This document shows positions 1 through 60,143 of a DNA stretch of 60,143 nucleotides, piece by piece; the stretch's first letter is position 1; each line of letters begins with the position of its first letter. Both the position numbers and the translations under genes were made by a program. A model generated the notes under the pieces. The model worked only from the letters and a program-made list of their open reading frames with translations. It made no database searches and was not told the DNA's origin. This DNA comes from Crocinitomicaceae bacterium. Lineage in GTDB: Bacteria > Bacteroidota > Bacteroidia > Flavobacteriales_D > Crocinitomicaceae. Where the stretch lies: contig JAQWKT010000011.1 in assembly GCA_029247685.1 (NCBI GenBank), positions 1 through 60,143 of the forward strand, read 5' to 3'.

Positions 1-2
1 AT

Positions 3-761
3 ATTTTAACTTTTAAAGAGTATAGAGAATATTTAGAAAACTATAAAGATCCAGAAAAAAAGCAAATAAATTTTGAGGTTTTACGTTCGGAAAAAAGTCG
101 CTTTATTTCAGAATTTACCGACTACCGTTTGGCATTTTATCCGATGACTGGCGCAAGAAAGACAAAATATAAAAACATTGTATGCCCCCAAAATCCAGAA
201 AGAATTGAGGACATGCTAAATGATTCTACCCGTTATTCAACCTTTCAATGGCCTGGGTTTTATGACACCAAAGACCCTAGATCCACTACGCTAAGCATGC
301 TTGGTATTCCGAAAAAAGTAATCGTAAAAGAAACCACCTCCAAAAATGAACAACACGATTCCTGTTTAGAATTTGACATTAGTTATGCAAGAAACACCGA
401 CACCAATTATATCACCAGAGTTGTAATTGGTGGAATCAAGAAAAGTCAACTCAAACAACTCGATCAAAACAACTACAACAAAGGTTTAAAAATGCCGATG
501 GGAATCGGTAATCATGGCTTTTATGAAGCAATTGATTATGCACAAACACATTCAAGTTCAACTAGCCCTTACTATGGATTTATAGTCGATAATCAAGGAA
601 AATGGGTAGATAGTCATTTTTTTGGAGTAGATGGACCATTGTTGCATCTTGATAAAGACAATCCAAATATTCTTCACTTTTGGTTGCTATCCTTTGAAAG
701 ACATGCGATGGTTTGCCATTTAACATTTCCTATTTCTCAAAGCAATAATTCCGGAAAATAA
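3..761 (+). CDS. Hypothetical protein, 5' end outside window
   Basis: The reading frame is open from the first bases of the window, so the gene starts upstream and only its C-terminal 252 codons are visible. A TTG at 129 could be called as a start, but the frame upstream of it is equally protein-like (charged, with KEYREYLENYKD), so I treat it as internal. The visible part is a soluble, mixed alpha/beta sequence without signal peptide, membrane segment or motif that I recognise. Notable pieces are GARKTKYKNIVCPQNPE near the start and GNHGFYEAIDYAQTH in the middle. It ends 4 bases before the uvrB start, so the two are probably co-transcribed. No function is proposed. Confidence 0.7.
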   Translation: MLTFKEYREYLENYKDPEKKQINFEVLRSEKSRFISEFTDYRLAFYPMTGARKTKYKNIVCPQNPERIEDMLNDSTRYSTFQWPGFYDTKDPRSTTLSMLGIPKKVIVKETTSKNEQHDSCLEFDISYARNTDTNYITRVVIGGIKKSQLKQLDQNNYNKGLKMPMGIGNHGFYEAIDYAQTHSSSTSPYYGFIVDNQGKWVDSHFFGVDGPLLHLDKDNPNILHFWLLSFERHAMVCHLTFPISQSNNSGK

Positions 762-765
762 GACT

Positions 766-2781
766 GTGCCAACCACCTTTGAACTCATTTCTGAATATTC
801 GCCAACAGGGGACCAACCACAAGCAATAGAGCAACTAAAAAACGGAATCCTCGAAGGCATCCCCTATCAAACACTACTTGGCGTTACTGGAAGTGGAAAA
901 ACATTTACGATAGCCAATGTAATTGAACAACTTAATAAACCAACACTTATTTTATCGCATAATAAAACACTTGCAGCCCAACTTTATGGCGAATTCAAAC
1001 AGTATTTTCCGAATAATTGTGTCGAATATTTTGTTTCTTATTACGATTACTATCAACCGGAGGCATACCTTCCTGTTACTGGCGTATATATTGAAAAAGA
1101 CCTTCAAATAAATGAAGAAATTGAAAAGCTTCGTCTATCTGCTACTTCCGCATTACTATCTGGAAGAAAAGACGTAATTGTAGTTGCCTCTGTATCCTGT
1201 ATCTATGGAATTGGAAATCCAGCAGAATTTGAACAAAGCATTATTTCTTTAAAAATTGGAGAAACAATTTCAAGAAATAAATTTCTATATCGGCTAGTTG
1301 AAAATCAATACAAAAGAAGCGACAAATATTTTGATAGAGGAAGTTTTCGAGTTTTAGGAGATACGATTGATATATATCTTGCTTATGCAGATTATGCATT
1401 AAAAATTGAGTTTTGGGGAGATGAAATCGAACAAATATCCACCTTCGATATTGAAGATAATTCAGAAATTGAAAAAATGGATAGTATTGATATTTATCCA
1501 GCCAATATTTTTGTTTCAAGTCCTGAAAATACGATACAAGCTATTGAACATATTTCTGTAGATATGCAATTGGAAGTCGAAGCCATGAAAAAAACAGGAA
1601 AAGATGAAGAAGCCAATCGCTTATATGAACGTGTGGATTATGACCTTGAAATGATTAGAGAACTTGGATATTGTTCGGGAATAGAAAATTATTCAAGATA
1701 TTTTGACCGAAGAAAACCCGGAGAAAGGCCATTTTGTTTGTTAGATTACTTTCCAAAAGATTTCATGATGGTTATTGATGAAAGTCATGTAACTATTCCA
1801 CAAGTTAAAGGAATGTATGGAGGAGATAAATCTAGGAAACAAAATTTAGTGGATTATGGATTTCGATTGCAAGCAGCCATGGATAACCGGCCATTAAAAA
1901 TTGAAGAATTTGAAAACTTACAAAATAAAACCATTTTTGTATCTGCAACTCCTGCAGATTATGAAATCGAAGCTTCCGAAGGAGTACTTGTAGAGCAAGT
2001 AATTAGACCTACTGGTCTTTTAGATCCAATTATAGAAGTTAGACCAAGTAAAAATCAAATAGATAATCTAATTACTGAAATCCAAAAACGAATTGAGATT
2101 TCCGAACGAACATTAGTAACTACTCTAACCAAGAGAATGGCAGAAGAACTCCAGAAATACCTGGATAGACTTGGGATCTTATGCCGGTATATTCATAGTG
2201 AAATAGACACCCTTGAACGTGTTGAAATACTAAGACAACTTAGGCTTGGGCAATTTCATGTATTAATTGGCGTAAATCTGCTTAGAGAAGGATTAGATCT
2301 TCCTGAAGTTTCTTTGGTGGCTATAATTGATGCAGATAAAGAGGGGTTTTTAAGAAACGAAAGATCTCTAGTTCAAACTGCTGGAAGGGCAGCAAGAAAT
2401 ATAAATGGATTTGTTATTATGTATGCAGATAAAATAACCAAATCCATGCAAAGAACTATGGAAGAAACCAATAGAAGAAGAGAAATTCAAATCCAATTCA
2501 ATAAAGAAAACGGATTAACTCCAACCCCATTGGTTAAATCTAAAAAAATGATAATTGAAGCTACCAAAGTAGCAGATGGAAACCTTCAATATAGAGATAA
2601 AAATAAAACAAGTGCTGAACAAAAGATTCCAATATTTAAAAACACCAAAGAAGCAGAAAAAAAAATAAAAGAATTAGAAAAGAAAATGCGAAAACACGCA
2701 AAAGACTTGGACTTTATGGAAGCAGCAAGAATACGAGATCTAATTAATGAAATTAAAAATGACCTTCAAACAAAACATTGA
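766..2781 (+). CDS. uvrB: UvrABC system protein B (excision nuclease helicase subunit)
   Basis: UvrB is the damage-verifying, ATP-dependent component of nucleotide excision repair; it is loaded by UvrA and recruits UvrC. The 671-residue protein has the usual family length. Visible motifs are the Walker A loop GVTGSGKT (residues 39-46), the DNA-inserting beta-hairpin region with YYDYYQPEAY (about 108-117), the DESH Walker B box (338-341), helicase motifs V/VI with NLLREGLDLPEVSL and QTAGRAARN, and a C-terminal UVR domain (about 630-665) that contacts UvrC. The start is GTG at 766, 4 bases after the preceding stop, and it gives the normal N-terminus (MPTTFELISEYSPTGDQPQA). The DUF3817 gene overlaps its 3' end. 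Confidence 0.98.
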   Translation: MPTTFELISEYSPTGDQPQAIEQLKNGILEGIPYQTLLGVTGSGKTFTIANVIEQLNKPTLILSHNKTLAAQLYGEFKQYFPNNCVEYFVSYYDYYQPEAYLPVTGVYIEKDLQINEEIEKLRLSATSALLSGRKDVIVVASVSCIYGIGNPAEFEQSIISLKIGETISRNKFLYRLVENQYKRSDKYFDRGSFRVLGDTIDIYLAYADYALKIEFWGDEIEQISTFDIEDNSEIEKMDSIDIYPANIFVSSPENTIQAIEHISVDMQLEVEAMKKTGKDEEANRLYERVDYDLEMIRELGYCSGIENYSRYFDRRKPGERPFCLLDYFPKDFMMVIDESHVTIPQVKGMYGGDKSRKQNLVDYGFRLQAAMDNRPLKIEEFENLQNKTIFVSATPADYEIEASEGVLVEQVIRPTGLLDPIIEVRPSKNQIDNLITEIQKRIEISERTLVTTLTKRMAEELQKYLDRLGILCRYIHSEIDTLERVEILRQLRLGQFHVLIGVNLLREGLDLPEVSLVAIIDADKEGFLRNERSLVQTAGRAARNINGFVIMYADKITKSMQRTMEETNRRREIQIQFNKENGLTPTPLVKSKKMIIEATKVADGNLQYRDKNKTSAEQKIPIFKNTKEAEKKIKELEKKMRKHAKDLDFMEAARIRDLINEIKNDLQTKH

Positions 2782-3064
2782 TTTACTACGAATAATTGCT
2801 TGGGCAGAAGGAATCTCTTACCTTCTTTTTGGAATTTCTATGCCTTTGAAATATGGTTTTGATATTCCAGAACCAAATTATGTTATTGGAATGGCACATG
2901 GAATATTATTTATTCTATATAATTTACTAGTCTTGGGCTATGCTTCAAAAAAGAAATGGAATATAAAACGTGTTATTTTTCTTTGCTTTCTTTCTCTTGT
3001 TCCATTTGGGACATTTTACGGAGATTATAAGTATCTAAAAATTAATAGCCTGCCTTCTCCTTAG
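2759..3064 (+). CDS. DUF3817 family membrane protein
   Basis: This is a small integral membrane protein of about 101 residues with two or three hydrophobic segments. It carries the family pattern LLRIIAWAEGISYLLFG followed by MPLKYGF and GMAHGILFILY. DUF3817 proteins are widespread in Bacteroidota and Actinobacteria, and their biochemical role is not established. Two in-frame ATGs (2747 and 2759) both lie inside the end of uvrB, so translation is coupled to uvrB whichever is used; the second gives the more usual MTFKQNIDLLR N-terminus. The 3' end overlaps the 3' end of the convergent thioesterase gene by 23 bases. Confidence 0.85.
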   Translation: MTFKQNIDLLRIIAWAEGISYLLFGISMPLKYGFDIPEPNYVIGMAHGILFILYNLLVLGYASKKKWNIKRVIFLCFLSLVPFGTFYGDYKYLKINSLPSP

Positions 3065-3476
3065 GAAAAGCGTTAAATGTACCTGAAGATTTTGCCAAAA
3101 CTTCATCATTTTGATTATACATGCTGGCTTCCATATGAAGGATATTGTTTCCTCTTTTTAGACAAGTGGATTTTACTATGATTTTATCGCCCGGTTTTAC
3201 AGCATTTAAAAAAGAAACCTTCATTTCAAGAGTAGAAACTACTTTTTGAGAAGAACATACCAATGACAAAGCTCCAACACCCATGCAGGAATCTAGAAGC
3301 GTCGTAACAACACCACCATGCGCTGCATGAGGAGTTGCAAGATGTTTTTTTTGAATCTCACATTCATACAATCCGTTTCCTGGCTGAATGATGGTGAAGT
3401 TAAAATCTAACATTTTCCCAAAATGATTAGATTCAATATATCGTTTTACTAATGGATGTTTATTAATTGGATGCAA
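3042..3476 (-). CDS. PaaI-type hotdog-fold thioesterase
   Basis: The 144-residue protein has the hotdog thioesterase signature HAAHGGVVTTLLDSCMGVGA (about residues 50-69), in which the HGG turn and the following acidic helix form the active site of PaaI/YdiI-like acyl-CoA thioesterases. VSTLEMKVSFLNAVKPGD matches the typical central strand. The substrate cannot be read from the sequence; a short aryl- or acyl-CoA is usual for the family. It is cytoplasmic, with no signal peptide. The gene is monocistronic or transcribed with the upstream hypothetical at 3509-4075. A second, divergent hotdog protein lies at 58833-59267. Confidence 0.9.
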   Translation of the reverse strand: MHPINKHPLVKRYIESNHFGKMLDFNFTIIQPGNGLYECEIQKKHLATPHAAHGGVVTTLLDSCMGVGALSLVCSSQKVVSTLEMKVSFLNAVKPGDKIIVKSTCLKRGNNILHMEASMYNQNDEVLAKSSGTFNAFPKEKAGY

Positions 3477-3508
3477 TGAAATTTGTTTTTTGTTAAAGAT
3501 AAGTGCTT

Positions 3509-4075
3509 TTAATTTAATCGATGATTGATAATATCCGAAATTTTATTGCAAAATTGAATTGGGGTATATGTTCGCCAATCCAATTCATCTAATTCGCCAC
3601 CAGATATTATAAACTGATCAAGATTAATGTTTTTGAATTCGTCTACCACATGTTTATGAAAATTAACCATAGAAATCCATCCATCATTAATTTCTTCAAA
3701 CCATTCCTCATAATAACATTCATCGGAATAATGAAAATTTAAAACATTTTCTCCGATTAATATAAACTTATTAATTTCCAACTCAATTAAAGGATCTATG
3801 ATTTCTTTTTTAAGGTTCATGATGTCATTTTCGATGGCATCATTCCATTCTCCAATAAATTCAATCACCGCAATATTTTCGGAATAATCAACATACAAAA
3901 TCTTTAAGAATAAAGTAGGAGATCCAAAATTATCCCATTGAGGATGCAACAAAAAATTATACACTTTATTGGTGAATTCAAATTCGCTGTATTCTCTAGC
4001 AAAAAATGGAGAAAGAGAATCTTCATTTGCTATATAATATGCTCTCCAATTAAAATATGGCTCTACATAATGCAT
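3509..4075 (-). CDS. Conserved hypothetical protein of Bacteroidota
   Basis: This is a 188-residue acidic, aromatic-rich protein beginning MHYVEPYFNWRAYYI. I chose the ATG at 4075 over the upstream ATG at 4096 because this N-terminus resembles a hypothetical family that I recall from Bacteroidota, in which the protein starts at MHYVEP. Recognisable stretches are SPFFAREYSEFEFTN, HPQWDNFGSPTLFLKILYVD, FILIGENVLNFHYSDECYYE and a terminal GGELDELDWRTYTPIQ. There is no signal peptide, transmembrane segment or catalytic motif that I know. It lies 32 bases upstream of the thioesterase on the same strand and is divergent from the lipoprotein gene at 4151. The function is unknown. Confidence 0.75.
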   Translation of the reverse strand: MHYVEPYFNWRAYYIANEDSLSPFFAREYSEFEFTNKVYNFLLHPQWDNFGSPTLFLKILYVDYSENIAVIEFIGEWNDAIENDIMNLKKEIIDPLIELEINKFILIGENVLNFHYSDECYYEEWFEEINDGWISMVNFHKHVVDEFKNINLDQFIISGGELDELDWRTYTPIQFCNKISDIINHRLN

Positions 4076-4121
4076 ACACAAAAATATAACATGCATATTA
4101 ATTAAATCGGTTTATTTCTAT

Positions 4122-4129
4122 TAATTTTG
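4122..4129 (+). promoter_or_regulatory. Candidate -7 promoter element TAATTTTG
   Basis: TAATTTTG is an exact match to the Bacteroidota -7 consensus TAnnTTTG. It lies 21 bases upstream of the ATG at 4151, in the gap between the divergent genes. I see no clear TTG -33 element at the right distance, so the assignment rests on one half of the promoter. Confidence 0.4.
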
Positions 4130-4150
4130 CAATGAATTTAATTTTCATAA

Positions 4151-5617
4151 ATGAAACCATTATTATTGCTTTCTTTGGTGTTTCTCTTATCTTGTTGTTG
4201 CGATAAAAAAACCAAAAAAATTGAAGATCGAGATGTAAATAATTTTGCAGTATCTGTGTTTTCAAATCAAGAAAATTTTTCTGTTTTTGGAAAAGTGGAA
4301 TTGCAAGCAATTTTAAAAAAATCAGAATTTAATAAAATAAAAATATCCGGAATTTCATTAGGTCTTTTTATTTCAGATTATTTAAGTCAATTGAACCCTA
4401 AAAAACCTATTTATTTCGGCCTAGAAGGCCCCTTTGATGCATCCTATTTTTCAGAAGAAAGCAAGGCATCCAAATATCTTTTTGCAGAGATAAAAAACAA
4501 TTCCTCATTTCTTGAATTTATGCAAAAACAAGGATTCGAATTAAAAAAATCTGAAAAAGATCAAATCAGCTATTTTTCTAACGATAATCTATTTTTTGCA
4601 GTGCAAGGAAATATTTTGATTGCCATCATCGATGCCTCAGAAAATGAAGCCATTCAAGAAGTAAAAAAACTATTTAAGCCTTCTTCCAAAAAACAAAAAT
4701 CAAAGATGGATGCTTTTCTCAAAACAAAAGGAGATGTTGTTTTTTGCACAAACATGGATGCTTTGTATTCCTCCTATAACGAGAAGCTAAAAAACATGGA
4801 TAAAAACATCCATGCTAAAATACAAAAGAACTTAAAAGAATCTTCCTTAAACACTGCTATCTTTTTTGAAAAAGGGCAAATTCGATTAAAATTCAAGTCC
4901 TATTTCTCAGAGAATTTGAAAAAAGAATTGGATTTCCTAAAACCTATCCAAGAAAACTCCATTATTAATAAGGTAGGGAGTGGAAAGCCAAAAGTAGGAA
5001 TTGATCTTCAACTTAATTTCAAAAAATTATCCAAATTTTTAAACACCTATTTCAACAACTACAACAGCGTTGTTAAAGATTCGGGTGCTGACATACTACT
5101 TGAAGACATGTCAATTTCAGACATTCTTGAAACTATTTTTAATGGCAACCTTTCCTGTTTAATTTATCCAGAAAAGAATGAAAATGGAGCAATTACTCCA
5201 AGCTTTCCTCAATTTAATTTATATATAGGTTTGGGGGCAAATGGAGAAGAAAAAATAGAAGAATTAGGTATTCTGTCCTTAATTAATGGGTTCTCAATAA
5301 ACAAAAATTTCATGTTGCTTTGTTCGGACCCAAAAAATCATCCAAAAAACGCAAAACTAAATCTCCGAAAAGACTTTGAAAGATTTGGAAAAAAACCGAT
5401 TAGTTTATTTATAGATATTGAAGGAGAAAACACCGAAGAATTTAATGAAATGACCCTTGGAATTATTCAAGAAATTAAAAACGCTTATTTAGAATTTGAT
5501 CTAGAAGGTGGCGAAATCATCATCCAAACAAAACATGCCAATGAAAATGTTTTAAAATCTTCAGTAAACTTTGGCTTAAGAATGCTTTCAGATAATTTAT
5601 TATCCAAATTATTTTAA
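4151..5617 (+). CDS. Exported lipoprotein, DUF4836-like
   Basis: The 488-residue protein starts with a short lipoprotein signal (hydrophobic core LLLLSLVFLLS, lipobox cysteines at 15-17, then CDKK), so it is probably lipid-anchored in the envelope. The body is soluble. It contains KKPIYFGLEG and segments describing two similar halves, each with a beta strand set and amphipathic helices, in the style of the large Bacteroidota DUF4836 lipoproteins. I make this family assignment tentatively from overall appearance. The stop codon is one base before the trmB start, so it is translationally linked to trmB. No enzymatic motif is visible and the role is unknown. Confidence 0.75.
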   Translation: MKPLLLLSLVFLLSCCCDKKTKKIEDRDVNNFAVSVFSNQENFSVFGKVELQAILKKSEFNKIKISGISLGLFISDYLSQLNPKKPIYFGLEGPFDASYFSEESKASKYLFAEIKNNSSFLEFMQKQGFELKKSEKDQISYFSNDNLFFAVQGNILIAIIDASENEAIQEVKKLFKPSSKKQKSKMDAFLKTKGDVVFCTNMDALYSSYNEKLKNMDKNIHAKIQKNLKESSLNTAIFFEKGQIRLKFKSYFSENLKKELDFLKPIQENSIINKVGSGKPKVGIDLQLNFKKLSKFLNTYFNNYNSVVKDSGADILLEDMSISDILETIFNGNLSCLIYPEKNENGAITPSFPQFNLYIGLGANGEEKIEELGILSLINGFSINKNFMLLCSDPKNHPKNAKLNLRKDFERFGKKPISLFIDIEGENTEEFNEMTLGIIQEIKNAYLEFDLEGGEIIIQTKHANENVLKSSVNFGLRMLSDNLLSKLF

Positions 5618-5618
5618 A

Positions 5619-6287
5619 TTGGGAAAAGACAAACTTAGGCGATGGAAAGAAATCAAGACTTTTAATAATGTCATTGAAAACGAATTTGGTGCAGATTGTG
5701 AATTTAAAGGGAAATGGAATAGCAAATTTTTCAAAAATGACAATCCAATTGTTTTAGAGCTTGGATGTGGAAAGGGAGAATATACGGTTGGTCTTGCAAA
5801 TCGAAACAAAAACAAAAACTACATAGGAGTTGATATTAAAGGAGCTAGAATATACATTGGTGCTAAAGAAGCATACACAAAAAAGTTAAGCAATGTGGGT
5901 TTTTTAAGAACAAGAATTGACTTTATCGATCTGTGTTTTGAAAAAAACGAAGTTGATGAAATCTGGCTAACCTTTTCGGATCCACAACCCAAAAAACCCA
6001 GAAAAAGACTAACATCCCCCCTATTTATTGAACGATACCGAAACTTTTTAAAACCAAAAGGACTCGTACATTTAAAAACCGACAATTCTCTTCTGTATGA
6101 ATATTCTATCGAAGAAATTAAAGAAAGAAACTACCCCTTGCTATATAGTTCGAGCGATATATATAAGGAACTACAAATTTTAAAAACCAATGAAGAACAA
6201 GAAGTTCTTCAAATAAAAACACACTACGAAAAAATGTTTGCCCAAAAAGGACATCTTATTAAGTACTGTTGTTTTTTAATTAATTAA
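5619..6287 (+). CDS. trmB: tRNA (guanosine(46)-N7)-methyltransferase
   Basis: TrmB uses S-adenosylmethionine to make m7G46 in the variable loop of tRNAs. The SAM-binding motif I is VLELGCGKGEY (residues about 46-56), followed by NYIGVDIKGARIY. The family hallmark SDPQPKKPRKRL (about 122-133) carries the substrate-binding and catalytic region, and TDN sits downstream at about 154. The length of 222 residues is normal. The TTG at 5619, one base after the preceding stop, is the only start that gives a complete N-terminus, and it implies coupling to the lipoprotein gene. The protein is cytoplasmic. Confidence 0.95.
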   Translation: MGKDKLRRWKEIKTFNNVIENEFGADCEFKGKWNSKFFKNDNPIVLELGCGKGEYTVGLANRNKNKNYIGVDIKGARIYIGAKEAYTKKLSNVGFLRTRIDFIDLCFEKNEVDEIWLTFSDPQPKKPRKRLTSPLFIERYRNFLKPKGLVHLKTDNSLLYEYSIEEIKERNYPLLYSSSDIYKELQILKTNEEQEVLQIKTHYEKMFAQKGHLIKYCCFLIN

Positions 6288-6295
6288 ATACAGTT

Positions 6296-6451
6296 ATGAA
6301 TCAACAAAAAGCAAAAGAACGATTATTATTTAGTGGGCCAATGTTTATTGGATTAGGAATAGGTTTTATTTTTAATCAAGTCGCAGCTGGAGTATTAATT
6401 GGGATTGGGATTGGGTTTGTTTTACAGTTTTTATATCTAAAAAATAAATAA
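6296..6451 (+). CDS. 51-residue glycine-rich membrane peptide
   Basis: This short ORF lies between trmB and the serine hydrolase, starting 8 bases after the trmB stop and ending one base before the next ATG. The peptide begins MNQQKAKERLLFSGPMF and continues as two hydrophobic stretches rich in small residues (FIGLGIGFIF and GVLIGIGIGFVLQFLYL), ending in a positive tail KNK. This looks like a helical hairpin with glycine-zipper spacing inserted in the inner membrane. Its exact fit between the flanking genes supports it being real. I know no named family for it. Confidence 0.7.
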   Translation: MNQQKAKERLLFSGPMFIGLGIGFIFNQVAAGVLIGIGIGFVLQFLYLKNK

Positions 6452-6452
6452 A

Positions 6453-7532
6453 ATGAAAATTGTACTTGTTCTCTTTTTCGTCTTTAGCTTTAAACTTTGC
6501 TATGTTCAAGAAACAAGGATAAAAAGCCCTGTTGATTTTGTGAAAAATAAAATCGATAGTTTTCCAGAAAATTTTCAGGTTTCAATCGCATTAATCAAAA
6601 ATGACAAGGTAGGTTATATTGGTTTTCAAAAAATTAATGGAAAACTAAAACAAATTTCAAACCACGACTCCATCTTTGAAATCGGATCGATTACCAAGGT
6701 TTTTACAGGAACTCTTTTGGCAAACATGGTAAACAAAGGAAAGATTAAACTCCATGGAAAGGTACATAAACAACTTGGATTCAAGCTTTTCAAAAACAAA
6801 AAACTAAGATATATTCATTTGGCTAACCATACTGCTGGACTTGAATCCTTGCCATCAAACATCTTGGATTTAGCAAACAACAATCCTGAAAAACCATACG
6901 ACCAATATACCGACTCTCTATTTGTATACCATCTTAAAAATGAATTACAAATTAAAAACAAACCCGGAACAGCTCATGAATACTCCAATCTTGGCACTTC
7001 CATTATTGGATATGCCATTTCTAAAATGGAAAACAAAAGCTATTCGGAATTATATCAAAAAGAAATTTTTGAAAAATATGGCCTAAATGACACTAAGTGT
7101 CACTCTAATAGAGATAAAATGGTTCGTGGCATTAATCACCAAGGAGAATTTGTTCCAAACTGGGATTTTGGACCAATGTTTCCATGTGGAGGAATTACTT
7201 CCAACACCAAGGATTTAGCCAAATTTTTAATCGCTCATTTTGATTCCACAAACCTCGATTTAAAACTTGCATGCACCCCAACATTTAAGGTTACTGGAAA
7301 TTTTAAGATTGGGCTATCTTGGCATATTTTTAACATACCTAAATTAGGCAAAATGATTTTTCATAATGGAGCAACTGGAGGATACAGATCCAGTACTGCT
7401 TTTATGCCAAAATTTAAAACTGGTGTAGTCGTTTTATCCAACATCTCTGCTTATTCAGCATATGCTGCAGAAATTGATGAAATCTGTTTTGATATTATTA
7501 ATAGGATTACTAAGCCACTAAAAAATAATTAA
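6453..7532 (+). CDS. Class C beta-lactamase-fold serine hydrolase
   Basis: This is a 359-residue exported protein with an N-terminal signal peptide (hydrophobic MKIVLVLFFVFSFKLCYVQ). It has the three active-site motifs of the penicillin-binding-protein/class C beta-lactamase superfamily: SxxK as S79-I-T-K82, YxN as Y177-S-N179 and a C-terminal HNG near 305 in place of KTG. That set is typical of DD-peptidase-like esterases and D-aminopeptidase-type hydrolases, so I do not call it a resistance enzyme. It is periplasmic or extracellular. The gene is the last of a run with 1-8 base spacing (lipoprotein, trmB, small peptide, hydrolase). Confidence 0.9.
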   Translation: MKIVLVLFFVFSFKLCYVQETRIKSPVDFVKNKIDSFPENFQVSIALIKNDKVGYIGFQKINGKLKQISNHDSIFEIGSITKVFTGTLLANMVNKGKIKLHGKVHKQLGFKLFKNKKLRYIHLANHTAGLESLPSNILDLANNNPEKPYDQYTDSLFVYHLKNELQIKNKPGTAHEYSNLGTSIIGYAISKMENKSYSELYQKEIFEKYGLNDTKCHSNRDKMVRGINHQGEFVPNWDFGPMFPCGGITSNTKDLAKFLIAHFDSTNLDLKLACTPTFKVTGNFKIGLSWHIFNIPKLGKMIFHNGATGGYRSSTAFMPKFKTGVVVLSNISAYSAYAAEIDEICFDIINRITKPLKNN

Positions 7533-7554
7533 TTTTACTTAAATAATTTTTAGT

Positions 7555-9324
7555 ATGAAAAGAATAATACTGTTTGCATTTTTATTGATTCCATTTTTAA
7601 ACAATGCACAAAATGAAGCTTATTCATTTGTAAAAGATGAAGCTTTCTTTTATATCATTGATACCGCTACATTTACACACACAACAGACACCTTAACTTC
7701 TTCTTTAGGAAATGTGAATGGCGTTTTGGGAGCAGACACAGATCCTTGTGGAGATGTTTTTGTTGTATATAACAGTATTCAGGGAAGAAATCTTGGAAAG
7801 GTTAATCTTTCTACTGGTGTAATTGATGATATTGGCACACTTAATATAGATGGAGTTGCAAATATCACATTTTCAGAAAATGGAACTCTTTATGCCGTTA
7901 CTGGTGATGGATCAACAGTTGGGGAAACATTATTTACCGTTGATACAACTAATGCTCAAATGACTCTAGTTTTAGCTTTAGGCAATGGAAATGACGGAGA
8001 ATCAATTGAATATTGCACAAACGATGGAAAAATATACCATTGGAGTGGCTGGGCTACTACTAGCTCACCTAATAATCTTGTTATGGAAAGTATCGATATA
8101 AATACATTAAGCATAAGTAACATTCCTTTACATGGTCCTGGCTACAATTCACTTCATAATGTAGCAGGTTCAAGCTATGCTGGAAATGGAAAATTCCTAG
8201 TTTTTGATGTAAACAGTAGTTTGCATTTTTATGTAGACACATCGGGCTTCATAAGCTTACCTCTTGACTCTACCAATCAAGTGGGCTTTTCAGTAAAAGG
8301 AGTTCTTTTTTTGGATACTGCTCAATCTCAAATCGCAAACATTTACCAAAACAATTCCATTGGAATAGATTCCATATGTAGTGGAGACACCATTGTTTTA
8401 AAATGTCTAACTGCTGGAACAAACTACCAGTGGTATAAAAACAATGTTTCGACTGGAATTACAGATTCTATTATAGATGTTGTTTCAGGTGGAAACTACA
8501 CCTGTACTATATTGATAGCTGGAGGGTGTACTATAAACTCCAACTCGATAAACATTACTGAATTAAATTCACCCAATGTGAATATAAACCCAAACCCAGC
8601 TAGCTATTGCTATGGCGATAGTGTTTTATTAAGCGGAAGTTCTGGTGGTAGTTCACAGTGGTACGTATATAATCAATTTGCACAAAGTTTTGTGTCAATT
8701 AGTGGCGCTACAAACAATACTTTTTATGCCACAAATCCCGGAACTTATAATATGAAAAAAACAAATAGCAATGGTTGTTCGGCTTTGGCTAACAATCCTG
8801 TAATCGTTACAGAGAATCTAAATCCTACACTTAGCTTATCCACCTCACTTAACTCAGACACTATTTGCATATACAATGGGATTGTTCAAATAACATCTCT
8901 TCCTAGTGGTCCAACTTTTAGTGGAAATGGTGTAAGTGGTAATTTTACAGGAGGAGCCGATTTTGATCCAAATACTGCTGGAGTAGGAACGCATGTTATT
9001 TCTGCAATATATACCGATTCCAATGGTTGTATTGGAGTCGATAGCTTAACTATTTATATAGATGCATGTGCAACTTTAGATGAAAGCTCGCTATCTAATA
9101 TTCAACTTATTCCAAACCCAAATAATGGCTCATTTAAAATTGAGGGAATAAAAGAAAAGCAAAATTATTTAATTAAAGACATTCAAGGGAAGATAATTAA
9201 GCGTGGAAAGATTGAAAACAAATTATCAACAGTTAATATAGATTTTATTAAAACTGGCATTTATTTTATTGAAATAAAACAAAATAATAATATAAGATCT
9301 ATTCGATTTGTTGTCGAAAAATAA
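7555..9324 (+). CDS. T9SS type A cargo protein with propeller-like and Ig-like domains
   Basis: The 589-residue secreted protein has a signal peptide (ending near NNAQ, residue 19). An N-terminal region of about 240 residues follows, with repeated strand patterns (GRNLGKVNLSTG, GTLYAVTGDG, GKIYHWSGW) that read like a beta-propeller. Two or three Ig-like modules come next (CSGDTIVLKC...NYQWYKNN; YCYGDSVLLSGSSGGSSQWY). The last 75 residues are a type A T9SS sorting domain, recognisable by LIPNPNNGSFKIEG, an IKDIQGKII-like strand and a closing GIYFIEIKQ...RFVVEK. It should cross the outer membrane through T9SS and end on the surface. The ligand is unknown. Confidence 0.85.
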   Translation: MKRIILFAFLLIPFLNNAQNEAYSFVKDEAFFYIIDTATFTHTTDTLTSSLGNVNGVLGADTDPCGDVFVVYNSIQGRNLGKVNLSTGVIDDIGTLNIDGVANITFSENGTLYAVTGDGSTVGETLFTVDTTNAQMTLVLALGNGNDGESIEYCTNDGKIYHWSGWATTSSPNNLVMESIDINTLSISNIPLHGPGYNSLHNVAGSSYAGNGKFLVFDVNSSLHFYVDTSGFISLPLDSTNQVGFSVKGVLFLDTAQSQIANIYQNNSIGIDSICSGDTIVLKCLTAGTNYQWYKNNVSTGITDSIIDVVSGGNYTCTILIAGGCTINSNSINITELNSPNVNINPNPASYCYGDSVLLSGSSGGSSQWYVYNQFAQSFVSISGATNNTFYATNPGTYNMKKTNSNGCSALANNPVIVTENLNPTLSLSTSLNSDTICIYNGIVQITSLPSGPTFSGNGVSGNFTGGADFDPNTAGVGTHVISAIYTDSNGCIGVDSLTIYIDACATLDESSLSNIQLIPNPNNGSFKIEGIKEKQNYLIKDIQGKIIKRGKIENKLSTVNIDFIKTGIYFIEIKQNNNIRSIRFVVEK

Positions 9325-9349
9325 ATTAGATAAACCAAAAAGAATTTTA

Positions 9350-10978
9350 TTACCTAATAATTTTTATTTCTCCTGCAGATTTTATTTGGTAGATAAACCC
9401 TTCTTTTAAATTTTCAAATGTGTTTTTCGAACCATCAGGCCAAATTGCAGTAAGCTTGTCCAATTTTTTTGAATCTCCAAGTCCAAAGTAAAGAATTCGA
9501 GTAGATTGTGAAGCCTGTCCACTAGCACCATCCACTTCTTTTAGCATTTTTTTGCCATTATTTTCAAACAATACCCTACACGAAAAACAATCGCTGTTAA
9601 CATTCTTATCACCGACCATTCTAATTCCAATAAAATTCGTTTTATTGCATTGATTTTGATATACTTTTAGTTTTTGATCTTTCTTTTCATAAGCACTCCA
9701 TGTCAATTTTACTACAGAAGAAAATATATCTAGATCGCCATCGTGGTCATAATCAAAAATAACACTCCCTCTATGAGATAGGAAATCATTAACTCCTGAA
9801 GCGTTTGAAGAATCAATAAATAAACCATTTTCATTGATAAATAAAACATTAGGGTCTTTTATCGTTGTTTCTGGAACAAGCGTTGCTACATTTCCTTTGG
9901 ATACATATAAATCAAGATCACCGTCGAATTCATAATCGAAAAACAAACCACTCCAGCTTGTTCCTAAGACCTTATCATAAACATAAGTTAAATCAATGTC
10001 TTTTTTTTGTGCAACATCAATTAAAGAGCCCTTATCATTTTTATATAAATAATTCCTTCCAATATTTGTGATATAATAATCTAAATCTCCATCTTGATCA
10101 TAGTCCCCCTTTCCTATTCCCATGCCATACATTTCTTTAGAAAAACCTTTTTCTAAACTAACATCCGAAAAAGAAGATTCAGGAAAATTATTTCTATAAT
10201 ATACATTTCCTTTATGGGTCCACTCGCCAAAGTCATTTAGCAAAAGTAAATCCTGATCCCCATCATTATCTACATCGGAAAAACTAGCCGCAAGCCCACA
10301 TCCTATATCATTTACTCCAAAATATTTACCGCATTCATAAAAGCTTTTTCCTTTTTTATTAATGAGTAATTTATTTTCATACCCAATCGGATCATAACCT
10401 ATTTCACTTCCCAAACTATCCATAATTCCTCCCATAGCAGAAACATAATTACATAAATATAAATCTGAGTAACCATCCTTATTTACATCTCCCCAACATG
10501 CAGAGGAATAATTTCCTTTTTCAACAACTCCTTCTAGGGATATCAATTTAAATTTTTCACCTTTTATGTTTTTTAGAATAACCGGGTAATGTTTATCTCC
10601 TTGACCTATTCCTACTCCATAATTGGCAATTACAAAATCTTGATACCCATCGTTATTATAATCTGCACAAAATGCACCCTGAATAAAATATCCTTTTAAA
10701 GATTCTAAACCATAAAGTTTTGTGCCATCAAAAAAAGTTCCGTGGTCATTGATCCATAATTTAGAGTCAAAAACACCTCCGGACTGGAAAAAATCTTCCC
10801 ATCCATCATTATTCACATCAATAACCATTAGGCCACCTCCAGCCATTTGAAAATCATTTCCAGGATAAATATAATCTATACCAATACCATCTGAGACTTC
10901 TTTAAACAAGGTATTTTGAGAATAATAAACAGCTGTGATAGAGAGAGAAATAAATAGAAATATAAAATTCAATTTCAT
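9350..10978 (-). CDS. CRTAC1-type FG-GAP/VCBS repeat protein with ASPIC/UnbV domain
   Basis: This is a 542-residue secreted protein with a signal peptide (MKLNFIFLFISLSITAVYYS). Repeated calcium-loop motifs of the FG-GAP/VCBS kind (DVNNDGWEDFF, DYNNDGYQDFV, DVNKDGYSDLYL, DVDNDGDQDLLLL, DYDQDGDLDYYI, DYEFDGDLDLYV, DYDHDGDLDIFS) build a seven-bladed propeller. The last 90 residues form an ASPIC/UnbV domain (IGIRMVGDKNV...ASQSTRILYFGLGD...IWPDGS). No T9SS sorting domain is evident. The ATG overlaps the upstream haloperoxidase-like stop codon as ATGA, so the two proteins are translationally coupled and probably act together outside the cytoplasm. The molecular function of such CRTAC1 proteins is not established. 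Confidence 0.9.
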   Translation of the reverse strand: MKLNFIFLFISLSITAVYYSQNTLFKEVSDGIGIDYIYPGNDFQMAGGGLMVIDVNNDGWEDFFQSGGVFDSKLWINDHGTFFDGTKLYGLESLKGYFIQGAFCADYNNDGYQDFVIANYGVGIGQGDKHYPVILKNIKGEKFKLISLEGVVEKGNYSSACWGDVNKDGYSDLYLCNYVSAMGGIMDSLGSEIGYDPIGYENKLLINKKGKSFYECGKYFGVNDIGCGLAASFSDVDNDGDQDLLLLNDFGEWTHKGNVYYRNNFPESSFSDVSLEKGFSKEMYGMGIGKGDYDQDGDLDYYITNIGRNYLYKNDKGSLIDVAQKKDIDLTYVYDKVLGTSWSGLFFDYEFDGDLDLYVSKGNVATLVPETTIKDPNVLFINENGLFIDSSNASGVNDFLSHRGSVIFDYDHDGDLDIFSSVVKLTWSAYEKKDQKLKVYQNQCNKTNFIGIRMVGDKNVNSDCFSCRVLFENNGKKMLKEVDGASGQASQSTRILYFGLGDSKKLDKLTAIWPDGSKNTFENLKEGFIYQIKSAGEIKIIR

Positions 10979-12363
10979 TTGTCAAATTTTAAATGATTTA
11001 TCACATACTTACCCATTTCTTTTCCATAAAACAGACTTATATCAAGTGTTTTTTTAAAGTGTATCCCTCCGTAATACCTTGAAATAGATGCCTCCTCTCC
11101 CATTTCATCAAAACCTTTAAATCTTCGAGAATCACCAAGAATATCAGAACGTGAAGAATGTGTATTATCAAGAACATCAATATCATTACCAAAAACATAA
11201 CTAAACACAGCAACAGCTGAACCAGCTTGATAAGAATGACCAGATGGGAATTCTGGAAAAGGCGGGGTATTAATTCGGGTATTAAAATAGGGGGCTATAT
11301 ATCGATGGATATAACTTATAGGACGAATAAAATTGTATTTATACTTTAATCTCCAGCAAATGATATTTGCCTCATTCATTGAAAGACCTAACAAGACATA
11401 AAACTCAAGAGCACTTTTAAGTTTTAAATCATTCTTATTAACAAGTTGAGTAGCAATCGAGAAAAAATGCCCAGCAGGAGTACCTGAATATCCAGGCGAA
11501 TCATCCCAATATTCTGCTATAGTTTCAAAAGATTTATCAGCACTTTGTGAATTCATATAAACACTTAAAGCATCTTTATACAGATCTGATGTTGAATCTG
11601 TAGAAAACTCGAACAACTCGCATCCAACAGAACTCAAATGGCTATTTTTTAAAAACTGTCTATTCTTTCCCCAATAAGGCAATAAAGAACTCAAATAAGC
11701 TGGTGTTGTTTTGGTCCAACATTCAATGCATTTTGGAGCTTCAAATGAATTTGGATAATTATTTCTAAAAGAAGTATCTGCGCCATCTAATTTAGAATAA
11801 GTAATAATCTCATCTGCAAGATGATCAGAAAATAAAAGCAATTCATCAACATGAAGTTTCATAGAAAGCCCTATAGAAGGTTGGTAATAAACTATTGACA
11901 AACACTCCTTATGGATACTATCATAAATTGAATTAACTTCTAATTGAATGGCTCTAGGCATTGCTCTATATAAATAGCAAATTACCTTATAGGAAGTTCT
12001 ATTGGCAATAATGGCCTTATCTATTGAGTGATGTGATTTTAACGAATTTAACCATACCGTTCGTTTATAAGCATTTAATTGATTGCATAGAGATTCATTT
12101 TTAGAATCATCAAAAATATTACTTTCAAACATTGTTAAAGTAAGGTAAGCATAAGCTCTTGCTGATACAGGAGCTGTAAATCCAACTGTATTTTTAGTCA
12201 GCTTATCCGCTTCTTTTAACCATAAATTATGAATCTTTAAAGCTAAGCTATCTTCATTTAAGCGAATCACTTTAACATTAATATCTTCTATTTTATTTGA
12301 TTGTGAAAAAACAATTACAAAGCAATTCAAAACAAAAATCAAAGAAAAAAAATACTTCATCAA
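10975..12363 (-). CDS. Vanadium-dependent haloperoxidase / PAP2-fold enzyme
   Basis: The 462-residue exported protein (signal peptide ending about FSQ, residue 21) carries all three vanadate/phosphate-binding motifs of the vanadium haloperoxidase and PAP2 acid phosphatase superfamily: K340 to R347-P348 (KYKYNFIRP), PSGH at 373-376, and SRYYGGIH at 428-435 with R429 and catalytic H435. The apo-fold accommodates either vanadate (halide oxidation) or phosphate ester (phosphatase), and sequence alone does not decide which. It is first in a two-gene operon with the CRTAC1-type protein and overlaps it by 4 bases. Location is periplasmic or secreted. Confidence 0.88.
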   Translation of the reverse strand: MMKYFFSLIFVLNCFVIVFSQSNKIEDINVKVIRLNEDSLALKIHNLWLKEADKLTKNTVGFTAPVSARAYAYLTLTMFESNIFDDSKNESLCNQLNAYKRTVWLNSLKSHHSIDKAIIANRTSYKVICYLYRAMPRAIQLEVNSIYDSIHKECLSIVYYQPSIGLSMKLHVDELLLFSDHLADEIITYSKLDGADTSFRNNYPNSFEAPKCIECWTKTTPAYLSSLLPYWGKNRQFLKNSHLSSVGCELFEFSTDSTSDLYKDALSVYMNSQSADKSFETIAEYWDDSPGYSGTPAGHFFSIATQLVNKNDLKLKSALEFYVLLGLSMNEANIICWRLKYKYNFIRPISYIHRYIAPYFNTRINTPPFPEFPSGHSYQAGSAVAVFSYVFGNDIDVLDNTHSSRSDILGDSRRFKGFDEMGEEASISRYYGGIHFKKTLDISLFYGKEMGKYVINHLKFDK

Positions 12364-12433
12364 ATGGTAACTTATTTAAAGTAAAAATAAGCAATAATGA
12401 GATTAAGAATAAAAATTTCCGTTCAATAGTCCG

Positions 12434-12441
12434 TATATTTG
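12434..12441 (+). promoter_or_regulatory. Candidate -7 promoter element TATATTTG
   Basis: TATATTTG matches TAnnTTTG exactly and ends 19 bases before the ATG at 12461, the expected spacing for a short leader. A convincing TTG -33 box is not seen, so this is a half-supported promoter for the DUF4412-like gene. Confidence 0.45.
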
Positions 12442-12460
12442 AAACTCAAAGAATTCACCA

Positions 12461-13105
12461 ATGAAAAAACACTTTATTTTTATCTTTTTCTGTTTATTTA
12501 TTTCTCTTTATCACGGACAGGTTTCAGAAGGTTTTTTTCAATACAATATAGATGTAACAGCAATTGACACGAGCATGGAAACTCGAAAATCTGCAAGCAT
12601 GCTTCAAGATAGCAAAATGACCATTTATTTTGAACAAAATAAATACACCAAAATAATTTTTAAAATGGGAATGATGTTTAATGCAGATATAATTGTAGAT
12701 CACAAAACCAATGAATCTCTGACCCTAAGCACTAGCTTTATGGGGAAACATGCAATCAAATCACAAGTAAATCCAGAAGAAAGCATCAAAAAAGATTCTT
12801 CCATATTAGTAGATTTTACTGGGGAAGAAAAAACCATCCTAGGCTTTAAGTGTAAAAAGGCGATACTCAAAAATAAAAACAGCGATCAAAAGCTTACCTA
12901 TTGGTATACCAACGACATTAAGATAAAACTCTATAACACGCCATTTGTTAATCCAAATATCCCAGGATTTCCTTTAGCATTTAGCACCATTGACAAAGGG
13001 GTATTCATGCGTTATCAAGCCTCTAACTATGGTTTTGAATTAACGGACAAAGAAAAAATATTCTCTTTTGAAATACCGGAGGGATATACCTTAACTAAAG
13101 AATAA
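12461..13105 (+). CDS. Exported DUF4412-like protein
   Basis: This 214-residue protein has a clear signal peptide (FIFIFFCLFISLYHGQ). The mature part is a run of beta strands with YFEQNKYTKIIFKMG, DHKTNESLTL, GEEKTILGFKCKKAIL and TYWYTNDIKIKLYNTPFV. The order (measure of a stored value, then TILGFKCKKA, then a tryptophan-tyrosine strand) resembles the Bacteroidota DUF4412/GLPGLI-like periplasmic proteins, which have a LolA-like half-barrel fold. It stands alone between convergent and divergent neighbours and has its own candidate promoter. The exact function is unknown. Confidence 0.75.
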   Translation: MKKHFIFIFFCLFISLYHGQVSEGFFQYNIDVTAIDTSMETRKSASMLQDSKMTIYFEQNKYTKIIFKMGMMFNADIIVDHKTNESLTLSTSFMGKHAIKSQVNPEESIKKDSSILVDFTGEEKTILGFKCKKAILKNKNSDQKLTYWYTNDIKIKLYNTPFVNPNIPGFPLAFSTIDKGVFMRYQASNYGFELTDKEKIFSFEIPEGYTLTKE

Positions 13106-13186
13106 TTTTTTAGCTTATTCAATGAGTAATTCTGTTAAATTTATTCCATTTCAAAAGGATAGAATAAAAATAAATATTAAAAAAAA

Positions 13187-14926
13187 TTAAATTGCTATTT
13201 CTACTTCTGAAACAAGATCAATAATAACCACTCTATTCAAAGAATGGTCTTTTTGAGAACAAGATTTTTTGCATTTTACTGGTGGATCTATTTCACCATA
13301 AGACCGAAGAACAATTTTTTCTTTTGGAACTCCTTTTGAAACCAAATAATCCCTTGTTCTTTTGGCTCTTCTCATTGCCAAATCTTTGTTATAAGTATTC
13401 GACCCTCTTGAATCCGTATGCCCTTTTAGCAATACGCTTTTATTAGGGTTATTTATTAGATATTCTAATAGAGAGGAAACTTCCAGTTCTTCCTTGAGTT
13501 TATCGCTATCAAAATCAAAGTATAGATTTTTATTATCCCATTTTGATTGGATAGCTAATTCCTTTTGAATATTTTCCTTTGTATTATTTCTCAATTGATA
13601 CGAAGAATCTAATTCATCTAGAAGCGATACTAAACTGTCTTTTGTCGTATAATCTATAAAATAAATGTCGTCATCCCCAGTTCCCATTCTATTTGAAGAA
13701 AAATAAAGATGACTTCCATCAGAAAGCCAATTGCAATTAAAATCATCTTTAAAGCTATTGATAGGATAATCAAGATGTTTTTTTTCTGAAAAAATCCCAT
13801 TGCTAAATTGGAATTGATAAAGATCTAATCCACCATATCCATATGGAGAATTAGAAGAAAAAATAACCACGGAATCGCCACTATACATTGGATACATGTC
13901 ATCAAAGGGGGTATTAATTTCTATTATTGGCTTGGGTTTTGCCCATTTATTTAAATCACTTTTATAAACAGACATGAAAATATCGGATCCATTTGTAGAG
14001 TCAGATATTTTTGAAAAAATTAAAAAACGACCATTTTCGCTTGTAGAAACATGAGCACAACTTGAACTATCCTGATATCCAGAATAATCCCAAGGTTTAT
14101 TAATCGTAATCGTAGAAAAATCAGCACTAAATACTCCTTCATAAATTCTAGAAACTTTGTCAATCGGTTTTTTTTGTAAAGGAAGACTAAGTGCGATATA
14201 AACTATATTATTTAATGGCGAATTAGCAATGGAATTCACACTGCAATTAGTTAAATCAAGACCAGCAACCGAATCAATTATTTCAATAAAACCATGATCC
14301 ACGATATATGGTCTTAATAAAAAAAGTTCTGCACTATCTAATTGGGATGTGTTGACAAAAGCTCCTGAGCTATCTTTTGCCTTTTCTTTATAAATAATCT
14401 TTTTAGAGGAAAATGATGGGGATGAAATTAAAAAATTTGGGCCATTTATATCTGCTTTAGTGGTGTTATTTGGTAATTCAATAATTTTTTTGCTTTCATC
14501 TATTTTTTTTAAAACGAGTTGGTCACAAGCAGCTATTTTAGCAGAAACATGATATTCCTTTTCAAAATCTTCTGGTATTGGATTTATTTTAAGATAAGAT
14601 TGCTTGGCAGCATCAAAATTCATCATTGAATAATTAATTTCTCCATACATGTAGTAAAAAAATGGATCAAGATGTTCCCATTGATTTAAAGTATCTAGAT
14701 ATTCTCTACTTTTTGAATAATTTCCAATTACATAATAGGAATATGCTACCCGTTTTAAATTATCCCTTGATAGCGGTTTAATTTGATTGCATGCATTGTA
14801 TATTTGAGCCGATTTTGAATATTCATACTTTTCAAACCAATAATTCGCATCGCTTAAATTCTGTGCTTTTCCAATGGAGAAAAACAACAATACAAAACAA
14901 AAGAAAAATTGAATTTTCATTTTCAT
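13187..14926 (-). CDS. PorE-like OmpA-family protein (TPR, propeller, OmpA)
   Basis: This 579-residue exported protein has an N-terminal signal (ending near GKAQ, residue 22) and a TPR region (about 25-125, with YWFEKYEYSKSAQIY and AYSYYVIGNYSKSREYL). A PD40/WD40-like propeller follows (about 160-430, with GRFLIFSKISD, PMYSGDSVVIFSSNS and DGSHLYFSSNRMGTGDDDIY). The C-terminal OmpA peptidoglycan-binding domain (about 465-575) has YFDFDSDKL and GHTDSRGSNTYN. This architecture is that of PorE and related T9SS accessory proteins, which anchor the secretion machinery to peptidoglycan. It is the last gene of the SprB-like operon, 2 bases after porP/sprF, so it probably serves the adhesins encoded upstream. 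Confidence 0.85.
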   Translation of the reverse strand: MKMKIQFFFCFVLLFFSIGKAQNLSDANYWFEKYEYSKSAQIYNACNQIKPLSRDNLKRVAYSYYVIGNYSKSREYLDTLNQWEHLDPFFYYMYGEINYSMMNFDAAKQSYLKINPIPEDFEKEYHVSAKIAACDQLVLKKIDESKKIIELPNNTTKADINGPNFLISSPSFSSKKIIYKEKAKDSSGAFVNTSQLDSAELFLLRPYIVDHGFIEIIDSVAGLDLTNCSVNSIANSPLNNIVYIALSLPLQKKPIDKVSRIYEGVFSADFSTITINKPWDYSGYQDSSSCAHVSTSENGRFLIFSKISDSTNGSDIFMSVYKSDLNKWAKPKPIIEINTPFDDMYPMYSGDSVVIFSSNSPYGYGGLDLYQFQFSNGIFSEKKHLDYPINSFKDDFNCNWLSDGSHLYFSSNRMGTGDDDIYFIDYTTKDSLVSLLDELDSSYQLRNNTKENIQKELAIQSKWDNKNLYFDFDSDKLKEELEVSSLLEYLINNPNKSVLLKGHTDSRGSNTYNKDLAMRRAKRTRDYLVSKGVPKEKIVLRSYGEIDPPVKCKKSCSQKDHSLNRVVIIDLVSEVEIAI

Positions 14927-14928
14927 TT

Positions 14929-15879
14929 TTATTCAGGCGAATAAATTCTATTCCTTTTTAACCAAGGAGTACGAGCATTTGATGATTTAGAAGAGTTTAA
15001 TTGAATTTCCAAAAGAATTTCATGACTTCCATTAGAATAATCTCCAATATCTGAAAGAGTGTAATCATAAGAATACCCAATTTTAAATATGCCAACTTGT
15101 CCACCAAATATTGCCGCAATTGCATCCTGATGTCGATAAGAAGCTCCAAGCCATAAAAAGTTTTTATATACCCCAATAGCAGTTGCATCAAATTGGAAAG
15201 TGCCTGTTTCAATTCCTTGAACCAAACAAGAAGTTTTCAAGTCAAAAGATTTTGATAAATCAAAATTATACCCACCGAAGAAATAATACGTTCTAACTAA
15301 TGGATTAATTAACGGGTTTTCAAAATTATAAAGATCTCTTTTCATTTCTGCTAAATTATATGCAGACAAACCTACAAATGCCTTGTCTTTATATCGATAG
15401 AATAATCCAAAATTAGCATCTGGGACCATTTGGTTGTTGTATCCTCTTAATACAGCAGGATCATCAGGGAGATAGGTGGTTAATTGATTAACATCAATCA
15501 TGTGTTGCGTTAAGGAAACACCCAAACCTACCCCTAAAATATGCGAATTCGATTGATCTAATTGCAAGTGATAGGCCGTGTTTAATTGTAAACCTGTTCT
15601 TCTAGATGGACCACAAACATCGTTAAATAAAGTTCCTCCAAATCCCATCTTTTTGAAAATCGAAGAATTGGCAGAAATTGCTTGTGTAGTTGGAGATCCA
15701 GGAAAGGAGGTCCATTGTTTTCTAAAGTTAAATTGCACCGGAATATATTCTTTGATTCCGGTTGCTCCAGGATTAACAAACATTTCGTTAAATAAATACT
15801 GAGAATTTAACGAAATCTGTTGACCAAATGAAAACAAGCTCGTTAGGAGAATGGAAAATAAAAAAACATATTTTTTCAT
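14929..15879 (-). CDS. PorP/SprF family T9SS outer membrane protein
   Basis: This is a 316-residue outer membrane beta-barrel protein. After a signal peptide (ending SFGQ) comes the family signature with LNSQYLFNEMFVNPGATG, then FRKQWTSFPGSP, and the repeated aromatic-ended strands typical of PorP/SprF (FGLFYRYKDKAFVGLSAYNL, FKIGYSYDYTLSDIG). SprF is required for secretion of SprB in Flavobacterium johnsoniae, and PorP/SprF homologues accompany cargo with type B C-terminal domains. Here the gene is 6 bases downstream of two type B cargo genes, so it is very likely their dedicated partner. The protein ends in an unusual basic tail (NARTPWLKRNRIYSPE). Confidence 0.93.
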   Translation of the reverse strand: MKKYVFLFSILLTSLFSFGQQISLNSQYLFNEMFVNPGATGIKEYIPVQFNFRKQWTSFPGSPTTQAISANSSIFKKMGFGGTLFNDVCGPSRRTGLQLNTAYHLQLDQSNSHILGVGLGVSLTQHMIDVNQLTTYLPDDPAVLRGYNNQMVPDANFGLFYRYKDKAFVGLSAYNLAEMKRDLYNFENPLINPLVRTYYFFGGYNFDLSKSFDLKTSCLVQGIETGTFQFDATAIGVYKNFLWLGASYRHQDAIAAIFGGQVGIFKIGYSYDYTLSDIGDYSNGSHEILLEIQLNSSKSSNARTPWLKRNRIYSPE

Positions 15880-15885
15880 AATAAT

Positions 15886-18800
15886 CTATCTTATAATTAT
15901 AATATTTCCGGTTACAGGATCTCGATCCTGTTGATTTAATTCTATTTTGTAATAATATACTTCAGAGGGTAAATCCTTATTTAAGGATCTTCCATCCCAA
16001 GGAAGGTAATCACCAGATTGTTCATGTACAATTCTTCCCCATTTATTATAAATCGAAAGTTTCATGTTTGGGTATAAATCCAGATTGTCAATCATCCATG
16101 AGTCGTTATAATTATCGCCATTTGGTGAAAAAGTATTAACTGGATCAATGCAAGAAGAAGTTCCTTGGGTAACAAAAGCAGAATCTGAAATAGTACAACC
16201 TAATAAATCTGAAACAGTAACATAATACCAATTACTGGATAAGTCCATTATGCTATTTGCATTCTCTCCATTTGACCATATATAAGAATATCCTCCACTT
16301 CCACCAGATGGGTTTGCAAAAATAGAACCATCGGATTTATCAATACAACTTGCTGCAACGACATCCAAATACATAATAAGAGGATCTGGTTCTGAAATGG
16401 AAAGACTAATAGAGTCCGTGCAGTTTTTTTGATCAACCACCACAAGTTGATAGAAACCAACAGGAAGACTAGATGGATTAGATGTTGTATCACCATTTGA
16501 CCATGTATAAGAATAATTAGGATTTCCACCCGTTACCGACACAAGAACTTCTCCACCTGCTGATCCTGCGCAAGGAGAATTAATAACATTATACGAAATT
16601 ACAAGAGAATCTGGTTCAGATAGTGGAACATAAATTTCATAAAAACAATTATTTGAATCAATTATTTCAACTTGATAAGTATCTGCACTAAAACCAGTTA
16701 AATTTTGTGTTTGTGCAGAAAGAGCAAATTGTGAATTATACCAAGTATAAGAATATGGTGCCGTACCTCCTGAGGGATTAATATTAATATTCCCATCCGC
16801 AAAGCCTTTACAGCTAACCGGCGTTATAATTTCATTTAAACTCAAAGGCAAAGGTTGGTTTACCAAAATAGAATCGGTCAAAAAACACATGCTATTATCC
16901 GTAACCGTATATAAATAATATCCAGCAGATAAATTATCTATAAAAGATAAACTATCTCCACTAGACCATGAATAGCTATAAGGAAAATTACCACCGGAAA
17001 CAGATAAATTTATATATCCATTTGTCCCATCATAGCAAATAACATCAGAAACAACATTAGAAATACTTAAACTATCCAAAGGCTCACTTATTAATATACT
17101 ATCAATAAGACTACAATTATTCGAATCAGTAATGGTTACCGAATACAGATTGGAAGTTAATAAAGAGATATCTTGTGTTGTAAACCCATTACTCCAAGAA
17201 TAAGTATAAGGAACAACACCACCTGTTACACTAAGATCTACAGATCCATTCGCATTTCCTTTGCAAAGAATATTAACTCCTAAAAGGCTAGATGTAATTT
17301 GACTTGGCTGAGTTATAATTAAGGTATCTACATATATACAACCATTATTATCAGTTAATTGATAGCGATACTGATCTGCTGGAAAATTCATTAAATCTTC
17401 ATTGGAATAACTTAACAAAAAAGTGCTGTTTGACCATGAAAAAGAATAAGGACTTGAACCACCTGATGGAGTTAAATCAATAATTCCTGTAGAATCCCCA
17501 TAACAGCTAACATCACTTATCACATTAGAAACAGAAAGTGCCTGACTAGGTTGATCGATGGTAAATTGACCTGTATAATTACAATTTGTGAAATCAATAA
17601 TTGTATATCCGTATGAACCAGAAAGTAAATTTGAAATATCTTGTGTGGTTTGTCCATTTGTCCATGAATAGCTATAAGGGGAAGTCCCTCCTGCAATTGT
17701 CAAATCTATTTCGCCAGTATTTTCACCATAACACAATACATCCAACACATTTGCTGTTACAATAACAGGCATACTAGGTTGAGTAACCTGATGTTGATAA
17801 GATTCAATACAAGACGAATTATCGGTTATCGTTAAGGTATAAATTCCAGCTTGAATATTAGTGAGATCTTCCGAAGAAGATATCACAGAACCACTCTGAT
17901 TAGACCAAGAATAAGAATATGGCATTGATCCTCCTGTAATTGTTGCATCTATTGTTCCTGTAGATTCTCCAAAACAAATTACATTATTTCCTGTAGTTGT
18001 CGCAATTAACTGTGGTGGTTGTGCGATTGTAAAGCTATCTACAAACTGACAACCAAAAGCATCCGTAACGGTAAGTTGGTAAACATCAGCAACAACATTT
18101 GAAATACTTGAACTAGAAGCAGAAAACAAAGTAGTTGAATTTTGCCATGAATAAGCGTAAGGAGCAGAACCCCCTGAAGGACTAAAAGATGCAGAACCAG
18201 TTGACAAACCAAAGCAAGTAACATTAATGGGACTTGTTGTTCCTCCTAAAGCAGATGGCTGAATTATATCGTAAGATTTATTGATGGAACAACCATTTAT
18301 ATCGGTAATGGAAACTACATAATTTCCTGCTGTTAGAGAAGAAATATCTGCTGTTCCCTGGCCAGAAGACCAAGAATAGGTATAGGCTGGTGTGCCACCC
18401 CAAACGCTCAAATCAATTTCCCCTGTTGCAGAAGAAAAGCAAGAAGCTTGCGTTACGGAGGCATTAGCTTGAAGTGCCTCTGCTGGTTGGGTTATCGTAT
18501 AAATTTGTGAATAAGTACATCCCCCATTATCGGTGATATTCATGGTGTAAGATCCAGCAGGAACATTTGTTAGGTCTTCTAAACTAGTTGAGTTTGACCA
18601 AGTACTGGAATATGGGGTATTACCTCCATTAATTGTAACGTCAATAGCCCCAGTTGATTGTCCAAAACAAGAAACATTTGAAATGTTTTCAGAAACTATT
18701 ATTGGTAGAGGTGCTCCTACAACAAATGCTCCTACGACTGTACATCCAGAAGCATTGTCTTGAACATTAACCGTATAAGTTCCAACAGAAAGACCTGAAA

Positions 18801-19008
18801 TAGAGGAAGAATTTGCTCCATTGGACCAAGAAATAGTATAGTTACCACTCCCACTTGAGATTGCAACCTGTGCCGTTCCGTTAGTATATCCAGAACAGGT
18901 GACATCCGATCCTGACATTACGATTGTAGGGCAAGAAGCAAAATAATTTGTAACAAAAAACAAATTAAGTAACAAAAAATTAAAACACTTATTTATTTTC
19001 TTTTGCAT
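15886..19008 (-). CDS. SprB-type repeat adhesin, type B T9SS cargo (1040 residues)
   Basis: After a signal peptide (about residues 1-24) the protein consists almost entirely of 12 tandem SprB repeats of about 75 residues. Each has the form [x]xxVxCxGxxxGxI, then GGxxPYxYSWSNG, then GxYxxxVTDxxGC and xxxxQP. The C-terminal 85 residues are a gliding-motility-associated type B sorting domain (SPNGDNYNDSWMIDN, IYNKWGRIVHE, PSEVYYYKIEL, GNIIIIR). SprB is the mobile adhesin of gliding flavobacteria; this protein is much shorter and could be a mobile or a static adhesin. Its ATG overlaps the stop of the larger adhesin by one base (TAATG), indicating coupled synthesis. Confidence 0.92.
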   Translation of the reverse strand: MQKKINKCFNFLLLNLFFVTNYFASCPTIVMSGSDVTCSGYTNGTAQVAISSGSGNYTISWSNGANSSSISGLSVGTYTVNVQDNASGCTVVGAFVVGAPLPIIVSENISNVSCFGQSTGAIDVTINGGNTPYSSTWSNSTSLEDLTNVPAGSYTMNITDNGGCTYSQIYTITQPAEALQANASVTQASCFSSATGEIDLSVWGGTPAYTYSWSSGQGTADISSLTAGNYVVSITDINGCSINKSYDIIQPSALGGTTSPINVTCFGLSTGSASFSPSGGSAPYAYSWQNSTTLFSASSSSISNVVADVYQLTVTDAFGCQFVDSFTIAQPPQLIATTTGNNVICFGESTGTIDATITGGSMPYSYSWSNQSGSVISSSEDLTNIQAGIYTLTITDNSSCIESYQHQVTQPSMPVIVTANVLDVLCYGENTGEIDLTIAGGTSPYSYSWTNGQTTQDISNLLSGSYGYTIIDFTNCNYTGQFTIDQPSQALSVSNVISDVSCYGDSTGIIDLTPSGGSSPYSFSWSNSTFLLSYSNEDLMNFPADQYRYQLTDNNGCIYVDTLIITQPSQITSSLLGVNILCKGNANGSVDLSVTGGVVPYTYSWSNGFTTQDISLLTSNLYSVTITDSNNCSLIDSILISEPLDSLSISNVVSDVICYDGTNGYINLSVSGGNFPYSYSWSSGDSLSFIDNLSAGYYLYTVTDNSMCFLTDSILVNQPLPLSLNEIITPVSCKGFADGNININPSGGTAPYSYTWYNSQFALSAQTQNLTGFSADTYQVEIIDSNNCFYEIYVPLSEPDSLVISYNVINSPCAGSAGGEVLVSVTGGNPNYSYTWSNGDTTSNPSSLPVGFYQLVVVDQKNCTDSISLSISEPDPLIMYLDVVAASCIDKSDGSIFANPSGGSGGYSYIWSNGENANSIMDLSSNWYYVTVSDLLGCTISDSAFVTQGTSSCIDPVNTFSPNGDNYNDSWMIDNLDLYPNMKLSIYNKWGRIVHEQSGDYLPWDGRSLNKDLPSEVYYYKIELNQQDRDPVTGNIIIIR
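16155..18912 (-). repeat. 12 tandem SprB repeats (protein level) in the 1040-residue adhesin
   Basis: Twelve consecutive units of roughly 70-80 codons can be counted by their xCxG near the start and GGxxPYxYSW in the centre. The DNA copies have diverged, so these are protein-level repeats and not recent DNA duplications. Boundaries are approximate. Confidence 0.85.
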
Positions 19009-22000
19009 TATCTAATAATTGTAATTGTACCTGTATATTGGTCATTATTTGGGTTTTCCAATTTAATCACGTAATAATAAACAGCAGCAGGAAGTGGTGC
19101 TCCATTTTTAGTTCCATTCCAAGGCTTGTATTGACCAATTGATGAATAAACTTCCCTACCCCATTTATTAAATATTTTAACAATTGCATTTGGATATAAA
19201 TCCAAATTATCTAATACCCATGTATCGTTATAATTATCGCCATTTGGAGTAATCGTGTTTGGCACATGAACACATTGCTCATAACTAAGTGCTATATTGA
19301 ATGTATCAATTATTGAGCAAGCATTAAAGTCGGTAATATTTATAATATAATCTCCTGCTATAATATCGATTAAATCTTTTTGTATGGATCCATCACTCCA
19401 ATAAAAAGAATATGGCTGTGTTCCACCATGAACATCAATTTCAATACTTGCATCAGATTGATCTATACAACTTAAGGGAGATACCATGTATGATAGGTCA
19501 AGTTTAGATGGCTGACTTAATAATGCCGTTCCAGATAATTCACAAGCATTAGAATCTATAATCAAATACTCGTATTCACCAGATTGAAGATTAGTAATGA
19601 TTGGAGAGGTATTTCCAGTAGACCATAAATACGTATATGGGGATATTCCTCCTGAAACGCTTAAATCAACAGCTCCAGTAGAATCTTCAAAACAAAGTAA
19701 ATTGCTTGTTTGAACATTAACAGAAATCGCAGTTGGTTCATTTACAGTAATTACTTGTTCATTGACACATAAATTCTCATCCCTTATTCGAACAAAATAA
19801 TTTCCTTGAGAAAGATCTGATAAAGTTTGTCCATTATTACTTAACAATATTTCATTTTGATTTCCCCAATTAAAATAATAAGGTTGAGTTCCTCCTGTAA
19901 TGCTTAAGTTAATTTCTCCATCGGAATAAGAATAACAGGAAACATCAGTAACTAAAGAATTTACCAATAATTCTAAAGTAGGCTCATTTATATTTGCACC
20001 AGAAAAAGAGGTGCATAAATTTCCATCAGTAACGGTTAAATTATAAGAACCTACTGATAGGTTATAAAGATTTTGTGATGTTTGACCAGTAGACCAATTA
20101 TAAGTGTATGGAGGTGTGCCACCGTTAACAAAGCATTCAACAGAACCATCCGAACCATTTTTACAATTAACATCGCTCGGATTTGTAACAATTGATAATG
20201 GTGATGAAGGTTGATTAATTATAAATGATTGTGCTAAAGAACATCCATTACTATCTGTAACAGAAACAGTATAAGAAGCCGATTGAAGGGAATTGACATC
20301 TTGGGTGGTTTGGCCGTTAGACCAACTATACGAATAACCAGGTGTTCCTCCTGAAATAGCAACGTCAATTTCTCCATCAGATGCTCCATAACATTTTGCG
20401 TCAATTGAAGAATGGGTTAATGACAACGGATTTAAAGGCTCAGAAACCACTATCGATAAAGTTTGATGACAAGCGTTACTATCTAAAACATTAACAATGT
20501 ATGTATCCGCTGGAAGAGAAGAGATATCTTCGGTTGTATCTACAAGAATAGCCGTAATTCCATTAGACCATTGAATCGTATATGGCGATACACCACCAGA
20601 AACATCGAGATCAATACTACCTGTAGTATCCCCATGGCATAATACGTCTGAAACATTGGAAGAAAGAGATAGAGCACTAGCAGGTTGAGTAAGAATAATT
20701 GTTGTATCAACTTGGCAATTGTTGCTATCGGACAAAATTAAATTATAAACCCCCGAAGAAAGATTAATAATACTATTGGAATTTTGTCCGTTTGACCAGG
20801 AATAAGAATATCCAGGAGTTCCACCTGAAGGAATTGCAACAATAGAACCAGTGGTATCTCCGAAACATAATATATCTGTTTTTTCAATCGAAACACTTAA
20901 TGGATTAGAGGGTTGGTCTAATGTAAATACATAAGATTTAGTACATAAATTATTATCCGAAAAATTGAGAGTATAGGTACCAGCAGCTAAATTACTTATA
21001 GAGGGTGAATTTGAACTATTAGACCATGAATAAGAATATGGCATAACTCCTCCAGATATATTTGGATCAATAGCTCCATCATTATCATCAAAACAATTAA
21101 TTTGACTAATAATTGGAGTGGAAATAATTTGTGCTGGTTGATTAACCGTTTCAGAGATTTGATTTACACAACCGTTGTTATCGGTAACTATAATAGTATA
21201 AGTTGCTGCAGGAAGATTAGAAACATCTTCGCTAATAAAAGGCAATACTGTTCCTAAAGAACTAGACCATAGAAAAGAATAACCTACCGTTCCACCGGTG
21301 ACAGTTAAATCAATTGATCCAGTTGAATCGGAAAAACATAAAACATCCACTGAAGAAGAGGATAAGGTTAATGGATTTGTTGGTTGATTAACTATATGTG
21401 TTTCAGTACTTGTACAACCTTTTCCATCGGTAACGGTGAGCGTATAGCTACCAGCATTTAAACTATCTATATCATCTACTAGTTGACCATTACTCCATGA
21501 ATAAAAATAAGGCAAAGTGCCTCCAAAAACATCAATATCAATTTGTGCATCATTATTTCCATTGCAATTAACATGAGTAATCGCAGCTACTTGACCAAGA
21601 ATATTTGGTTCCAAAATAGTTACGCTTAATGATTTTTGACAACCAACATTATCTGTTACAGTTAGCGAATATGTTCCAGCATCTAGAGAAGATACATCTT
21701 CGCTACTTGCCCCGTTACTCCAGGAAAATGTATATGGGCCTGTCCCCCCTTGAACCAATAAATCAATAGACCCATCATTAATTCCACCATTGCAACTTTT
21801 ATCTGTCTTGGTATAGGAAAGCATTAAATCTTGTGCTGGTTCTGTTATTGTTGCTCCCGTAAATAATTGACATCCATTATTATCGTATATAGAAACCTGA
21901 TAAGCACCTGCAGGAATATTGGATAAATTTTGTGTTGAACCACCATTAGTCCATGTATACGTATATGGTAATGCAGGAGAAATTGCATTAATAGTGGTAT

Positions 22001-23552
22001 TTATGCTTCCAGTGCTATCTCCAAAACATAAAATATTAGTGGAATTGCTAGCAATAGACAAAGGACTTGCCTTCATGGTAAAAGCAGGTTTGGTGTATTC
22101 ATCAAAACCTTCTAAACTCCAAGTATTATCATATAAATCAAATGTGAAACCACCAATAGGCAGTGAAGTACTCCACAATGGGCCAATACCTAAATTTAAT
22201 CCGCTCCAACCAATAGCAGGAATATTTATAGCAGGAGTACATACCTCCGTCCAACATATTTTGAAAGGATTGGACCAAGTTGGACATGGGTATGGAATAT
22301 CAATACAAACCGCTGGTATATTAATTGCTGGAGTAATTGTAATCCCTGGAATAACTAGACTAAATTCAAAAGCAGACATATCTAAACTAAAACCTATAGA
22401 ATCGTAAGTGTGATTTCGCAAAATGCCATCAATGGAATAAGTTGGAATAATATCAATTTCATCAAAATGACAAGGGAAATTATATTGTAAATCATTTCCT
22501 AAATCTACATTAACAATACTACTAGTTCCAGACTCTACAATTGATCCCGAGGGATCTCTCTCTTGAAAGTTTACTGCGAATGGAAATTCAAATCTCCCTT
22601 TAACCGTTGGAGTGAAATTAAAACACTGCTTCATGAAATTGTTTAAGACAAAGGAAGCCGAAAAAAAGTTCCAGTTAAGTGTTGCTACCCCCCCTAAACT
22701 TTGACTACCACTTAAATTACCTAAAACCAATCCAACAGGACCAGGGATATTCCCTAATAAAGCAAAAATATCAAGAGCCATATTGCTATACAAATCTTCT
22801 CCACATGCACCTAAATTATTACCCGATAAATTGTGACTTGTGGAAACATATGGGATATCTAACTCGCCAGTTAGTCCATAATTTCCAAGAACAGGTGGAA
22901 GCGATAAAGGCAATCCGGTGCCATAAGAAAATAAAGGTGCCCCTCCATTAAAAGAAAAGAACTCGATGCCATAAATATTTGCCGTAAAAATATTTATGTT
23001 TTGAACGCCGGTATTAAACGTAGGAATAATTGGAAAAGTAACACAACCAAAAACGCAAATAGTTGCAGATAAACTAGCCCCAAGTTGAAAATTCAAATCA
23101 AGTCTTGCCTCTCCAACACTAGGGAAATAAGTATCTAATGAATATCCTGATGAAACGGAATATTCCGTTTCAATAGTAACCAAATCGCCTTGATCATACG
23201 TATTATCTACTGGCATATCCAAGGTAATATCAACCGGATAGGTTACTGCTACTTCTCCAGTTGTGAAACCTAAAAGTGAAAAATCCATGCCAATAAAACC
23301 TGAAAAATTACCAGCAACACCTGCCCCAAAACTAGAACCTAAAATATTAACTATCCCTCCATTTCCAGTATCAAAATTGACGTTCCATGGCATATTAAAA
23401 ATTGGAATAACTTGATTAAAACTAAAAGCACTAAAAGATGGACCCCACATATTTTGATTGCCAGATGCAAAATCAACATGATGATTAATGGTCTGTTGAG
23501 AATTAACAGAAGTAAATAAAAAAAGAAAAACGATTAATAATACTTTTCTCAC
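19008..23552 (-). CDS. SprB-type repeat adhesin with unique N-terminal module (1514 residues)
   Basis: This is a large secreted protein: signal peptide (1-18, ending VNSQ), an N-terminal module of about 480 residues, 12 SprB repeats (about 500-1420) and a type B gliding-associated sorting domain (TPNGDNYNDTWVLDN, IFNKWGREVYSS, LPAAVYYYVIKLE, GTITIIR). The N-terminal module is rich in Gly, Phe, Pro and Ile. It contains two copies of PAINIPA (around residues 408 and 440) and several cysteines, and I do not recognise it as a known domain; it is the likely functional head carried by the repeat stalk. The gene overlaps its upstream neighbour by 4 bases (ATGA) and its downstream neighbour by 1, so the whole set is one operon. 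Confidence 0.9.
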   Translation of the reverse strand: MRKVLLIVFLFLFTSVNSQQTINHHVDFASGNQNMWGPSFSAFSFNQVIPIFNMPWNVNFDTGNGGIVNILGSSFGAGVAGNFSGFIGMDFSLLGFTTGEVAVTYPVDITLDMPVDNTYDQGDLVTIETEYSVSSGYSLDTYFPSVGEARLDLNFQLGASLSATICVFGCVTFPIIPTFNTGVQNINIFTANIYGIEFFSFNGGAPLFSYGTGLPLSLPPVLGNYGLTGELDIPYVSTSHNLSGNNLGACGEDLYSNMALDIFALLGNIPGPVGLVLGNLSGSQSLGGVATLNWNFFSASFVLNNFMKQCFNFTPTVKGRFEFPFAVNFQERDPSGSIVESGTSSIVNVDLGNDLQYNFPCHFDEIDIIPTYSIDGILRNHTYDSIGFSLDMSAFEFSLVIPGITITPAINIPAVCIDIPYPCPTWSNPFKICWTEVCTPAINIPAIGWSGLNLGIGPLWSTSLPIGGFTFDLYDNTWSLEGFDEYTKPAFTMKASPLSIASNSTNILCFGDSTGSINTTINAISPALPYTYTWTNGGSTQNLSNIPAGAYQVSIYDNNGCQLFTGATITEPAQDLMLSYTKTDKSCNGGINDGSIDLLVQGGTGPYTFSWSNGASSEDVSSLDAGTYSLTVTDNVGCQKSLSVTILEPNILGQVAAITHVNCNGNNDAQIDIDVFGGTLPYFYSWSNGQLVDDIDSLNAGSYTLTVTDGKGCTSTETHIVNQPTNPLTLSSSSVDVLCFSDSTGSIDLTVTGGTVGYSFLWSSSLGTVLPFISEDVSNLPAATYTIIVTDNNGCVNQISETVNQPAQIISTPIISQINCFDDNDGAIDPNISGGVMPYSYSWSNSSNSPSISNLAAGTYTLNFSDNNLCTKSYVFTLDQPSNPLSVSIEKTDILCFGDTTGSIVAIPSGGTPGYSYSWSNGQNSNSIINLSSGVYNLILSDSNNCQVDTTIILTQPASALSLSSNVSDVLCHGDTTGSIDLDVSGGVSPYTIQWSNGITAILVDTTEDISSLPADTYIVNVLDSNACHQTLSIVVSEPLNPLSLTHSSIDAKCYGASDGEIDVAISGGTPGYSYSWSNGQTTQDVNSLQSASYTVSVTDSNGCSLAQSFIINQPSSPLSIVTNPSDVNCKNGSDGSVECFVNGGTPPYTYNWSTGQTSQNLYNLSVGSYNLTVTDGNLCTSFSGANINEPTLELLVNSLVTDVSCYSYSDGEINLSITGGTQPYYFNWGNQNEILLSNNGQTLSDLSQGNYFVRIRDENLCVNEQVITVNEPTAISVNVQTSNLLCFEDSTGAVDLSVSGGISPYTYLWSTGNTSPIITNLQSGEYEYLIIDSNACELSGTALLSQPSKLDLSYMVSPLSCIDQSDASIEIDVHGGTQPYSFYWSDGSIQKDLIDIIAGDYIINITDFNACSIIDTFNIALSYEQCVHVPNTITPNGDNYNDTWVLDNLDLYPNAIVKIFNKWGREVYSSIGQYKPWNGTKNGAPLPAAVYYYVIKLENPNNDQYTGTITIIR
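19277..22055 (-). repeat. 12 tandem SprB repeats (protein level) in the 1514-residue adhesin
   Basis: Twelve units can be counted from NILCFGDSTGSINTTI to PLSCIDQSDASIEIDV, most with GGTxPYxYSWSNGQ centres. The repeat number equals that of the adjacent 1040-residue adhesin. Boundaries are approximate. Confidence 0.85.
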
Positions 23553-24136
23553 TCCTTTATTTTTGATAAATCAATAGATTGAATACATTTAAGTATTTCG
23601 GTTTCAATAAGATCTTCTAATCGAAGTGGATAAGTAATGGTAAGCCAAATGGTTTTATTTAAATCCCCAGCATATACCATATATCGACCAAATGTATTTC
23701 CTTCAAGATTGAAATTAAACTTATACCAAATCCCCTTAACTCCTGCTTTAGATACAATCTTTTTTTCAGAAATATATTTAAGTTTGTTTTTTTTATAAAA
23801 TTCTTGATTCATCCCTTCCGATAATTTTCGAAAATTTACCTTTTTAATGAGGCTAACAATAATTGCTGTACTAGCTTGATAATGAATAAACCCATTAAAC
23901 GAAGGAGAAACTTCAAAACCTTCTGGAGATTCAATAACCTCAAGATTAACATTGATTACTTCTGGGGTTGTAAATAACGTCTTATCGTTAACGTCTTTAT
24001 CACTTTGATTCACTTGAACAAATGCGATAAATGGAAAAAAAATAAGGTAAAAAATAGAGCTTTGAATAAAGAGAACATAAACTAAACAACTTAAAGCAAA
24101 TCTAAAAAAAAATATATCTAAAACATAATAAATCAA
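23549..24136 (-). CDS. Exported protein, DcrB/PsbP-like (tentative), first gene of SprB-like operon
   Basis: The 195-residue protein opens with about 40 strongly hydrophobic residues (two short membrane spans, or one long signal-anchor) followed by a soluble domain of about 150 residues. The soluble part has NGFIHYQASTAIIVSLI, KYISEKKIVSKAGVKGIWYK, NTFGRYMVYAGD and IWLTITYPLRLEDLI, ending in a helix LKCIQSID. This strand-helix order resembles DcrB/DUF1795/PsbP-like proteins; I offer that only tentatively. Its stop overlaps the start of the 1514-residue adhesin as ATGA, so it is the promoter-proximal member of the five-gene cassette. No canonical start other than the ATG at 24136 gives a complete signal segment. 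Confidence 0.7.
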   Translation of the reverse strand: MIYYVLDIFFFRFALSCLVYVLFIQSSIFYLIFFPFIAFVQVNQSDKDVNDKTLFTTPEVINVNLEVIESPEGFEVSPSFNGFIHYQASTAIIVSLIKKVNFRKLSEGMNQEFYKKNKLKYISEKKIVSKAGVKGIWYKFNFNLEGNTFGRYMVYAGDLNKTIWLTITYPLRLEDLIETEILKCIQSIDLSKIKE

Positions 24137-24185
24137 ATTATTTAATTAATATTTGTAAAACAATTTTGGATCTATTAAAACCATT

Positions 24186-27035
24186 ATGTTTCTTAAAAAA
24201 TCGCTGTTATTAATTTGTTTTTATTTTCTGCAAATTTCCGCTTTTTTAGCTGCTGATTACTATTGGATTGGAGGAAGTGGAAACTGGTCAGACCCTCAAA
24301 AATGGGCATTAAGTTCAGGTGGAGCTCCTGCAGGATCAACTCCAACAGGTTTAGACAATGCTATTTTTGATAGTCAATCTTTTTCTTTACCCAATCAACA
24401 AGTCATTATAGATGATTCCACCAATATTAATTTAATGGACTGGTCTCTTTGTACTAATTCGCCAGAGTTAATCTTGGATACTAACTTATTTATTAACGGA
24501 AACACTACACTTCACCCAAGCATGAGTGTTCACAGTAATAACATTACTTTTCGAATACAATTTCTAGCTCAATCTTTTTTCAATCCTAATGGAGCATTGA
24601 TTGATTGTAATATCTCGATATACCTTAACAACGACATTGAAACATTAGATTTAAACAACAACCTATTAATGAGCGATTCTTCTACTATTTTTTTAATGAA
24701 AGGAGAATTTAAAACTAACAACAATGCCATAACTTCTGGAATTATAAACGTTGTTGATGTTGATTCTACATCAAAAAAATCACTTATTCTTGGAAACTCA
24801 GAAATAAACTTATCCATTGGATTTTATGCTCTTAATATCATTGATTCAAATTTTACCTTCAATGCTGGAAATTCATTAATTTCAATTGGAGATAGTAACT
24901 ACGTAAATTATTTAAATTCAGATAGTTTAACTTTTTATAATATTCATTTGAACTTTGACACAACATCAAGTCAACAAACGCTTAAAGGAAATAATATTTA
25001 CAATAAATTAATTATCAACAAAGGAAGCAAAATCAAAATTGATTCTGCAAGTATTCATACTGTTAATGATAGTCTTATTTTTTCTGGTACTTGTATAGAT
25101 TCGGTTTATCTTTTTTCTTCCAACCCCTCTTTTGCTGCCATATTTAACAAAAGCTCTAATAATGATGTTTTTTCGGAGTGTGTAAATTTTCATGGAATTT
25201 CATTTTCTAATGCTTCATTAACCACCTACTTTTCTAACGATCAAGGAAATAATAACAACATAAGCTTTAGTACCTCCTCTTCAGTTAATGCAAACTTTAA
25301 TGTTGTAGGGCCTTTTTGCTTGGGAGACACCACATTCTTTTCCAATACATCCACTTGTTTTTCTGGAAACTCAAATGACTTTAATTCAATTTGGTACTTT
25401 AATGATGGTTCTGGGTATTATTTAAACCCACCTTTAGACAGCACATGGATCTCTTATCAAAATGATACCAACGCGCATGTTTTTATTCAAAATGGAGACT
25501 TTTCTGTTTCTCTTATTACCACTTATAATAACTTTTGTAAAGATACTGCTACAACAGTTGTTCATATTAATGACCCATCAATATACTTATACACCGCATC
25601 TGACACAAACATATGTGCTGGAACAGAAATAAGCTTTGAAGCATCCAGTGGAGTGTCTGGTGCAGAATTTGAATTTTTCCATAATGGAATATCTCAAAAC
25701 ACTCCATCCATAAATGACACTATTTTTACCATTAATTCGCTTTCTAATAATGATTCGGTAAGTGTTTTTGCCTATGAAAATGGCTGTGTAAGTTCTAGCA
25801 AACCTTCTTACACCTTTGTTGTAAACCCTTCCCCCACTTACACTTGGTCATCTAATGACCCCGACACAACAATCTGTTCTTTAGATAGTGTTAGTTTTTA
25901 TGCAAGTTCCTTAGATACTTCTTATGTTTATCAGTTTTTGGTGAATAATTCTGGTGTAACTTCTTATATGAATACTCCAAGTTATACGACAAATTCTATC
26001 CTAAATAACGATACCGTTCAATTGGTAGTTAAAGACACTTTGAACTGCACAGATACTAGTTTTATGATATTCACTGTCAACCCTTTACCTATTACAACAT
26101 TAAGTGAATCTTCAGGATCAAATGTTATTTGTTCTGGTCAAGCAATCACCTTTACAGCATCCGGAGCTGATTTATACGAATTTTTCATTAATGGAGTTTC
26201 TCAAACTGGGTTAATTCCCTCAAATACATTTGTAAGCGCTTCTTTAAATTCGGGAGACTCAGTAACAGTTATTGGTGAAACAAATAACGGTTGTGTAAAA
26301 CAAGCAGATGAAATATTCTCGTATACTGTAAATCCATTACCAAATGTTGGCTTAACATTCAACTCCATTGATACTACAATTTGTTCTGGCGAAAATGTTA
26401 TATTCAATGCCTTTGGCGCAAGTATTTATGAGTTTTTTATTAATGGCATTTCTCAAGGATCTGCCTCCTCGTTCTCCACTTTAAACACCACCACATTAAA
26501 CCATTTTGATACGGTTTATGTCATTGGAACATTTAGTGGATGCTCTAATTATACAGATAGTGCGATTTTTACGGTTAACACCTCCCCAACAACTAATCTA
26601 ATTTGTGATGATATAGATGCCATTATTTGTTCGCAAACCCTTGTTAATTTTAATGCCTCTGGGGCAAATTCATATGAATTTTTTGTAGATGGAGTTTCTC
26701 AAGGAGCACCTTCAACATCATCTACTTTTAGCACATCTTCTCTAACAAATAATCAAACCGTTTCTGTAACAGGTGAATCCAATACATGTACAGTTAGTCA
26801 AAGCATTCAATTTAGCGTTCTACCTTCTCCATCTGTTGGTTTTTTCTCTAATGATCCAAATAATTCCATCTGCGAGGGAGAAACAATTACCTTTACATGT
26901 GCCAATGCAGATCAATACGAACTATTTGTCAATGGCAACTCCCAGGGCTCTCCACAAAACAACTCTATATTTACACCAAACCTTCCAAATGGAATTGATT
27001 CCTTATATATAATTGGAACGGCATTAAATGGATGA
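24186..27035 (+). CDS. Giant T9SS adhesin, N-terminal part, interrupted by in-frame TGA
   Basis: 949 codons from the ATG at 24186 to a TGA at 27033-27035. A signal peptide (ending FLAA) is followed by the Bacteroidota surface motif YYWIGGSGNWSDPQKW and a beta-helix-like region of about 350 residues. A PKD/Ig-like stretch comes next and then six tandem units of about 85 residues with the form IC-SGExVTFTASGAxxYEFFVNGxSQG and a closing NGC. The piece has no sorting domain. The same frame continues without any shift to 30542, and the TGA falls exactly where the other repeats have the NGC cysteine. It is therefore the front half of a 2118-codon gene. It is divergent from the SprB-like operon, with 49 bases between them. 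Confidence 0.85.
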   Translation: MFLKKSLLLICFYFLQISAFLAADYYWIGGSGNWSDPQKWALSSGGAPAGSTPTGLDNAIFDSQSFSLPNQQVIIDDSTNINLMDWSLCTNSPELILDTNLFINGNTTLHPSMSVHSNNITFRIQFLAQSFFNPNGALIDCNISIYLNNDIETLDLNNNLLMSDSSTIFLMKGEFKTNNNAITSGIINVVDVDSTSKKSLILGNSEINLSIGFYALNIIDSNFTFNAGNSLISIGDSNYVNYLNSDSLTFYNIHLNFDTTSSQQTLKGNNIYNKLIINKGSKIKIDSASIHTVNDSLIFSGTCIDSVYLFSSNPSFAAIFNKSSNNDVFSECVNFHGISFSNASLTTYFSNDQGNNNNISFSTSSSVNANFNVVGPFCLGDTTFFSNTSTCFSGNSNDFNSIWYFNDGSGYYLNPPLDSTWISYQNDTNAHVFIQNGDFSVSLITTYNNFCKDTATTVVHINDPSIYLYTASDTNICAGTEISFEASSGVSGAEFEFFHNGISQNTPSINDTIFTINSLSNNDSVSVFAYENGCVSSSKPSYTFVVNPSPTYTWSSNDPDTTICSLDSVSFYASSLDTSYVYQFLVNNSGVTSYMNTPSYTTNSILNNDTVQLVVKDTLNCTDTSFMIFTVNPLPITTLSESSGSNVICSGQAITFTASGADLYEFFINGVSQTGLIPSNTFVSASLNSGDSVTVIGETNNGCVKQADEIFSYTVNPLPNVGLTFNSIDTTICSGENVIFNAFGASIYEFFINGISQGSASSFSTLNTTTLNHFDTVYVIGTFSGCSNYTDSAIFTVNTSPTTNLICDDIDAIICSQTLVNFNASGANSYEFFVDGVSQGAPSTSSTFSTSSLTNNQTVSVTGESNTCTVSQSIQFSVLPSPSVGFFSNDPNNSICEGETITFTCANADQYELFVNGNSQGSPQNNSIFTPNLPNGIDSLYIIGTALNG

Positions 27036-28800
27036 ACCGATACAAGCCAAGGTATTATTGTAACAGTTACCCCTCTTCCATCCATAACTTTAACTAGTTC
27101 AGATATTGATAATATTTTTTGCTCCGGCGAAAGCATCACATTTACAGCAAGTGGAGCAACTCTTTTTCAATTTGTTATTGACGGAGTCCCTCAAGGGAGT
27201 TTATCTTCTAGCAATACATTAACCACCACTGGTATTTCTAATGCACAATCAATTTATGCGATAGGATCTACATTGGGTTGTTCCAGTAATTCCAATACAA
27301 TAACCAATATCGTAAATCAAAACCCTAATGTAATCCTAACAAGTAATGACATCAATAATGTATTTTGTCAAGACCAAATTGTAACATTTACGGCGGGGGG
27401 AGCTAATTCTTATGAGTTTATTGTGAATGGCATATCACAAGGTAACCCATCCACCATCGACACTTTAAATTCTTCAAATTTCACCATTGGAAACTATTCC
27501 GTTACGGTTAATGGCGAACAAAATAACTGCTTTGGAACCGCTAGCCTACAAGTTAGTGTTAATCAAGTTCCAGGCGCAAATATTATTTCTTCAGACATAG
27601 ACAACATAATCTGTCAAGGAGAAATGGTAACTTACACTTCTTCTGGAGCAAATTTATATGAGTTTTTTGTCAATAATGTTTCTATATCTTCCCCATCACC
27701 AATTAACACTTTTTCCACCTCATCCCTTAACAATGGCGATATAGTTTCTGTTGTAACCTCCTCTAGCAATGGTTGCTCCAACTCATCTGCATATGCACCA
27801 ATAACGGTGAATTCAAACCCCGTTATTTCACTAACAAGTTCTCCACAAAATCAACAAATATGTTTGAACGACACGGTTATTCTTAGCGCAACAGGAGGAA
27901 GTTTATATGAATTTTTTGTAGATGGAGTTTCTCAAGGTCCTTCTTCTTCAACTAATTCGATAACAATTAATAATTTAGGGAATGGAAATAATGTTTATGT
28001 GCAAGGAACTCAAACCGGATGTTCGGCAATATCTAACTCATTTAATTATACCGTTTTTAATAATCCAGTCGTTGCGTTAATAAACAACGAAGACAGTTTA
28101 TTATGTGATTTTGAAAGCACTAATTTAATTGCAACTGGTGCTAACCAATATCAATTCCTTATAAATGGTATTCCAATCGGACCATATAGCTCCGTAGACA
28201 CCCTTGCCTCTTTATTAGCTAATGGGGATATTGTTTCGGTTAATGGACAAACCAATGGGTGTGCATCAATTTCAAATAACACAATTACATTTACCGTATT
28301 TAATACCCCAATTATATCAACTGTTTGCTCTGACTTAGACACAACTATTTGTTTAAATGATAGTGTTCATTTCACTTCTACAGGTGCTTCTGAATATTTA
28401 TTTGAACTTAATGGAGCTTCTTTACAAAACAGTACACTTAACACGTTCTATTTAAATTACTTAAATCAAAATGACACTTTAAAAATAACGGGTTTTAATG
28501 GGCATTGTTCCTCTAATTCCAATAGTTATGTATTTACTGTAAATTCAATGAATTTAAATTCGAGTGTTTCTCCCTCAACACTTATTTGTGAAGGAGATTT
28601 AGTTACCATAAATGCCTCTGGAGGAGACTTATACGAGTTTTTTGTCAATGGCATCTCCGTATCAAACCAAAGTTCACAATCAGATTACAGCAGTTCCACC
28701 CTGAATAATCTGGATGAAATCACCTATACCGCATACTCCAATTCCACATCATGTTTACAAGAAAACGACGATTTTATCTCCATAAGTGTAATTGCTACCC
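25580..28800 (+). repeat. 13 tandem Ig-like repeats (protein level) across the interrupted adhesin
   Basis: Six units precede the TGA and seven follow it, all in one frame and with the same spacing. The consensus is DxxICxGExVTFTASGA, YEFFVNGxSQG and a final GC. Two cysteines per unit are conserved and probably form a disulphide. Boundaries are approximate. Confidence 0.8.
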
Positions 28801-30542
28801 CATCTTTTAATGTTCTTCCAAATACGACATTTTGCGAAGGAGATTCGGTAAGATTGTACAGTAATTCTGGTCTTGGAAATCAATGGCTTTTAAATGGAAC
28901 TCCAATTCTAAGTGCTACTGATACCACCTATACTTCATACGCTAGTGGAGATTACTCATTAGAGGTTCTTATTGGAGGAAATGGAGAAGTTTTTTCAATT
29001 GGACAAAATGCAAATGGTATTTTTGGAGCTGGAAACAACTTAAACAGTTTTTCTCCGATAAAATCTCCGTATTTTTCAAACTTTTCTTCTTTATCTTCTG
29101 GATTTGATTTTATGACCGGTGTTGATTCTTCTGGCAATGCTTATTCATGGGGAAACAACAGTTCTGGACAACTTGGAGATGGAACGTTTACAAATTCTAA
29201 CATTCCTAATTTAATTGCATCTTTATCGAACATTAAATTTGTGTCTACTACATCCTCGAGTTGCATGGCAATTACAAATACTGGAGAAGCATATGTCTGG
29301 GGGAACAATAGTGAAGGCCAATTATCTACTGGAAATACAAGCGTCATTAACTTTCCTTATTTAAATACAAACATCAATAATATTGATACTGTTGCTGCAG
29401 GTAAAAATCATTTTATTTTGCTTAAAAATGACAGCACTGTTTGGTCTGTTGGAAACAATGATTTTGGACAATTAGGACAAGGTAATTTAGTTTCTCAAAA
29501 TAATATTCAACAAATACTTCCCCTTAACAACATCGTTAAAATTGGTACTGGAGAATACCATAGTTTTGCGATCAACTCTAATGGCAAGCTATATGTTTGG
29601 GGAAATAATTCATCAGGGCAACTTGGACTTAACGATTATAACAACAGGTTAAGCCCCGCATTATCCCCTTTACAAAATATTATTCAAGCAGAAGGAGGAG
29701 CAAGTCATAGTGTCTTTTTAAACAGCAACCACAAAGCTTATGCTACTGGTGCAAATAATTTTGGACAATTAGGCCTTGGAAACCAAGGCTCTATTATAAG
29801 CCCTCAAGAAATCCAAATTAATGGAGTAAGAATGATTTCTATATCCCAAAACACAAGTCTATTTTTAAGAAATGACTATTCGGTTTATGGGTGTGGAAAT
29901 AACCTGGAAAATCAACTCAACTCTACCTCCATAAATATCATTAATAGCCCAAGTAGAATATCTGAAATATATGGGATTGGATCGATTGAAGCTTCTAAAT
30001 CAAGTTCTCATTTTCTTGCAAACAATTTAAAAATTTGTGTTTCACCAATCGTTACTATTACTGCATTAACAAACCCAATAGTAAGCATTAATTCTATTGG
30101 AGATACTTTAACATGCACTTCAGGAAGTAATTATCAATGGTATTTTAATGGCTCTATGATACCGGGAGCTAACTCCTCTTCATTTGTAGCTAATGGTACT
30201 GGTAATTATAGTGTATTGGTAACATATGCAAATGGATGTTCCAATATGTCTTCGGATTTCTTTCATTCCATGAGTAATCTTTTAGATTTCGATCATATTA
30301 ACTCTAAAGTTTCTATCTACCCTAATCCTGCTAAGGATTATTTACAAATTAAAATAAATGGGAATGATCAGGCGTTTCAAAAAATATTAATCACAGATAT
30401 TTTTGGTAGAATCGTTAGAAAAATGAATCTCAACGAATTTCAAAACAAACCCATTTCATTGAAAAAAATGGAAAATGGTTGCTACAACCTTATTCTAATT
30501 CATTCAAAAGGAAAACTAGTAAAACGATTCATTAAAAATTAG
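27036..30542 (+). pseudogene. Giant T9SS adhesin, C-terminal part (in frame with 24186-27035)
   Basis: The frame is open from the codon after the TGA. A TTG at 27273 could be called as an independent start, but a start there would give a protein without signal peptide and cut into a repeat. The segment holds seven more Ig-like repeats, an eighth divergent one (FCEGDSVRLYSNSG), then a seven-bladed RCC1-like propeller (about 28975-30030; blades marked by WGNNSSGQLG-type motifs), another Ig-like unit (NYQWYFNGSMI) and a type A T9SS sorting domain (IYPNPAKDYLQIKI, ITDIFGRIVR, CYNLILIHSKGK). It needs the upstream half for export. Whether it is a pseudogene, a sequencing error or is read through is open. 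Confidence 0.75.
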
Positions 30543-31447
30543 AATACCACAGGCCAAACATTTAAGGTGCCCCCTGCAAAAACCCCCATTCCCCCATTAA
30601 TATTAGAAAAAACCTGAACCGGCTGAGAAAATGGATTATTTAAAGCCGTTTCATAAATCTCATACGATTTTCTATAGTTAAAAAACTCCTCACTAGTATT
30701 CATTAATCGAATTTCGCCTTCAAGCTCTTCATCTTTAAATTCAGCCCAATTAATTACATAAAATTCTAGCGTATAATTTTGACCATCAAATTGATCATCT
30801 TTAAGCAAAAGATAATTATAGGCATTATCTACTCCTAAAAAACTAAAGCTATTAACCGTTTCTATATTGGGATCCGAACAGCTTATTTCTAAACGTCCTC
30901 TTTCCTCATCCTCTCCCCAACCCCATTGAGACATGTCGAATATATATTGCATTTCAATCATGTAATAATTAGAAACTCCAGGAGGATCGGTAAAGTTCAT
31001 GGAAACTAGCATAATTGGATCTCCTTCAGAATTATATGAAGAAACAGTATCCACGTTTACTATAGGAACCTGAGTAGGAATTGCATTACTAGCAGAAACG
31101 GAATTAAATCCAGGGGCATCTACCTCAATTCGATATGTTTCATTAGCTATAGGGGTTGCAGAGCTAGACTGATAAAACCCATCAGAAATATGATCCATTG
31201 TTGTCACAAGGGTGTTCGATTCATCAAATACTGAAACTGTTGCATTGTCTAAAAAATTATGTTGTGAAGTATCTAAAATACTTCGGCTATGACTAATATG
31301 TGCATTCCAAAGAGAATCTTCAGTAAAAAGACTATTAACCACTATTTTTTCTTCTATTTGGTCTTGATTAAATTCAATGCGTTTTGTACAAGAAACGATT
31401 AGTAAAATAGAAATACTATAAAATACACTTAACTTCATTTTTTTCAT
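30539..31447 (-). CDS. DUF4249 outer membrane lipoprotein, partner of TonB receptor
   Basis: This 302-residue lipoprotein has a signal ending in the lipobox LIVSC (cysteine at about 20), followed by TKRIEFNQDQIEEKIVVNSLFTED, the usual DUF4249 opening, and Ig-like strands with ATVSVFDE and ETYRIEVDAPGFNSVSA. DUF4249 proteins are nearly always encoded beside a TonB-dependent receptor, and the receptor gene lies 3 bases upstream here. By analogy with SusD-type partners it probably sits on the receptor's outer face, but no substrate is known. Its 3' end overlaps the convergent adhesin's 3' end by 4 bases. Confidence 0.88.
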   Translation of the reverse strand: MKKMKLSVFYSISILLIVSCTKRIEFNQDQIEEKIVVNSLFTEDSLWNAHISHSRSILDTSQHNFLDNATVSVFDESNTLVTTMDHISDGFYQSSSATPIANETYRIEVDAPGFNSVSASNAIPTQVPIVNVDTVSSYNSEGDPIMLVSMNFTDPPGVSNYYMIEMQYIFDMSQWGWGEDEERGRLEISCSDPNIETVNSFSFLGVDNAYNYLLLKDDQFDGQNYTLEFYVINWAEFKDEELEGEIRLMNTSEEFFNYRKSYEIYETALNNPFSQPVQVFSNINGGMGVFAGGTLNVWPVVF

Positions 31448-31450
31448 TCT

Positions 31451-33856
31451 TTAAAATTTAATCTTATAAGAAATACTAGGTATAATAGGAAATAAACTTA
31501 ATTGATAAAGGCCTAAATCTCCATTTGCATCTTGATCAAAATATAAATAAAATGGATTTTGTCTAGAATAGGCATTATATAAGCCAAAACTCCAAGTACG
31601 TGTATATTTTTTTCTCTTTTTATGAAGGTTAACACCTACATCTAAACGATGATACGAAGGCATACGATAATTATTCCTGTTTTCAATATGTTCCACAGTA
31701 GTAAATTCAAAATTATTAGAAATGCTTGAAGATAAGCCATCTATTCCATTATAGGTTTGTTGAGCAAGAGTTGTGGCATACCCACTTCCAAAAACCCAAA
31801 CAACTCCAATATCTACTTTTTCATTAAATTCATGGGTAATCGCAATACCGATATCATGTCTTCTATCATATTTATGAGGAAATGGATTGCCAAAATTAAT
31901 GTTGTCAAATTGTCGATTACTCCAATTTAGCGTATACCCTATCCACCCCGTTGTTTTTCCAATCTTTTTTTCTAATAAAAATTCAACACCATAACTATTT
32001 CCTCGACCAATTTCTATCTTATCTTGCCAATCTAAACCAGAACCAAAAAAGCTAGCTCCATCCTGATATGCAACTAAATTAAACATATCTTTATAATATG
32101 CTTCCACCGAAAATTGAATTCCTTTTTTTAAAGTTTGAGAATAGCCTAATGCATATTGATTGGAATGTTCTGGAGCAACCCTATCTGTTACAGGCACCCA
32201 TAAATCGGTTGGCAATCCAATGGAAGGATTGGTTAATAAATGAAGAAACTGACTCATTCTTGAATAAGAAGCTTTAATGGCAGAATTTTTACTTACCAAA
32301 AATCTCCCAGAAAATCTTGGCTGAATACTTGGATACCATGATTCTCTTGCCTGAAAACCAGAAAAATTAAGACCTATATTAAATTTAATTTTTTCACTAA
32401 TTTCCCAATCATCCTCTATATAAATCCAATGTTCATGACCATATTGCTGGGTAGAACCAAATGTGGAATCAACAGAAGAAATACCCGATTGATTAACCTG
32501 AAATTGATTAACCCCTGGGATAAAGGTATGATAGGTATTTCCTAAACCAAATTTAATAGAATGGTTAGCATTTGGATAATAAGTAAAATCAACCTTTCCA
32601 GTCCAATCCCGAATTCCAGAATCATACTGAGAAGACAAAGAGCTTTGCTGGGCACTATCTGGATAAGTAACCGTAGTTTGATTCGTAAATCCAACCCCAA
32701 ATTGATATTGACTATATGTCGCCGTTACATTCATAAACAATTTAGGAGAAATAATTTTATTCCACCTTATTGCTCCTATCGCATTTCCCCACTCAAGTGC
32801 ATTGCTTGCTTGTTCATCTATTTGATTGCCTCCATCTGGATAAGAATTACTTCGATCTCCATAAAAGCGATCTTTTCCAAAATAGCCACTAACATATAAC
32901 CTACTTTTATCAGAAAACTTGTGATTTATTTTTGCATTTAAATCCCAAAAGTAATAGCCTCCTGTATTGGATGAGCTTGAAGATCCACTTTCTCCTTTTC
33001 CACCGCCACTATTATTATTAAAAGAATTAATTAGAGGAATAGCCCATAAATCAACATATGTTCTACGACCAGATACTAAAAATGACGTTTTATCTTTAAT
33101 AATTGGCCCCTCAAGGGTTAATTTAGAAGAAATAATCCCAATGCTTCCTTCTCCTTTAAACTTCTTCGTATTCCCTTCCTTCATATGAATATCTAAAACA
33201 GAAGATAAACGCCCTCCATATCTAGCAGGAAAGCCTCCTTTTATCATTTGTGCATTATTTATTGCATCAGAATTAAAAACGGAGAAGAAACCAAACAAAT
33301 GGGATGCATTATAAACCGGAACGCCATCTAACAAAATTAAATTTTGGTCAGCTCCACCACCTCTAACATATAAACCACTTGCTCCTTCACTTCCAGACTG
33401 AACTCCAGGAAATAATTGAATCGTTTTAAGAATATCGGTTTCTCCAAGAAATACTGGAAGGGCTTTTACTTTTTCCATGCTTATATTAAAAGAACTCATT
33501 TGAGATTCTTCTTCAATTCTTTTTTGTGAAGATATTTCCACTTCTTCAATATCAACTATTGGATTAAGGTTTATAGTAAGAAGCTTATTTTTTTGAGGCA
33601 TAAATTCATATTTCATGGCTCCATATCCAAAAAATGTAGCTTTTAAACGAACTGAATCTTTTAATAAAGTAAGGCTATAAAAGCCATATTCATTTGCTAT
33701 AACTCCTTTTTTTGATTTGATATCAAAAATTTTAGCTCCTATTAATGGCTCTCCAGATTCTGCGTCTTTCACATAACCGCTAATCGTTATTTTTTGAGTA
33801 AAAAGAAATGAATAATTTAAAAAGAATAAAACAATTAAAAATATTTTCTTGTTCAT
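31451..33856 (-). CDS. TonB-dependent outer membrane receptor with carboxypeptidase-regulatory-like domain
   Basis: The protein has 801 residues: signal peptide (ending LFTQ), an N-terminal carboxypeptidase-regulatory-like domain (about 23-100: ISGYVKDAESGEPLIGAKIF, GVIANEYGFYSLTL), a plug domain (about 115-225: LGETDILKTIQLFPGVQ, GLYVRGGGADQNLILLDGVPVYNAS) and a 22-strand-type barrel. It ends in FPIIPSISYKIKF, with the terminal aromatic expected for BAM-dependent insertion. It imports an unknown ligand using TonB and the proton-motive force. A Gly/Ser-rich loop (GGGKGESGSSSSSNTGG) lies near residue 290. Together with the DUF4249 lipoprotein it forms a two-gene operon. Confidence 0.95.
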   Translation of the reverse strand: MNKKIFLIVLFFLNYSFLFTQKITISGYVKDAESGEPLIGAKIFDIKSKKGVIANEYGFYSLTLLKDSVRLKATFFGYGAMKYEFMPQKNKLLTINLNPIVDIEEVEISSQKRIEEESQMSSFNISMEKVKALPVFLGETDILKTIQLFPGVQSGSEGASGLYVRGGGADQNLILLDGVPVYNASHLFGFFSVFNSDAINNAQMIKGGFPARYGGRLSSVLDIHMKEGNTKKFKGEGSIGIISSKLTLEGPIIKDKTSFLVSGRRTYVDLWAIPLINSFNNNSGGGKGESGSSSSSNTGGYYFWDLNAKINHKFSDKSRLYVSGYFGKDRFYGDRSNSYPDGGNQIDEQASNALEWGNAIGAIRWNKIISPKLFMNVTATYSQYQFGVGFTNQTTVTYPDSAQQSSLSSQYDSGIRDWTGKVDFTYYPNANHSIKFGLGNTYHTFIPGVNQFQVNQSGISSVDSTFGSTQQYGHEHWIYIEDDWEISEKIKFNIGLNFSGFQARESWYPSIQPRFSGRFLVSKNSAIKASYSRMSQFLHLLTNPSIGLPTDLWVPVTDRVAPEHSNQYALGYSQTLKKGIQFSVEAYYKDMFNLVAYQDGASFFGSGLDWQDKIEIGRGNSYGVEFLLEKKIGKTTGWIGYTLNWSNRQFDNINFGNPFPHKYDRRHDIGIAITHEFNEKVDIGVVWVFGSGYATTLAQQTYNGIDGLSSSISNNFEFTTVEHIENRNNYRMPSYHRLDVGVNLHKKRKKYTRTWSFGLYNAYSRQNPFYLYFDQDANGDLGLYQLSLFPIIPSISYKIKF

Positions 33857-34107
33857 TATTAAAATATTAAATGATTTTGATGGATAAGATAAGTAAAATG
33901 TAAAAAGGTTGGGGTAAAAAGTAAAAAAATATTATTCCATAAAAATCATATAAACAAAGGAAAAAGAAAAAAATATTTTTTTAAAAGTAGACAATAAGCA
34001 ACCATAATAAATAAAGTTGCGTCTTTAATTCAAGAGTTGTGATTTATTGCTCACTAATAAACCACAAAAAATACTAAACCGAACTTTAACACGCTAAACT
34101 ACTGATA
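33857..34107. other. Intergenic region between divergent genes
   Basis: This 251-base AT-rich gap separates the TonB receptor gene (minus) from the surface protein gene (plus), so it must hold both promoters. I see a weak TAnnTTTG-like sequence, TAAAGTTG at 34012-34019 on the plus strand, and long A tracts, but nothing else that I can assign. Confidence 0.4.
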
Positions 34108-35538
34108 ATGAAAACATTACTTACCACCCTTTTTGTGTCTTTTTTTTCACTTTCGGCGCTTTCTACCCACATCATGGGAGGAGAGATAATCGCTGAAAAT
34201 AATGGAGGAAATAATTATAATGTATTACTAACCATCTACAGAGATACTGTTGGAATACCAACCGATGTGAATCAAGATTTCACTGTTTATGATGCAAATG
34301 GAAGTAGCATCATGAATTTCTCCATTTCTATGGATCCAAATGCTAATCACCCCATTTTTGGGTTTCAAAATGGATCTCTTCTTCCATATTTTCCATATGG
34401 GGTAGAAATTTATTTCTTTTCTCAAACTATCGCCTTACCTGGTCCAGGAGAATATACTATTGCATGGGATAAATGCTGTAGAAATGGAGCAATTCAAAAT
34501 CTAATTGACCCTTTATCTAATGACATGCGATTATACACTACCGTTACGGTGGATGCCAGCCAAACTAATTCCACACCATACTTTATGGTTAAACCTGTAA
34601 TGTACTTGCCAGTTAATACTCCTTGGCAATATAACCCTCTTCCATATGATATAAATGGGGATTCTTTAAGTTGGAGCTTAGGAACTCCTCATCAATCTAG
34701 CAATTCCGCACAAGGAAATCCAATTGCTGGGTACACTGCTCCTCCATCAGATCCAACAAACCCTATTTCAATTGACCCTATCACAGGAACTATTTCATGG
34801 ACAGCTAGCATGCTCGGAAATTGGGTGTACACGGTTGTATGTGAAGAATATAGAAATGGAGTGAAAATAGGAGAAATAAGAAGAGACATGCAATTTATTG
34901 TTCTTCCATCCGGAAATTTACCAAGATTCATGAACTTTAATAAAATACCTACAATTGATGGCTACTACTACTGGGATATTGAGCCAGGTCAATACAGTGA
35001 ATTAAGATTAATGGCTAATGATCAAGATCAAAATGACATCGTAACTTTTGAAGCATTTGGAGAGCCATTTTTACTCTCAAACCCTCTTAGCTATACCCAA
35101 CAAGCAACTGGAGTTGGAAACGTGATCGAAACAACTTTATCTTGGACTCCTAGCACCTCGGAAATTAGAGAAAATCCTTACCTAGTTGTTCTTCGATTAA
35201 TGGATGGAAGTTTTATGATGGACGAAGCATTATTTATCCGAGTAAAAAAATCAACGATAACGATGGGCATGCAAGATCAAGACATTCAACTTGGAAAAAT
35301 ATTCCCAAATCCAGCAAATGACTTAGTTAACATTCCATTAAACATTAATGAAGCTGGAAATGTGAGTATAAAATTCTATAACATCTATGGACAATTAGCA
35401 CTAGAAAAGAAAGACTATTTTAACAATGGAAACCACATGGTAATGGTACCAACTGAATTGCCTTCTGGACAGTACACGGTTAGTATTGACCAAGATACTA
35501 AGCATTTAGGAAATCAATCCATTATTATAATGAAATAA
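34108..35538 (+). CDS. T9SS type A surface protein with HIMGGEI / CCRNGAI domain
   Basis: This is a 476-residue secreted protein. The signal peptide is followed directly by STHIMGGEIIAENNGG, and at about 125 comes DKCCRNGAIQNLIDP; this pair marks a domain common in large Bacteroidota surface proteins. The middle has two cadherin/Ig-like segments (DINGDSLSWSLGTP, IDPITGTISWTAS; NDQDQNDIVTFEA, TTLSWTPSTSEIREN). The end is a type A T9SS sorting domain (IFPNPANDLVNIPLN, IKFYNIYGQLALEK, PSGQYTVSIDQ). A strong terminator follows. It is likely to be displayed on the cell surface; the ligand is unknown. Confidence 0.88.
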   Translation: MKTLLTTLFVSFFSLSALSTHIMGGEIIAENNGGNNYNVLLTIYRDTVGIPTDVNQDFTVYDANGSSIMNFSISMDPNANHPIFGFQNGSLLPYFPYGVEIYFFSQTIALPGPGEYTIAWDKCCRNGAIQNLIDPLSNDMRLYTTVTVDASQTNSTPYFMVKPVMYLPVNTPWQYNPLPYDINGDSLSWSLGTPHQSSNSAQGNPIAGYTAPPSDPTNPISIDPITGTISWTASMLGNWVYTVVCEEYRNGVKIGEIRRDMQFIVLPSGNLPRFMNFNKIPTIDGYYYWDIEPGQYSELRLMANDQDQNDIVTFEAFGEPFLLSNPLSYTQQATGVGNVIETTLSWTPSTSEIRENPYLVVLRLMDGSFMMDEALFIRVKKSTITMGMQDQDIQLGKIFPNPANDLVNIPLNINEAGNVSIKFYNIYGQLALEKKDYFNNGNHMVMVPTELPSGQYTVSIDQDTKHLGNQSIIIMK

Positions 35539-35576
35539 AGGCATCACTTAAACAAACAATTATCAACATAAAAAAC

Positions 35577-35600
35577 GCCCTTGAAAAAGGGCTTTTTTTT
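35577..35600 (+). terminator. Intrinsic terminator, probably bidirectional
   Basis: The perfect 6-bp stem GCCCTT/AAGGGC (35577-35582 with 35587-35592) encloses a GAAA tetraloop and is followed by eight T residues. On the other strand the stem is followed by a run of T (the A tract at 35570-35575). It lies between the convergent surface protein and hydrolase genes and can end both transcripts. Confidence 0.9.
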
Positions 35601-35612
35601 ATTTGTAGCAAA

Positions 35613-36587
35613 TTATTTTTTTTTAATGAATTTAATTGTCTTTTTCACAAATTCTTTATTTAAAGGGATATCGGTTAGATAATAAGTCTGCATATTTTTT
35701 ACACGATCCCTCGGTGCATTTTTTAATATGTGATTCATTTCAGGGACAATCAATAATTTGTTTTTTTTGTTTGCATTATGAAGCAATAAAGCCTCAGAAA
35801 AAGGGACTTGAATGTCATTATCACCATTAACAATTAAAATTGGACATTTTAACTGATCAATAATAGATGATGGATTATAAGACATCCATTGTTTCATAAA
35901 TTGCAAAAGGTATGGTGCAAAAGATTGTTTCAAAAATAAAGGAGCTTTTTTCATATAAACTCCATGTTTGAGTGAATCTAAAAACATTTTTGTGCTATCG
36001 GCATACATCGGAAATGAAACATTAAATTGATCTGACAAAATATGATCAATAGATCTTCCTGCTCCAGATATAGAAATAAACTTGTCTACTTTTTTTTCTC
36101 TAGAAGCTACTAAACCAACAAGGGAGCCCTGGCTATGTCCTGCAAGAATTAACTTTGAAAAGCGAGAATCTTTTTTCAAGGTATCTATCCATAAGCATGC
36201 ATCAGAAATAAAATCATTAAATGTTATTTTGAGGAGGTTTGATTTAAAAGTATTCATGCTTTTTCCACTACTTCTTTTGTCCACTCGAAGACTTGCTATT
36301 CCATTTTCATACAATGCTTCGGCTAAATACATAAAAGCATTTGTTTTAAGCCCCATGTTGTTATTGCAATTACGATCTGTTGATCCAGAACCAGGTATTA
36401 ATAAGACTACTGGTACTTTTTTTCTTGATTTTGGAACAAGAAGTGATCCATAAAGAGTGCCTTTATCAATTTTAATGGCAATTTCTTTGTCATGCTTTTT
36501 GGTTATTTTTTGTGCTACTGTATCCACAGAAAAAAAACACACAAATAAAATAAACACGAAAAAAAATGTTCTTTGAAAAGATTTCAT
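35613..36587 (-). CDS. Exported alpha/beta hydrolase (serine esterase/peptidase fold)
   Basis: I take the ATG at 36587, which places a normal signal peptide first (MKSFQRTFFFVFILFVCFFS...VAQ). The ATG at 36617 would add ten residues and overlap the upstream gene. Alpha/beta-hydrolase features are the oxyanion-hole segment LLIPGSGSTDRN (after the first strand), the nucleophile elbow GHSQGS, the acid in VNGDNDIQVP and the terminal histidine in MNHILK. Such secreted hydrolases act on esters or peptides; the substrate is not evident. The gene is 10 bases downstream of the DUF502 gene and ends at the bidirectional terminator. Confidence 0.88.
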   Translation of the reverse strand: MKSFQRTFFFVFILFVCFFSVDTVAQKITKKHDKEIAIKIDKGTLYGSLLVPKSRKKVPVVLLIPGSGSTDRNCNNNMGLKTNAFMYLAEALYENGIASLRVDKRSSGKSMNTFKSNLLKITFNDFISDACLWIDTLKKDSRFSKLILAGHSQGSLVGLVASREKKVDKFISISGAGRSIDHILSDQFNVSFPMYADSTKMFLDSLKHGVYMKKAPLFLKQSFAPYLLQFMKQWMSYNPSSIIDQLKCPILIVNGDNDIQVPFSEALLLHNANKKNKLLIVPEMNHILKNAPRDRVKNMQTYYLTDIPLNKEFVKKTIKFIKKK

Positions 36588-36597
36588 CTTAAAATAA

Positions 36598-37218
36598 TTA
36601 TTGAACGATAATTTCATTTTGATCTGGAGACATTGTTCCTCCTGACATGATTATTTTAATAGCGTCTTCAGGACTTAACGAAGTCATTATCACTTTATCA
36701 ACAGGCGTATATAACATATAACCCGTTGTTGGATTTGGAGTGGATGGCAAGAAAAGGTGATAAAATTCTTTTCCTTTTTTATTTTTGGATTCTCCGGTTA
36801 CCAAAGCAATAGTCCAAATATTTTCTTTTGGATACTCAATTAGAACAACCTTGCTAAATGACTTTTTTTTCGAATTAGAAAAAGAGTCCGTTATGCCTTT
36901 TATGGTTTGATAAAGCGTATTAACCATTGGTATTTGGGCTATTCTAGTTTCTATCTTAGAAAAAAATAATTTTCCAAAAACACTAGAAACAAGAAATCCA
37001 CACAACACTACACAAATTGTAGTCAAAAGCAAACTTGCTAGAAAACTAATATATGGTTGTAACGGTAAAAATGATTCTACATTTGGAAGCAAATATTCTA
37101 CCACTGGTTGAATCGGACTAGCAAATAGCTTGAGCGTCCAATTTATTAACCAAATTGTAACAGCAAAAGGGATAATTGAAAAAATCCCAATCACAAAATA
37201 ATACTTCGCTTTTCCCAT
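36598..37218 (-). CDS. DUF502 family inner membrane protein
   Basis: The 206-residue protein has two N-terminal transmembrane segments (about 8-32 and 58-85), followed by the family core RIAQIPMVNTLYQTIKGI and a soluble beta-rich part with VVLIEYPKENIWTIALVTGE, FLPSTPNPTTGYMLY and a conserved SGGTMSPDQ end. DUF502 proteins are widespread in bacteria and plants (plant COV homologues affect vascular patterning), and their bacterial function is unresolved. The gene heads a two-gene transcript with the alpha/beta hydrolase. Confidence 0.92.
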   Translation of the reverse strand: MGKAKYYFVIGIFSIIPFAVTIWLINWTLKLFASPIQPVVEYLLPNVESFLPLQPYISFLASLLLTTICVVLCGFLVSSVFGKLFFSKIETRIAQIPMVNTLYQTIKGITDSFSNSKKKSFSKVVLIEYPKENIWTIALVTGESKNKKGKEFYHLFLPSTPNPTTGYMLYTPVDKVIMTSLSPEDAIKIIMSGGTMSPDQNEIIVQ

Positions 37219-37300
37219 TTATTAATCTAATTGATGGTAAATATAATACTTAAAGTGCCAAGGAATTATTTTATTAGAGAGAAAAAAAACTTTTTTTTCA

Positions 37301-37319
37301 AACGTAAAAAAAATACGTT
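37301..37319. promoter_or_regulatory. Inverted repeat AACGTA-N7-TACGTT upstream of umuDC
   Basis: The perfect 6-bp arms AACGTA (37301-37306) and TACGTT (37314-37319) are separated by seven A residues and centred about 32 bases before the umuD ATG. Position and symmetry suit a dimeric repressor, possibly a damage-response regulator. The right arm could overlap a weak -7 element. That it is an operator is inference. Confidence 0.4.
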
Positions 37320-37341
37320 CTTAATCTGTAATTTTATTTAA

Positions 37342-37791
37342 ATGAACCATTCCAACTCAAAAAAGACAAATACTTTTCTTTTTTTTCCATGTAAAATTGG
37401 AAAAGAAATGCCTATTGCTATTGCAGAAGAAGGGATAAGTGCTGGATTTCCTTCTCCTGCTCAAGATTTTTTAGATACCCCAATAGACTTAAACAAAGAA
37501 CTTATAAGAAATCCATCCTCTACATTTTATGCTCGTGTAAATGGCCAATCCATGGAAGACATGGGGATTGATTCTGGAGATCTTGTCGTAATTGATAAAA
37601 GTATTGAGATTACTAATGGAAAAATTGCCGTATGCTATGTCGATGGAGAGTTTACCATGAAATATATAAAGATAGAAAAAGACTGCTGTTGGTTAGTTGC
37701 TGCAAATAAAAAATACCCTTCAATTAAAGTAACCGCAGATAATGAGTTTATTATCTGGGGAATTGTTATACACGTAATCAAGTCCTTTTAA
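37342..37791 (+). CDS. umuD: UmuD-like S24 peptidase, translesion polymerase accessory subunit
   Basis: The 149-residue protein is of the LexA/UmuD fold. The catalytic dyad is visible as S70 in NGQSMEDMGI and K107 in EFTMKYIK, and the self-cleavage bond is probably A34-G35 in SAGFPSPA. All three are shifted by exactly ten residues from E. coli UmuD (C24-G25, S60, K97), which fits a slightly longer N-terminal arm. After cleavage UmuD' would join UmuC as polymerase V. Its stop overlaps the umuC start (TAATG). An inverted repeat upstream suggests damage-inducible control. Confidence 0.95.
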   Translation: MNHSNSKKTNTFLFFPCKIGKEMPIAIAEEGISAGFPSPAQDFLDTPIDLNKELIRNPSSTFYARVNGQSMEDMGIDSGDLVVIDKSIEITNGKIAVCYVDGEFTMKYIKIEKDCCWLVAANKKYPSIKVTADNEFIIWGIVIHVIKSF

Positions 37792-39047
37792 TGTATGCAC
37801 TAATTGATTGTAATAATTTTTATGTTTCTTGTGAAAGACTTTTTCAACCAAATTTAAATGGAAAACCGGTGGTCATTCTCTCCAACAACGATGGCTGTGT
37901 AATTTCTCGAAGCAATGAAGCAAAAGCATTTATTCCGATGGGAGCACCTGCTTTTAAGTTCAAACAAATTTTTAGAGAAAAAAAAGTACATGTTTTCTCT
38001 TCAAACTTTGCTCTATATGGAGATATCAGTAATCGCATCATGCAAATAATAGCAAGTTACACCCCCGATTTCGAACCTTACAGTATAGACGAAGCTTTTA
38101 TAAAAGTTAACATCACAAAACATACTAATATTAAAACATTTATAAAAAAAGTAAAAATAGAAATTGAAAAGAACATTGGAATTCCTATTAGTATTGGAGT
38201 TGCCCCCACAAAATCCCTTGCCAAAGTTGCTAACAGAATCGTTAAAAAATACCCTAAAAGAACCAAAGGAATCTATATCATAGATAGTGAAGAAAAAAGA
38301 ATTAATGCATTAAAATGGCTAAAGGTAAATGACATTTGGGGAATAGGAAAAAGACTTTCTAAAAGATTAAAAGAATACGGAATTAACAATGCTTTTGCGT
38401 TTTGCTCTCAAAATGACCAGTGGATAAAAAATAAATTTTCAATTGTAGAGCTGAGATTAAAGCAAGATCTATGTGGTATACCAAGAATCAAACTTGAAGA
38501 AGTAAAACGAAAAAAAAGTATTTCTTGTACCAGGTCTTTTGACAAAACTTACACCGATCTTGAACAGGTTAAAGAAAGGATCATTAGTTTCAGTATTAAT
38601 TGTGCCGAAAAATTACGTTTACAAAAATCAAGGTGTAATGCAATGCATGTTTTTTTACAAACAAACAAGCATAAAGACAATGAAAAACAGTACTCGAAAA
38701 GTATTTTTATTCAAAGCCCCTTCCCTACCAATTCAAGTATCGAAATATCTAAAATAGCCACTAATGGATTCATAAAGATTTTCAAAAAAGGTTATCAGTA
38801 CAAAAAAGCAGGAGTAATTCTCACAAATTTCACTCCCGAACACCAAGAACAACTCTCTCTTTTTGAAAACAGCAACCCTAAACACAAAAATCTAATGAAA
38901 ACTATGGATTATATTAATTACTCTATGGGAGGTCAAAAAGTAAAATTAGCGAGTCAGGATTTAAACAAAAAATGGAAAATGAAACAAGAAATATTATCAA
39001 GTAGATATACCACAAAACTTGATGAAATAATAATTATTAATGTGTAG
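37791..39047 (+). CDS. umuC: UmuC-like Y-family DNA polymerase V catalytic subunit
   Basis: A 418-residue translesion polymerase. The Y-family active site is complete: D6 in LIDCNNFY and D100-E101 in YSIDEAF, with ILSNNDGCVISRSNEAK as the fingers signature. A helix-hairpin-helix stretch with VNDIWGIGKRLSKRLKEYGI and the little-finger domain follow. The C-terminus has the UmuC-specific SMGGQKVKLASQD / KWKMKQEILSSRYTTKLDEI segment (DUF4113-type), which separates it from DinB. It is coupled to umuD by a one-base overlap. Confidence 0.96.
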   Translation: MYALIDCNNFYVSCERLFQPNLNGKPVVILSNNDGCVISRSNEAKAFIPMGAPAFKFKQIFREKKVHVFSSNFALYGDISNRIMQIIASYTPDFEPYSIDEAFIKVNITKHTNIKTFIKKVKIEIEKNIGIPISIGVAPTKSLAKVANRIVKKYPKRTKGIYIIDSEEKRINALKWLKVNDIWGIGKRLSKRLKEYGINNAFAFCSQNDQWIKNKFSIVELRLKQDLCGIPRIKLEEVKRKKSISCTRSFDKTYTDLEQVKERIISFSINCAEKLRLQKSRCNAMHVFLQTNKHKDNEKQYSKSIFIQSPFPTNSSIEISKIATNGFIKIFKKGYQYKKAGVILTNFTPEHQEQLSLFENSNPKHKNLMKTMDYINYSMGGQKVKLASQDLNKKWKMKQEILSSRYTTKLDEIIIINV

Positions 39048-39062
39048 ATAAAAATAAATTTA

Positions 39063-39090
39063 TTTGATACCCCAACTTTTTTTACATTTA
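39063..39090 (+). promoter_or_regulatory. Candidate sigma-gene promoter TTTG-N16-TACATTTA
   Basis: TTTG at 39063-39066 and TACATTTA at 39083-39090 (seven of eight positions of TAnnTTTG) are spaced 16 bases apart. Transcription would start near 39097, just before the conserved N-terminus of the sigma factor, giving a leader of only a few bases. This is suggestive only. Confidence 0.3.
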
Positions 39091-39109
39091 AACATCCTAA
39101 TATATAGTT

Positions 39110-39670
39110 ATCGAAGATTGGACCAATAGCGAACTAATTTCAGGGTGCAAAGAATTCAACCCTGAAGCCCGAAGAATACTTTACGAAAAGTACTCTGCAC
39201 AGATGTATAGTATATGTATGCGATATGCTAAAAACAAAGACGATGCTGATGATATTTTTCAACAAGGCTTCTACTTAGTTTATAAAAATATTGGACAAAT
39301 CAGAGATGCAAAAGCCATGAGTGGATGGATTAAAAGAATATTTGTGAACGCTGCATTAGAAAATTACAATAAAAAGAAAAAGATATCACTTGTAGAAGAT
39401 GAGCAGCTAGATACAAGTGCAAATTTAAACAGTTGGAATGAAGCCATGAGCAATTTAGCAGCAGAAGAAATAACCAATCTAATTCAAAAATTACCTAATG
39501 CATGCCGAACGGCATTTAACATGTATGTGATAGACAACATGACACATAAAGAAATTGCAAAAAAACTATCTATTTCTGAAGGAACATCTAAATCCAACCT
39601 ACATGATGCTAGAAAAATTTTAAAACGAAAAATAATTAACAGTAATAAAATAAACTTGAGTTTGAGTTAA
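39110..39670 (+). CDS. ECF-type RNA polymerase sigma factor, non-canonical start
   Basis: Region 2 begins with EDWTNSELISGCKEFNPEARR followed by ILYEKYSAQMYSICMRYAKNKDDADDIFQ, and region 4 contains IQKLPNACRTAFNMYVIDNMTHKEIAKKL and SEGTSKSNLHDARKIL, a helix-turn-helix. The first ATG (39203) lies inside region 2.1 and would remove about 31 conserved residues. Upstream in frame there is no ATG, GTG or TTG before a stop at 39098-39100; the only candidates are ATA (39104), GTT (39107) and ATC (39110). I place the start at ATC 39110 (186 residues) because it fits MEDWTNSEL. The gene is followed one base later by its probable anti-sigma partner. Confidence 0.8.
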   Translation: MEDWTNSELISGCKEFNPEARRILYEKYSAQMYSICMRYAKNKDDADDIFQQGFYLVYKNIGQIRDAKAMSGWIKRIFVNAALENYNKKKKISLVEDEQLDTSANLNSWNEAMSNLAAEEITNLIQKLPNACRTAFNMYVIDNMTHKEIAKKLSISEGTSKSNLHDARKILKRKIINSNKINLSLS

Positions 39671-39671
39671 A

Positions 39672-41540
39672 TTGAATAAGAAAGAAGAACATAGCGATTT
39701 TGACAAAAACATACGCAACAGAGTAAATTCTGAGCAACATGTTCCACCATCTCATCTATGGGATAAAATAGAGCATGATGCAAAAAGCTATGACGATGAA
39801 AATTTTGATCAAGCGATTAGAAGTAAAATCAAAAAACAAAAAACAATTGTTCCAAAAGAACTCTGGCCTAAAATAAATAGTAGAGCATCTAGATTAATAA
39901 GAAAACCTTATGTATACCTAAAATGGGCTGCTATACCTGTAATTGTTTTGCTACTGTTTATATCAAAACAGTATTTCACTTCAAATAAAGAAACAAAAGC
40001 TATTGAAAACAATAATTCTTCAAGTATAAATCAAAATAAAATAGAGGATGAAAAGTTGGCAAATAAAAGCATTATAGATACCATTAAACAAGCTAAACAA
40101 AAAGAAAACGATATACAACACTCAGAAAACAAAAAAATGGGACATGAAGGTGTTTATAAGAAAAAAATTGATAAAAAAGCTAATGATTTATCTACTGTTT
40201 CAAACGAAAGAGACTTGCCAGAACCCTTTATTATTGAGGAAGCTGAACGACATAATGTTATTGAGAATGATCCAGAAAACCTTAAAAGTTTAAAAGCATA
40301 TTTAAAAAGAGAGCAATATGGGGCATTAGACTCGTTGCCTCATTCCTACCAAAATCTAGAAAAATCTAAAATCGAAAGATTAAATCTTTCCAAGATGATA
40401 TATTTCGACAAATTAAAAGATAGTATTTCTGGAAAAGACTCTATATCAGTAAATGAAAATATTACGCAAAATAAAAACCACAATATTTCAAAAGAAACTA
40501 ATCCTCTAAATGTCCATCTGCAAGAAAGTAAAGTAGATTCAAATTCAATGACAAAAATAGCTGAAAGCAGAAAGGAAATTGACAGTACAGACACAAATGT
40601 TAATTTAATTTCAGAAGACAGCACTAAAATTGTTAGTAATAAAAAAGATACTACAGATTCAAAAATGGAAAAAGTAGCACCTATAAAAAGTACTGAAATT
40701 TCAACATCTTTAAATACACGTAAAAAATTTCATGCATCTCTATACTTTTCTCCAACATATGTGAATTCACATATAAATAAAGGCGATGAGGAGTTTTGGA
40801 AAGACGAATATGGCGAACCATTAATGAGTGCTGAAAATAATGTAGATAAAAATGAATACCTTAAAATTTTCTATAGAAATAAATTAAAAGGCCATTTTGG
40901 GTACAACTTTGGTGCAGATTTTGGATACAATTTTAATAATCAATTGGCAATCAATATTGGCATTAATTACTTTAATTCAAAACAAGTATTTTATGAGCAA
41001 AATGCATCCTATTATGAATTACCTATTCGATTAAATACATCCAATACTAATACATCAAATGGCACGATAACCTCATATAATTTAACCGGAACATCTAATA
41101 TAAGTTCTTCCACTGTGGATTTTTACCCAGACACCCTACAAGACATTGATACAAACTACTATCGATATGAATATCGTGAAACAATAGAAAGAAAATATTT
41201 AAACATTCCCATTACGCTCAGTTACAGATTTACCAAAAACAGATGGAGTTTTTTAATTGAAGGTGGAATATGTGCTGCTTTTGTATACAATTCAAATTAC
41301 GAAATTTATCTAAATCAATTAAATACGGAAAAAGAATGGGAAAGAAATCCGAAAGCTGGAAGAAATTTTGTTTTGGGAACTAGTATAGGGTTAGGAATGG
41401 AATACGCTTTAAATGATAAATTCTCTTTACTATGTATGCCAAATTTTAATTATTCCTTAAGCAACATAAATGCTGAAAATAAATTTAGAGTTAACCCATA
41501 TGCATTGAGAATTTCTACAGGAATTCGATTTCGATTTTAA
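39672..41540 (+). CDS. Inner-membrane-anchored outer membrane beta-barrel protein, probable anti-sigma partner
   Basis: The 622-residue protein (TTG start, one base after the sigma gene) has three parts. A cytoplasmic N-terminus of about 80 residues carries two copies of a roughly 30-residue motif (FDKNIRNRVN...PSHLWDKI and FDQAIRSKIK...PKELWPKI). A single transmembrane helix follows (about 83-102, LKWAAIPVIVLLLFI). A long polar, low-complexity linker (about 105-350) leads to a C-terminal domain with beta-barrel strands (FHASLYFSPTYVNSH, FGYNFGADFGYNF, IPITLSYRF, LRISTGIRFRF). The layout suggests a link from the sigma factor to the outer membrane. Anti-sigma activity is inferred from gene order only. 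Confidence 0.82.
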   Translation: MNKKEEHSDFDKNIRNRVNSEQHVPPSHLWDKIEHDAKSYDDENFDQAIRSKIKKQKTIVPKELWPKINSRASRLIRKPYVYLKWAAIPVIVLLLFISKQYFTSNKETKAIENNNSSSINQNKIEDEKLANKSIIDTIKQAKQKENDIQHSENKKMGHEGVYKKKIDKKANDLSTVSNERDLPEPFIIEEAERHNVIENDPENLKSLKAYLKREQYGALDSLPHSYQNLEKSKIERLNLSKMIYFDKLKDSISGKDSISVNENITQNKNHNISKETNPLNVHLQESKVDSNSMTKIAESRKEIDSTDTNVNLISEDSTKIVSNKKDTTDSKMEKVAPIKSTEISTSLNTRKKFHASLYFSPTYVNSHINKGDEEFWKDEYGEPLMSAENNVDKNEYLKIFYRNKLKGHFGYNFGADFGYNFNNQLAINIGINYFNSKQVFYEQNASYYELPIRLNTSNTNTSNGTITSYNLTGTSNISSSTVDFYPDTLQDIDTNYYRYEYRETIERKYLNIPITLSYRFTKNRWSFLIEGGICAAFVYNSNYEIYLNQLNTEKEWERNPKAGRNFVLGTSIGLGMEYALNDKFSLLCMPNFNYSLSNINAENKFRVNPYALRISTGIRFRF

Positions 41541-41542
41541 TT

Positions 41543-44500
41543 TTAATTTTTGACAACTCGATAATTAAACCGCTGATTCGCACTAATCAACTCAAGAATA
41601 TAGACTCCTGGAATAAAGTCCAAAAATAAATTTAAGGAAGAATCAAATAAATGATAATTGGAATAAAGTAATTGCCCATTGAGTGATCGAATATTTATCA
41701 ATACATCTTCAGCTAAATAAGGATTTTCTATTTGTAATTTTCCATTTGTTGGATTTGGATAGAGCCTAAAATTTTCCGCCATTAACTCCTCTTTAGATAA
41801 AACCAAATTTAAGGAGTAACACCAAGAAGTATCAATACACCCATTTTGAGTAACAATCACCGCATAATTTCCGCTTTGAACACTAGTAAAGCTAGAATTC
41901 GTTTGTCCAGATATCGGTAAGTTTTCATCGCAATCAATCCATTGATATTGAGCTCCAACAGCATTTGCAATTAATGTTGGATTCAATGTCGTAACCGAAA
42001 CATCCACTACATTAATTGTCATATTAAAAGTCATTGGCGGCCCTGTACAGCCATTTTGATTGCCAACAACAGTAATCACTGAACTAGAAGAAGATAAACC
42101 TGTATTAGTTGCTAAAAAAGAAGGAATATCTCCTACTCCATCTATTCCAAGTCCAATTGAAGGATTGTTGTTATTCCAAGAATAAGTACAATTTGATTCC
42201 CCACCAGTAAAAATAATATCTCCTATACTATCTTGATTACATAAATCTATATCACTTATCTGATCTACATTTGGCGAAGAAAAAACCATTATCAAAAAGG
42301 TGTCAGGTTCACCTAGACAATTGAACAAGCTAGGCGTAACAATTAAGGTTGCTTGCTGATTAATTGCGGAATTATTGAGTGTTAAAAAGGAATTAATATC
42401 TCCTGTGCCGGATGAAGCAAGACCAATAGAAGTGTTATTGTTTGACCAGATATAAGTTGTATTAGAATTGTTACCAGTAAAAGGAATACTATTGCTTAAA
42501 AAGCCTGGACATAACTGTTGGTTTGAAGTAGAATTAACAAGGGGGATTGAATTTACGGTAAGTACAATTGTTATTACACTATCACATCCATTTGGACCGG
42601 GAAGAATTGCAGTGTAGGTACCTGAAGTAGTATACACTTGTCCATCTGGAGCAGTATATGGTCCACAAGAGCTTTCTAGAACAGTAGAGTTATTGCTATT
42701 TGTAATGGTAAGATAAATAGTAATGACACTATCGCATCCAAGAGAATTAGGAATAATTGCGGTATATGTTCCACTAGAATTGTAAATCAAGCCATTTGGA
42801 GCAGAATAATTATTACATGAACTAGCAGTTATCGTATCATAGGTTGTGTTAAAATTAAGCGTAATAAATATATTGCTATCGCACCCAAAAGAATTTGGTA
42901 TAGTTGCATTATATAATCCACTTGAAGTATAAACTTGTCCATCAGGAGCTGTATAGGAATTAGAACAAGTATTTATGGTTATAAGACTAAGCGTATTAAT
43001 ATTGATTATTAAATCTATAGTTATAATGCTATCACAACCCTGAACATTTGGAATAATGGCGGTATAAACTCCTGAACTTGTATACGTTTGTCCATCTGGA
43101 GCAATGTAACTTCCACATTGCGTTATGGAAATAGAATCACTTGTTATGTAGCATTCTTTGTATTTAATGGAAAATGCATTATTTGGACCTAATGCTTGAA
43201 AATATGCTCCATTTGGGGGATTAAAATCTACCAAACCATTAAAAAACCCAGATAAATATACATTTCCATTAACATCTGAAATTATATTACCAGAAATATC
43301 TACACCGTTCCCACCAAATGATTTTGTTGAGATATAATTTCCATTTGAAGTTAGTTTTGAAAAAAACACATCTTCGTTATTTCCTACAGTTGAAAATAAA
43401 TCCGTTGAATTAGCAGATGGATCAAAATCGACATTATTGCCAGTAAAAAAACCACAATAATTAACATTTCCAATAGCATCCACATCAACTCCTAGTCCCA
43501 TGTCATTATAGTATCCACCTACATTTCTCACCCAAATAAATGAACCGCTAGAGCTTATTTTTTGAATAAAAGCATCCTGGAAATTAGGGGAATTAGAACT
43601 TAATATTGTTGAAAAAACAGGATTAGAATCAAAATCAACAGTACCAGTAAAATAACCTGTTATTAAAACATTGCCTGTATTATCAAAATCCATATCAACA
43701 GCTCCATCATTATTTGAATTACCATGTGTGTTAACCCAGCTATAGCTTCCAGAGGAAGTCAAACGTAAAACAAACATATCTTGATCACCAGATCCTGCAG
43801 TTGATATATTTACATTTCCATTAGGAGATGGATCAAAATCGACTAAATCCATAAAATGTCCACAAATATAAACTCCTGTTGAATTAGCAATTACAGCCCT
43901 TGGAGAGTCATCTAAATTACCACCAATCGTTTCTCCCCATAAATAATCGCCATTGCTATTTAATTTCAATGCAAAAATATCTTTCCCTCCTTCAAAAGGC
44001 ACATTGTTAACCCCTGCTGCTGAAGGATTCAAATCCATAACCTCCGAAAAATCTCCTACTGTATAAACATTTGATTGATAAACAAATATTTTTACCCCTT
44101 CATCACTTTCAGAACTTCCAAAAGTTCTAACCCAATCAAATCCTCCAAATTCATCTAATTTTAAAACATAGCAATCATAATCTCCATTAGACACCTGAAT
44201 ACTCGAATCAACACCAGGATTGAAATCAACGGTATCTGAAAAATAACCAGTTAAATATAGATTATTATTATCATCTATTGATATAGAACTACAATGATCT
44301 GCCCCAACACCTCCAAAAGAAATGGCCCAAATAAAATTTCCATTTGGATCCAATTTTTGAACAAAAGCATCAATATTAGATCCAGTGGATGTTAAATTAA
44401 AAGAAGACAACAAAGAGGGATCAAAGTCAGCTGTTCCTGAAAAAAAACCTACATTATAAACAAAGCCATTGTTGTCAATCGCAGATTCATATATCATGTC

Positions 44501-44602
44501 TTGACCATTACCACCAAAACCTTGCCCCCATTCAAAAGAAGGGACTTGACCTAGCAGGAAACTAGAAAACAATAATAAAAAAATAAATGAAAATAACTTC
44601 AT
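41543..44602 (-). CDS. T9SS type A surface protein with SBBP propeller and PDG repeats
   Basis: I take the ATG at 44602, which starts the signal peptide (MKLFSFIFLLLFSSFLLGQ), instead of the ATG at 44656. The mature protein begins with seven SBBP-type propeller repeats of about 60 residues (FIWAISFGGVGAD...DNNNLYLTGYFSDTVDFNPG). Four units of about 45 residues with TAPDGQVYTSSGTYTAIIP and GCDSVITI follow, then two or three PKD/Ig-like units (TYIWSNNNTSIGL, TYSWNNNNPSIGL, YQWIDCDENLP). The type A sorting domain is LYPNPTNGKLQIENP, IRSLNGQLLYS, GVYILELISANQRF. It is secreted to the cell surface; the function is unknown. Confidence 0.88.
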   Translation of the reverse strand: MKLFSFIFLLLFSSFLLGQVPSFEWGQGFGGNGQDMIYESAIDNNGFVYNVGFFSGTADFDPSLLSSFNLTSTGSNIDAFVQKLDPNGNFIWAISFGGVGADHCSSISIDDNNNLYLTGYFSDTVDFNPGVDSSIQVSNGDYDCYVLKLDEFGGFDWVRTFGSSESDEGVKIFVYQSNVYTVGDFSEVMDLNPSAAGVNNVPFEGGKDIFALKLNSNGDYLWGETIGGNLDDSPRAVIANSTGVYICGHFMDLVDFDPSPNGNVNISTAGSGDQDMFVLRLTSSGSYSWVNTHGNSNNDGAVDMDFDNTGNVLITGYFTGTVDFDSNPVFSTILSSNSPNFQDAFIQKISSSGSFIWVRNVGGYYNDMGLGVDVDAIGNVNYCGFFTGNNVDFDPSANSTDLFSTVGNNEDVFFSKLTSNGNYISTKSFGGNGVDISGNIISDVNGNVYLSGFFNGLVDFNPPNGAYFQALGPNNAFSIKYKECYITSDSISITQCGSYIAPDGQTYTSSGVYTAIIPNVQGCDSIITIDLIININTLSLITINTCSNSYTAPDGQVYTSSGLYNATIPNSFGCDSNIFITLNFNTTYDTITASSCNNYSAPNGLIYNSSGTYTAIIPNSLGCDSVITIYLTITNSNNSTVLESSCGPYTAPDGQVYTTSGTYTAILPGPNGCDSVITIVLTVNSIPLVNSTSNQQLCPGFLSNSIPFTGNNSNTTYIWSNNNTSIGLASSGTGDINSFLTLNNSAINQQATLIVTPSLFNCLGEPDTFLIMVFSSPNVDQISDIDLCNQDSIGDIIFTGGESNCTYSWNNNNPSIGLGIDGVGDIPSFLATNTGLSSSSSVITVVGNQNGCTGPPMTFNMTINVVDVSVTTLNPTLIANAVGAQYQWIDCDENLPISGQTNSSFTSVQSGNYAVIVTQNGCIDTSWCYSLNLVLSKEELMAENFRLYPNPTNGKLQIENPYLAEDVLINIRSLNGQLLYSNYHLFDSSLNLFLDFIPGVYILELISANQRFNYRVVKN

Positions 44603-44814
44603 TAAACTAAACTCATATATCTTATACGGAAAGATATGATAAATGTTAAAATTCAATTTAAATATAAACGAATTAATCTAGTTTAAAAAGTAAAAGTAGA
44701 GATATAAATTCTTTTTTTTTGAAAAGTAAAAAAAAACAAGGTTATTATTATCCTTAAAATTATTTTAATCTTTTATTATTTACTTAAATTTACCACATTA
44801 AATTTTTTTAAAAA
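44603..44814. other. Intergenic region between surface protein gene and serS
   Basis: This 212-base AT-rich divergent gap contains long T and A tracts (44708-44717, 44728-44736). On the plus strand TAAATTTA at 44785-44792 matches seven of eight positions of TAnnTTTG and would give a leader of about 15 bases for serS. No terminator or RNA is apparent. Confidence 0.35.
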
Positions 44815-46086
44815 ATGCTTGAAATAAACCTTATAAGAAACCATCAAGAAGAAATTATTGAAGGGTTAAAAAAAAGAAATTTTGACGCTATTGATATTGT
44901 TAATCAAATCACAAAACTTGATAATAAATGGCGTTCTGAAAAATCAAAGATGGAAAGTATCGCTGCAAATTTAAACCAACTCTCAAAAAGTATAGGAGCA
45001 TGTTATAAAAATGGAGAAATTGAACAAGCAAATGATTTAAAGAATAAAACAAAAGCTTTAAAAGAAAATGAGCAGACATTAAAAGCAACTGTTGATTCTA
45101 TCCAAAAGCAAATAGAGGAGTTAATGTATGAGATTCCAAATATCCCAAACAAAGAGGTTGTTAAAGGGAATTCAGAAGAAGACAATGAAATAATTCTCTC
45201 TTATGGAGAGGAACCTAAATTCACTTCTGAACCATTACCTCATTGGGAACTTGCAAAGAAATACAATCTTATTGATTTTGAATTAGGAGTGAAAGTTACA
45301 GGAAGTGGATTCCCTTTCTATGTAGATAAAGGAGCTAAATTACAACGAGCACTAATAAACTTTTTTTTGGAGGAGGCAGGAAAAGCTGGATATAAAGAAT
45401 ACATGTCTCCACATTTAGTAAATGAAAGAAGTGCTTTAGCAACAGGACAACTTCCGGATAAAGAAGGGCAAATGTATCATGCCAATACCGATAATTTTTA
45501 TTTAATCCCAACCGGAGAAGTTCCTCTGACGAATATCTATCGAGATGTAATTATTCCAAACGAAGATTTTTCCATTAAATTAACCGGATATACCCCATGT
45601 TTTAGAAGAGAAGCTGGTTCCTATGGAAAAGATGTAAGAGGTCTTAACAGATTGCATCAATTTGATAAAGTTGAAATCGTTAGAATTGAACATCCAAATA
45701 ATACACAAAAAGCTTTAGAAGAGATGGTGGAACATATTAAAAGTCTTTTATCAAAATTAAATCTTCAATATCGTGTTTTACGTTTATGTGGTGGAGACAT
45801 GGGCTTCACATCTGCACTAACTTATGACTTTGAAGTTTTTTCTGCTGCTCAAAACAAATGGCTTGAAGTAAGTTCTGTCTCTAGATTTTATAGCTACCAA
45901 TCCAACCGATTAAAGCTGCGATTTAAAGGAAATGATAAAAAAAATCATTTATGCCATACGCTTAATGGATCTGCTCTTGCTCTTCCACGAATTCTTGCTG
46001 CGCTTCTTGAAAACAATCAAAAAGAAGGAAAAATAGAAATCCCAAAAGTTTTGCACGCATTTTGTGGGTTTAATGAAATTAGTTAA
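44815..46086 (+). CDS. serS: Seryl-tRNA synthetase
   Basis: SerS charges tRNA-Ser with serine in two ATP-dependent steps. The 423-residue protein has the normal length and order. An N-terminal antiparallel coiled coil (about 25-110, charged and Lys/Glu/Gln-rich) grips the tRNA long variable arm, and the class II catalytic domain follows. Motif 2 is visible as CFRREAGSYGKDVRGLNRLH and motif 3 as GSALALPRILAALLE, with TGEVPLTN in between for substrate binding. The protein is cytoplasmic. It is followed 6 bases later by a lipoprotein gene. Confidence 0.97.
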   Translation: MLEINLIRNHQEEIIEGLKKRNFDAIDIVNQITKLDNKWRSEKSKMESIAANLNQLSKSIGACYKNGEIEQANDLKNKTKALKENEQTLKATVDSIQKQIEELMYEIPNIPNKEVVKGNSEEDNEIILSYGEEPKFTSEPLPHWELAKKYNLIDFELGVKVTGSGFPFYVDKGAKLQRALINFFLEEAGKAGYKEYMSPHLVNERSALATGQLPDKEGQMYHANTDNFYLIPTGEVPLTNIYRDVIIPNEDFSIKLTGYTPCFRREAGSYGKDVRGLNRLHQFDKVEIVRIEHPNNTQKALEEMVEHIKSLLSKLNLQYRVLRLCGGDMGFTSALTYDFEVFSAAQNKWLEVSSVSRFYSYQSNRLKLRFKGNDKKNHLCHTLNGSALALPRILAALLENNQKEGKIEIPKVLHAFCGFNEIS

Positions 46087-46092
46087 CAAATA

Positions 46093-46662
46093 ATGAGAAG
46101 ACAACCCCATTTAATTAAACCTTTATACAGTATTTTTTTTCTGGCATTGTCATTGCTATTTGTTTCATGTGCTGATTTGAACAAAAAAAAACAACTTGGT
46201 GAAATAAAAACATTAAACAATTATCTTGATAGTATTCATCAGATAATTTCAAATAAACAACTTGATTCGATTTCACAGATGATTCGAAAATCAAGCGATG
46301 TTGAATTACGCATTAAAAATTATTTAATTAGTGATACCATAAATCTAGAGTTAGGAAAAAAAATGGATGCCTATAAAATAATGCGAAAAATATGTCCTTC
46401 TTTAAATAAGGATGTTTCTTTACTAAACGCATTAATTAAAGAGGAAAAAGCAGCGCTAAAAACACTAAAACACGATATCGATAATGCTAGCGGAAGAAAA
46501 GATAAATATGATAAATATATTTCCTTTGAAAAAAACAAAGTAAAAAAAATAAAACTCTTATTTAATGAATTCTCAAAAAACAAAACGTATGTCTATAACA
46601 CCTACAAAGAGCTTCATGAGGAGCTTTATAAATTTTCAATATCTTTAATTAAAGATCCATGA
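46093..46662 (+). CDS. Putative lipoprotein with coiled-coil tendency
   Basis: This 189-residue protein has a lipoprotein signal (hydrophobic YSIFFLALSLLFVSC, cysteine at about 26). The mature part is almost wholly alpha-helical and Lys/Asp/Ile-rich (KTLNNYLDSIHQIISNKQLDS, FEKNKVKKIKLLFNEFSKNK), and probably forms a helical hairpin or coiled coil in the periplasm. It overlaps the following TPR protein gene by four bases (ATGA), so the two are likely to function as a pair. No family is recognised. Confidence 0.75.
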   Translation: MRRQPHLIKPLYSIFFLALSLLFVSCADLNKKKQLGEIKTLNNYLDSIHQIISNKQLDSISQMIRKSSDVELRIKNYLISDTINLELGKKMDAYKIMRKICPSLNKDVSLLNALIKEEKAALKTLKHDIDNASGRKDKYDKYISFEKNKVKKIKLLFNEFSKNKTYVYNTYKELHEELYKFSISLIKDP

Positions 46663-48509
46663 AAATAGTTTTTTTACTTTTCTTTTTATGCTTTTATAAT
46701 CTTCTTATATCTCAATCCAAGGAAGACATTAAACTTGGACAAGAATATTATATTCAAGGAGAATTTGATAAAGCTTTAGTTTATTACAAAAAAATCTATC
46801 GTAAAAATGATTCTAAAGTTTATTTCACGAGATATTTGGATTGTTTAATTAAAACAAATAATTCAAAATCTGCCGAAAAATTACTTCTAAAAAGAGTCAA
46901 ATCTCAAAAAGAAAACCTTGATCTTAAATTAACGCTTGCTCAATTTTATATCACAGATAATAAAAGTGATAAAGCAACTAAAATTTTTCAAGAACTTTCA
47001 ACTAATTCTCTAAACAATCTACTAAATGTTCAAAAAACCTATAAAGCATTTATTTCAATTAATCAGATTTCTTGGGCAAAAAAGACTTTGGAAGAGGCTA
47101 GAAAAAAAAATAAAACAGGGAATAATTTAAATCTAGATTTTGCTATTGTTTATGACTTATTGGGAGATGAAGAAAACATGATAAAAGAAATGCTTGATTT
47201 AATTGAAGACGATTCCTTTTATAAAAATAAGGTAATCAAGTTTTTCTCCGAAAGAATAAATTTTAATAATAAAGAATCTAGTTTATACAAAAAATTAAAA
47301 ACAGCGCTATTAAGGAAAAATCAAAAAAATAGCGATAAAATAATCTATACCGAACTTTTAATTTGGCTTTTCCTTCAAAGTGAAAATTACAATGCGGCTT
47401 TAATTCAATCTATAGCTCTTGATAAGAGATTTAGACTTAATGGGGAACAAGTGATGAAAATTGGAGAATTATCCTTAAACAACCAAAATTATAAAGCTGC
47501 AAAAAAAGCATTTTCTTATGTTCTCTCCCTTGGAAAACAAAACGATCTTTACACTTGGGCAGAAATTTTATCTCTAAAATGTTTGTTTTTAGAAATCACG
47601 GATACCAAGCAATACACCGAGCAAGAAATAAATCATTGTATCAATGAATACGAAAACATCATTCAGAAACAAGGAATGAATCGTAAAAACCTATTTCTAA
47701 TCATTCAATTATCTGATATCTATGCCTTTTATGCAAATCAAGCGGAAAAGGCTATTAAAATTCTTAATAAAGCATTAAAGACCTCCTATTTAACGGACAT
47801 TCAAAAAGCAAATATAAAAATGAAATCCGCAGATATTAATGTCGTAAAAGGAGATATTTGGGAAGCTAGCTTATTATATATGCAAATTGAATCGGATTTT
47901 AAATTTGAAAAAATTGGGGAAGAAGCAAAATTTAAAAACGCAAAAATTTTCTACTATAATGGAGAATTTAAATATGCACAATCTCAACTTAATATTTTAA
48001 AGGAATCTACTTCAAAACTAATAGCCAATGATGCAATGCAACTTTCGGTTTTAATTACAGAAAATTATGGTTCCGATAGTAACTATATCGCCATGAACTG
48101 GTTTGCAAAAGCAGAGCTTTTAATTGCTCAACATCTTTATAAAGAAGCATTTTTAACCTTTGATACGATTGCTAGAGTCTATCCAAGTAGTGGACTAAAA
48201 GATGAAATACTATATCTAAAAGGAAACGCAATGGAAGAACAAGGGAAATGGACGGAAGCTCTTACATTTTATCAGAAGTTAATTAATAAACATGCTTTTG
48301 ATATTCTTGCCGATAATGCACTTTTTAGAATAGGGGAAATTTATCACTATAAGCTTAAACAGGTAGAAAAAGCTTCTGAAACTTATAAGCGGATTATGGT
48401 AGAATACCCCGGTAGTTTATATACAACGGAATCAAGAAAGCGATTTCGAATATTAAGAGGAGATAAAATAAGTGATGATAATCCCGAATACAGAAAGTGG
48501 AATAATTAA
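46659..48509 (+). CDS. Exported TPR-repeat protein
   Basis: The 616-residue protein has a signal peptide (MKIVFLLFFLCFYNLLIS) followed by TPR-like helical repeats over its whole length. Examples are LGQEYYIQGEFDKALVYYKK at the start, LAQFYITDNKSDKATKIFQE, and near the C-terminus GNAMEEQGKWTEALTFYQK and ALFRIGEIYHYKLKQVEKAS. The last part (YKRIMVEYPGSLYTTESRKRFRILRG) resembles the tol-pal/BamD-type outer repeat. It is a periplasmic or outer-membrane-facing scaffold, coupled to the lipoprotein gene. The partner is unknown. It is probably the fourth-to-last member of the serS-rsmI transcript. Confidence 0.85.
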   Translation: MKIVFLLFFLCFYNLLISQSKEDIKLGQEYYIQGEFDKALVYYKKIYRKNDSKVYFTRYLDCLIKTNNSKSAEKLLLKRVKSQKENLDLKLTLAQFYITDNKSDKATKIFQELSTNSLNNLLNVQKTYKAFISINQISWAKKTLEEARKKNKTGNNLNLDFAIVYDLLGDEENMIKEMLDLIEDDSFYKNKVIKFFSERINFNNKESSLYKKLKTALLRKNQKNSDKIIYTELLIWLFLQSENYNAALIQSIALDKRFRLNGEQVMKIGELSLNNQNYKAAKKAFSYVLSLGKQNDLYTWAEILSLKCLFLEITDTKQYTEQEINHCINEYENIIQKQGMNRKNLFLIIQLSDIYAFYANQAEKAIKILNKALKTSYLTDIQKANIKMKSADINVVKGDIWEASLLYMQIESDFKFEKIGEEAKFKNAKIFYYNGEFKYAQSQLNILKESTSKLIANDAMQLSVLITENYGSDSNYIAMNWFAKAELLIAQHLYKEAFLTFDTIARVYPSSGLKDEILYLKGNAMEEQGKWTEALTFYQKLINKHAFDILADNALFRIGEIYHYKLKQVEKASETYKRIMVEYPGSLYTTESRKRFRILRGDKISDDNPEYRKWNN

Positions 48510-48519
48510 TTAAAAAAGC

Positions 48520-49188
48520 ATGTCCATTCTATACATCGTACCAACACCAATTGGAAACCTTGAAGATATAACGTTAAGGTCTATTCGAATATTGAAAGAA
48601 TGTGAGCTAATTTTAGCTGAAGACACTCGCGTTACAAAGAAATTACTTACTCATTTAGAAATAAGTAAACCCCTACTCTCTTTTCATGCACATAATGAGC
48701 ATAAAATTCTTGAAAAAGTCATCGATAAAATATCCAATAATAATTCAACCGTTCTTGTTTCTGACGCAGGTACTCCAGGAATATCTGACCCTGGGTTTTT
48801 ATTAATTAGAGAGTGTATTGAAAATAATATAAATATTGAGTGTTTACCCGGACCAACAGCAATAATACCAGCACTTATTTTAAGTGGCTTTCCTACCGAA
48901 CGTTTTATTTTTGAAGGGTTTTTACCACATAAAAAAGGAAGACAAACTCGAATCAAAGAAATCTGTAAAGAACAAAGAACCGTGGTTTTTTATGAGTCTC
49001 CACATCGAATTGAAAAAGCGCTAAAACAATTTGAAGAATACATTGATCCAGATAGAAAAATATGCATTATTCGCGAAATAAGTAAACTTTACGAGGAAAC
49101 AATTCGTGGAACCATCAAAGAATTAATTGCATATAGCGATAATAAAAAAATTAAAGGAGAGATTGTGGTCGTAATTTCTGCAGTTTAA
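48520..49188 (+). CDS. rsmI: 16S rRNA (cytidine(1402)-2'-O)-methyltransferase
   Basis: RsmI methylates the ribose of C1402 in the 16S decoding centre using SAM. The 222-residue protein has the tetrapyrrole-methylase-like fold with YIVPTPIGNLEDITLRS at the N-terminus, LAEDTRVTKKLL, VSDAGTPGISDPG and CLPGPTAIIPAL, all diagnostic of RsmI. FYESPHRIEKAL lies further on. The C-terminal helical extension found in longer homologues (about 280 residues) is absent, as is common in Bacteroidota. Its stop codon directly abuts the stop of the convergent DUF819 gene. Confidence 0.96.
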   Translation: MSILYIVPTPIGNLEDITLRSIRILKECELILAEDTRVTKKLLTHLEISKPLLSFHAHNEHKILEKVIDKISNNNSTVLVSDAGTPGISDPGFLLIRECIENNINIECLPGPTAIIPALILSGFPTERFIFEGFLPHKKGRQTRIKEICKEQRTVVFYESPHRIEKALKQFEEYIDPDRKICIIREISKLYEETIRGTIKELIAYSDNKKIKGEIVVVISAV

Positions 49189-50781
49189 TTAAACCGATAA
49201 TGCCTGCATCATAATGGTACAAATAATTGCTCCAAAAGTTCCAACAGCATAACCTAAAACAGCTAATAAAACGCCAACAGGAGCGAGTGCAGGACTAAAT
49301 GCACCTGCGACAATTGGAGCAGATGCAGCACCACCAACATTTGCTTGGCTTCCAACAGCAACATAAAAGAATGGAGCTCTTATAATTTTTGCGACAACAA
49401 ATAAAAACAGCGCATGAATAAAAATCCAAATTAAACCAATAGAAACTAAAAATTTAAATACTCCCCAATTAGCAATTAACTCCATGATATCCATTTTCAT
49501 TCCAATTGTTGCTACAAGAATATATAAAAACAAACTTCCCATTTTAGAAGCACCAACTCCTTCAAATTTTCTGTATTTTGTAAAAGAAAGCATTACTCCA
49601 AAAATAGTAGCAAAAACCACAAGCCAGAAAAATTTAGATCCAAAGGAAACAAGTAACCTTGCGGTTGAAACATCCATTGTTGATAACATTTCTTTAATTG
49701 CAGGACCGATATTATCGGCTAGGAAATGCGACAAACCAACAAAACAAAAAGTAATCCCTAGCATGTATATAAGATCATTAAATGTCGCTACTCTGGAAAC
49801 ACTTGCCTGAAATTTTTCCATTTTTAATTTTAATGCCTCAATAGCAGTATCGTTTGCTTTAAAAAAGCGATTAATTTTTTTATTGTGTCCAATACCCAAT
49901 AAAAGAATGGACATAAATAAATTTGCAACAAATACATCAACCACAATCATTGCCGAAAATAGTTGATCACTAGCTTCATATATTTCTTTCATGGCAGTTT
50001 GGTTTGCTCCACCACCAATCCAAGAACCAGCAACTGTTGAAAGTCCCCTCCAAATACTATCATTAAGTACGTCCGGAGAGATTAAAGAAACCAACCAAAG
50101 AGCAACAGGACCACCAAGAACAATTCCAACTGTAGCAGCAAAAAACATAATAATTGCTTTTGGGCCCAAACGTTTAATTGCAGGGAAATCAATACTTAAG
50201 CATAATAAAACCAAACTTGCCGGTAGCAAATACCTAGAGGCTATAAAATATAAATTTGACTCTTCCGAAGAAATTATACCTGCAGAGTTAAATGCAGCAG
50301 GAATAAAATAACAAAGCAAAAGCGCTGGAACAAAAGAATAAAACTTCTTTAAAAAGGAATTTTTACTACTAGAGGTTTTAAAAACAAAATATAGAATGAG
50401 CATTAATAAGCCAAAAACAACCGCATCGTTTTTAAAAATTGGTGGAGAAGATTTTACTTTAAAACTTTTCCCTATTTCCTTTGACTTTCGCTTTAGGGTT
50501 AAACTATGGTCACCAATTTCAATGTTTTTAAGAATAATTGGAGTGTTTGAAACAAACTCTGTTTTTTTTCCATCATACCATATTTCATAATCCTTGTATT
50601 TTCCGAATGTAACTTTTAAATCAGGAGTTTCAGAAGCGTAAAATAACTTATCAAAGGAATCGAATGAAACTAATTTATATAAGCTATCGCTATGTACAAC
50701 AGGTGCAACTTCTATGGTTGTTTTGGCAAGCACAGACGTTACTGAAAACAAAAAACAACATATAACGAGTAAACGATTCAT
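49189..50781 (-). CDS. DUF819 membrane protein with N-terminal extracytoplasmic domain
   Basis: The 530-residue protein begins with a signal peptide (MNRLLVICCFLFSVTSVLA) and about 100 residues of beta-rich extracytoplasmic sequence (YKDYEIWYDGKKTEF, IEIGDHSLTLKRKSKEIG). A DUF819 permease-like domain follows, with ten or so membrane segments from residue about 120 on. Family features include GSWIGGGANQTAMKEIYEAS and VGSQANVGGAASAPIVAGAF, two inverted-repeat-like glycine-rich re-entrant motifs of the type seen in anion permeases. The transported solute is unknown. It lies 17 bases after the POT peptide transporter gene and is probably co-transcribed with it. Confidence 0.87.
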   Translation of the reverse strand: MNRLLVICCFLFSVTSVLAKTTIEVAPVVHSDSLYKLVSFDSFDKLFYASETPDLKVTFGKYKDYEIWYDGKKTEFVSNTPIILKNIEIGDHSLTLKRKSKEIGKSFKVKSSPPIFKNDAVVFGLLMLILYFVFKTSSSKNSFLKKFYSFVPALLLCYFIPAAFNSAGIISSEESNLYFIASRYLLPASLVLLCLSIDFPAIKRLGPKAIIMFFAATVGIVLGGPVALWLVSLISPDVLNDSIWRGLSTVAGSWIGGGANQTAMKEIYEASDQLFSAMIVVDVFVANLFMSILLLGIGHNKKINRFFKANDTAIEALKLKMEKFQASVSRVATFNDLIYMLGITFCFVGLSHFLADNIGPAIKEMLSTMDVSTARLLVSFGSKFFWLVVFATIFGVMLSFTKYRKFEGVGASKMGSLFLYILVATIGMKMDIMELIANWGVFKFLVSIGLIWIFIHALFLFVVAKIIRAPFFYVAVGSQANVGGAASAPIVAGAFSPALAPVGVLLAVLGYAVGTFGAIICTIMMQALSV

Positions 50782-50798
50782 TTAAAATTTAAAAAATC

Positions 50799-52601
50799 TT
50801 AACTAATGCCATGCATTAATTTTTCTACCTTTTTATGAAGCAACAGCAACAACACACTTGTTGCTCCAGCCATTATTATAAAAATAATGAAAAAGCTATA
50901 TAAGGTATTAATTTCAATGCCAAATAAAGACTTCTTAGAGTTTTGGAAAACATAACTTGCAACATGTTCTCCATTAATAGCAACATGTCTAACCATTACA
51001 TCTTTATTGTTTTCATATTTTTTAGCTATATCCGTTTTTATATCCTTAGGGAAATTAGCTTGATTTGTAAACTGAATGTTTAAAGTGTCATTATTTACTG
51101 GCTTATCTTTCTTTAAAACGATTAAACCTTTAAGCAACAATGCCTCTTTAGAGGTTATTTTATCTGCTTTTGCAAAATCTTTTTTCACAAATTTCACTTT
51201 CTTCCCTTCTTGAGATTTTTCATAATCTGACATCAAGCAAGCTTCCAATGGATTATCTGATTTATTAATAAGATTTGCTGTGTAGGTTTTAATTTGATCC
51301 TCTTTAAAAGAGGAATTTTTATTAATAATAATTTCTCCTATTTCTGGCTGTGGAATAATCCCTGAAAATAATCCTGCTGTAAAATTACCAACCACTGAAG
51401 AAAGGAAAAATACAGCCATCATCATCGATGCAAATCTTCTTGGAGAAAGTTTGTTAACAACCGATAAACCTACTGGTGAAATAGCTAATTCTCCACAGGT
51501 ATGTAAGAAATACATTCCTATCAAAAAGAACATGGAGATTTTGGATTCCATTCCCATTCCTTTTACAGAAAAAGCAATTAACACATAACCCAGAGCCAAA
51601 ATTGCTAGACCCCATACCATTTTCATTGGAGAAGATGGTTCTTTTCCTCTTGTACCCAAGCTTGTCCACATTACACTAAACAAAGGAGCAAATAATACAA
51701 TAAATATTGGATTAATACTTTGAAAAAAGGATGCCGGCACGGTAAAGCCCCAAAGATTACGATCGGTATTTTGATCGGCAAAAATAGTTAAAGATGCTCC
51801 TGCTTGCTCAAAGGCAGCCCAGAATGCAATAACAAAAGCAGTAATAATAAAAATCGCCCATATTCTATCCTTTTCAATTTTGGTGAGTGGTTTGTTTTCA
51901 TGTTCGTTGTTGTCTTCTGAAGAACCTTCTTTTTTCTTTTTATAGTAAGATGGCTTCATTCCGATTGGTTCTCCCTCAGGGGTAACAATGTATTTGTTTT
52001 GTCCTAAAAGCATTACAATGGTACCGACTACCATTCCTATTCCAGCACAAAGAAAACCATATTTAAAATCCGCTGCACTACCTGTATCTCCAAGACCACC
52101 ACAAACTAAAGGAGCAACTAGTGCTCCAGCATTAATACCCATATAAAAAATAGTATAAGCAGAATCAATTCTAGCATCTCCTTTTGGATAAAGGGTGCCT
52201 ACCATGGAAGAAATGTTTGGCTTAAAAAAGCCATTTCCTAAAATCAAAAATCCTAAAGAAAGGTACATAATAGGAACAGATGATGCTGGATCGCCATAAG
52301 CAGAAGCACTAAAAAACATGAGGAATTGTGCTATCGCCATCAAGATCCCTCCAACAAGAATAGATCGCCTATTTCCCCAATATCTATCGGCTATAAATCC
52401 ACCCAATAAAGGAGTTGCATATACTAAAGAAGTATATATTCCATATATAGAACCAGCAGCCTCTGTATCCATTAAAAGCGCCTTGGTTAAATACAATATA
52501 AAGATTGCACGCATTCCATAATAACTGAAACGCTCCCACATCTCTACGGTGAACAATAAGTACAATCCACCAGGATGACCTTTCTTAACTGTTTGTGACA
52601 T
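50799..52601 (-). CDS. POT/PTR2 family proton-coupled oligopeptide transporter
   Basis: The 600-residue MFS transporter of the POT family takes up di- and tripeptides with protons. The hallmark ExxERFxYYG is present as E20-M-W-E23-R24-F-S-Y-Y-G29, followed by GGFIADRYWGNRRSI. NGFFKPNISSMVGTLY and FYMGINAGALVAPLVCG are the second PTR2 signature. A charged cytoplasmic linker (about 215-240, KKKKEGSSEDNNEHEN) separates the two halves. Near the C-terminus a hydrophilic insert of about 130 residues (about 425-560) precedes the last membrane helix. It heads a two-gene operon with the DUF819 gene. Confidence 0.93.
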   Translation of the reverse strand: MSQTVKKGHPGGLYLLFTVEMWERFSYYGMRAIFILYLTKALLMDTEAAGSIYGIYTSLVYATPLLGGFIADRYWGNRRSILVGGILMAIAQFLMFFSASAYGDPASSVPIMYLSLGFLILGNGFFKPNISSMVGTLYPKGDARIDSAYTIFYMGINAGALVAPLVCGGLGDTGSAADFKYGFLCAGIGMVVGTIVMLLGQNKYIVTPEGEPIGMKPSYYKKKKEGSSEDNNEHENKPLTKIEKDRIWAIFIITAFVIAFWAAFEQAGASLTIFADQNTDRNLWGFTVPASFFQSINPIFIVLFAPLFSVMWTSLGTRGKEPSSPMKMVWGLAILALGYVLIAFSVKGMGMESKISMFFLIGMYFLHTCGELAISPVGLSVVNKLSPRRFASMMMAVFFLSSVVGNFTAGLFSGIIPQPEIGEIIINKNSSFKEDQIKTYTANLINKSDNPLEACLMSDYEKSQEGKKVKFVKKDFAKADKITSKEALLLKGLIVLKKDKPVNNDTLNIQFTNQANFPKDIKTDIAKKYENNKDVMVRHVAINGEHVASYVFQNSKKSLFGIEINTLYSFFIIFIIMAGATSVLLLLLHKKVEKLMHGIS

Positions 52602-52690
52602 AATTATTTTTTTTATAAATATGTGTCGAATTTACTAAAATTTAATTCAGCAATACTAAAATGTGGTTAAATTCGAAATATTGTTGATAA

Positions 52691-53425
52691 TTATTTAGAA
52701 GACCAAATTCCCCAACTCTTTTTTGCTTGTTCTACAAGCATGTTTTGGCCATTTAATGTAAATGCATTGTTTTTTTTTGCCCTTTTTAAAAAAAGAGTTT
52801 CTTCTGGATTATAAATTAAATCCATAAAAAAATGCTCATCTGTGATTGATTTCCAGTCTAATGATACACAAGATTTTATTTTTGGATACATCCCTAAAGG
52901 AGTCGTATTTATGATTAATTTACAGCTTCTAATCATATTCTCATTTAATTGATCATAAGAGAATTGATTTAATCTGTAATCGGGAGTTCTTGAAACGAAA
53001 AAAACTTCTATTCCTATTTTCTTTAACACATAAGTAACTGCCTTAGAAGCTCCACCTGTTCCGAAAACAATTGCTTTATCGTGGTGTTTAGTTAAAAAAG
53101 GCTTTATGCTTTGATGAAAGCCAAATGCATCGGTATTATAACCAATTTTTTTTCCACCAGTGATTTTAATGGTATTAACCGCTCCAATCTCTTTCGCTTC
53201 AGAAGAAAGTTCGTCTAAAAACGGAATAATTTTTTCTTTATATGGGATAGTTACGTTAAGACCAGATAGATCATTTCTGTTTAAAACGTTATTTACATCT
53301 TCGATTTGATGTATCTCAAATTCATCATAAACAGCATCGATATTATTCTCAGAAAAAAAAGAATTAAAATACTTTTTTGAAAAGGAATGCGATAAAGATT
53401 TTCCTATTAAACCGTATTGTTGCAT
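52691..53425 (-). CDS. aroE: Shikimate dehydrogenase
   Basis: AroE reduces 3-dehydroshikimate with NADPH in aromatic amino acid synthesis. The 244-residue protein is slightly short for the family but complete. Substrate-binding serines lie in SLSHSFSKKYF (residues 10-20), the catalytic K63 in PYKEKI, N84 in GAVNTI and D99 in NTDAFGF. The NADP-binding loop is FGTGGASKAV (about 120-129), and NTTPLGM follows. The C-terminal NGQNMLVEQAKKSW closes the active site. The start overlaps the purK stop by one base (TGATG), so translation is coupled. Confidence 0.95.
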   Translation of the reverse strand: MQQYGLIGKSLSHSFSKKYFNSFFSENNIDAVYDEFEIHQIEDVNNVLNRNDLSGLNVTIPYKEKIIPFLDELSSEAKEIGAVNTIKITGGKKIGYNTDAFGFHQSIKPFLTKHHDKAIVFGTGGASKAVTYVLKKIGIEVFFVSRTPDYRLNQFSYDQLNENMIRSCKLIINTTPLGMYPKIKSCVSLDWKSITDEHFFMDLIYNPEETLFLKRAKKNNAFTLNGQNMLVEQAKKSWGIWSSK

Positions 53426-54582
53426 CAGGCACTATGTGCTTTAAGTTTTCCTTTAATAAATTTCACTTTTTGTTTCAATTCCAAAATTGTTGGTGCTGTC
53501 AATGTAACATGTCCCATTTTTCTGAAAGGTTTAACCATCTCTTTGCCATACACATGTACAAAAACTCCAGGGTGATTTAATAAAAACTCCATGCCATCAT
53601 ATAAAGCAGGGCCATTGCTCCCTTTTTCCCCAAGAATATTGAGCATGGCACCACAATTAATTAAAGAGCTATCCCCTAAAGGCAAGTTTAAAACGCTTCT
53701 TAAATGTTGTTGAAACTGAGAAGTAACATTACATTCAATAGTATGATGCCCACTATTATGGGGCCTAGGAGCTATCTCATTAATTAGAAGATCCCCATCT
53801 TTTGTAAGAAAGAATTCAACTGCAAGAATCCCAACCATTTGAAGAGATTCTATAATGTTTATGGCAATTTCTTTTGCTTTTGATTCGATCATCTTAGATA
53901 TCTCCGCTGGAGAAAATAAAAATTCAACCAAATTTGCTTCCGGACTAAATTCACATTCCACCACTGGGAAAGTATTAACATCGCCAGATTCATTTCTTGC
54001 TACAATAATTGCCAATTCTTTTTCAAAAGGAATATAATCCTCAAGTATACATGGTGCATCAAAAGCATCTTTAATATCTTTTTGAGACTTAAGAACTTTT
54101 ACTCCTCTTCCATCATAACCGCCAGTTCTTAACTTCTGAACTTTTGGAAAAAAATTATCAAAAGAAGAAAGCTCTGCCTTCGAATTAATTAAAGAAAAAT
54201 CTGAAGTGGGTAGGCCATGTTTTTTATAAAACTCCTTTTGAATTCCTTTATCTCTAATAATTCTTAAAACGTTTGGTTGAGGAAAAACTTTTACCCCCAT
54301 TTTTTCAACCTCTTCAAGCGCCTCTATATTTACATTTTCTATTTCAACGGTTACAACATCTTTGTCTTTAGCAAAATCTAAAACAGTCTGATAATCCGTT
54401 ATTGAGCCAATGGTGAAATTATTTGCAATTTGAGAACATGGCGCATTTGGATCTGGATCCAAACAATAAATATGTACATTCCAATCAATTGCTTCTTGAA
54501 TAAGCATTCTGCCAAGTTGTCCACCACCAAGAACACCTAGTTTAAAACCCTTTCCGTACCAAACTTTTTTGGAATTTTCCAT
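53425..54582 (-). CDS. purK: 5-(carboxyamino)imidazole ribonucleotide synthase
   Basis: PurK makes N5-CAIR from AIR, bicarbonate and ATP in purine synthesis. The 385-residue ATP-grasp protein has the N-terminal nucleotide-fold signature LGVLGGGQLGRMLIQEA and the glycine-rich grasp loop KLRTGGYDGRGV. The metal-binding stretch is FFLTKDGDLLINEIAPRPHNSGHHT, with SQFQQHLRSVL beyond. The start ATG directly follows the proS stop, and the end overlaps aroE. It is the middle gene of a proS-purK-aroE operon. Confidence 0.96.
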   Translation of the reverse strand: MENSKKVWYGKGFKLGVLGGGQLGRMLIQEAIDWNVHIYCLDPDPNAPCSQIANNFTIGSITDYQTVLDFAKDKDVVTVEIENVNIEALEEVEKMGVKVFPQPNVLRIIRDKGIQKEFYKKHGLPTSDFSLINSKAELSSFDNFFPKVQKLRTGGYDGRGVKVLKSQKDIKDAFDAPCILEDYIPFEKELAIIVARNESGDVNTFPVVECEFSPEANLVEFLFSPAEISKMIESKAKEIAINIIESLQMVGILAVEFFLTKDGDLLINEIAPRPHNSGHHTIECNVTSQFQQHLRSVLNLPLGDSSLINCGAMLNILGEKGSNGPALYDGMEFLLNHPGVFVHVYGKEMVKPFRKMGHVTLTAPTILELKQKVKFIKGKLKAHSA

Positions 54583-56055
54583 TTAATATGCTTTTGCAAA
54601 AACAACTCTTCTTTTTGACTCTTTTCCAGTTACCATACATTTGCCAGTTTCCTCAGGAGCATTATAAGGAATACATCTAATGGTTGCTTGTGTTTGTTCT
54701 TTAATCAGTAATTCTGTTTCTTTAGTTCCATCCCAATGAGCCATAAAAAAACCTCCTTTTTTAATTTGCTTTTTAAAGTCCTCATAAGAATCAACAAGAT
54801 GAGTATTTGTTGTTCGATGTTCTAAGGCACGATTAAACAAACTTTCTTGAATTTCGGTCAACAAGGATTTTATGTATGTTTCTATGCCATTAAAATCAAA
54901 TATTTCTTTTGTTCGTGTATCTCTTCTTGCCAATTCAACTTTTCCATTTTCAAGATCTCTAGGACCCATAGCAAGTCTTATTGGAACTCCCTTGGACTCA
55001 TATTCGGCAAATTTCCAACCTGGTCTTCGGTTATCGTCATCGTCTAATTTAAATGAGACCCCTAACGCTTTTAATTTGTTTTCCAAAGCTTTAAAATGTT
55101 TGCATATTTCATTTAATTGATCTTCATTTTTATAAATTGGAATAGCGACAACTTGTAGCGGAGCAATTTTAGGTGGCAAAACCAATCCTTGATCATCCGA
55201 ATGCGTCATTATTAACGCCCCCATTAAACGAGTAGACACTCCCCATGATGTAGCCCAAACGTATTCTAGCTTCCCTTCCTTATCAGCAAATTTAACATCA
55301 AATGCTTTTGCGAAATTTTGAGCCAAAAAATGAGAAGTTCCTGCCTGTAATGCTTTTCCATCTTGCATTAACGCTTCAATACAATAGGTTTCTTCTGCTC
55401 CAGCAAAACGTTCTGCTTCGGTCTTGGTCCCCTTCAATACAGGGGTAGCCATATACGATTCCACAAAATCCGCATACAAATGCAATATTTTTTCTGTTTC
55501 TTCAATCGCTTCTTGCTTTGTAGCATGAGCAGTATGCCCTTCTTGCCATAAAAATTCAGCAGTTCTTAAAAACAAACGTGTTCGCATTTCCCATCGAACC
55601 ACATTGGCCCATTGATTAATTAATAATGGTAAATCTCTATAAGATTGAATCCAATTTTTATAAGAATTCCAAATAATTGTTTCCGAAGTTGGTCGAACAA
55701 TCAATTCTTCTTCTAATTTGGCATCAGGATCAACCACAACACCACTTCCATCTTCGGCATTTTTTAATCGATAATGCGTAACTACGGCACATTCTTTAGC
55801 AAAACCATCTACATGAGACGCTTCTTTGCTAAGATAAGATTTAGGAATAAAAAGGGGGAAATAGGCATTAGAATGACCAGTTTCTTTAAACATAATGTCT
55901 AACTGATTTTTCATTTTTTCCCAAATTGCATATCCATATGGTTTAATAACCATACATCCTCTAACATCCGAATGTTCTGCTAAATCAGCTCTATAGACAA
56001 GTTCGTTATACCATTTAGAGTAATCCTCTTTACGAGTGACAAATTTTTGCGCCAT
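54583..56055 (-). CDS. proS: Prolyl-tRNA synthetase (short, ProS type 3)
   Basis: The 490-residue class II synthetase is of the archaeal/eukaryote-like type. It lacks the large editing insertion of E. coli ProS and instead has the C-terminal zinc-binding-like extension. Motif 1 region: [21 protein letters not shown]. Motif 2: [24 protein letters not shown]; the prolyl-adenylate-binding [10 protein letters not shown] precedes it. Motif 3: [13 protein letters not shown]. The end is [17 protein letters not shown]. It charges tRNA-Pro. A matching promoter lies just upstream. Confidence 0.96.
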
Positions 56056-56078
56056 TTTTTAAGTAATAATTATGGATG

Positions 56079-56111
56079 CAAAGATAATCTTTTAGAAAAA
56101 TTAAATACCAA
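56079..56111 (-). promoter_or_regulatory. Promoter of proS-purK-aroE operon, TTG-N22-TATCTTTG
   Basis: On the minus strand TTG (56111-56109) is followed after 22 bases by TATCTTTG (56086-56079), an exact TAnnTTTG match. Transcription would begin near 56072, about 17 bases before the proS ATG. The spacing is slightly long for the Bacteroidota consensus. Confidence 0.5.
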
Positions 56112-56154
56112 TAATAAAGTCTACATATATTTAAACATCAAAGTTTTGTAAATT

Positions 56155-56162
56155 TAGTTTTG
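56155..56162 (+). promoter_or_regulatory. Candidate -7 promoter element TAGTTTTG
   Basis: This is an exact TAnnTTTG match overlapping the TTG at 56160. If it is real, transcription starts near 56169 and that TTG cannot be the start codon, which favours the ATG at 56226 for the following gene. No clear -33 TTG at the correct distance was seen. Confidence 0.4.
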
Positions 56163-56225
56163 AAAAAGAGCACTTTAATTAGAGATAAAACTTTACCTGC
56201 TATTCCATTTGGAAATTTAAGACTA

Positions 56226-56798
56226 ATGAAAAAAACACAATCTATTATTGAAAAATTAAGCACCTCCAAAATCATCACTTGCCTTTTTCTACTTACTATT
56301 CTTATTAGTTGCATCATGCATTTTATGATAAATCCTCAACTAGTTAAGTATGCTGGAGAAATGAAGATTTTAGACATTATGATAATGGGTTATGATATCA
56401 ATTATGTAAATGCATTTTTTAAAGCTTTAGGGGAAAAAGGGCGAGATATCTATTTGTATCAACAACTTGCCATAGATATGATTTATCCATTAGCATATGG
56501 GGGTTTTATCTGTTTTTCTTTAGCTTGGATCTTAAAAAAGAAAAACAAAAATTTGACAAGTATAGGACTTGCCATTTGTATATTGCCTTTAATTGGTGTT
56601 TTTTTAGACTTTATTGAAAATATTTCTAATGCAATTTTATTGCTTAAATATCCAAAAATTAGTTCGTTTCAGGTTGCTTTTTCCTGTATCATGACCTATT
56701 TAAAGTACTTTTTTCTTATAGTTTCAGTATTAATTTTATTCGTATTATATGGCATGTTTATTGTCAATAAAATAAAAATCACAAATGCAAGAAATTAA
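56226..56798 (+). CDS. Four-helix integral membrane protein, hypothetical
   Basis: From the ATG at 56226 the protein has 190 residues and four hydrophobic segments: near the start (ITCLFLLTILISCIMHFM), MIYPLAYGGFICFSLAWIL, SIGLAICILPLIGVFLDFIEN and YLKYFFLIVSVLILFVLYGMF. An acidic DFIENISNAILL sits at the end of the third. A longer form from TTG 56160 is possible but would add a polar, non-signal extension and would sit on the candidate promoter. The gene's last 14 bases overlap the VanW gene. The function is unknown. Confidence 0.75.
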   Translation: MKKTQSIIEKLSTSKIITCLFLLTILISCIMHFMINPQLVKYAGEMKILDIMIMGYDINYVNAFFKALGEKGRDIYLYQQLAIDMIYPLAYGGFICFSLAWILKKKNKNLTSIGLAICILPLIGVFLDFIENISNAILLLKYPKISSFQVAFSCIMTYLKYFFLIVSVLILFVLYGMFIVNKIKITNARN

Positions 56799-57597
56799 AA
56801 AACCAATACATCGAAGTTTCTTAAGGTCTTTTTTAGGAAAAGAATATTATATATGGAAAAGAAAGTTAAAATGGTATTTTGGAAATCAAAAATTTGCAAA
56901 AAAGAAAACTAACATTGTCTATGAAAATTCGATTTACAAGCACAAATCGTTAATTCTAAGACCTCTTAAAGATGTTGACATGTATCTTCAAGAGAATAAA
57001 AGAGAAAACTTAAGAATTGCTATTGAACATCTAAACCAAATTGAGATTAAACCCCAAGAAACTTTTTCTATCTGGAGGTTGGTTGGAAAACCAAATAAAA
57101 AAAAAGGATATCTTGAAGGGCTTGTTTTAAAAAGTGGCTCTATTGATAAAGACATTGGAGGTGGGTTGTGCCAGCTTGGAAATCTTCTATTTTGGGTTTT
57201 TGCACATAGCCCTCTAACTATTAGTGAAAGGCATCGACATGGTTATGATGTTTTTCCAGATGTGAATAGAAAAGTTCCATTTGGAGCAGGGGCCACACTT
57301 TCTTATAACCATATTGATTTACAGGTTAAAAATGAAACAAACAATCATTTTATAATAAAGCTTTGGCTTGATAAAACCCATTTGAATGGAGAATTATTAT
57401 CGCGTGATAAAATAGAAAATGAATTCAGCATCGAAGAAAGAAACCACATTATGAAACAACAACTATGGGGAGGTTATTCAAGACATAATCAAATTTATCA
57501 GTTAGTTAAAAAAGAAAATGAAGTGATTAATGAAAGGCTTATTGTAGAAAACCATGCGATTATGATGTACACTCCATTTATTGAAAGCAAAAAATAA
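56785..57597 (+). CDS. VanW family protein
   Basis: The 270-residue protein carries the VanW core: LNQIEIKPQETFSIWRLVG, then KSGSIDKDIGGGLCQLGNLL (GGGLCQL at about 125-131) and SERHRHGYDVFPDVNRKVPFGAGATL. VanW was named for a gene in vanB-type glycopeptide resistance clusters, but homologues are common in bacteria without resistance and their biochemical role is unclear; nothing here suggests resistance. No signal peptide is visible, so it may be cytoplasmic. It overlaps the preceding membrane protein gene by 14 bases, suggesting a coupled pair. Confidence 0.92.
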   Translation: MQEIKKPIHRSFLRSFLGKEYYIWKRKLKWYFGNQKFAKKKTNIVYENSIYKHKSLILRPLKDVDMYLQENKRENLRIAIEHLNQIEIKPQETFSIWRLVGKPNKKKGYLEGLVLKSGSIDKDIGGGLCQLGNLLFWVFAHSPLTISERHRHGYDVFPDVNRKVPFGAGATLSYNHIDLQVKNETNNHFIIKLWLDKTHLNGELLSRDKIENEFSIEERNHIMKQQLWGGYSRHNQIYQLVKKENEVINERLIVENHAIMMYTPFIESKK

Positions 57598-57601
57598 TTT
57601 T

Positions 57602-58480
57602 ATGAAAAATAATTTCTGCTATAGATTTGTTCTATCAATAATTATTTTATCGGTATATAACGTCTTAACTGCTCAAGAAAAAAACAGTTGCGAATGTATA
57701 GAAATTGCTATAACAAAAGATGCAAGAATTGCTCCCAAAGGTTGCGAATGGATGGAATCTCTATCGGAAGAAGAGAGTAATCAACATATTGAAAAAATGA
57801 AAAAAGACTGTCCAGAAATTTATGACATGTTTAAGATTAACACCATGTTTAAGGGGGAGAGTAAAGATAAAATCGTTTATATTCCGAAAATAAATGTTTA
57901 CGATGTTTTTTTTGATAGTTTATCGATAAAATGGCATCATGTAGAACCTTCAGAAGAATATAATCATGATATAGAGATTTATAATGCAAAAGATAATAGC
58001 ATCACTATTGATCTTGATTTTGAAGACGAACCTTATGGGGAAACTCTATTTATTGAAAAAATGAATTATGATAAAGTTGAAATAGATGCTTGTTATAAAG
58101 AGGTTACCGCATTTTATTGGGGAGAACTTGCGATTATCGAAGGAAGTGAAATATATTCAGAATGGGCTCCAATAAAAGTATTAGAGAACAATAAAAGCTT
58201 TGAAATAAGTTTTGACTCCTCAAAAGATAGGCCTTCAACTAATGATTACTCAAAAACACATCCAATAGCTATTGATAAACTTGACCTAAATCAGAAAAAA
58301 GAATTCATTCGAAAATGGCATAGCGAATGGTTGTATAACGAAATTAAAGATTGTAAAAAAATAGAAGAAATGCCTTTTTTTGAAAGAGTCGTAAGTATGA
58401 TGATTTTAAAAATAAAACTTAAAAAAGGAAATAAAGAAACTGAAAAAACAATTAACTTTTACTATAGAATAAGTTGTTAA
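57602..58480 (+). CDS. Exported protein with N-terminal CEC/GCEWM module
   Basis: From the ATG at 57602 (preferred over 57581 because it puts the signal peptide first: NNFCYRFVLSIIILSVYNV) the protein has 292 residues. Just after cleavage is a cysteine module CECIEIAI...APKGCEWMESLSEEES...KKDCPEIYDMF. A beta-rich acidic domain of about 210 residues follows (NVYDVFFDSLSIKWHH, SITIDLDFEDEPYGE, ELAIIEGSEIYSEWAPIKV). The same cysteine module forms nearly the whole of the next gene's product, so the two are paralogous in that part. Neither is assigned to a family that I know. It is probably periplasmic or surface-exposed. Confidence 0.78.
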   Translation: MKNNFCYRFVLSIIILSVYNVLTAQEKNSCECIEIAITKDARIAPKGCEWMESLSEEESNQHIEKMKKDCPEIYDMFKINTMFKGESKDKIVYIPKINVYDVFFDSLSIKWHHVEPSEEYNHDIEIYNAKDNSITIDLDFEDEPYGETLFIEKMNYDKVEIDACYKEVTAFYWGELAIIEGSEIYSEWAPIKVLENNKSFEISFDSSKDRPSTNDYSKTHPIAIDKLDLNQKKEFIRKWHSEWLYNEIKDCKKIEEMPFFERVVSMMILKIKLKKGNKETEKTINFYYRISC

Positions 58481-58521
58481 TAATTGATTCAAAATAAATT
58501 ACTTTTATAAAAAAAAACAAA

Positions 58522-58836
58522 ATGAAAAATATATATCTCTATTTCTTTGCACTAATAGCTTCAAGCATGATGATGAATAGCTGTGCATCTGTTAAAAACA
58601 ATAAAAAAACGCTTTGTGAATGCATGGAAATTGCCATAAAAAACCCAAAAATAACTAGTGCTCCAGAAGGTTGCGAATGGATGGATGCAATTTCAGAAGA
58701 AGAAGGAACTAGTTTGATCAAAAAAATGAAAGAAGAATGCCCAGAAATTTACAAAAGCTTATTTATTAAAGAATCCAAAATCCCTGAAAATAGAGCAATT
58801 GAGAAAAAAGAAATTCAGACAGAAAATCAAAAATGA
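58522..58836 (+). CDS. Small lipoprotein with CEC/GCEWM module
   Basis: The 104-residue lipoprotein has a signal (FFALIASSMMMNSC, lipobox cysteine at 21). The mature part repeats the module of the preceding protein: CECMEIAI, APEGCEWMDAISEEEG, KKMKEECPEIYKS. The four spaced cysteines suggest a disulphide-stabilised helical hairpin. A polar Lys/Glu tail follows. Its end overlaps the start of the hotdog thioesterase by four bases (ATGA), hence coupled translation. Function unknown. Confidence 0.78.
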   Translation: MKNIYLYFFALIASSMMMNSCASVKNNKKTLCECMEIAIKNPKITSAPEGCEWMDAISEEEGTSLIKKMKEECPEIYKSLFIKESKIPENRAIEKKEIQTENQK

Positions 58837-59267
58837 TAAGTCATTATAAAAAATTAGAAGACATGTATTTACAAGCCAATGTAAATACTAAAATATACAC
58901 CACTACTAAAGCTAGTATTAGTAAAGGGAAGTCTATCATCAGTATAGAAATTGAAGACAAATACTTTCACGCCTTAGGAGCTATTCATGGATCTGTCTAT
59001 TTTAAATTGCTTGACGATGCTTGTTTTTTTGCCGTTAATTCTCTTGTTGAAGAGGCATTTGTTCTTACTACTTCATTTAATATTCATATCACAAAGCCGG
59101 TTAGCTCAGGTAAAATTGAAGCAATTGGAAAGGTACGATTTAAATCGAAAAATCTATTTACTGCCGAAGCTACTTTATACAATGAAAATGGTGCTGAAAT
59201 AGCATTTGGAACTGGAGATTTTGCAAAAAGTAAAATTGCACTTACCCCAGAAATAGGATATAAATAA
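58833..59267 (+). CDS. Hotdog-fold thioesterase (PaaI-like)
   Basis: This 144-residue protein has the hotdog signature ALGAIHGSVYFKLLDDACFFA (about 48-68; the second G of HGG is replaced by S, and D64-D65 are candidate catalytic acids), then LTTSFNIHITKPVSSGKIEAIGKV for the central strands. It probably hydrolyses an acyl-CoA or related thioester. It is cytoplasmic, unlike the exported product encoded directly upstream, to which it is coupled. It is clearly a different subgroup from the HGG protein at 3042-3476. Its stop is one base from that of the convergent aminopeptidase gene. Confidence 0.85.
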   Translation: MISHYKKLEDMYLQANVNTKIYTTTKASISKGKSIISIEIEDKYFHALGAIHGSVYFKLLDDACFFAVNSLVEEAFVLTTSFNIHITKPVSSGKIEAIGKVRFKSKNLFTAEATLYNENGAEIAFGTGDFAKSKIALTPEIGYK

Positions 59268-59268
59268 G

Positions 59269-60143
59269 CTACTTATCTAGCCACGTTTCCTCAAACAAAA
59301 GTTTGGTATTTGGATCAAGTTCTATTTTTAAAACTTCTCCATTAGTTTTAATAACGTATCCTTTTGTTTTTTGATCAACAAAAATCTGATGGTCATTATA
59401 TTTTCCATTCTTATAATAAACTCGAACAGTTAATGGAAAACTGTAATCTTCTTTTTGATGTTGTTTTAAATTTAAGTAAAGATGTTTTTCAATTTCATAA
59501 GTAGCCTGAATAATTGGCAAATCGGATTGTTTTAACCATTGATTAAAAAAGTTATCTAAGGAGCAATCACACTCCTTTTCCATAATTGCCATAAAATCAC
59601 TGGTTTTGGCATTTCGCCATTTGTATGTTTGGTAATACCTTCTAACCCCACTAAAAAAAGTACTATCCCCTATTCTATCTCGAAGCATATGTAATATCCA
59701 TGCGCCTTTTTGATAGGAATTTGGATTTAACAAATTCATTAAATCACTGGTAATCGTATCTACAACAGGTAATTTATTATTTTTCAAAAAGGAGATCACT
59801 CTATTTCTTTCATTTTTTAAGCGCTCATCCATCCTACTCCTTCCATATTTTTCCCCCAGATAATCGTCCGTAAAATAAGTTGCAAAACCTTCACTAAGCC
59901 ACAGATGAGTAAAATCATGTTCTGTTGCTGTGTTTCCAAACCATTGATGCGCAATTTCATGAGTAATAAGCGCTTCCATTTTTCCTGAACCTATCATATT
60001 TTCATCATAAAAAATAGCACTGGCATTTTCCATCCCTCCAAATCGCGTTGTAGACTGAACATTTGCTAATTTTTTATAGGGGTAATCGCCAAACTTATTT
60101 ATAAAGTATGGCAATATCTCATATGCCATTTTAAGATCAGAAA
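59269..60143 (-). CDS. M1 family metallo-aminopeptidase, 5' end outside window
   Basis: The frame is open to the window's end, so only the C-terminal part (about 291 codons) is present; the ATG at 60129 is internal. The M1 signature is complete: the GAMEN-type exopeptidase motif FGGMENASAIF, then HEIAHQWFGNTATEH (zinc-binding HExxH) and LWLSEGFATYF with the third zinc ligand E. The RRYYQTYKWRNAKTSDF and SLDNFFNQWLKQSDLPI segments are usual for the M1 helical region. It removes N-terminal residues from peptides, probably in the periplasm of this group, but the signal region is not visible here. Confidence 0.94.
   Translation of the reverse strand, partial: SDLKMAYEILPYFINKFGDYPYKKLANVQSTTRFGGMENASAIFYDENMIGSGKMEALITHEIAHQWFGNTATEHDFTHLWLSEGFATYFTDDYLGEKYGRSRMDERLKNERNRVISFLKNNKLPVVDTITSDLMNLLNPNSYQKGAWILHMLRDRIGDSTFFSGVRRYYQTYKWRNAKTSDFMAIMEKECDCSLDNFFNQWLKQSDLPIIQATYEIEKHLYLNLKQHQKEDYSFPLTVRVYYKNGKYNDHQIFVDQKTKGYVIKTNGEVLKIELDPNTKLLFEETWLDK

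Follow-up and report, generated by a model that had tools for sequence, protein, structure and literature searches.

The window analysed here, 60,143 nucleotides of a Crocinitomicaceae bacterium, forms contig 19 of a genome of 2.2 Mb in 83 contigs. Between positions 13187 and 24136 it carries a cassette of five minus-strand open reading frames (Table 1), whose coordinates reproduced the gene order, the overlaps of 4 and 1 bases and the gaps of 6 and 2 bases given by the first-pass annotation. The start of gene 1 is uncertain because no in-frame ATG is present. Pfam analysis revealed twelve SprB repeats and a CHU_C domain in each of the two adhesins (Adh1 and Adh2), and OmpA plus PD40 domains in the last gene. 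The earlier count of twelve repeats per adhesin was the same by Pfam, a six-frame search and an HMM built from the cassette's own repeats. The C-terminal sorting domains scored 84.3 and 66.8 bits in Adh1 and 70.8 and 65.3 bits in Adh2 against CHU_C and TIGR04131 (cut-offs 27 and 35), and the fourth protein scored 248.1 bits for TIGR03519 (cut-off 90.55) and 231.5 bits for PF11751 (cut-off 22.3), placing it in the PorP/SprF family. The OmpA domain of the last protein reached 60.6 bits (cut-off 27.2), and the whole protein 127.9 bits against the PorE family NF052230, whose cut-off is 600; the label PorE-like denotes likeness in architecture only.

Table 1. Features of the cassette and its neighbours (window coordinates)
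Feature	Position	Strand	Remark
Gene 1	23549..24136	-	195 aa; exported protein (predicted), DcrB/PsbP/Eag-type fold (model), putative N-module partner; TTG start uncertain
Adh1	19008..23552	-	1514 aa; T9SS cargo of type B with N-module, 12 SprB repeats and CHU_C signal; GTG start
Adh1 N-module	22056..23552	-	about residues 1-499; all-beta (model); no Pfam/PHROG match
Adh1 array	19281..22055	-	12 SprB repeats, residues 500-1424
Adh1 repeat 4	21129..21365	-	long hairpin
Adh1 repeat 7	20430..20666	-	long hairpin
Adh1 repeat 10	19728..19964	-	long hairpin
Adh1 sorting domain	19011..19277	-	type B
Adh2	15886..19008	-	1040 aa; T9SS cargo of type B with short N-terminus, 12 SprB repeats and CHU_C signal; N-module absent
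Adh2 array	16156..18921	-	12 SprB repeats, residues 30-951
Adh2 repeat 4	18013..18237	-	long hairpin
Adh2 repeat 7	17299..17532	-	long hairpin
Adh2 repeat 10	16606..16839	-	long hairpin; most conserved repeat
Adh2 sorting domain	15889..16158	-	type B; 53% identity to that of Adh1
PorP/SprF-family shuttle	14929..15879	-	316 aa; no C-tail cysteine
PorE-like protein	13187..14926	-	579 aa; PD40 propeller, OmpA peptidoglycan-binding domain
Giant neighbour gene	24186..30542	+	Ig_7 modules, RCC1-like propeller, type A sorting domain
GLPGLI-like protein	12461..13105	+	below GLPGLI cut-off; frequent neighbour

The cassette had been called self-contained. Its five genes do adjoin, but a giant type A cargo gene usually, and a GLPGLI-like gene often, flank it. 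Of 33 Crocinitomicaceae cassettes, 27 have a homologue of the giant gene nearby, the other six being loci cut by contig ends, and the GLPGLI-like gene lay near 24 of the 33. At locus L104 the giant homologue is on the same strand as the cassette, 2 bases before gene 1; it was not found in the fetched stretches of L105-L108. The copy in the window is interrupted by a single in-frame stop (27033-27035), and the copies of relatives are long and open; the stop may represent a pseudogene, a sequencing error or a real truncation. A minus-strand gene pair at window 9350-12363 also has homologues close to the cassette in both L039 and L058.

Gene 1 is tied to the N-terminal module of Adh1 (N-module). 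A gene 1-type ORF of 160-202 aa lies directly upstream of all 36 N-module genes for which upstream sequence was available, the two genes overlapping by as much as 44 bases or lying up to 13 bases apart. The gene 1 HMM matched 35 of these ORFs, and the remaining one is 37% identical to one of them. No match away from a cassette was found in the loci examined, the 26 further matches being these same cassettes as they occur in named or edge-cut loci. This survey of neighbourhoods, proposed in the first-pass annotation, thus returned a strict pairing (36/36); the remark there that gene 1 is not a standard member of such loci may be true of SprB/SprF loci at large, but not of this type of cassette, in which it is always present.

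No Pfam or NCBIfam family matched gene 1 at E<=1, leaving the earlier DcrB/PsbP label without sequence support, but the predicted structure agrees with it. The model (pLDDT 93.5) has a DcrB/Mog1/PsbP-type fold, with Z-scores of 14.9 for 3lyd, 12.7 for EagT6, 12.2 for LpqN, 11.9 for DcrB, 11.7 for PsbP and 11.6 for SciW; 122 residues aligned with EagT6 at an rmsd of 5.2 and 113 with DcrB at 2.6. The N-terminus, read by eye, is hydrophobic, which suggests that the protein is exported, and Pfam and NCBIfam detected no sorting domain in it. In its model (pLDDT 84.4) the N-module is all-beta; its longest strands reach 42 residues, and its helices are all short. Foldseek gave no match for it at E<=1e-3, and the best hit (VIA Z 6.9), which fell on Ig-like pieces, was taken as noise, so that neither an Ig nor a toxin label is assigned. 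Pfam found neither PAAR nor any other domain in the N-module, and the prePAAR and N-terminal transmembrane features of Eag partners are not seen in it. Sequence searches of the PDB with profiles of gene 1, the N-module, the PorP and one repeat triad returned no match.

Eag proteins are effector-specific chaperones that are usually encoded beside their effector, according to PMC7773334. By analogy we propose, as the simplest reading, that gene 1 encodes a chaperone of the N-module. A somewhat unlikely alternative is that it is a structural subunit that does not release the N-module but is exported in complex with it; the strict one-to-one gene pairing would suit either role, and the fold relatives include the structural PsbP as well as the Eag chaperones, but gene 1 has no sorting domain of its own.

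The distribution of the cassette is patchy, even within its own genus. Of 200 family genomes searched, 28 had gene 1, and the N-module profile matched 35 of 240 family genomes and 37 of 399 genomes of the order. Across the phylum at least one of 395 genomes matched, that one being the source genome itself, in a screen that scored the best three candidates per genome and that distant forms may escape. Outside the Crocinitomicaceae, the module was found in one of six genomes of the family of genome G613 (f66) and in three of 39 of the family of G655 (f57), and viral contigs gave no match. Weak matches in a further family (f2; G761 and G762) were dropped, the fetched loci being without SprB repeats. 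The named carriers are Crocinitomicaceae and other Flavobacteriales, among them Brumimicrobium oceani C305 (L135) and Fluviicola and Lishizhenia MAGs.

We then compared the number of repeats in the two adhesins. After duplicate loci had been merged (L139 and L210, for example, are one cassette), 39 distinct N-module rows were obtained, seven of which, being incomplete or lacking a partner, were left out of the count (L060, L062, L112, L113, L114, L128 and a lone 3-repeat protein). Among the 32 distinct complete cassettes, 30 had 12 repeats in each adhesin, one had 9 in each (9+9), and one had 11 and 12. Both arrays are also whole, at 12+12, in the edge-cut loci L114 and L128 and in L211. Repeats are roughly 72-78 residues long and have two cysteine positions, each of them occupied in 811 of the 812 repeats; the spacing between adjacent repeats, located with the HMM made from these repeats, is at most 12 residues in every cassette.

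Control arrays behaved differently. Relatives of another SprB protein of the source genome, found through its C-terminal domain in all 61 genomes of the genus, were read at 14 loci (six complete, one without repeats and seven cut by contig ends), and the complete ones, which are relatives rather than proven orthologues, carried 33, 35, 58, 33, 5 and 39-40 repeats; other PorP-linked proteins had 0 to 37. The equality of repeat number in Adh1 and Adh2 is beyond chance. Elsewhere in the source genome (contig 47; L073 11064-19973), an array of at least 36 near-uniform SprB repeats runs into a contig end, and relatives in the genus have up to 58. The first-pass annotation had held that repeat numbers varying independently would speak against matched stalks; such variation was seen in only one of the 32 complete cassettes, L052 (11+12). 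Here Adh1, of 1374 residues compared with 1515 in its nearest relative L050, is without repeat 1 (r1) and the end of the N-module, and Adh2 keeps all 12 repeats. This locus (L052/L133, G157:C2) is the only mismatched cassette, and its 11+12 count may be an assembly error. No further repeat-number change was found in the loci read from the G613 family, the G655 family and the 240 family genomes.

The arrays also share a rhythm. We measured hairpin length as the stretch from a conserved Trp to a conserved Tyr in each repeat, which is 17 residues in most. Across the 12-repeat arrays, including those of L114 and L128, r4, r7 and r10 were long in 32/32 Adh1 arrays (22-24 residues, once 25) and in 33/33 Adh2 arrays (21-23 residues), exceeding the others by 5-6 residues. 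A long hairpin was further seen at r1 in 41% of the Adh1 arrays and 55% of those of Adh2, and at r5 in 91% of the latter. In the 9+9 cassette the long hairpins fall at r1, r4 and r7 of both arrays, with r8 in addition in Adh1, and the lone 3-repeat protein has its long hairpin at r1. None of the control SprB arrays shows this triad phase. In the divergent cassettes L055 and L061 the phase is masked, since the Adh1 hairpins are long throughout r1-r10.

Repeats were conserved by position. When they were matched across species, the repeat of the same index was the best match in 47% (Adh1) and 62% (Adh2) of cases, compared with 8.3% at random, and in the repeat-by-repeat identity matrix of 32 arrays per adhesin the diagonal topped every row (42-48% for Adh1 and 42-60% for Adh2). 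The most conserved repeat is r10 of Adh2, at 60%, and among the long hairpins that of r10 is the most conserved, at 61% and 65% in the two adhesins. The repeats are therefore positional orthologues across species, indicating that the arrays are old and have not been turned over. Between Adh1 and Adh2 there was little index specificity, equal-index repeats being the best match in 13.6% of cases against an expected 8.3%.

The 9+9 cassette gave a view of how the two arrays change. It is found in G613, which also holds a 12+12 cassette. When its nine repeats were fitted to the mean of four related 12-repeat reference cassettes, the best contiguous missing block was r5-r7 in both Adh1 (score 1611, compared with 1588 for r6-r8) and Adh2 (1913 compared with 1878). 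Single references chose r5-r7 in 3/4 cases for Adh1 and 4/4 for Adh2, and column bootstrapping returned this block in 83.5% and 99.1% of replicates respectively, with the same block in both adhesins in 827 of 1000. The dissent lies in Adh1, for which reference L104 favoured r2-r4 by one point and the mean of all 32 references narrowly favoured r4-r6. In the PorP tree, the 9+9 cassette, on a long branch, groups with three 12+12 cassettes (support 100/99), so a loss from 12+12 is the simpler reading; by best fit, both arrays appear to have lost the same block, repeats 5-7. As two separate genes had to change, selection for matching is implied by this single case, the changes in repeat number found being one matched (9+9) and one unmatched (L052). 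In the same locus (L105, G613:C12), positions 14709-17587, which follow the 9+9 cassette and its PorP, hold a second gene 1-type gene and then the lone 3-repeat, one-triad N-module protein.

Repeat arrays that are fixed in number and phase in two neighbouring cargo genes, and that were altered together in one case, lead us to favour a pairing of the two stalks in register. The earlier suggestion of matched stalk lengths or a hetero-assembly is well supported, as number, long-hairpin phase and site of the matched change all agree between the adhesins. We consider it unlikely that the two proteins merely need an equal reach outward from the cell, such as past an outer layer, with each length selected alone and the stalks never touching. 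Equal length would follow from this, and a tip-bearing and a bare stalk could work separately, but the shared triad phase and the loss of the same block are left unexplained. Less probable still, and improbable in our judgement, is that a single 12-repeat gene was duplicated and that the two resulting arrays have just stayed as they were. The positional orthology within each adhesin and the relatedness of the sorting domains fit such stasis; however, equal-index repeats of Adh1 and Adh2 are scarcely more alike than others, other SprB arrays in the genus vary widely, and the 9+9 cassette changed in both arrays.

The sorting domains of Adh1 and Adh2 are 53% identical. In F. johnsoniae, PMC12618676 reports that most type B signals share 20-30% identity, that three orphan signals at more than 44% used one shuttle, and that a signal pair at 43% was without cross-talk. 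Since 53% lies above the level at which a shuttle was shared in that report, the use of one PorP/SprF shuttle by both adhesins, as the first-pass annotation had it, is supported by the likeness of the signals. Two other SprB loci were met in the survey: a lone 2257-aa SprB protein with 15 repeats and no N-module, whose adjoining PorP is 44% identical to that of the window (L146/L147 3218-9991), and a two-adhesin locus with PorP and PorE-like genes whose arrays are unequal, 7/8 or 8/9 by separate counts (L187 3550-9915).

In the gliding system, SprF is described in PMC12635249 as disulfide-bonded to the track protein GldK through a Cys-Xaa-Cys in its C-terminal tail. No cassette PorP has this motif, and no cysteine occurs within the last 45 residues in any of 34. 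Since the cysteines by which SprF is coupled to the moving track are missing from the shuttle tail, the cassette adhesin is predicted from its sequence to be static rather than gliding. The window also has a porE-like gene beside the shuttle and cargo, an arrangement proposed in PMC9143113 as a mark of non-mobile type B proteins, and Fjoh_3952 formed static foci according to PMC12618676. That a peptidoglycan anchor is made together with the cargo, as first suggested, is true of the window but not of every locus: of 34 loci, 26 have an intact PorE-like gene after the PorP, L042 has a split one, and seven have none there (L041, L063 and L104-L108). Loci without it need another anchor, which counts against a fixed set of five genes.

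Apart from the cassette shuttle, the source genome may also have one that is track-coupled. It contains nine PorP/SprF matches, 34 CHU_C matches and SprA, the last spread over two contigs. PorPs on contigs 3 and 17 (L066 9390-10418 and L067 9411-10376) share the same tail with two cysteines each, and the former is followed by a GldJ-like gene scoring below the curated cut-off. It is very improbable, nonetheless, that the cassette encodes a gliding adhesin of the SprB/SprF kind moved along the GldJ-GldK-GldN track: the SprB repeats, the PorP/SprF shuttle, the GldJ-like gene and SprA in the genome, and the description of Fluviicola taffensis as gliding (PMC3236050) would agree with this, but 0/34 shuttles have a tail cysteine against the Cys-Xaa-Cys that SprF needs (PMC12635249), and the adjoining PorE-like gene is the arrangement of static, not mobile, type B cargo as put in PMC9143113 and PMC12618676.

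Taken together, our results lead us to regard a register-matched, static, wall-anchored adhesin of two proteins, with gene 1 as the partner of the N-module, as on balance the probable product of the cassette; its side-by-side assembly, static anchoring, chaperone role and adhesive function are what we infer. A single adhesin would be built from two T9SS type B cargoes, Adh1 carrying its unique all-beta module atop a 12-repeat SprB stalk and Adh2 being a bare 12-repeat stalk that begins straight after a short N-terminus. Each stalk would consist of four triads (long hairpin, short, short), and with the stalks in register the tip module of Adh1 would be located where Adh2 ends. The gene 1 product, translated just before the N-module, would be its dedicated periplasmic partner. 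The SprA translocon would pass both cargoes to copies of one PorP/SprF shuttle, which would then stay in the outer membrane to anchor them; the PorE-like protein would link the shuttle to peptidoglycan. More tentatively, at somewhat short of an even chance, we suggest a heteromeric stalk of two T9SS proteins with a triad-period register and joint changes by whole triads, whose tip is escorted by a chaperone of DcrB/Eag fold; such a dedicated chaperone would be a cargo-specific helper of a kind not met in the T9SS literature consulted.

Several known systems resemble parts of the cassette. Fjoh_3952-Fjoh_3951-Fjoh_3950 of F. johnsoniae, likened here by its description in PMC12618676, likewise places a type B cargo, its cognate shuttle and a PorE-like gene side by side and shares the prediction of a static adhesin anchored to the wall, but the cassette has two cargoes per shuttle, equal phased SprB arrays, and gene 1 with the N-module. 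SprB-SprF shares the SprB repeats, the type B signal and the downstream shuttle gene; however, SprB is presented in PMC9143113 as one 669 kDa protein without a porE-like neighbour, whereas the cassette has proteins of 1514 and 1040 aa and such a neighbour, and the tail Cys-Xaa-Cys given for SprF in PMC12635249 contrasts with a shuttle tail free of cysteine. In Porphyromonas gingivalis, PG1035-PorP-PorE, as described in PMC9143113, similarly joins cargo, shuttle and peptidoglycan anchor, but with a single cargo instead of two repeat-stalk cargoes plus gene 1. The Eag (DUF1795) proteins EagT6 and SciW of type VI secretion share the gene 1 fold and are encoded beside the protein they serve (PMC7773334), as gene 1 adjoins the protein whose N-terminal part it is proposed to assist; gene 1 differs in having no sequence family match, in a hydrophobic N-terminus that suggests export, in its predicted all-beta partner and in having no type VI link. 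No paper naming the cassette in its title or the opening of its abstract was found in the open literature, and as far as literature searches tell, what is new is the paired architecture together with the gene 1-N-module unit, the component parts being of known kinds.

That number and phase are fixed in both proteins, not only across genera but also in further families of the order, speaks for a defined structure of two strands. With about 2,550 residues in two proteins compared with the 669 kDa of SprB, the cassette is a small system that could be used for studying how type B cargo is put together, is anchored and remains static, and how a single shuttle can serve two cargoes; Brumimicrobium oceani C305 is a named strain that carries it. 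It also bears on the question of whether T9SS cargo employs dedicated periplasmic chaperones.

Follow-up and report, generated by a model that had tools for sequence, protein, structure and literature searches.

It has been reported that gldB of Flavobacterium psychrophilum FPS-S11B was interrupted by a single mutation that introduced a premature stop found in one isolate only (PMC8400371), and this was the one relevant case returned by a literature search on stops in genes related to the type IX secretion system (T9SS). A survey of in-frame stops in prokaryotic genes, for which readthrough was suggested, required the same stop to be present in two or more species (PMC7918605). T9SS type A cargo proteins carry a signal-peptide-like start and a C-terminal sorting domain recognised by TIGR04183 and PF18962. 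Here we describe a gene with both of these features, in which a single in-frame TGA stands between them. It lies in a stretch of 60,143 nucleotides (the window), which is the whole of one contig (C19) of the draft genome of an uncultured Crocinitomicaceae bacterium (Bacteroidota).

Positions 24186-30542 of the window form a single reading frame of 2118 codons, with the TGA at codon 950 as its sole internal stop (Table 1). It had originally been predicted from this DNA that one frame continues across the TGA and that both sides encode the same tandem Ig-like repeat, and both points held: 949 and 1168 codons are colinear on either side, and relatives encode the two halves in one open frame. Because the halves share the Ig-like unit and relatives have a single open frame, the continuity is not a matter of chance. 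The front half gave an Ig_7 match in Pfam (E=1.1e-15). The further prediction that the signal peptide would be confined to the front half and the sorting domain to the back half was also confirmed, the former as judged from the sequence only and the latter by PF18962 and TIGR04183. No tandem DNA repeats able to cause slippage were found. With a C-terminal sorting domain, and in a genome that holds SprA and 107 sorting-domain matches, the gene has what defines a T9SS type A cargo; read with the standard code, however, the TGA keeps signal peptide and sorting domain off a single translated chain, whereas in intact relatives the two are on one chain.

Table 1. Features of the adhesin gene and its conserved neighbours, in window coordinates.
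Feature	Position	Strand	Description
T9SS type B cargo, 1040 aa	15886..19008	-	SprB-type repeats; conserved neighbour
T9SS type B cargo, 1514 aa	19008..23552	-	SprB-type repeats; conserved neighbour
Divergent neighbour, 195 aa	23549..24136	-	Kept beside the adhesin in relatives
Front half of adhesin frame	24186..27035	+	949 aa plus TGA; a signal-peptide-like start and a YYWIGGSGNW-type N-terminal domain, then Ig-like units (CHU_C-type, Ig_7), five of them whole and the sixth missing only its end; ends at the TGA; sorting domain absent
In-frame TGA, codon 950	27033..27035	+	In Ig-like unit 6, at the second Cys of the pair; the first is residue 896
Back half of adhesin frame	27036..30542	+	1168 aa plus normal stop; continues the frame; rest of unit 6, then seven Ig-like units with paired Cys, an RCC1-type propeller, a further Ig-like stretch and the T9SS type A sorting domain; without signal peptide; no in-frame ATG until 196 codons past the TGA
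RCC1-type beta-propeller	28968..29970 (limits approximate)	+	PF25390 E=4.8e-70, PF00415 E=6.2e-51
T9SS type A sorting domain (Por_Secre_tail)	30315..30533	+	PF18962 E=1.5e-10; TIGR04183 29 bits, cut-off 23

The gene product is probably a long Ig-repeat adhesin of the cell surface, secreted by the type IX system; its adhesive role is putative, and its likenesses to GhpA and to RCC1 proteins are at the level of the repeats. Across window positions 24186-28950, the best match of the Ig-like units to a solved structure was GhpA, the grappling hook protein of Aureispira (PDB 9flp). The propeller matched RPGR, HERC2, UVR8 and RCC1 chains in the PDB, and in a plasmid search matches were limited to RCC1 and Ig repeats.

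A pair of cysteines 52-57 residues apart is present in every one of the 13 Ig-like units, and the TGA occupies the place of the second member of pair 6. These pairs are invariant in an alignment of seven genomes (this one and six relatives), the sole exception being residue 950 here. The claim that the TGA stands at a conserved cysteine is thereby borne out and strengthened. All 13 distinct related copies that reach the TGA column (counting the identical sequences L102 and L021 once) have a cysteine and no stop, the cysteine of the most distant copy lying one alignment column earlier. A total of 568 codons of the frame, including all 43 cysteine codons, are one step from a stop, and as such a stop at a cysteine is unremarkable and needs no special cause.

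The adhesin is uninterrupted in six relatives with matching neighbours (G024, G058, UBA2104, HRS-ES5-bin-44, EAC53 and HJF.29), in all of which it adjoins a relative of the 195-aa protein and one or both of the large cargo genes. Gene order is kept in G058, in a different orientation, while a contig end falls within the adhesin gene of EAC53 (L021), far downstream of the TGA position, and within the neighbouring cargo gene of HRS-ES5-bin-44. The adhesin, the 195-aa protein and the two SprB-repeat type B cargos (window positions 15886-30542) form a block found in several related genomes, and it is possible that they are a co-working surface set. A metagenome-assembled genome labelled Chryseobacterium gleum (L020, CALPUT020000036.1) carries this Crocinitomicaceae-type block, and so its species name may be wrong. 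Back-half changes that disrupt the frame in related strains had been named at the outset as the sign of plain decay, and none were seen in relatives of this locus, in a collection with one genome per species. In another genome of the genus, an adhesin relative at another locus (L113, G089:C3:137000-149500, positions 2688-9735) has an unrelated frameshift in its RCC1-type propeller, with the break near 8650; its neighbourhood differs from that in the window, and by eye the genes upstream look PorP/SprF-like and OmpA-like.

The nearest relative, EAC53, has 67% protein identity to the front half and 62% to the back half. The back half of the window protein does not clearly exceed this relative in private changes, with private residues numbering 75 versus 84, 71 versus 72, 75 versus 75, 67 versus 54 and 57 versus 59 against outgroups L020, L022, L019, L017 and L018 respectively, in a comparison spanning about 756 of the 1168 back-half residues in the nearest relative and stopping short of the propeller end and the sorting domain. 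Approximate dN/dS against the same relative is 0.12 for the front half and 0.20 for the back, rough values given that synonymous sites are nearly saturated. Over its 3504 bases, the back half has no second stop and no frameshift. About 3.7% of random back-half substitutions would create another stop, and with indels assumed to occur at 5-10% of the rate of substitutions, each 1% of neutral divergence should bring 2.5-3.6 disabling events. From the intact back half, neutral divergence since the lesion is therefore put at less than about 0.8-1.2% (95% level). As the back half is both intact and not accelerated, the lesion is either very young or not real; relaxed constraint past the stop would be expected of an old lesion only.

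On balance, we lean towards the TGA being an ordinary and very recent nonsense mutation, which would make the gene either a newly formed pseudogene or a null allele that segregates within the population. The stop is placed where relatives have a sense codon, in a gene that is otherwise colinear with theirs, which is the definition of a nonsense-interrupted gene. In the lineage sequenced, the adhesin would have been cut very recently, by one nonsense mutation that struck a disulfide-type cysteine, and RF2 would terminate translation there. The N-terminal 949 residues, with the last Ig-like unit incomplete, would cross the inner membrane through Sec and, having no sorting domain, would be expected to remain periplasmic and to be broken down. 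The C-terminal half would probably not be made or not be exported, because there is neither a good start nearby nor a signal peptide. Possible restarts past the TGA (an in-frame TTG at 27273, a GTG at 27423 and the first ATG at 27624) were judged not useful, there being by eye no signal peptide. From the way in which T9SS cargo is generally handled, the gene would be null for surface display if the base is real.

Everything that we observed would be accounted for equally well if the TGA were a consensus or base-call error of a metagenome assembly and the living population carried an intact gene, a serious possibility that we nevertheless incline against; our weighting of a real mutation against an error is a judgement, not a calculation. 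The source genome (2.23 Mb in 83 contigs, 94% complete) is most likely metagenome-assembled, given its fragmentation and that its named relatives are metagenome-assembled Crocinitomicaceae, and the window is an entire contig of it. The lesion affects a single codon and is accompanied by no others, and the published survey (PMC7918605) left out in-frame stops confined to one genome, treating them as possible errors. Against an error, only one clear same-frame interruption was present in 425 kb of this genome, which implies that errors of this kind are not rife. This sample was scanned for two long frames split by a single stop, the second without an early ATG, and yielded the adhesin and three TAA cases that look like ordinary neighbouring genes. 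Two other sorting-domain frames are disrupted in this genome, and real decay of secreted-protein genes may therefore also occur here. One is a sorting-domain gene that looks disrupted by two in-frame TAA codons around the sorting domain (L097, G000:C33:1-1600), and in the other the sorting domain is in another frame at about 4300-4600 (L091, G000:C72:1-20000), so that this gene too looks disrupted. A further sorting-domain match with a TAA (C8:1454) proved to be a normal gene end with no interruption. The frameshift in the G089 adhesin relative, at its different place, is expected from sporadic errors or sporadic mutations alike, and the sporadic lesions in C33, C72 and G089 together fit either real loss of surface proteins or draft-assembly errors.

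Survival of the back half, with its frame intact over 3.5 kb and under purifying selection relative to EAC53, is also what readthrough would predict, if the TGA were leaky and most ribosomes stopped there while a few continued, giving a periplasmic short form and a full-length surface adhesin. Of the stop codons, UGA is the leakiest, and in E. coli tRNA-Trp tends to misread it when, as here, the next base is A (PMC5289835). We consider a leaky stop unlikely, as the TGA is shared by none of the 13 related copies and nearly all of the purifying selection that we measured predates it. No downstream RNA structure promoting readthrough was detected, the RNA 3' of the TGA being no more structured than shuffled sequences (z = 0.66); two other TGA stops in the window are also followed by A (TGAA); and among the 21 tRNAs recovered, none with a UCA anticodon was found. 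Insertion of tryptophan, the usual residue at a misread UGA, would break a cysteine pair that is invariant in relatives and leave one cysteine unpaired. Since no relative shares the stop, the TGA lacks the conservation by which functional readthrough was recognised in the survey (PMC7918605), and a maintained leaky stop has no support. A real stop of recent origin in this lineage that is partly read through, so that a clonal population would make much short form and little full-length protein as a stochastic surface switch, is in our estimate very improbable. Of the three options first offered for the TGA, a fresh mutation and a sequencing error are thus supported by the privacy of the stop, by a remainder of the gene that is intact and not accelerated, and by relatives that are open with cysteine at this position, while a leaky stop with two useful products is not. 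A TGA aligned with a conserved cysteine is the classic signature of selenocysteine, and the TGA here is so aligned; yet selenocysteine, or reassignment of TGA in this organism, has next to no likelihood. The selA gene is absent from this genome, with no match over the cut-off among the 41 genomes of the genus searched, and no tRNA-Sec scored over the cut-off here, three sub-cut-off matches being serine and leucine tRNAs. In G012 and G023, of the same genus, there is a tRNA-Sec match just over the cut-off, and selA is absent from both. With neither SelA nor tRNA-Sec, and with a stop at a cysteine needing no special cause, selenocysteine is effectively excluded. A TGA-reassigned code is likewise ruled out, as RF2 is encoded (prfB over the cut-off) and TGA is in use as a stop: it ends 26 of 217 long frames in the 425-kb sample and, as had been stated for this DNA, is a normal stop elsewhere in the window, where five other open reading frames end in TGA.

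If the base is real, the nonsense mutation that we favour is a further example of a large surface protein lost recently from an environmental lineage of Bacteroidota, and it cautions that gene callers will break such cargo into two proteins, one with only the signal peptide and the other with only the sorting domain. If instead the base is wrong, the locus illustrates how a single miscalled position in a metagenome assembly gives rise to two misleading gene models. The most striking reading of the locus, selenocysteine, is ruled out in practice, and the TGA does not look like a case of the genetic code being read in a novel manner.

The interrupted adhesin is like gldB of F. psychrophilum in having a premature stop that arises by one mutation and is private to one isolate (PMC8400371). 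In contrast, gldB is a gene of the gliding machinery with a known phenotype, and here the gene encodes an uncharacterised secreted cargo, adhesin-like, and the base may itself be an error. The cases in the readthrough survey share with it an in-frame stop and an intact downstream frame, but have that stop in at least two species, while here no relative has it (PMC7918605). The tandem Ig-like units of GhpA from Aureispira sp. CCB-QB1 (PDB 9flp) match both the front half (E=1.4e-23) and the back half (E=9.4e-22); GhpA is a protein of 5898 residues to which no match of the propeller was seen, and the likeness is at repeat level, with hook function not established for the protein described here. 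The gene resembles those of T9SS type A cargo proteins (TIGR04183 / PF18962) in its C-terminal sorting domain and signal-peptide-like start, and differs from them in that a stop, as the sequence is written, separates the two signals.
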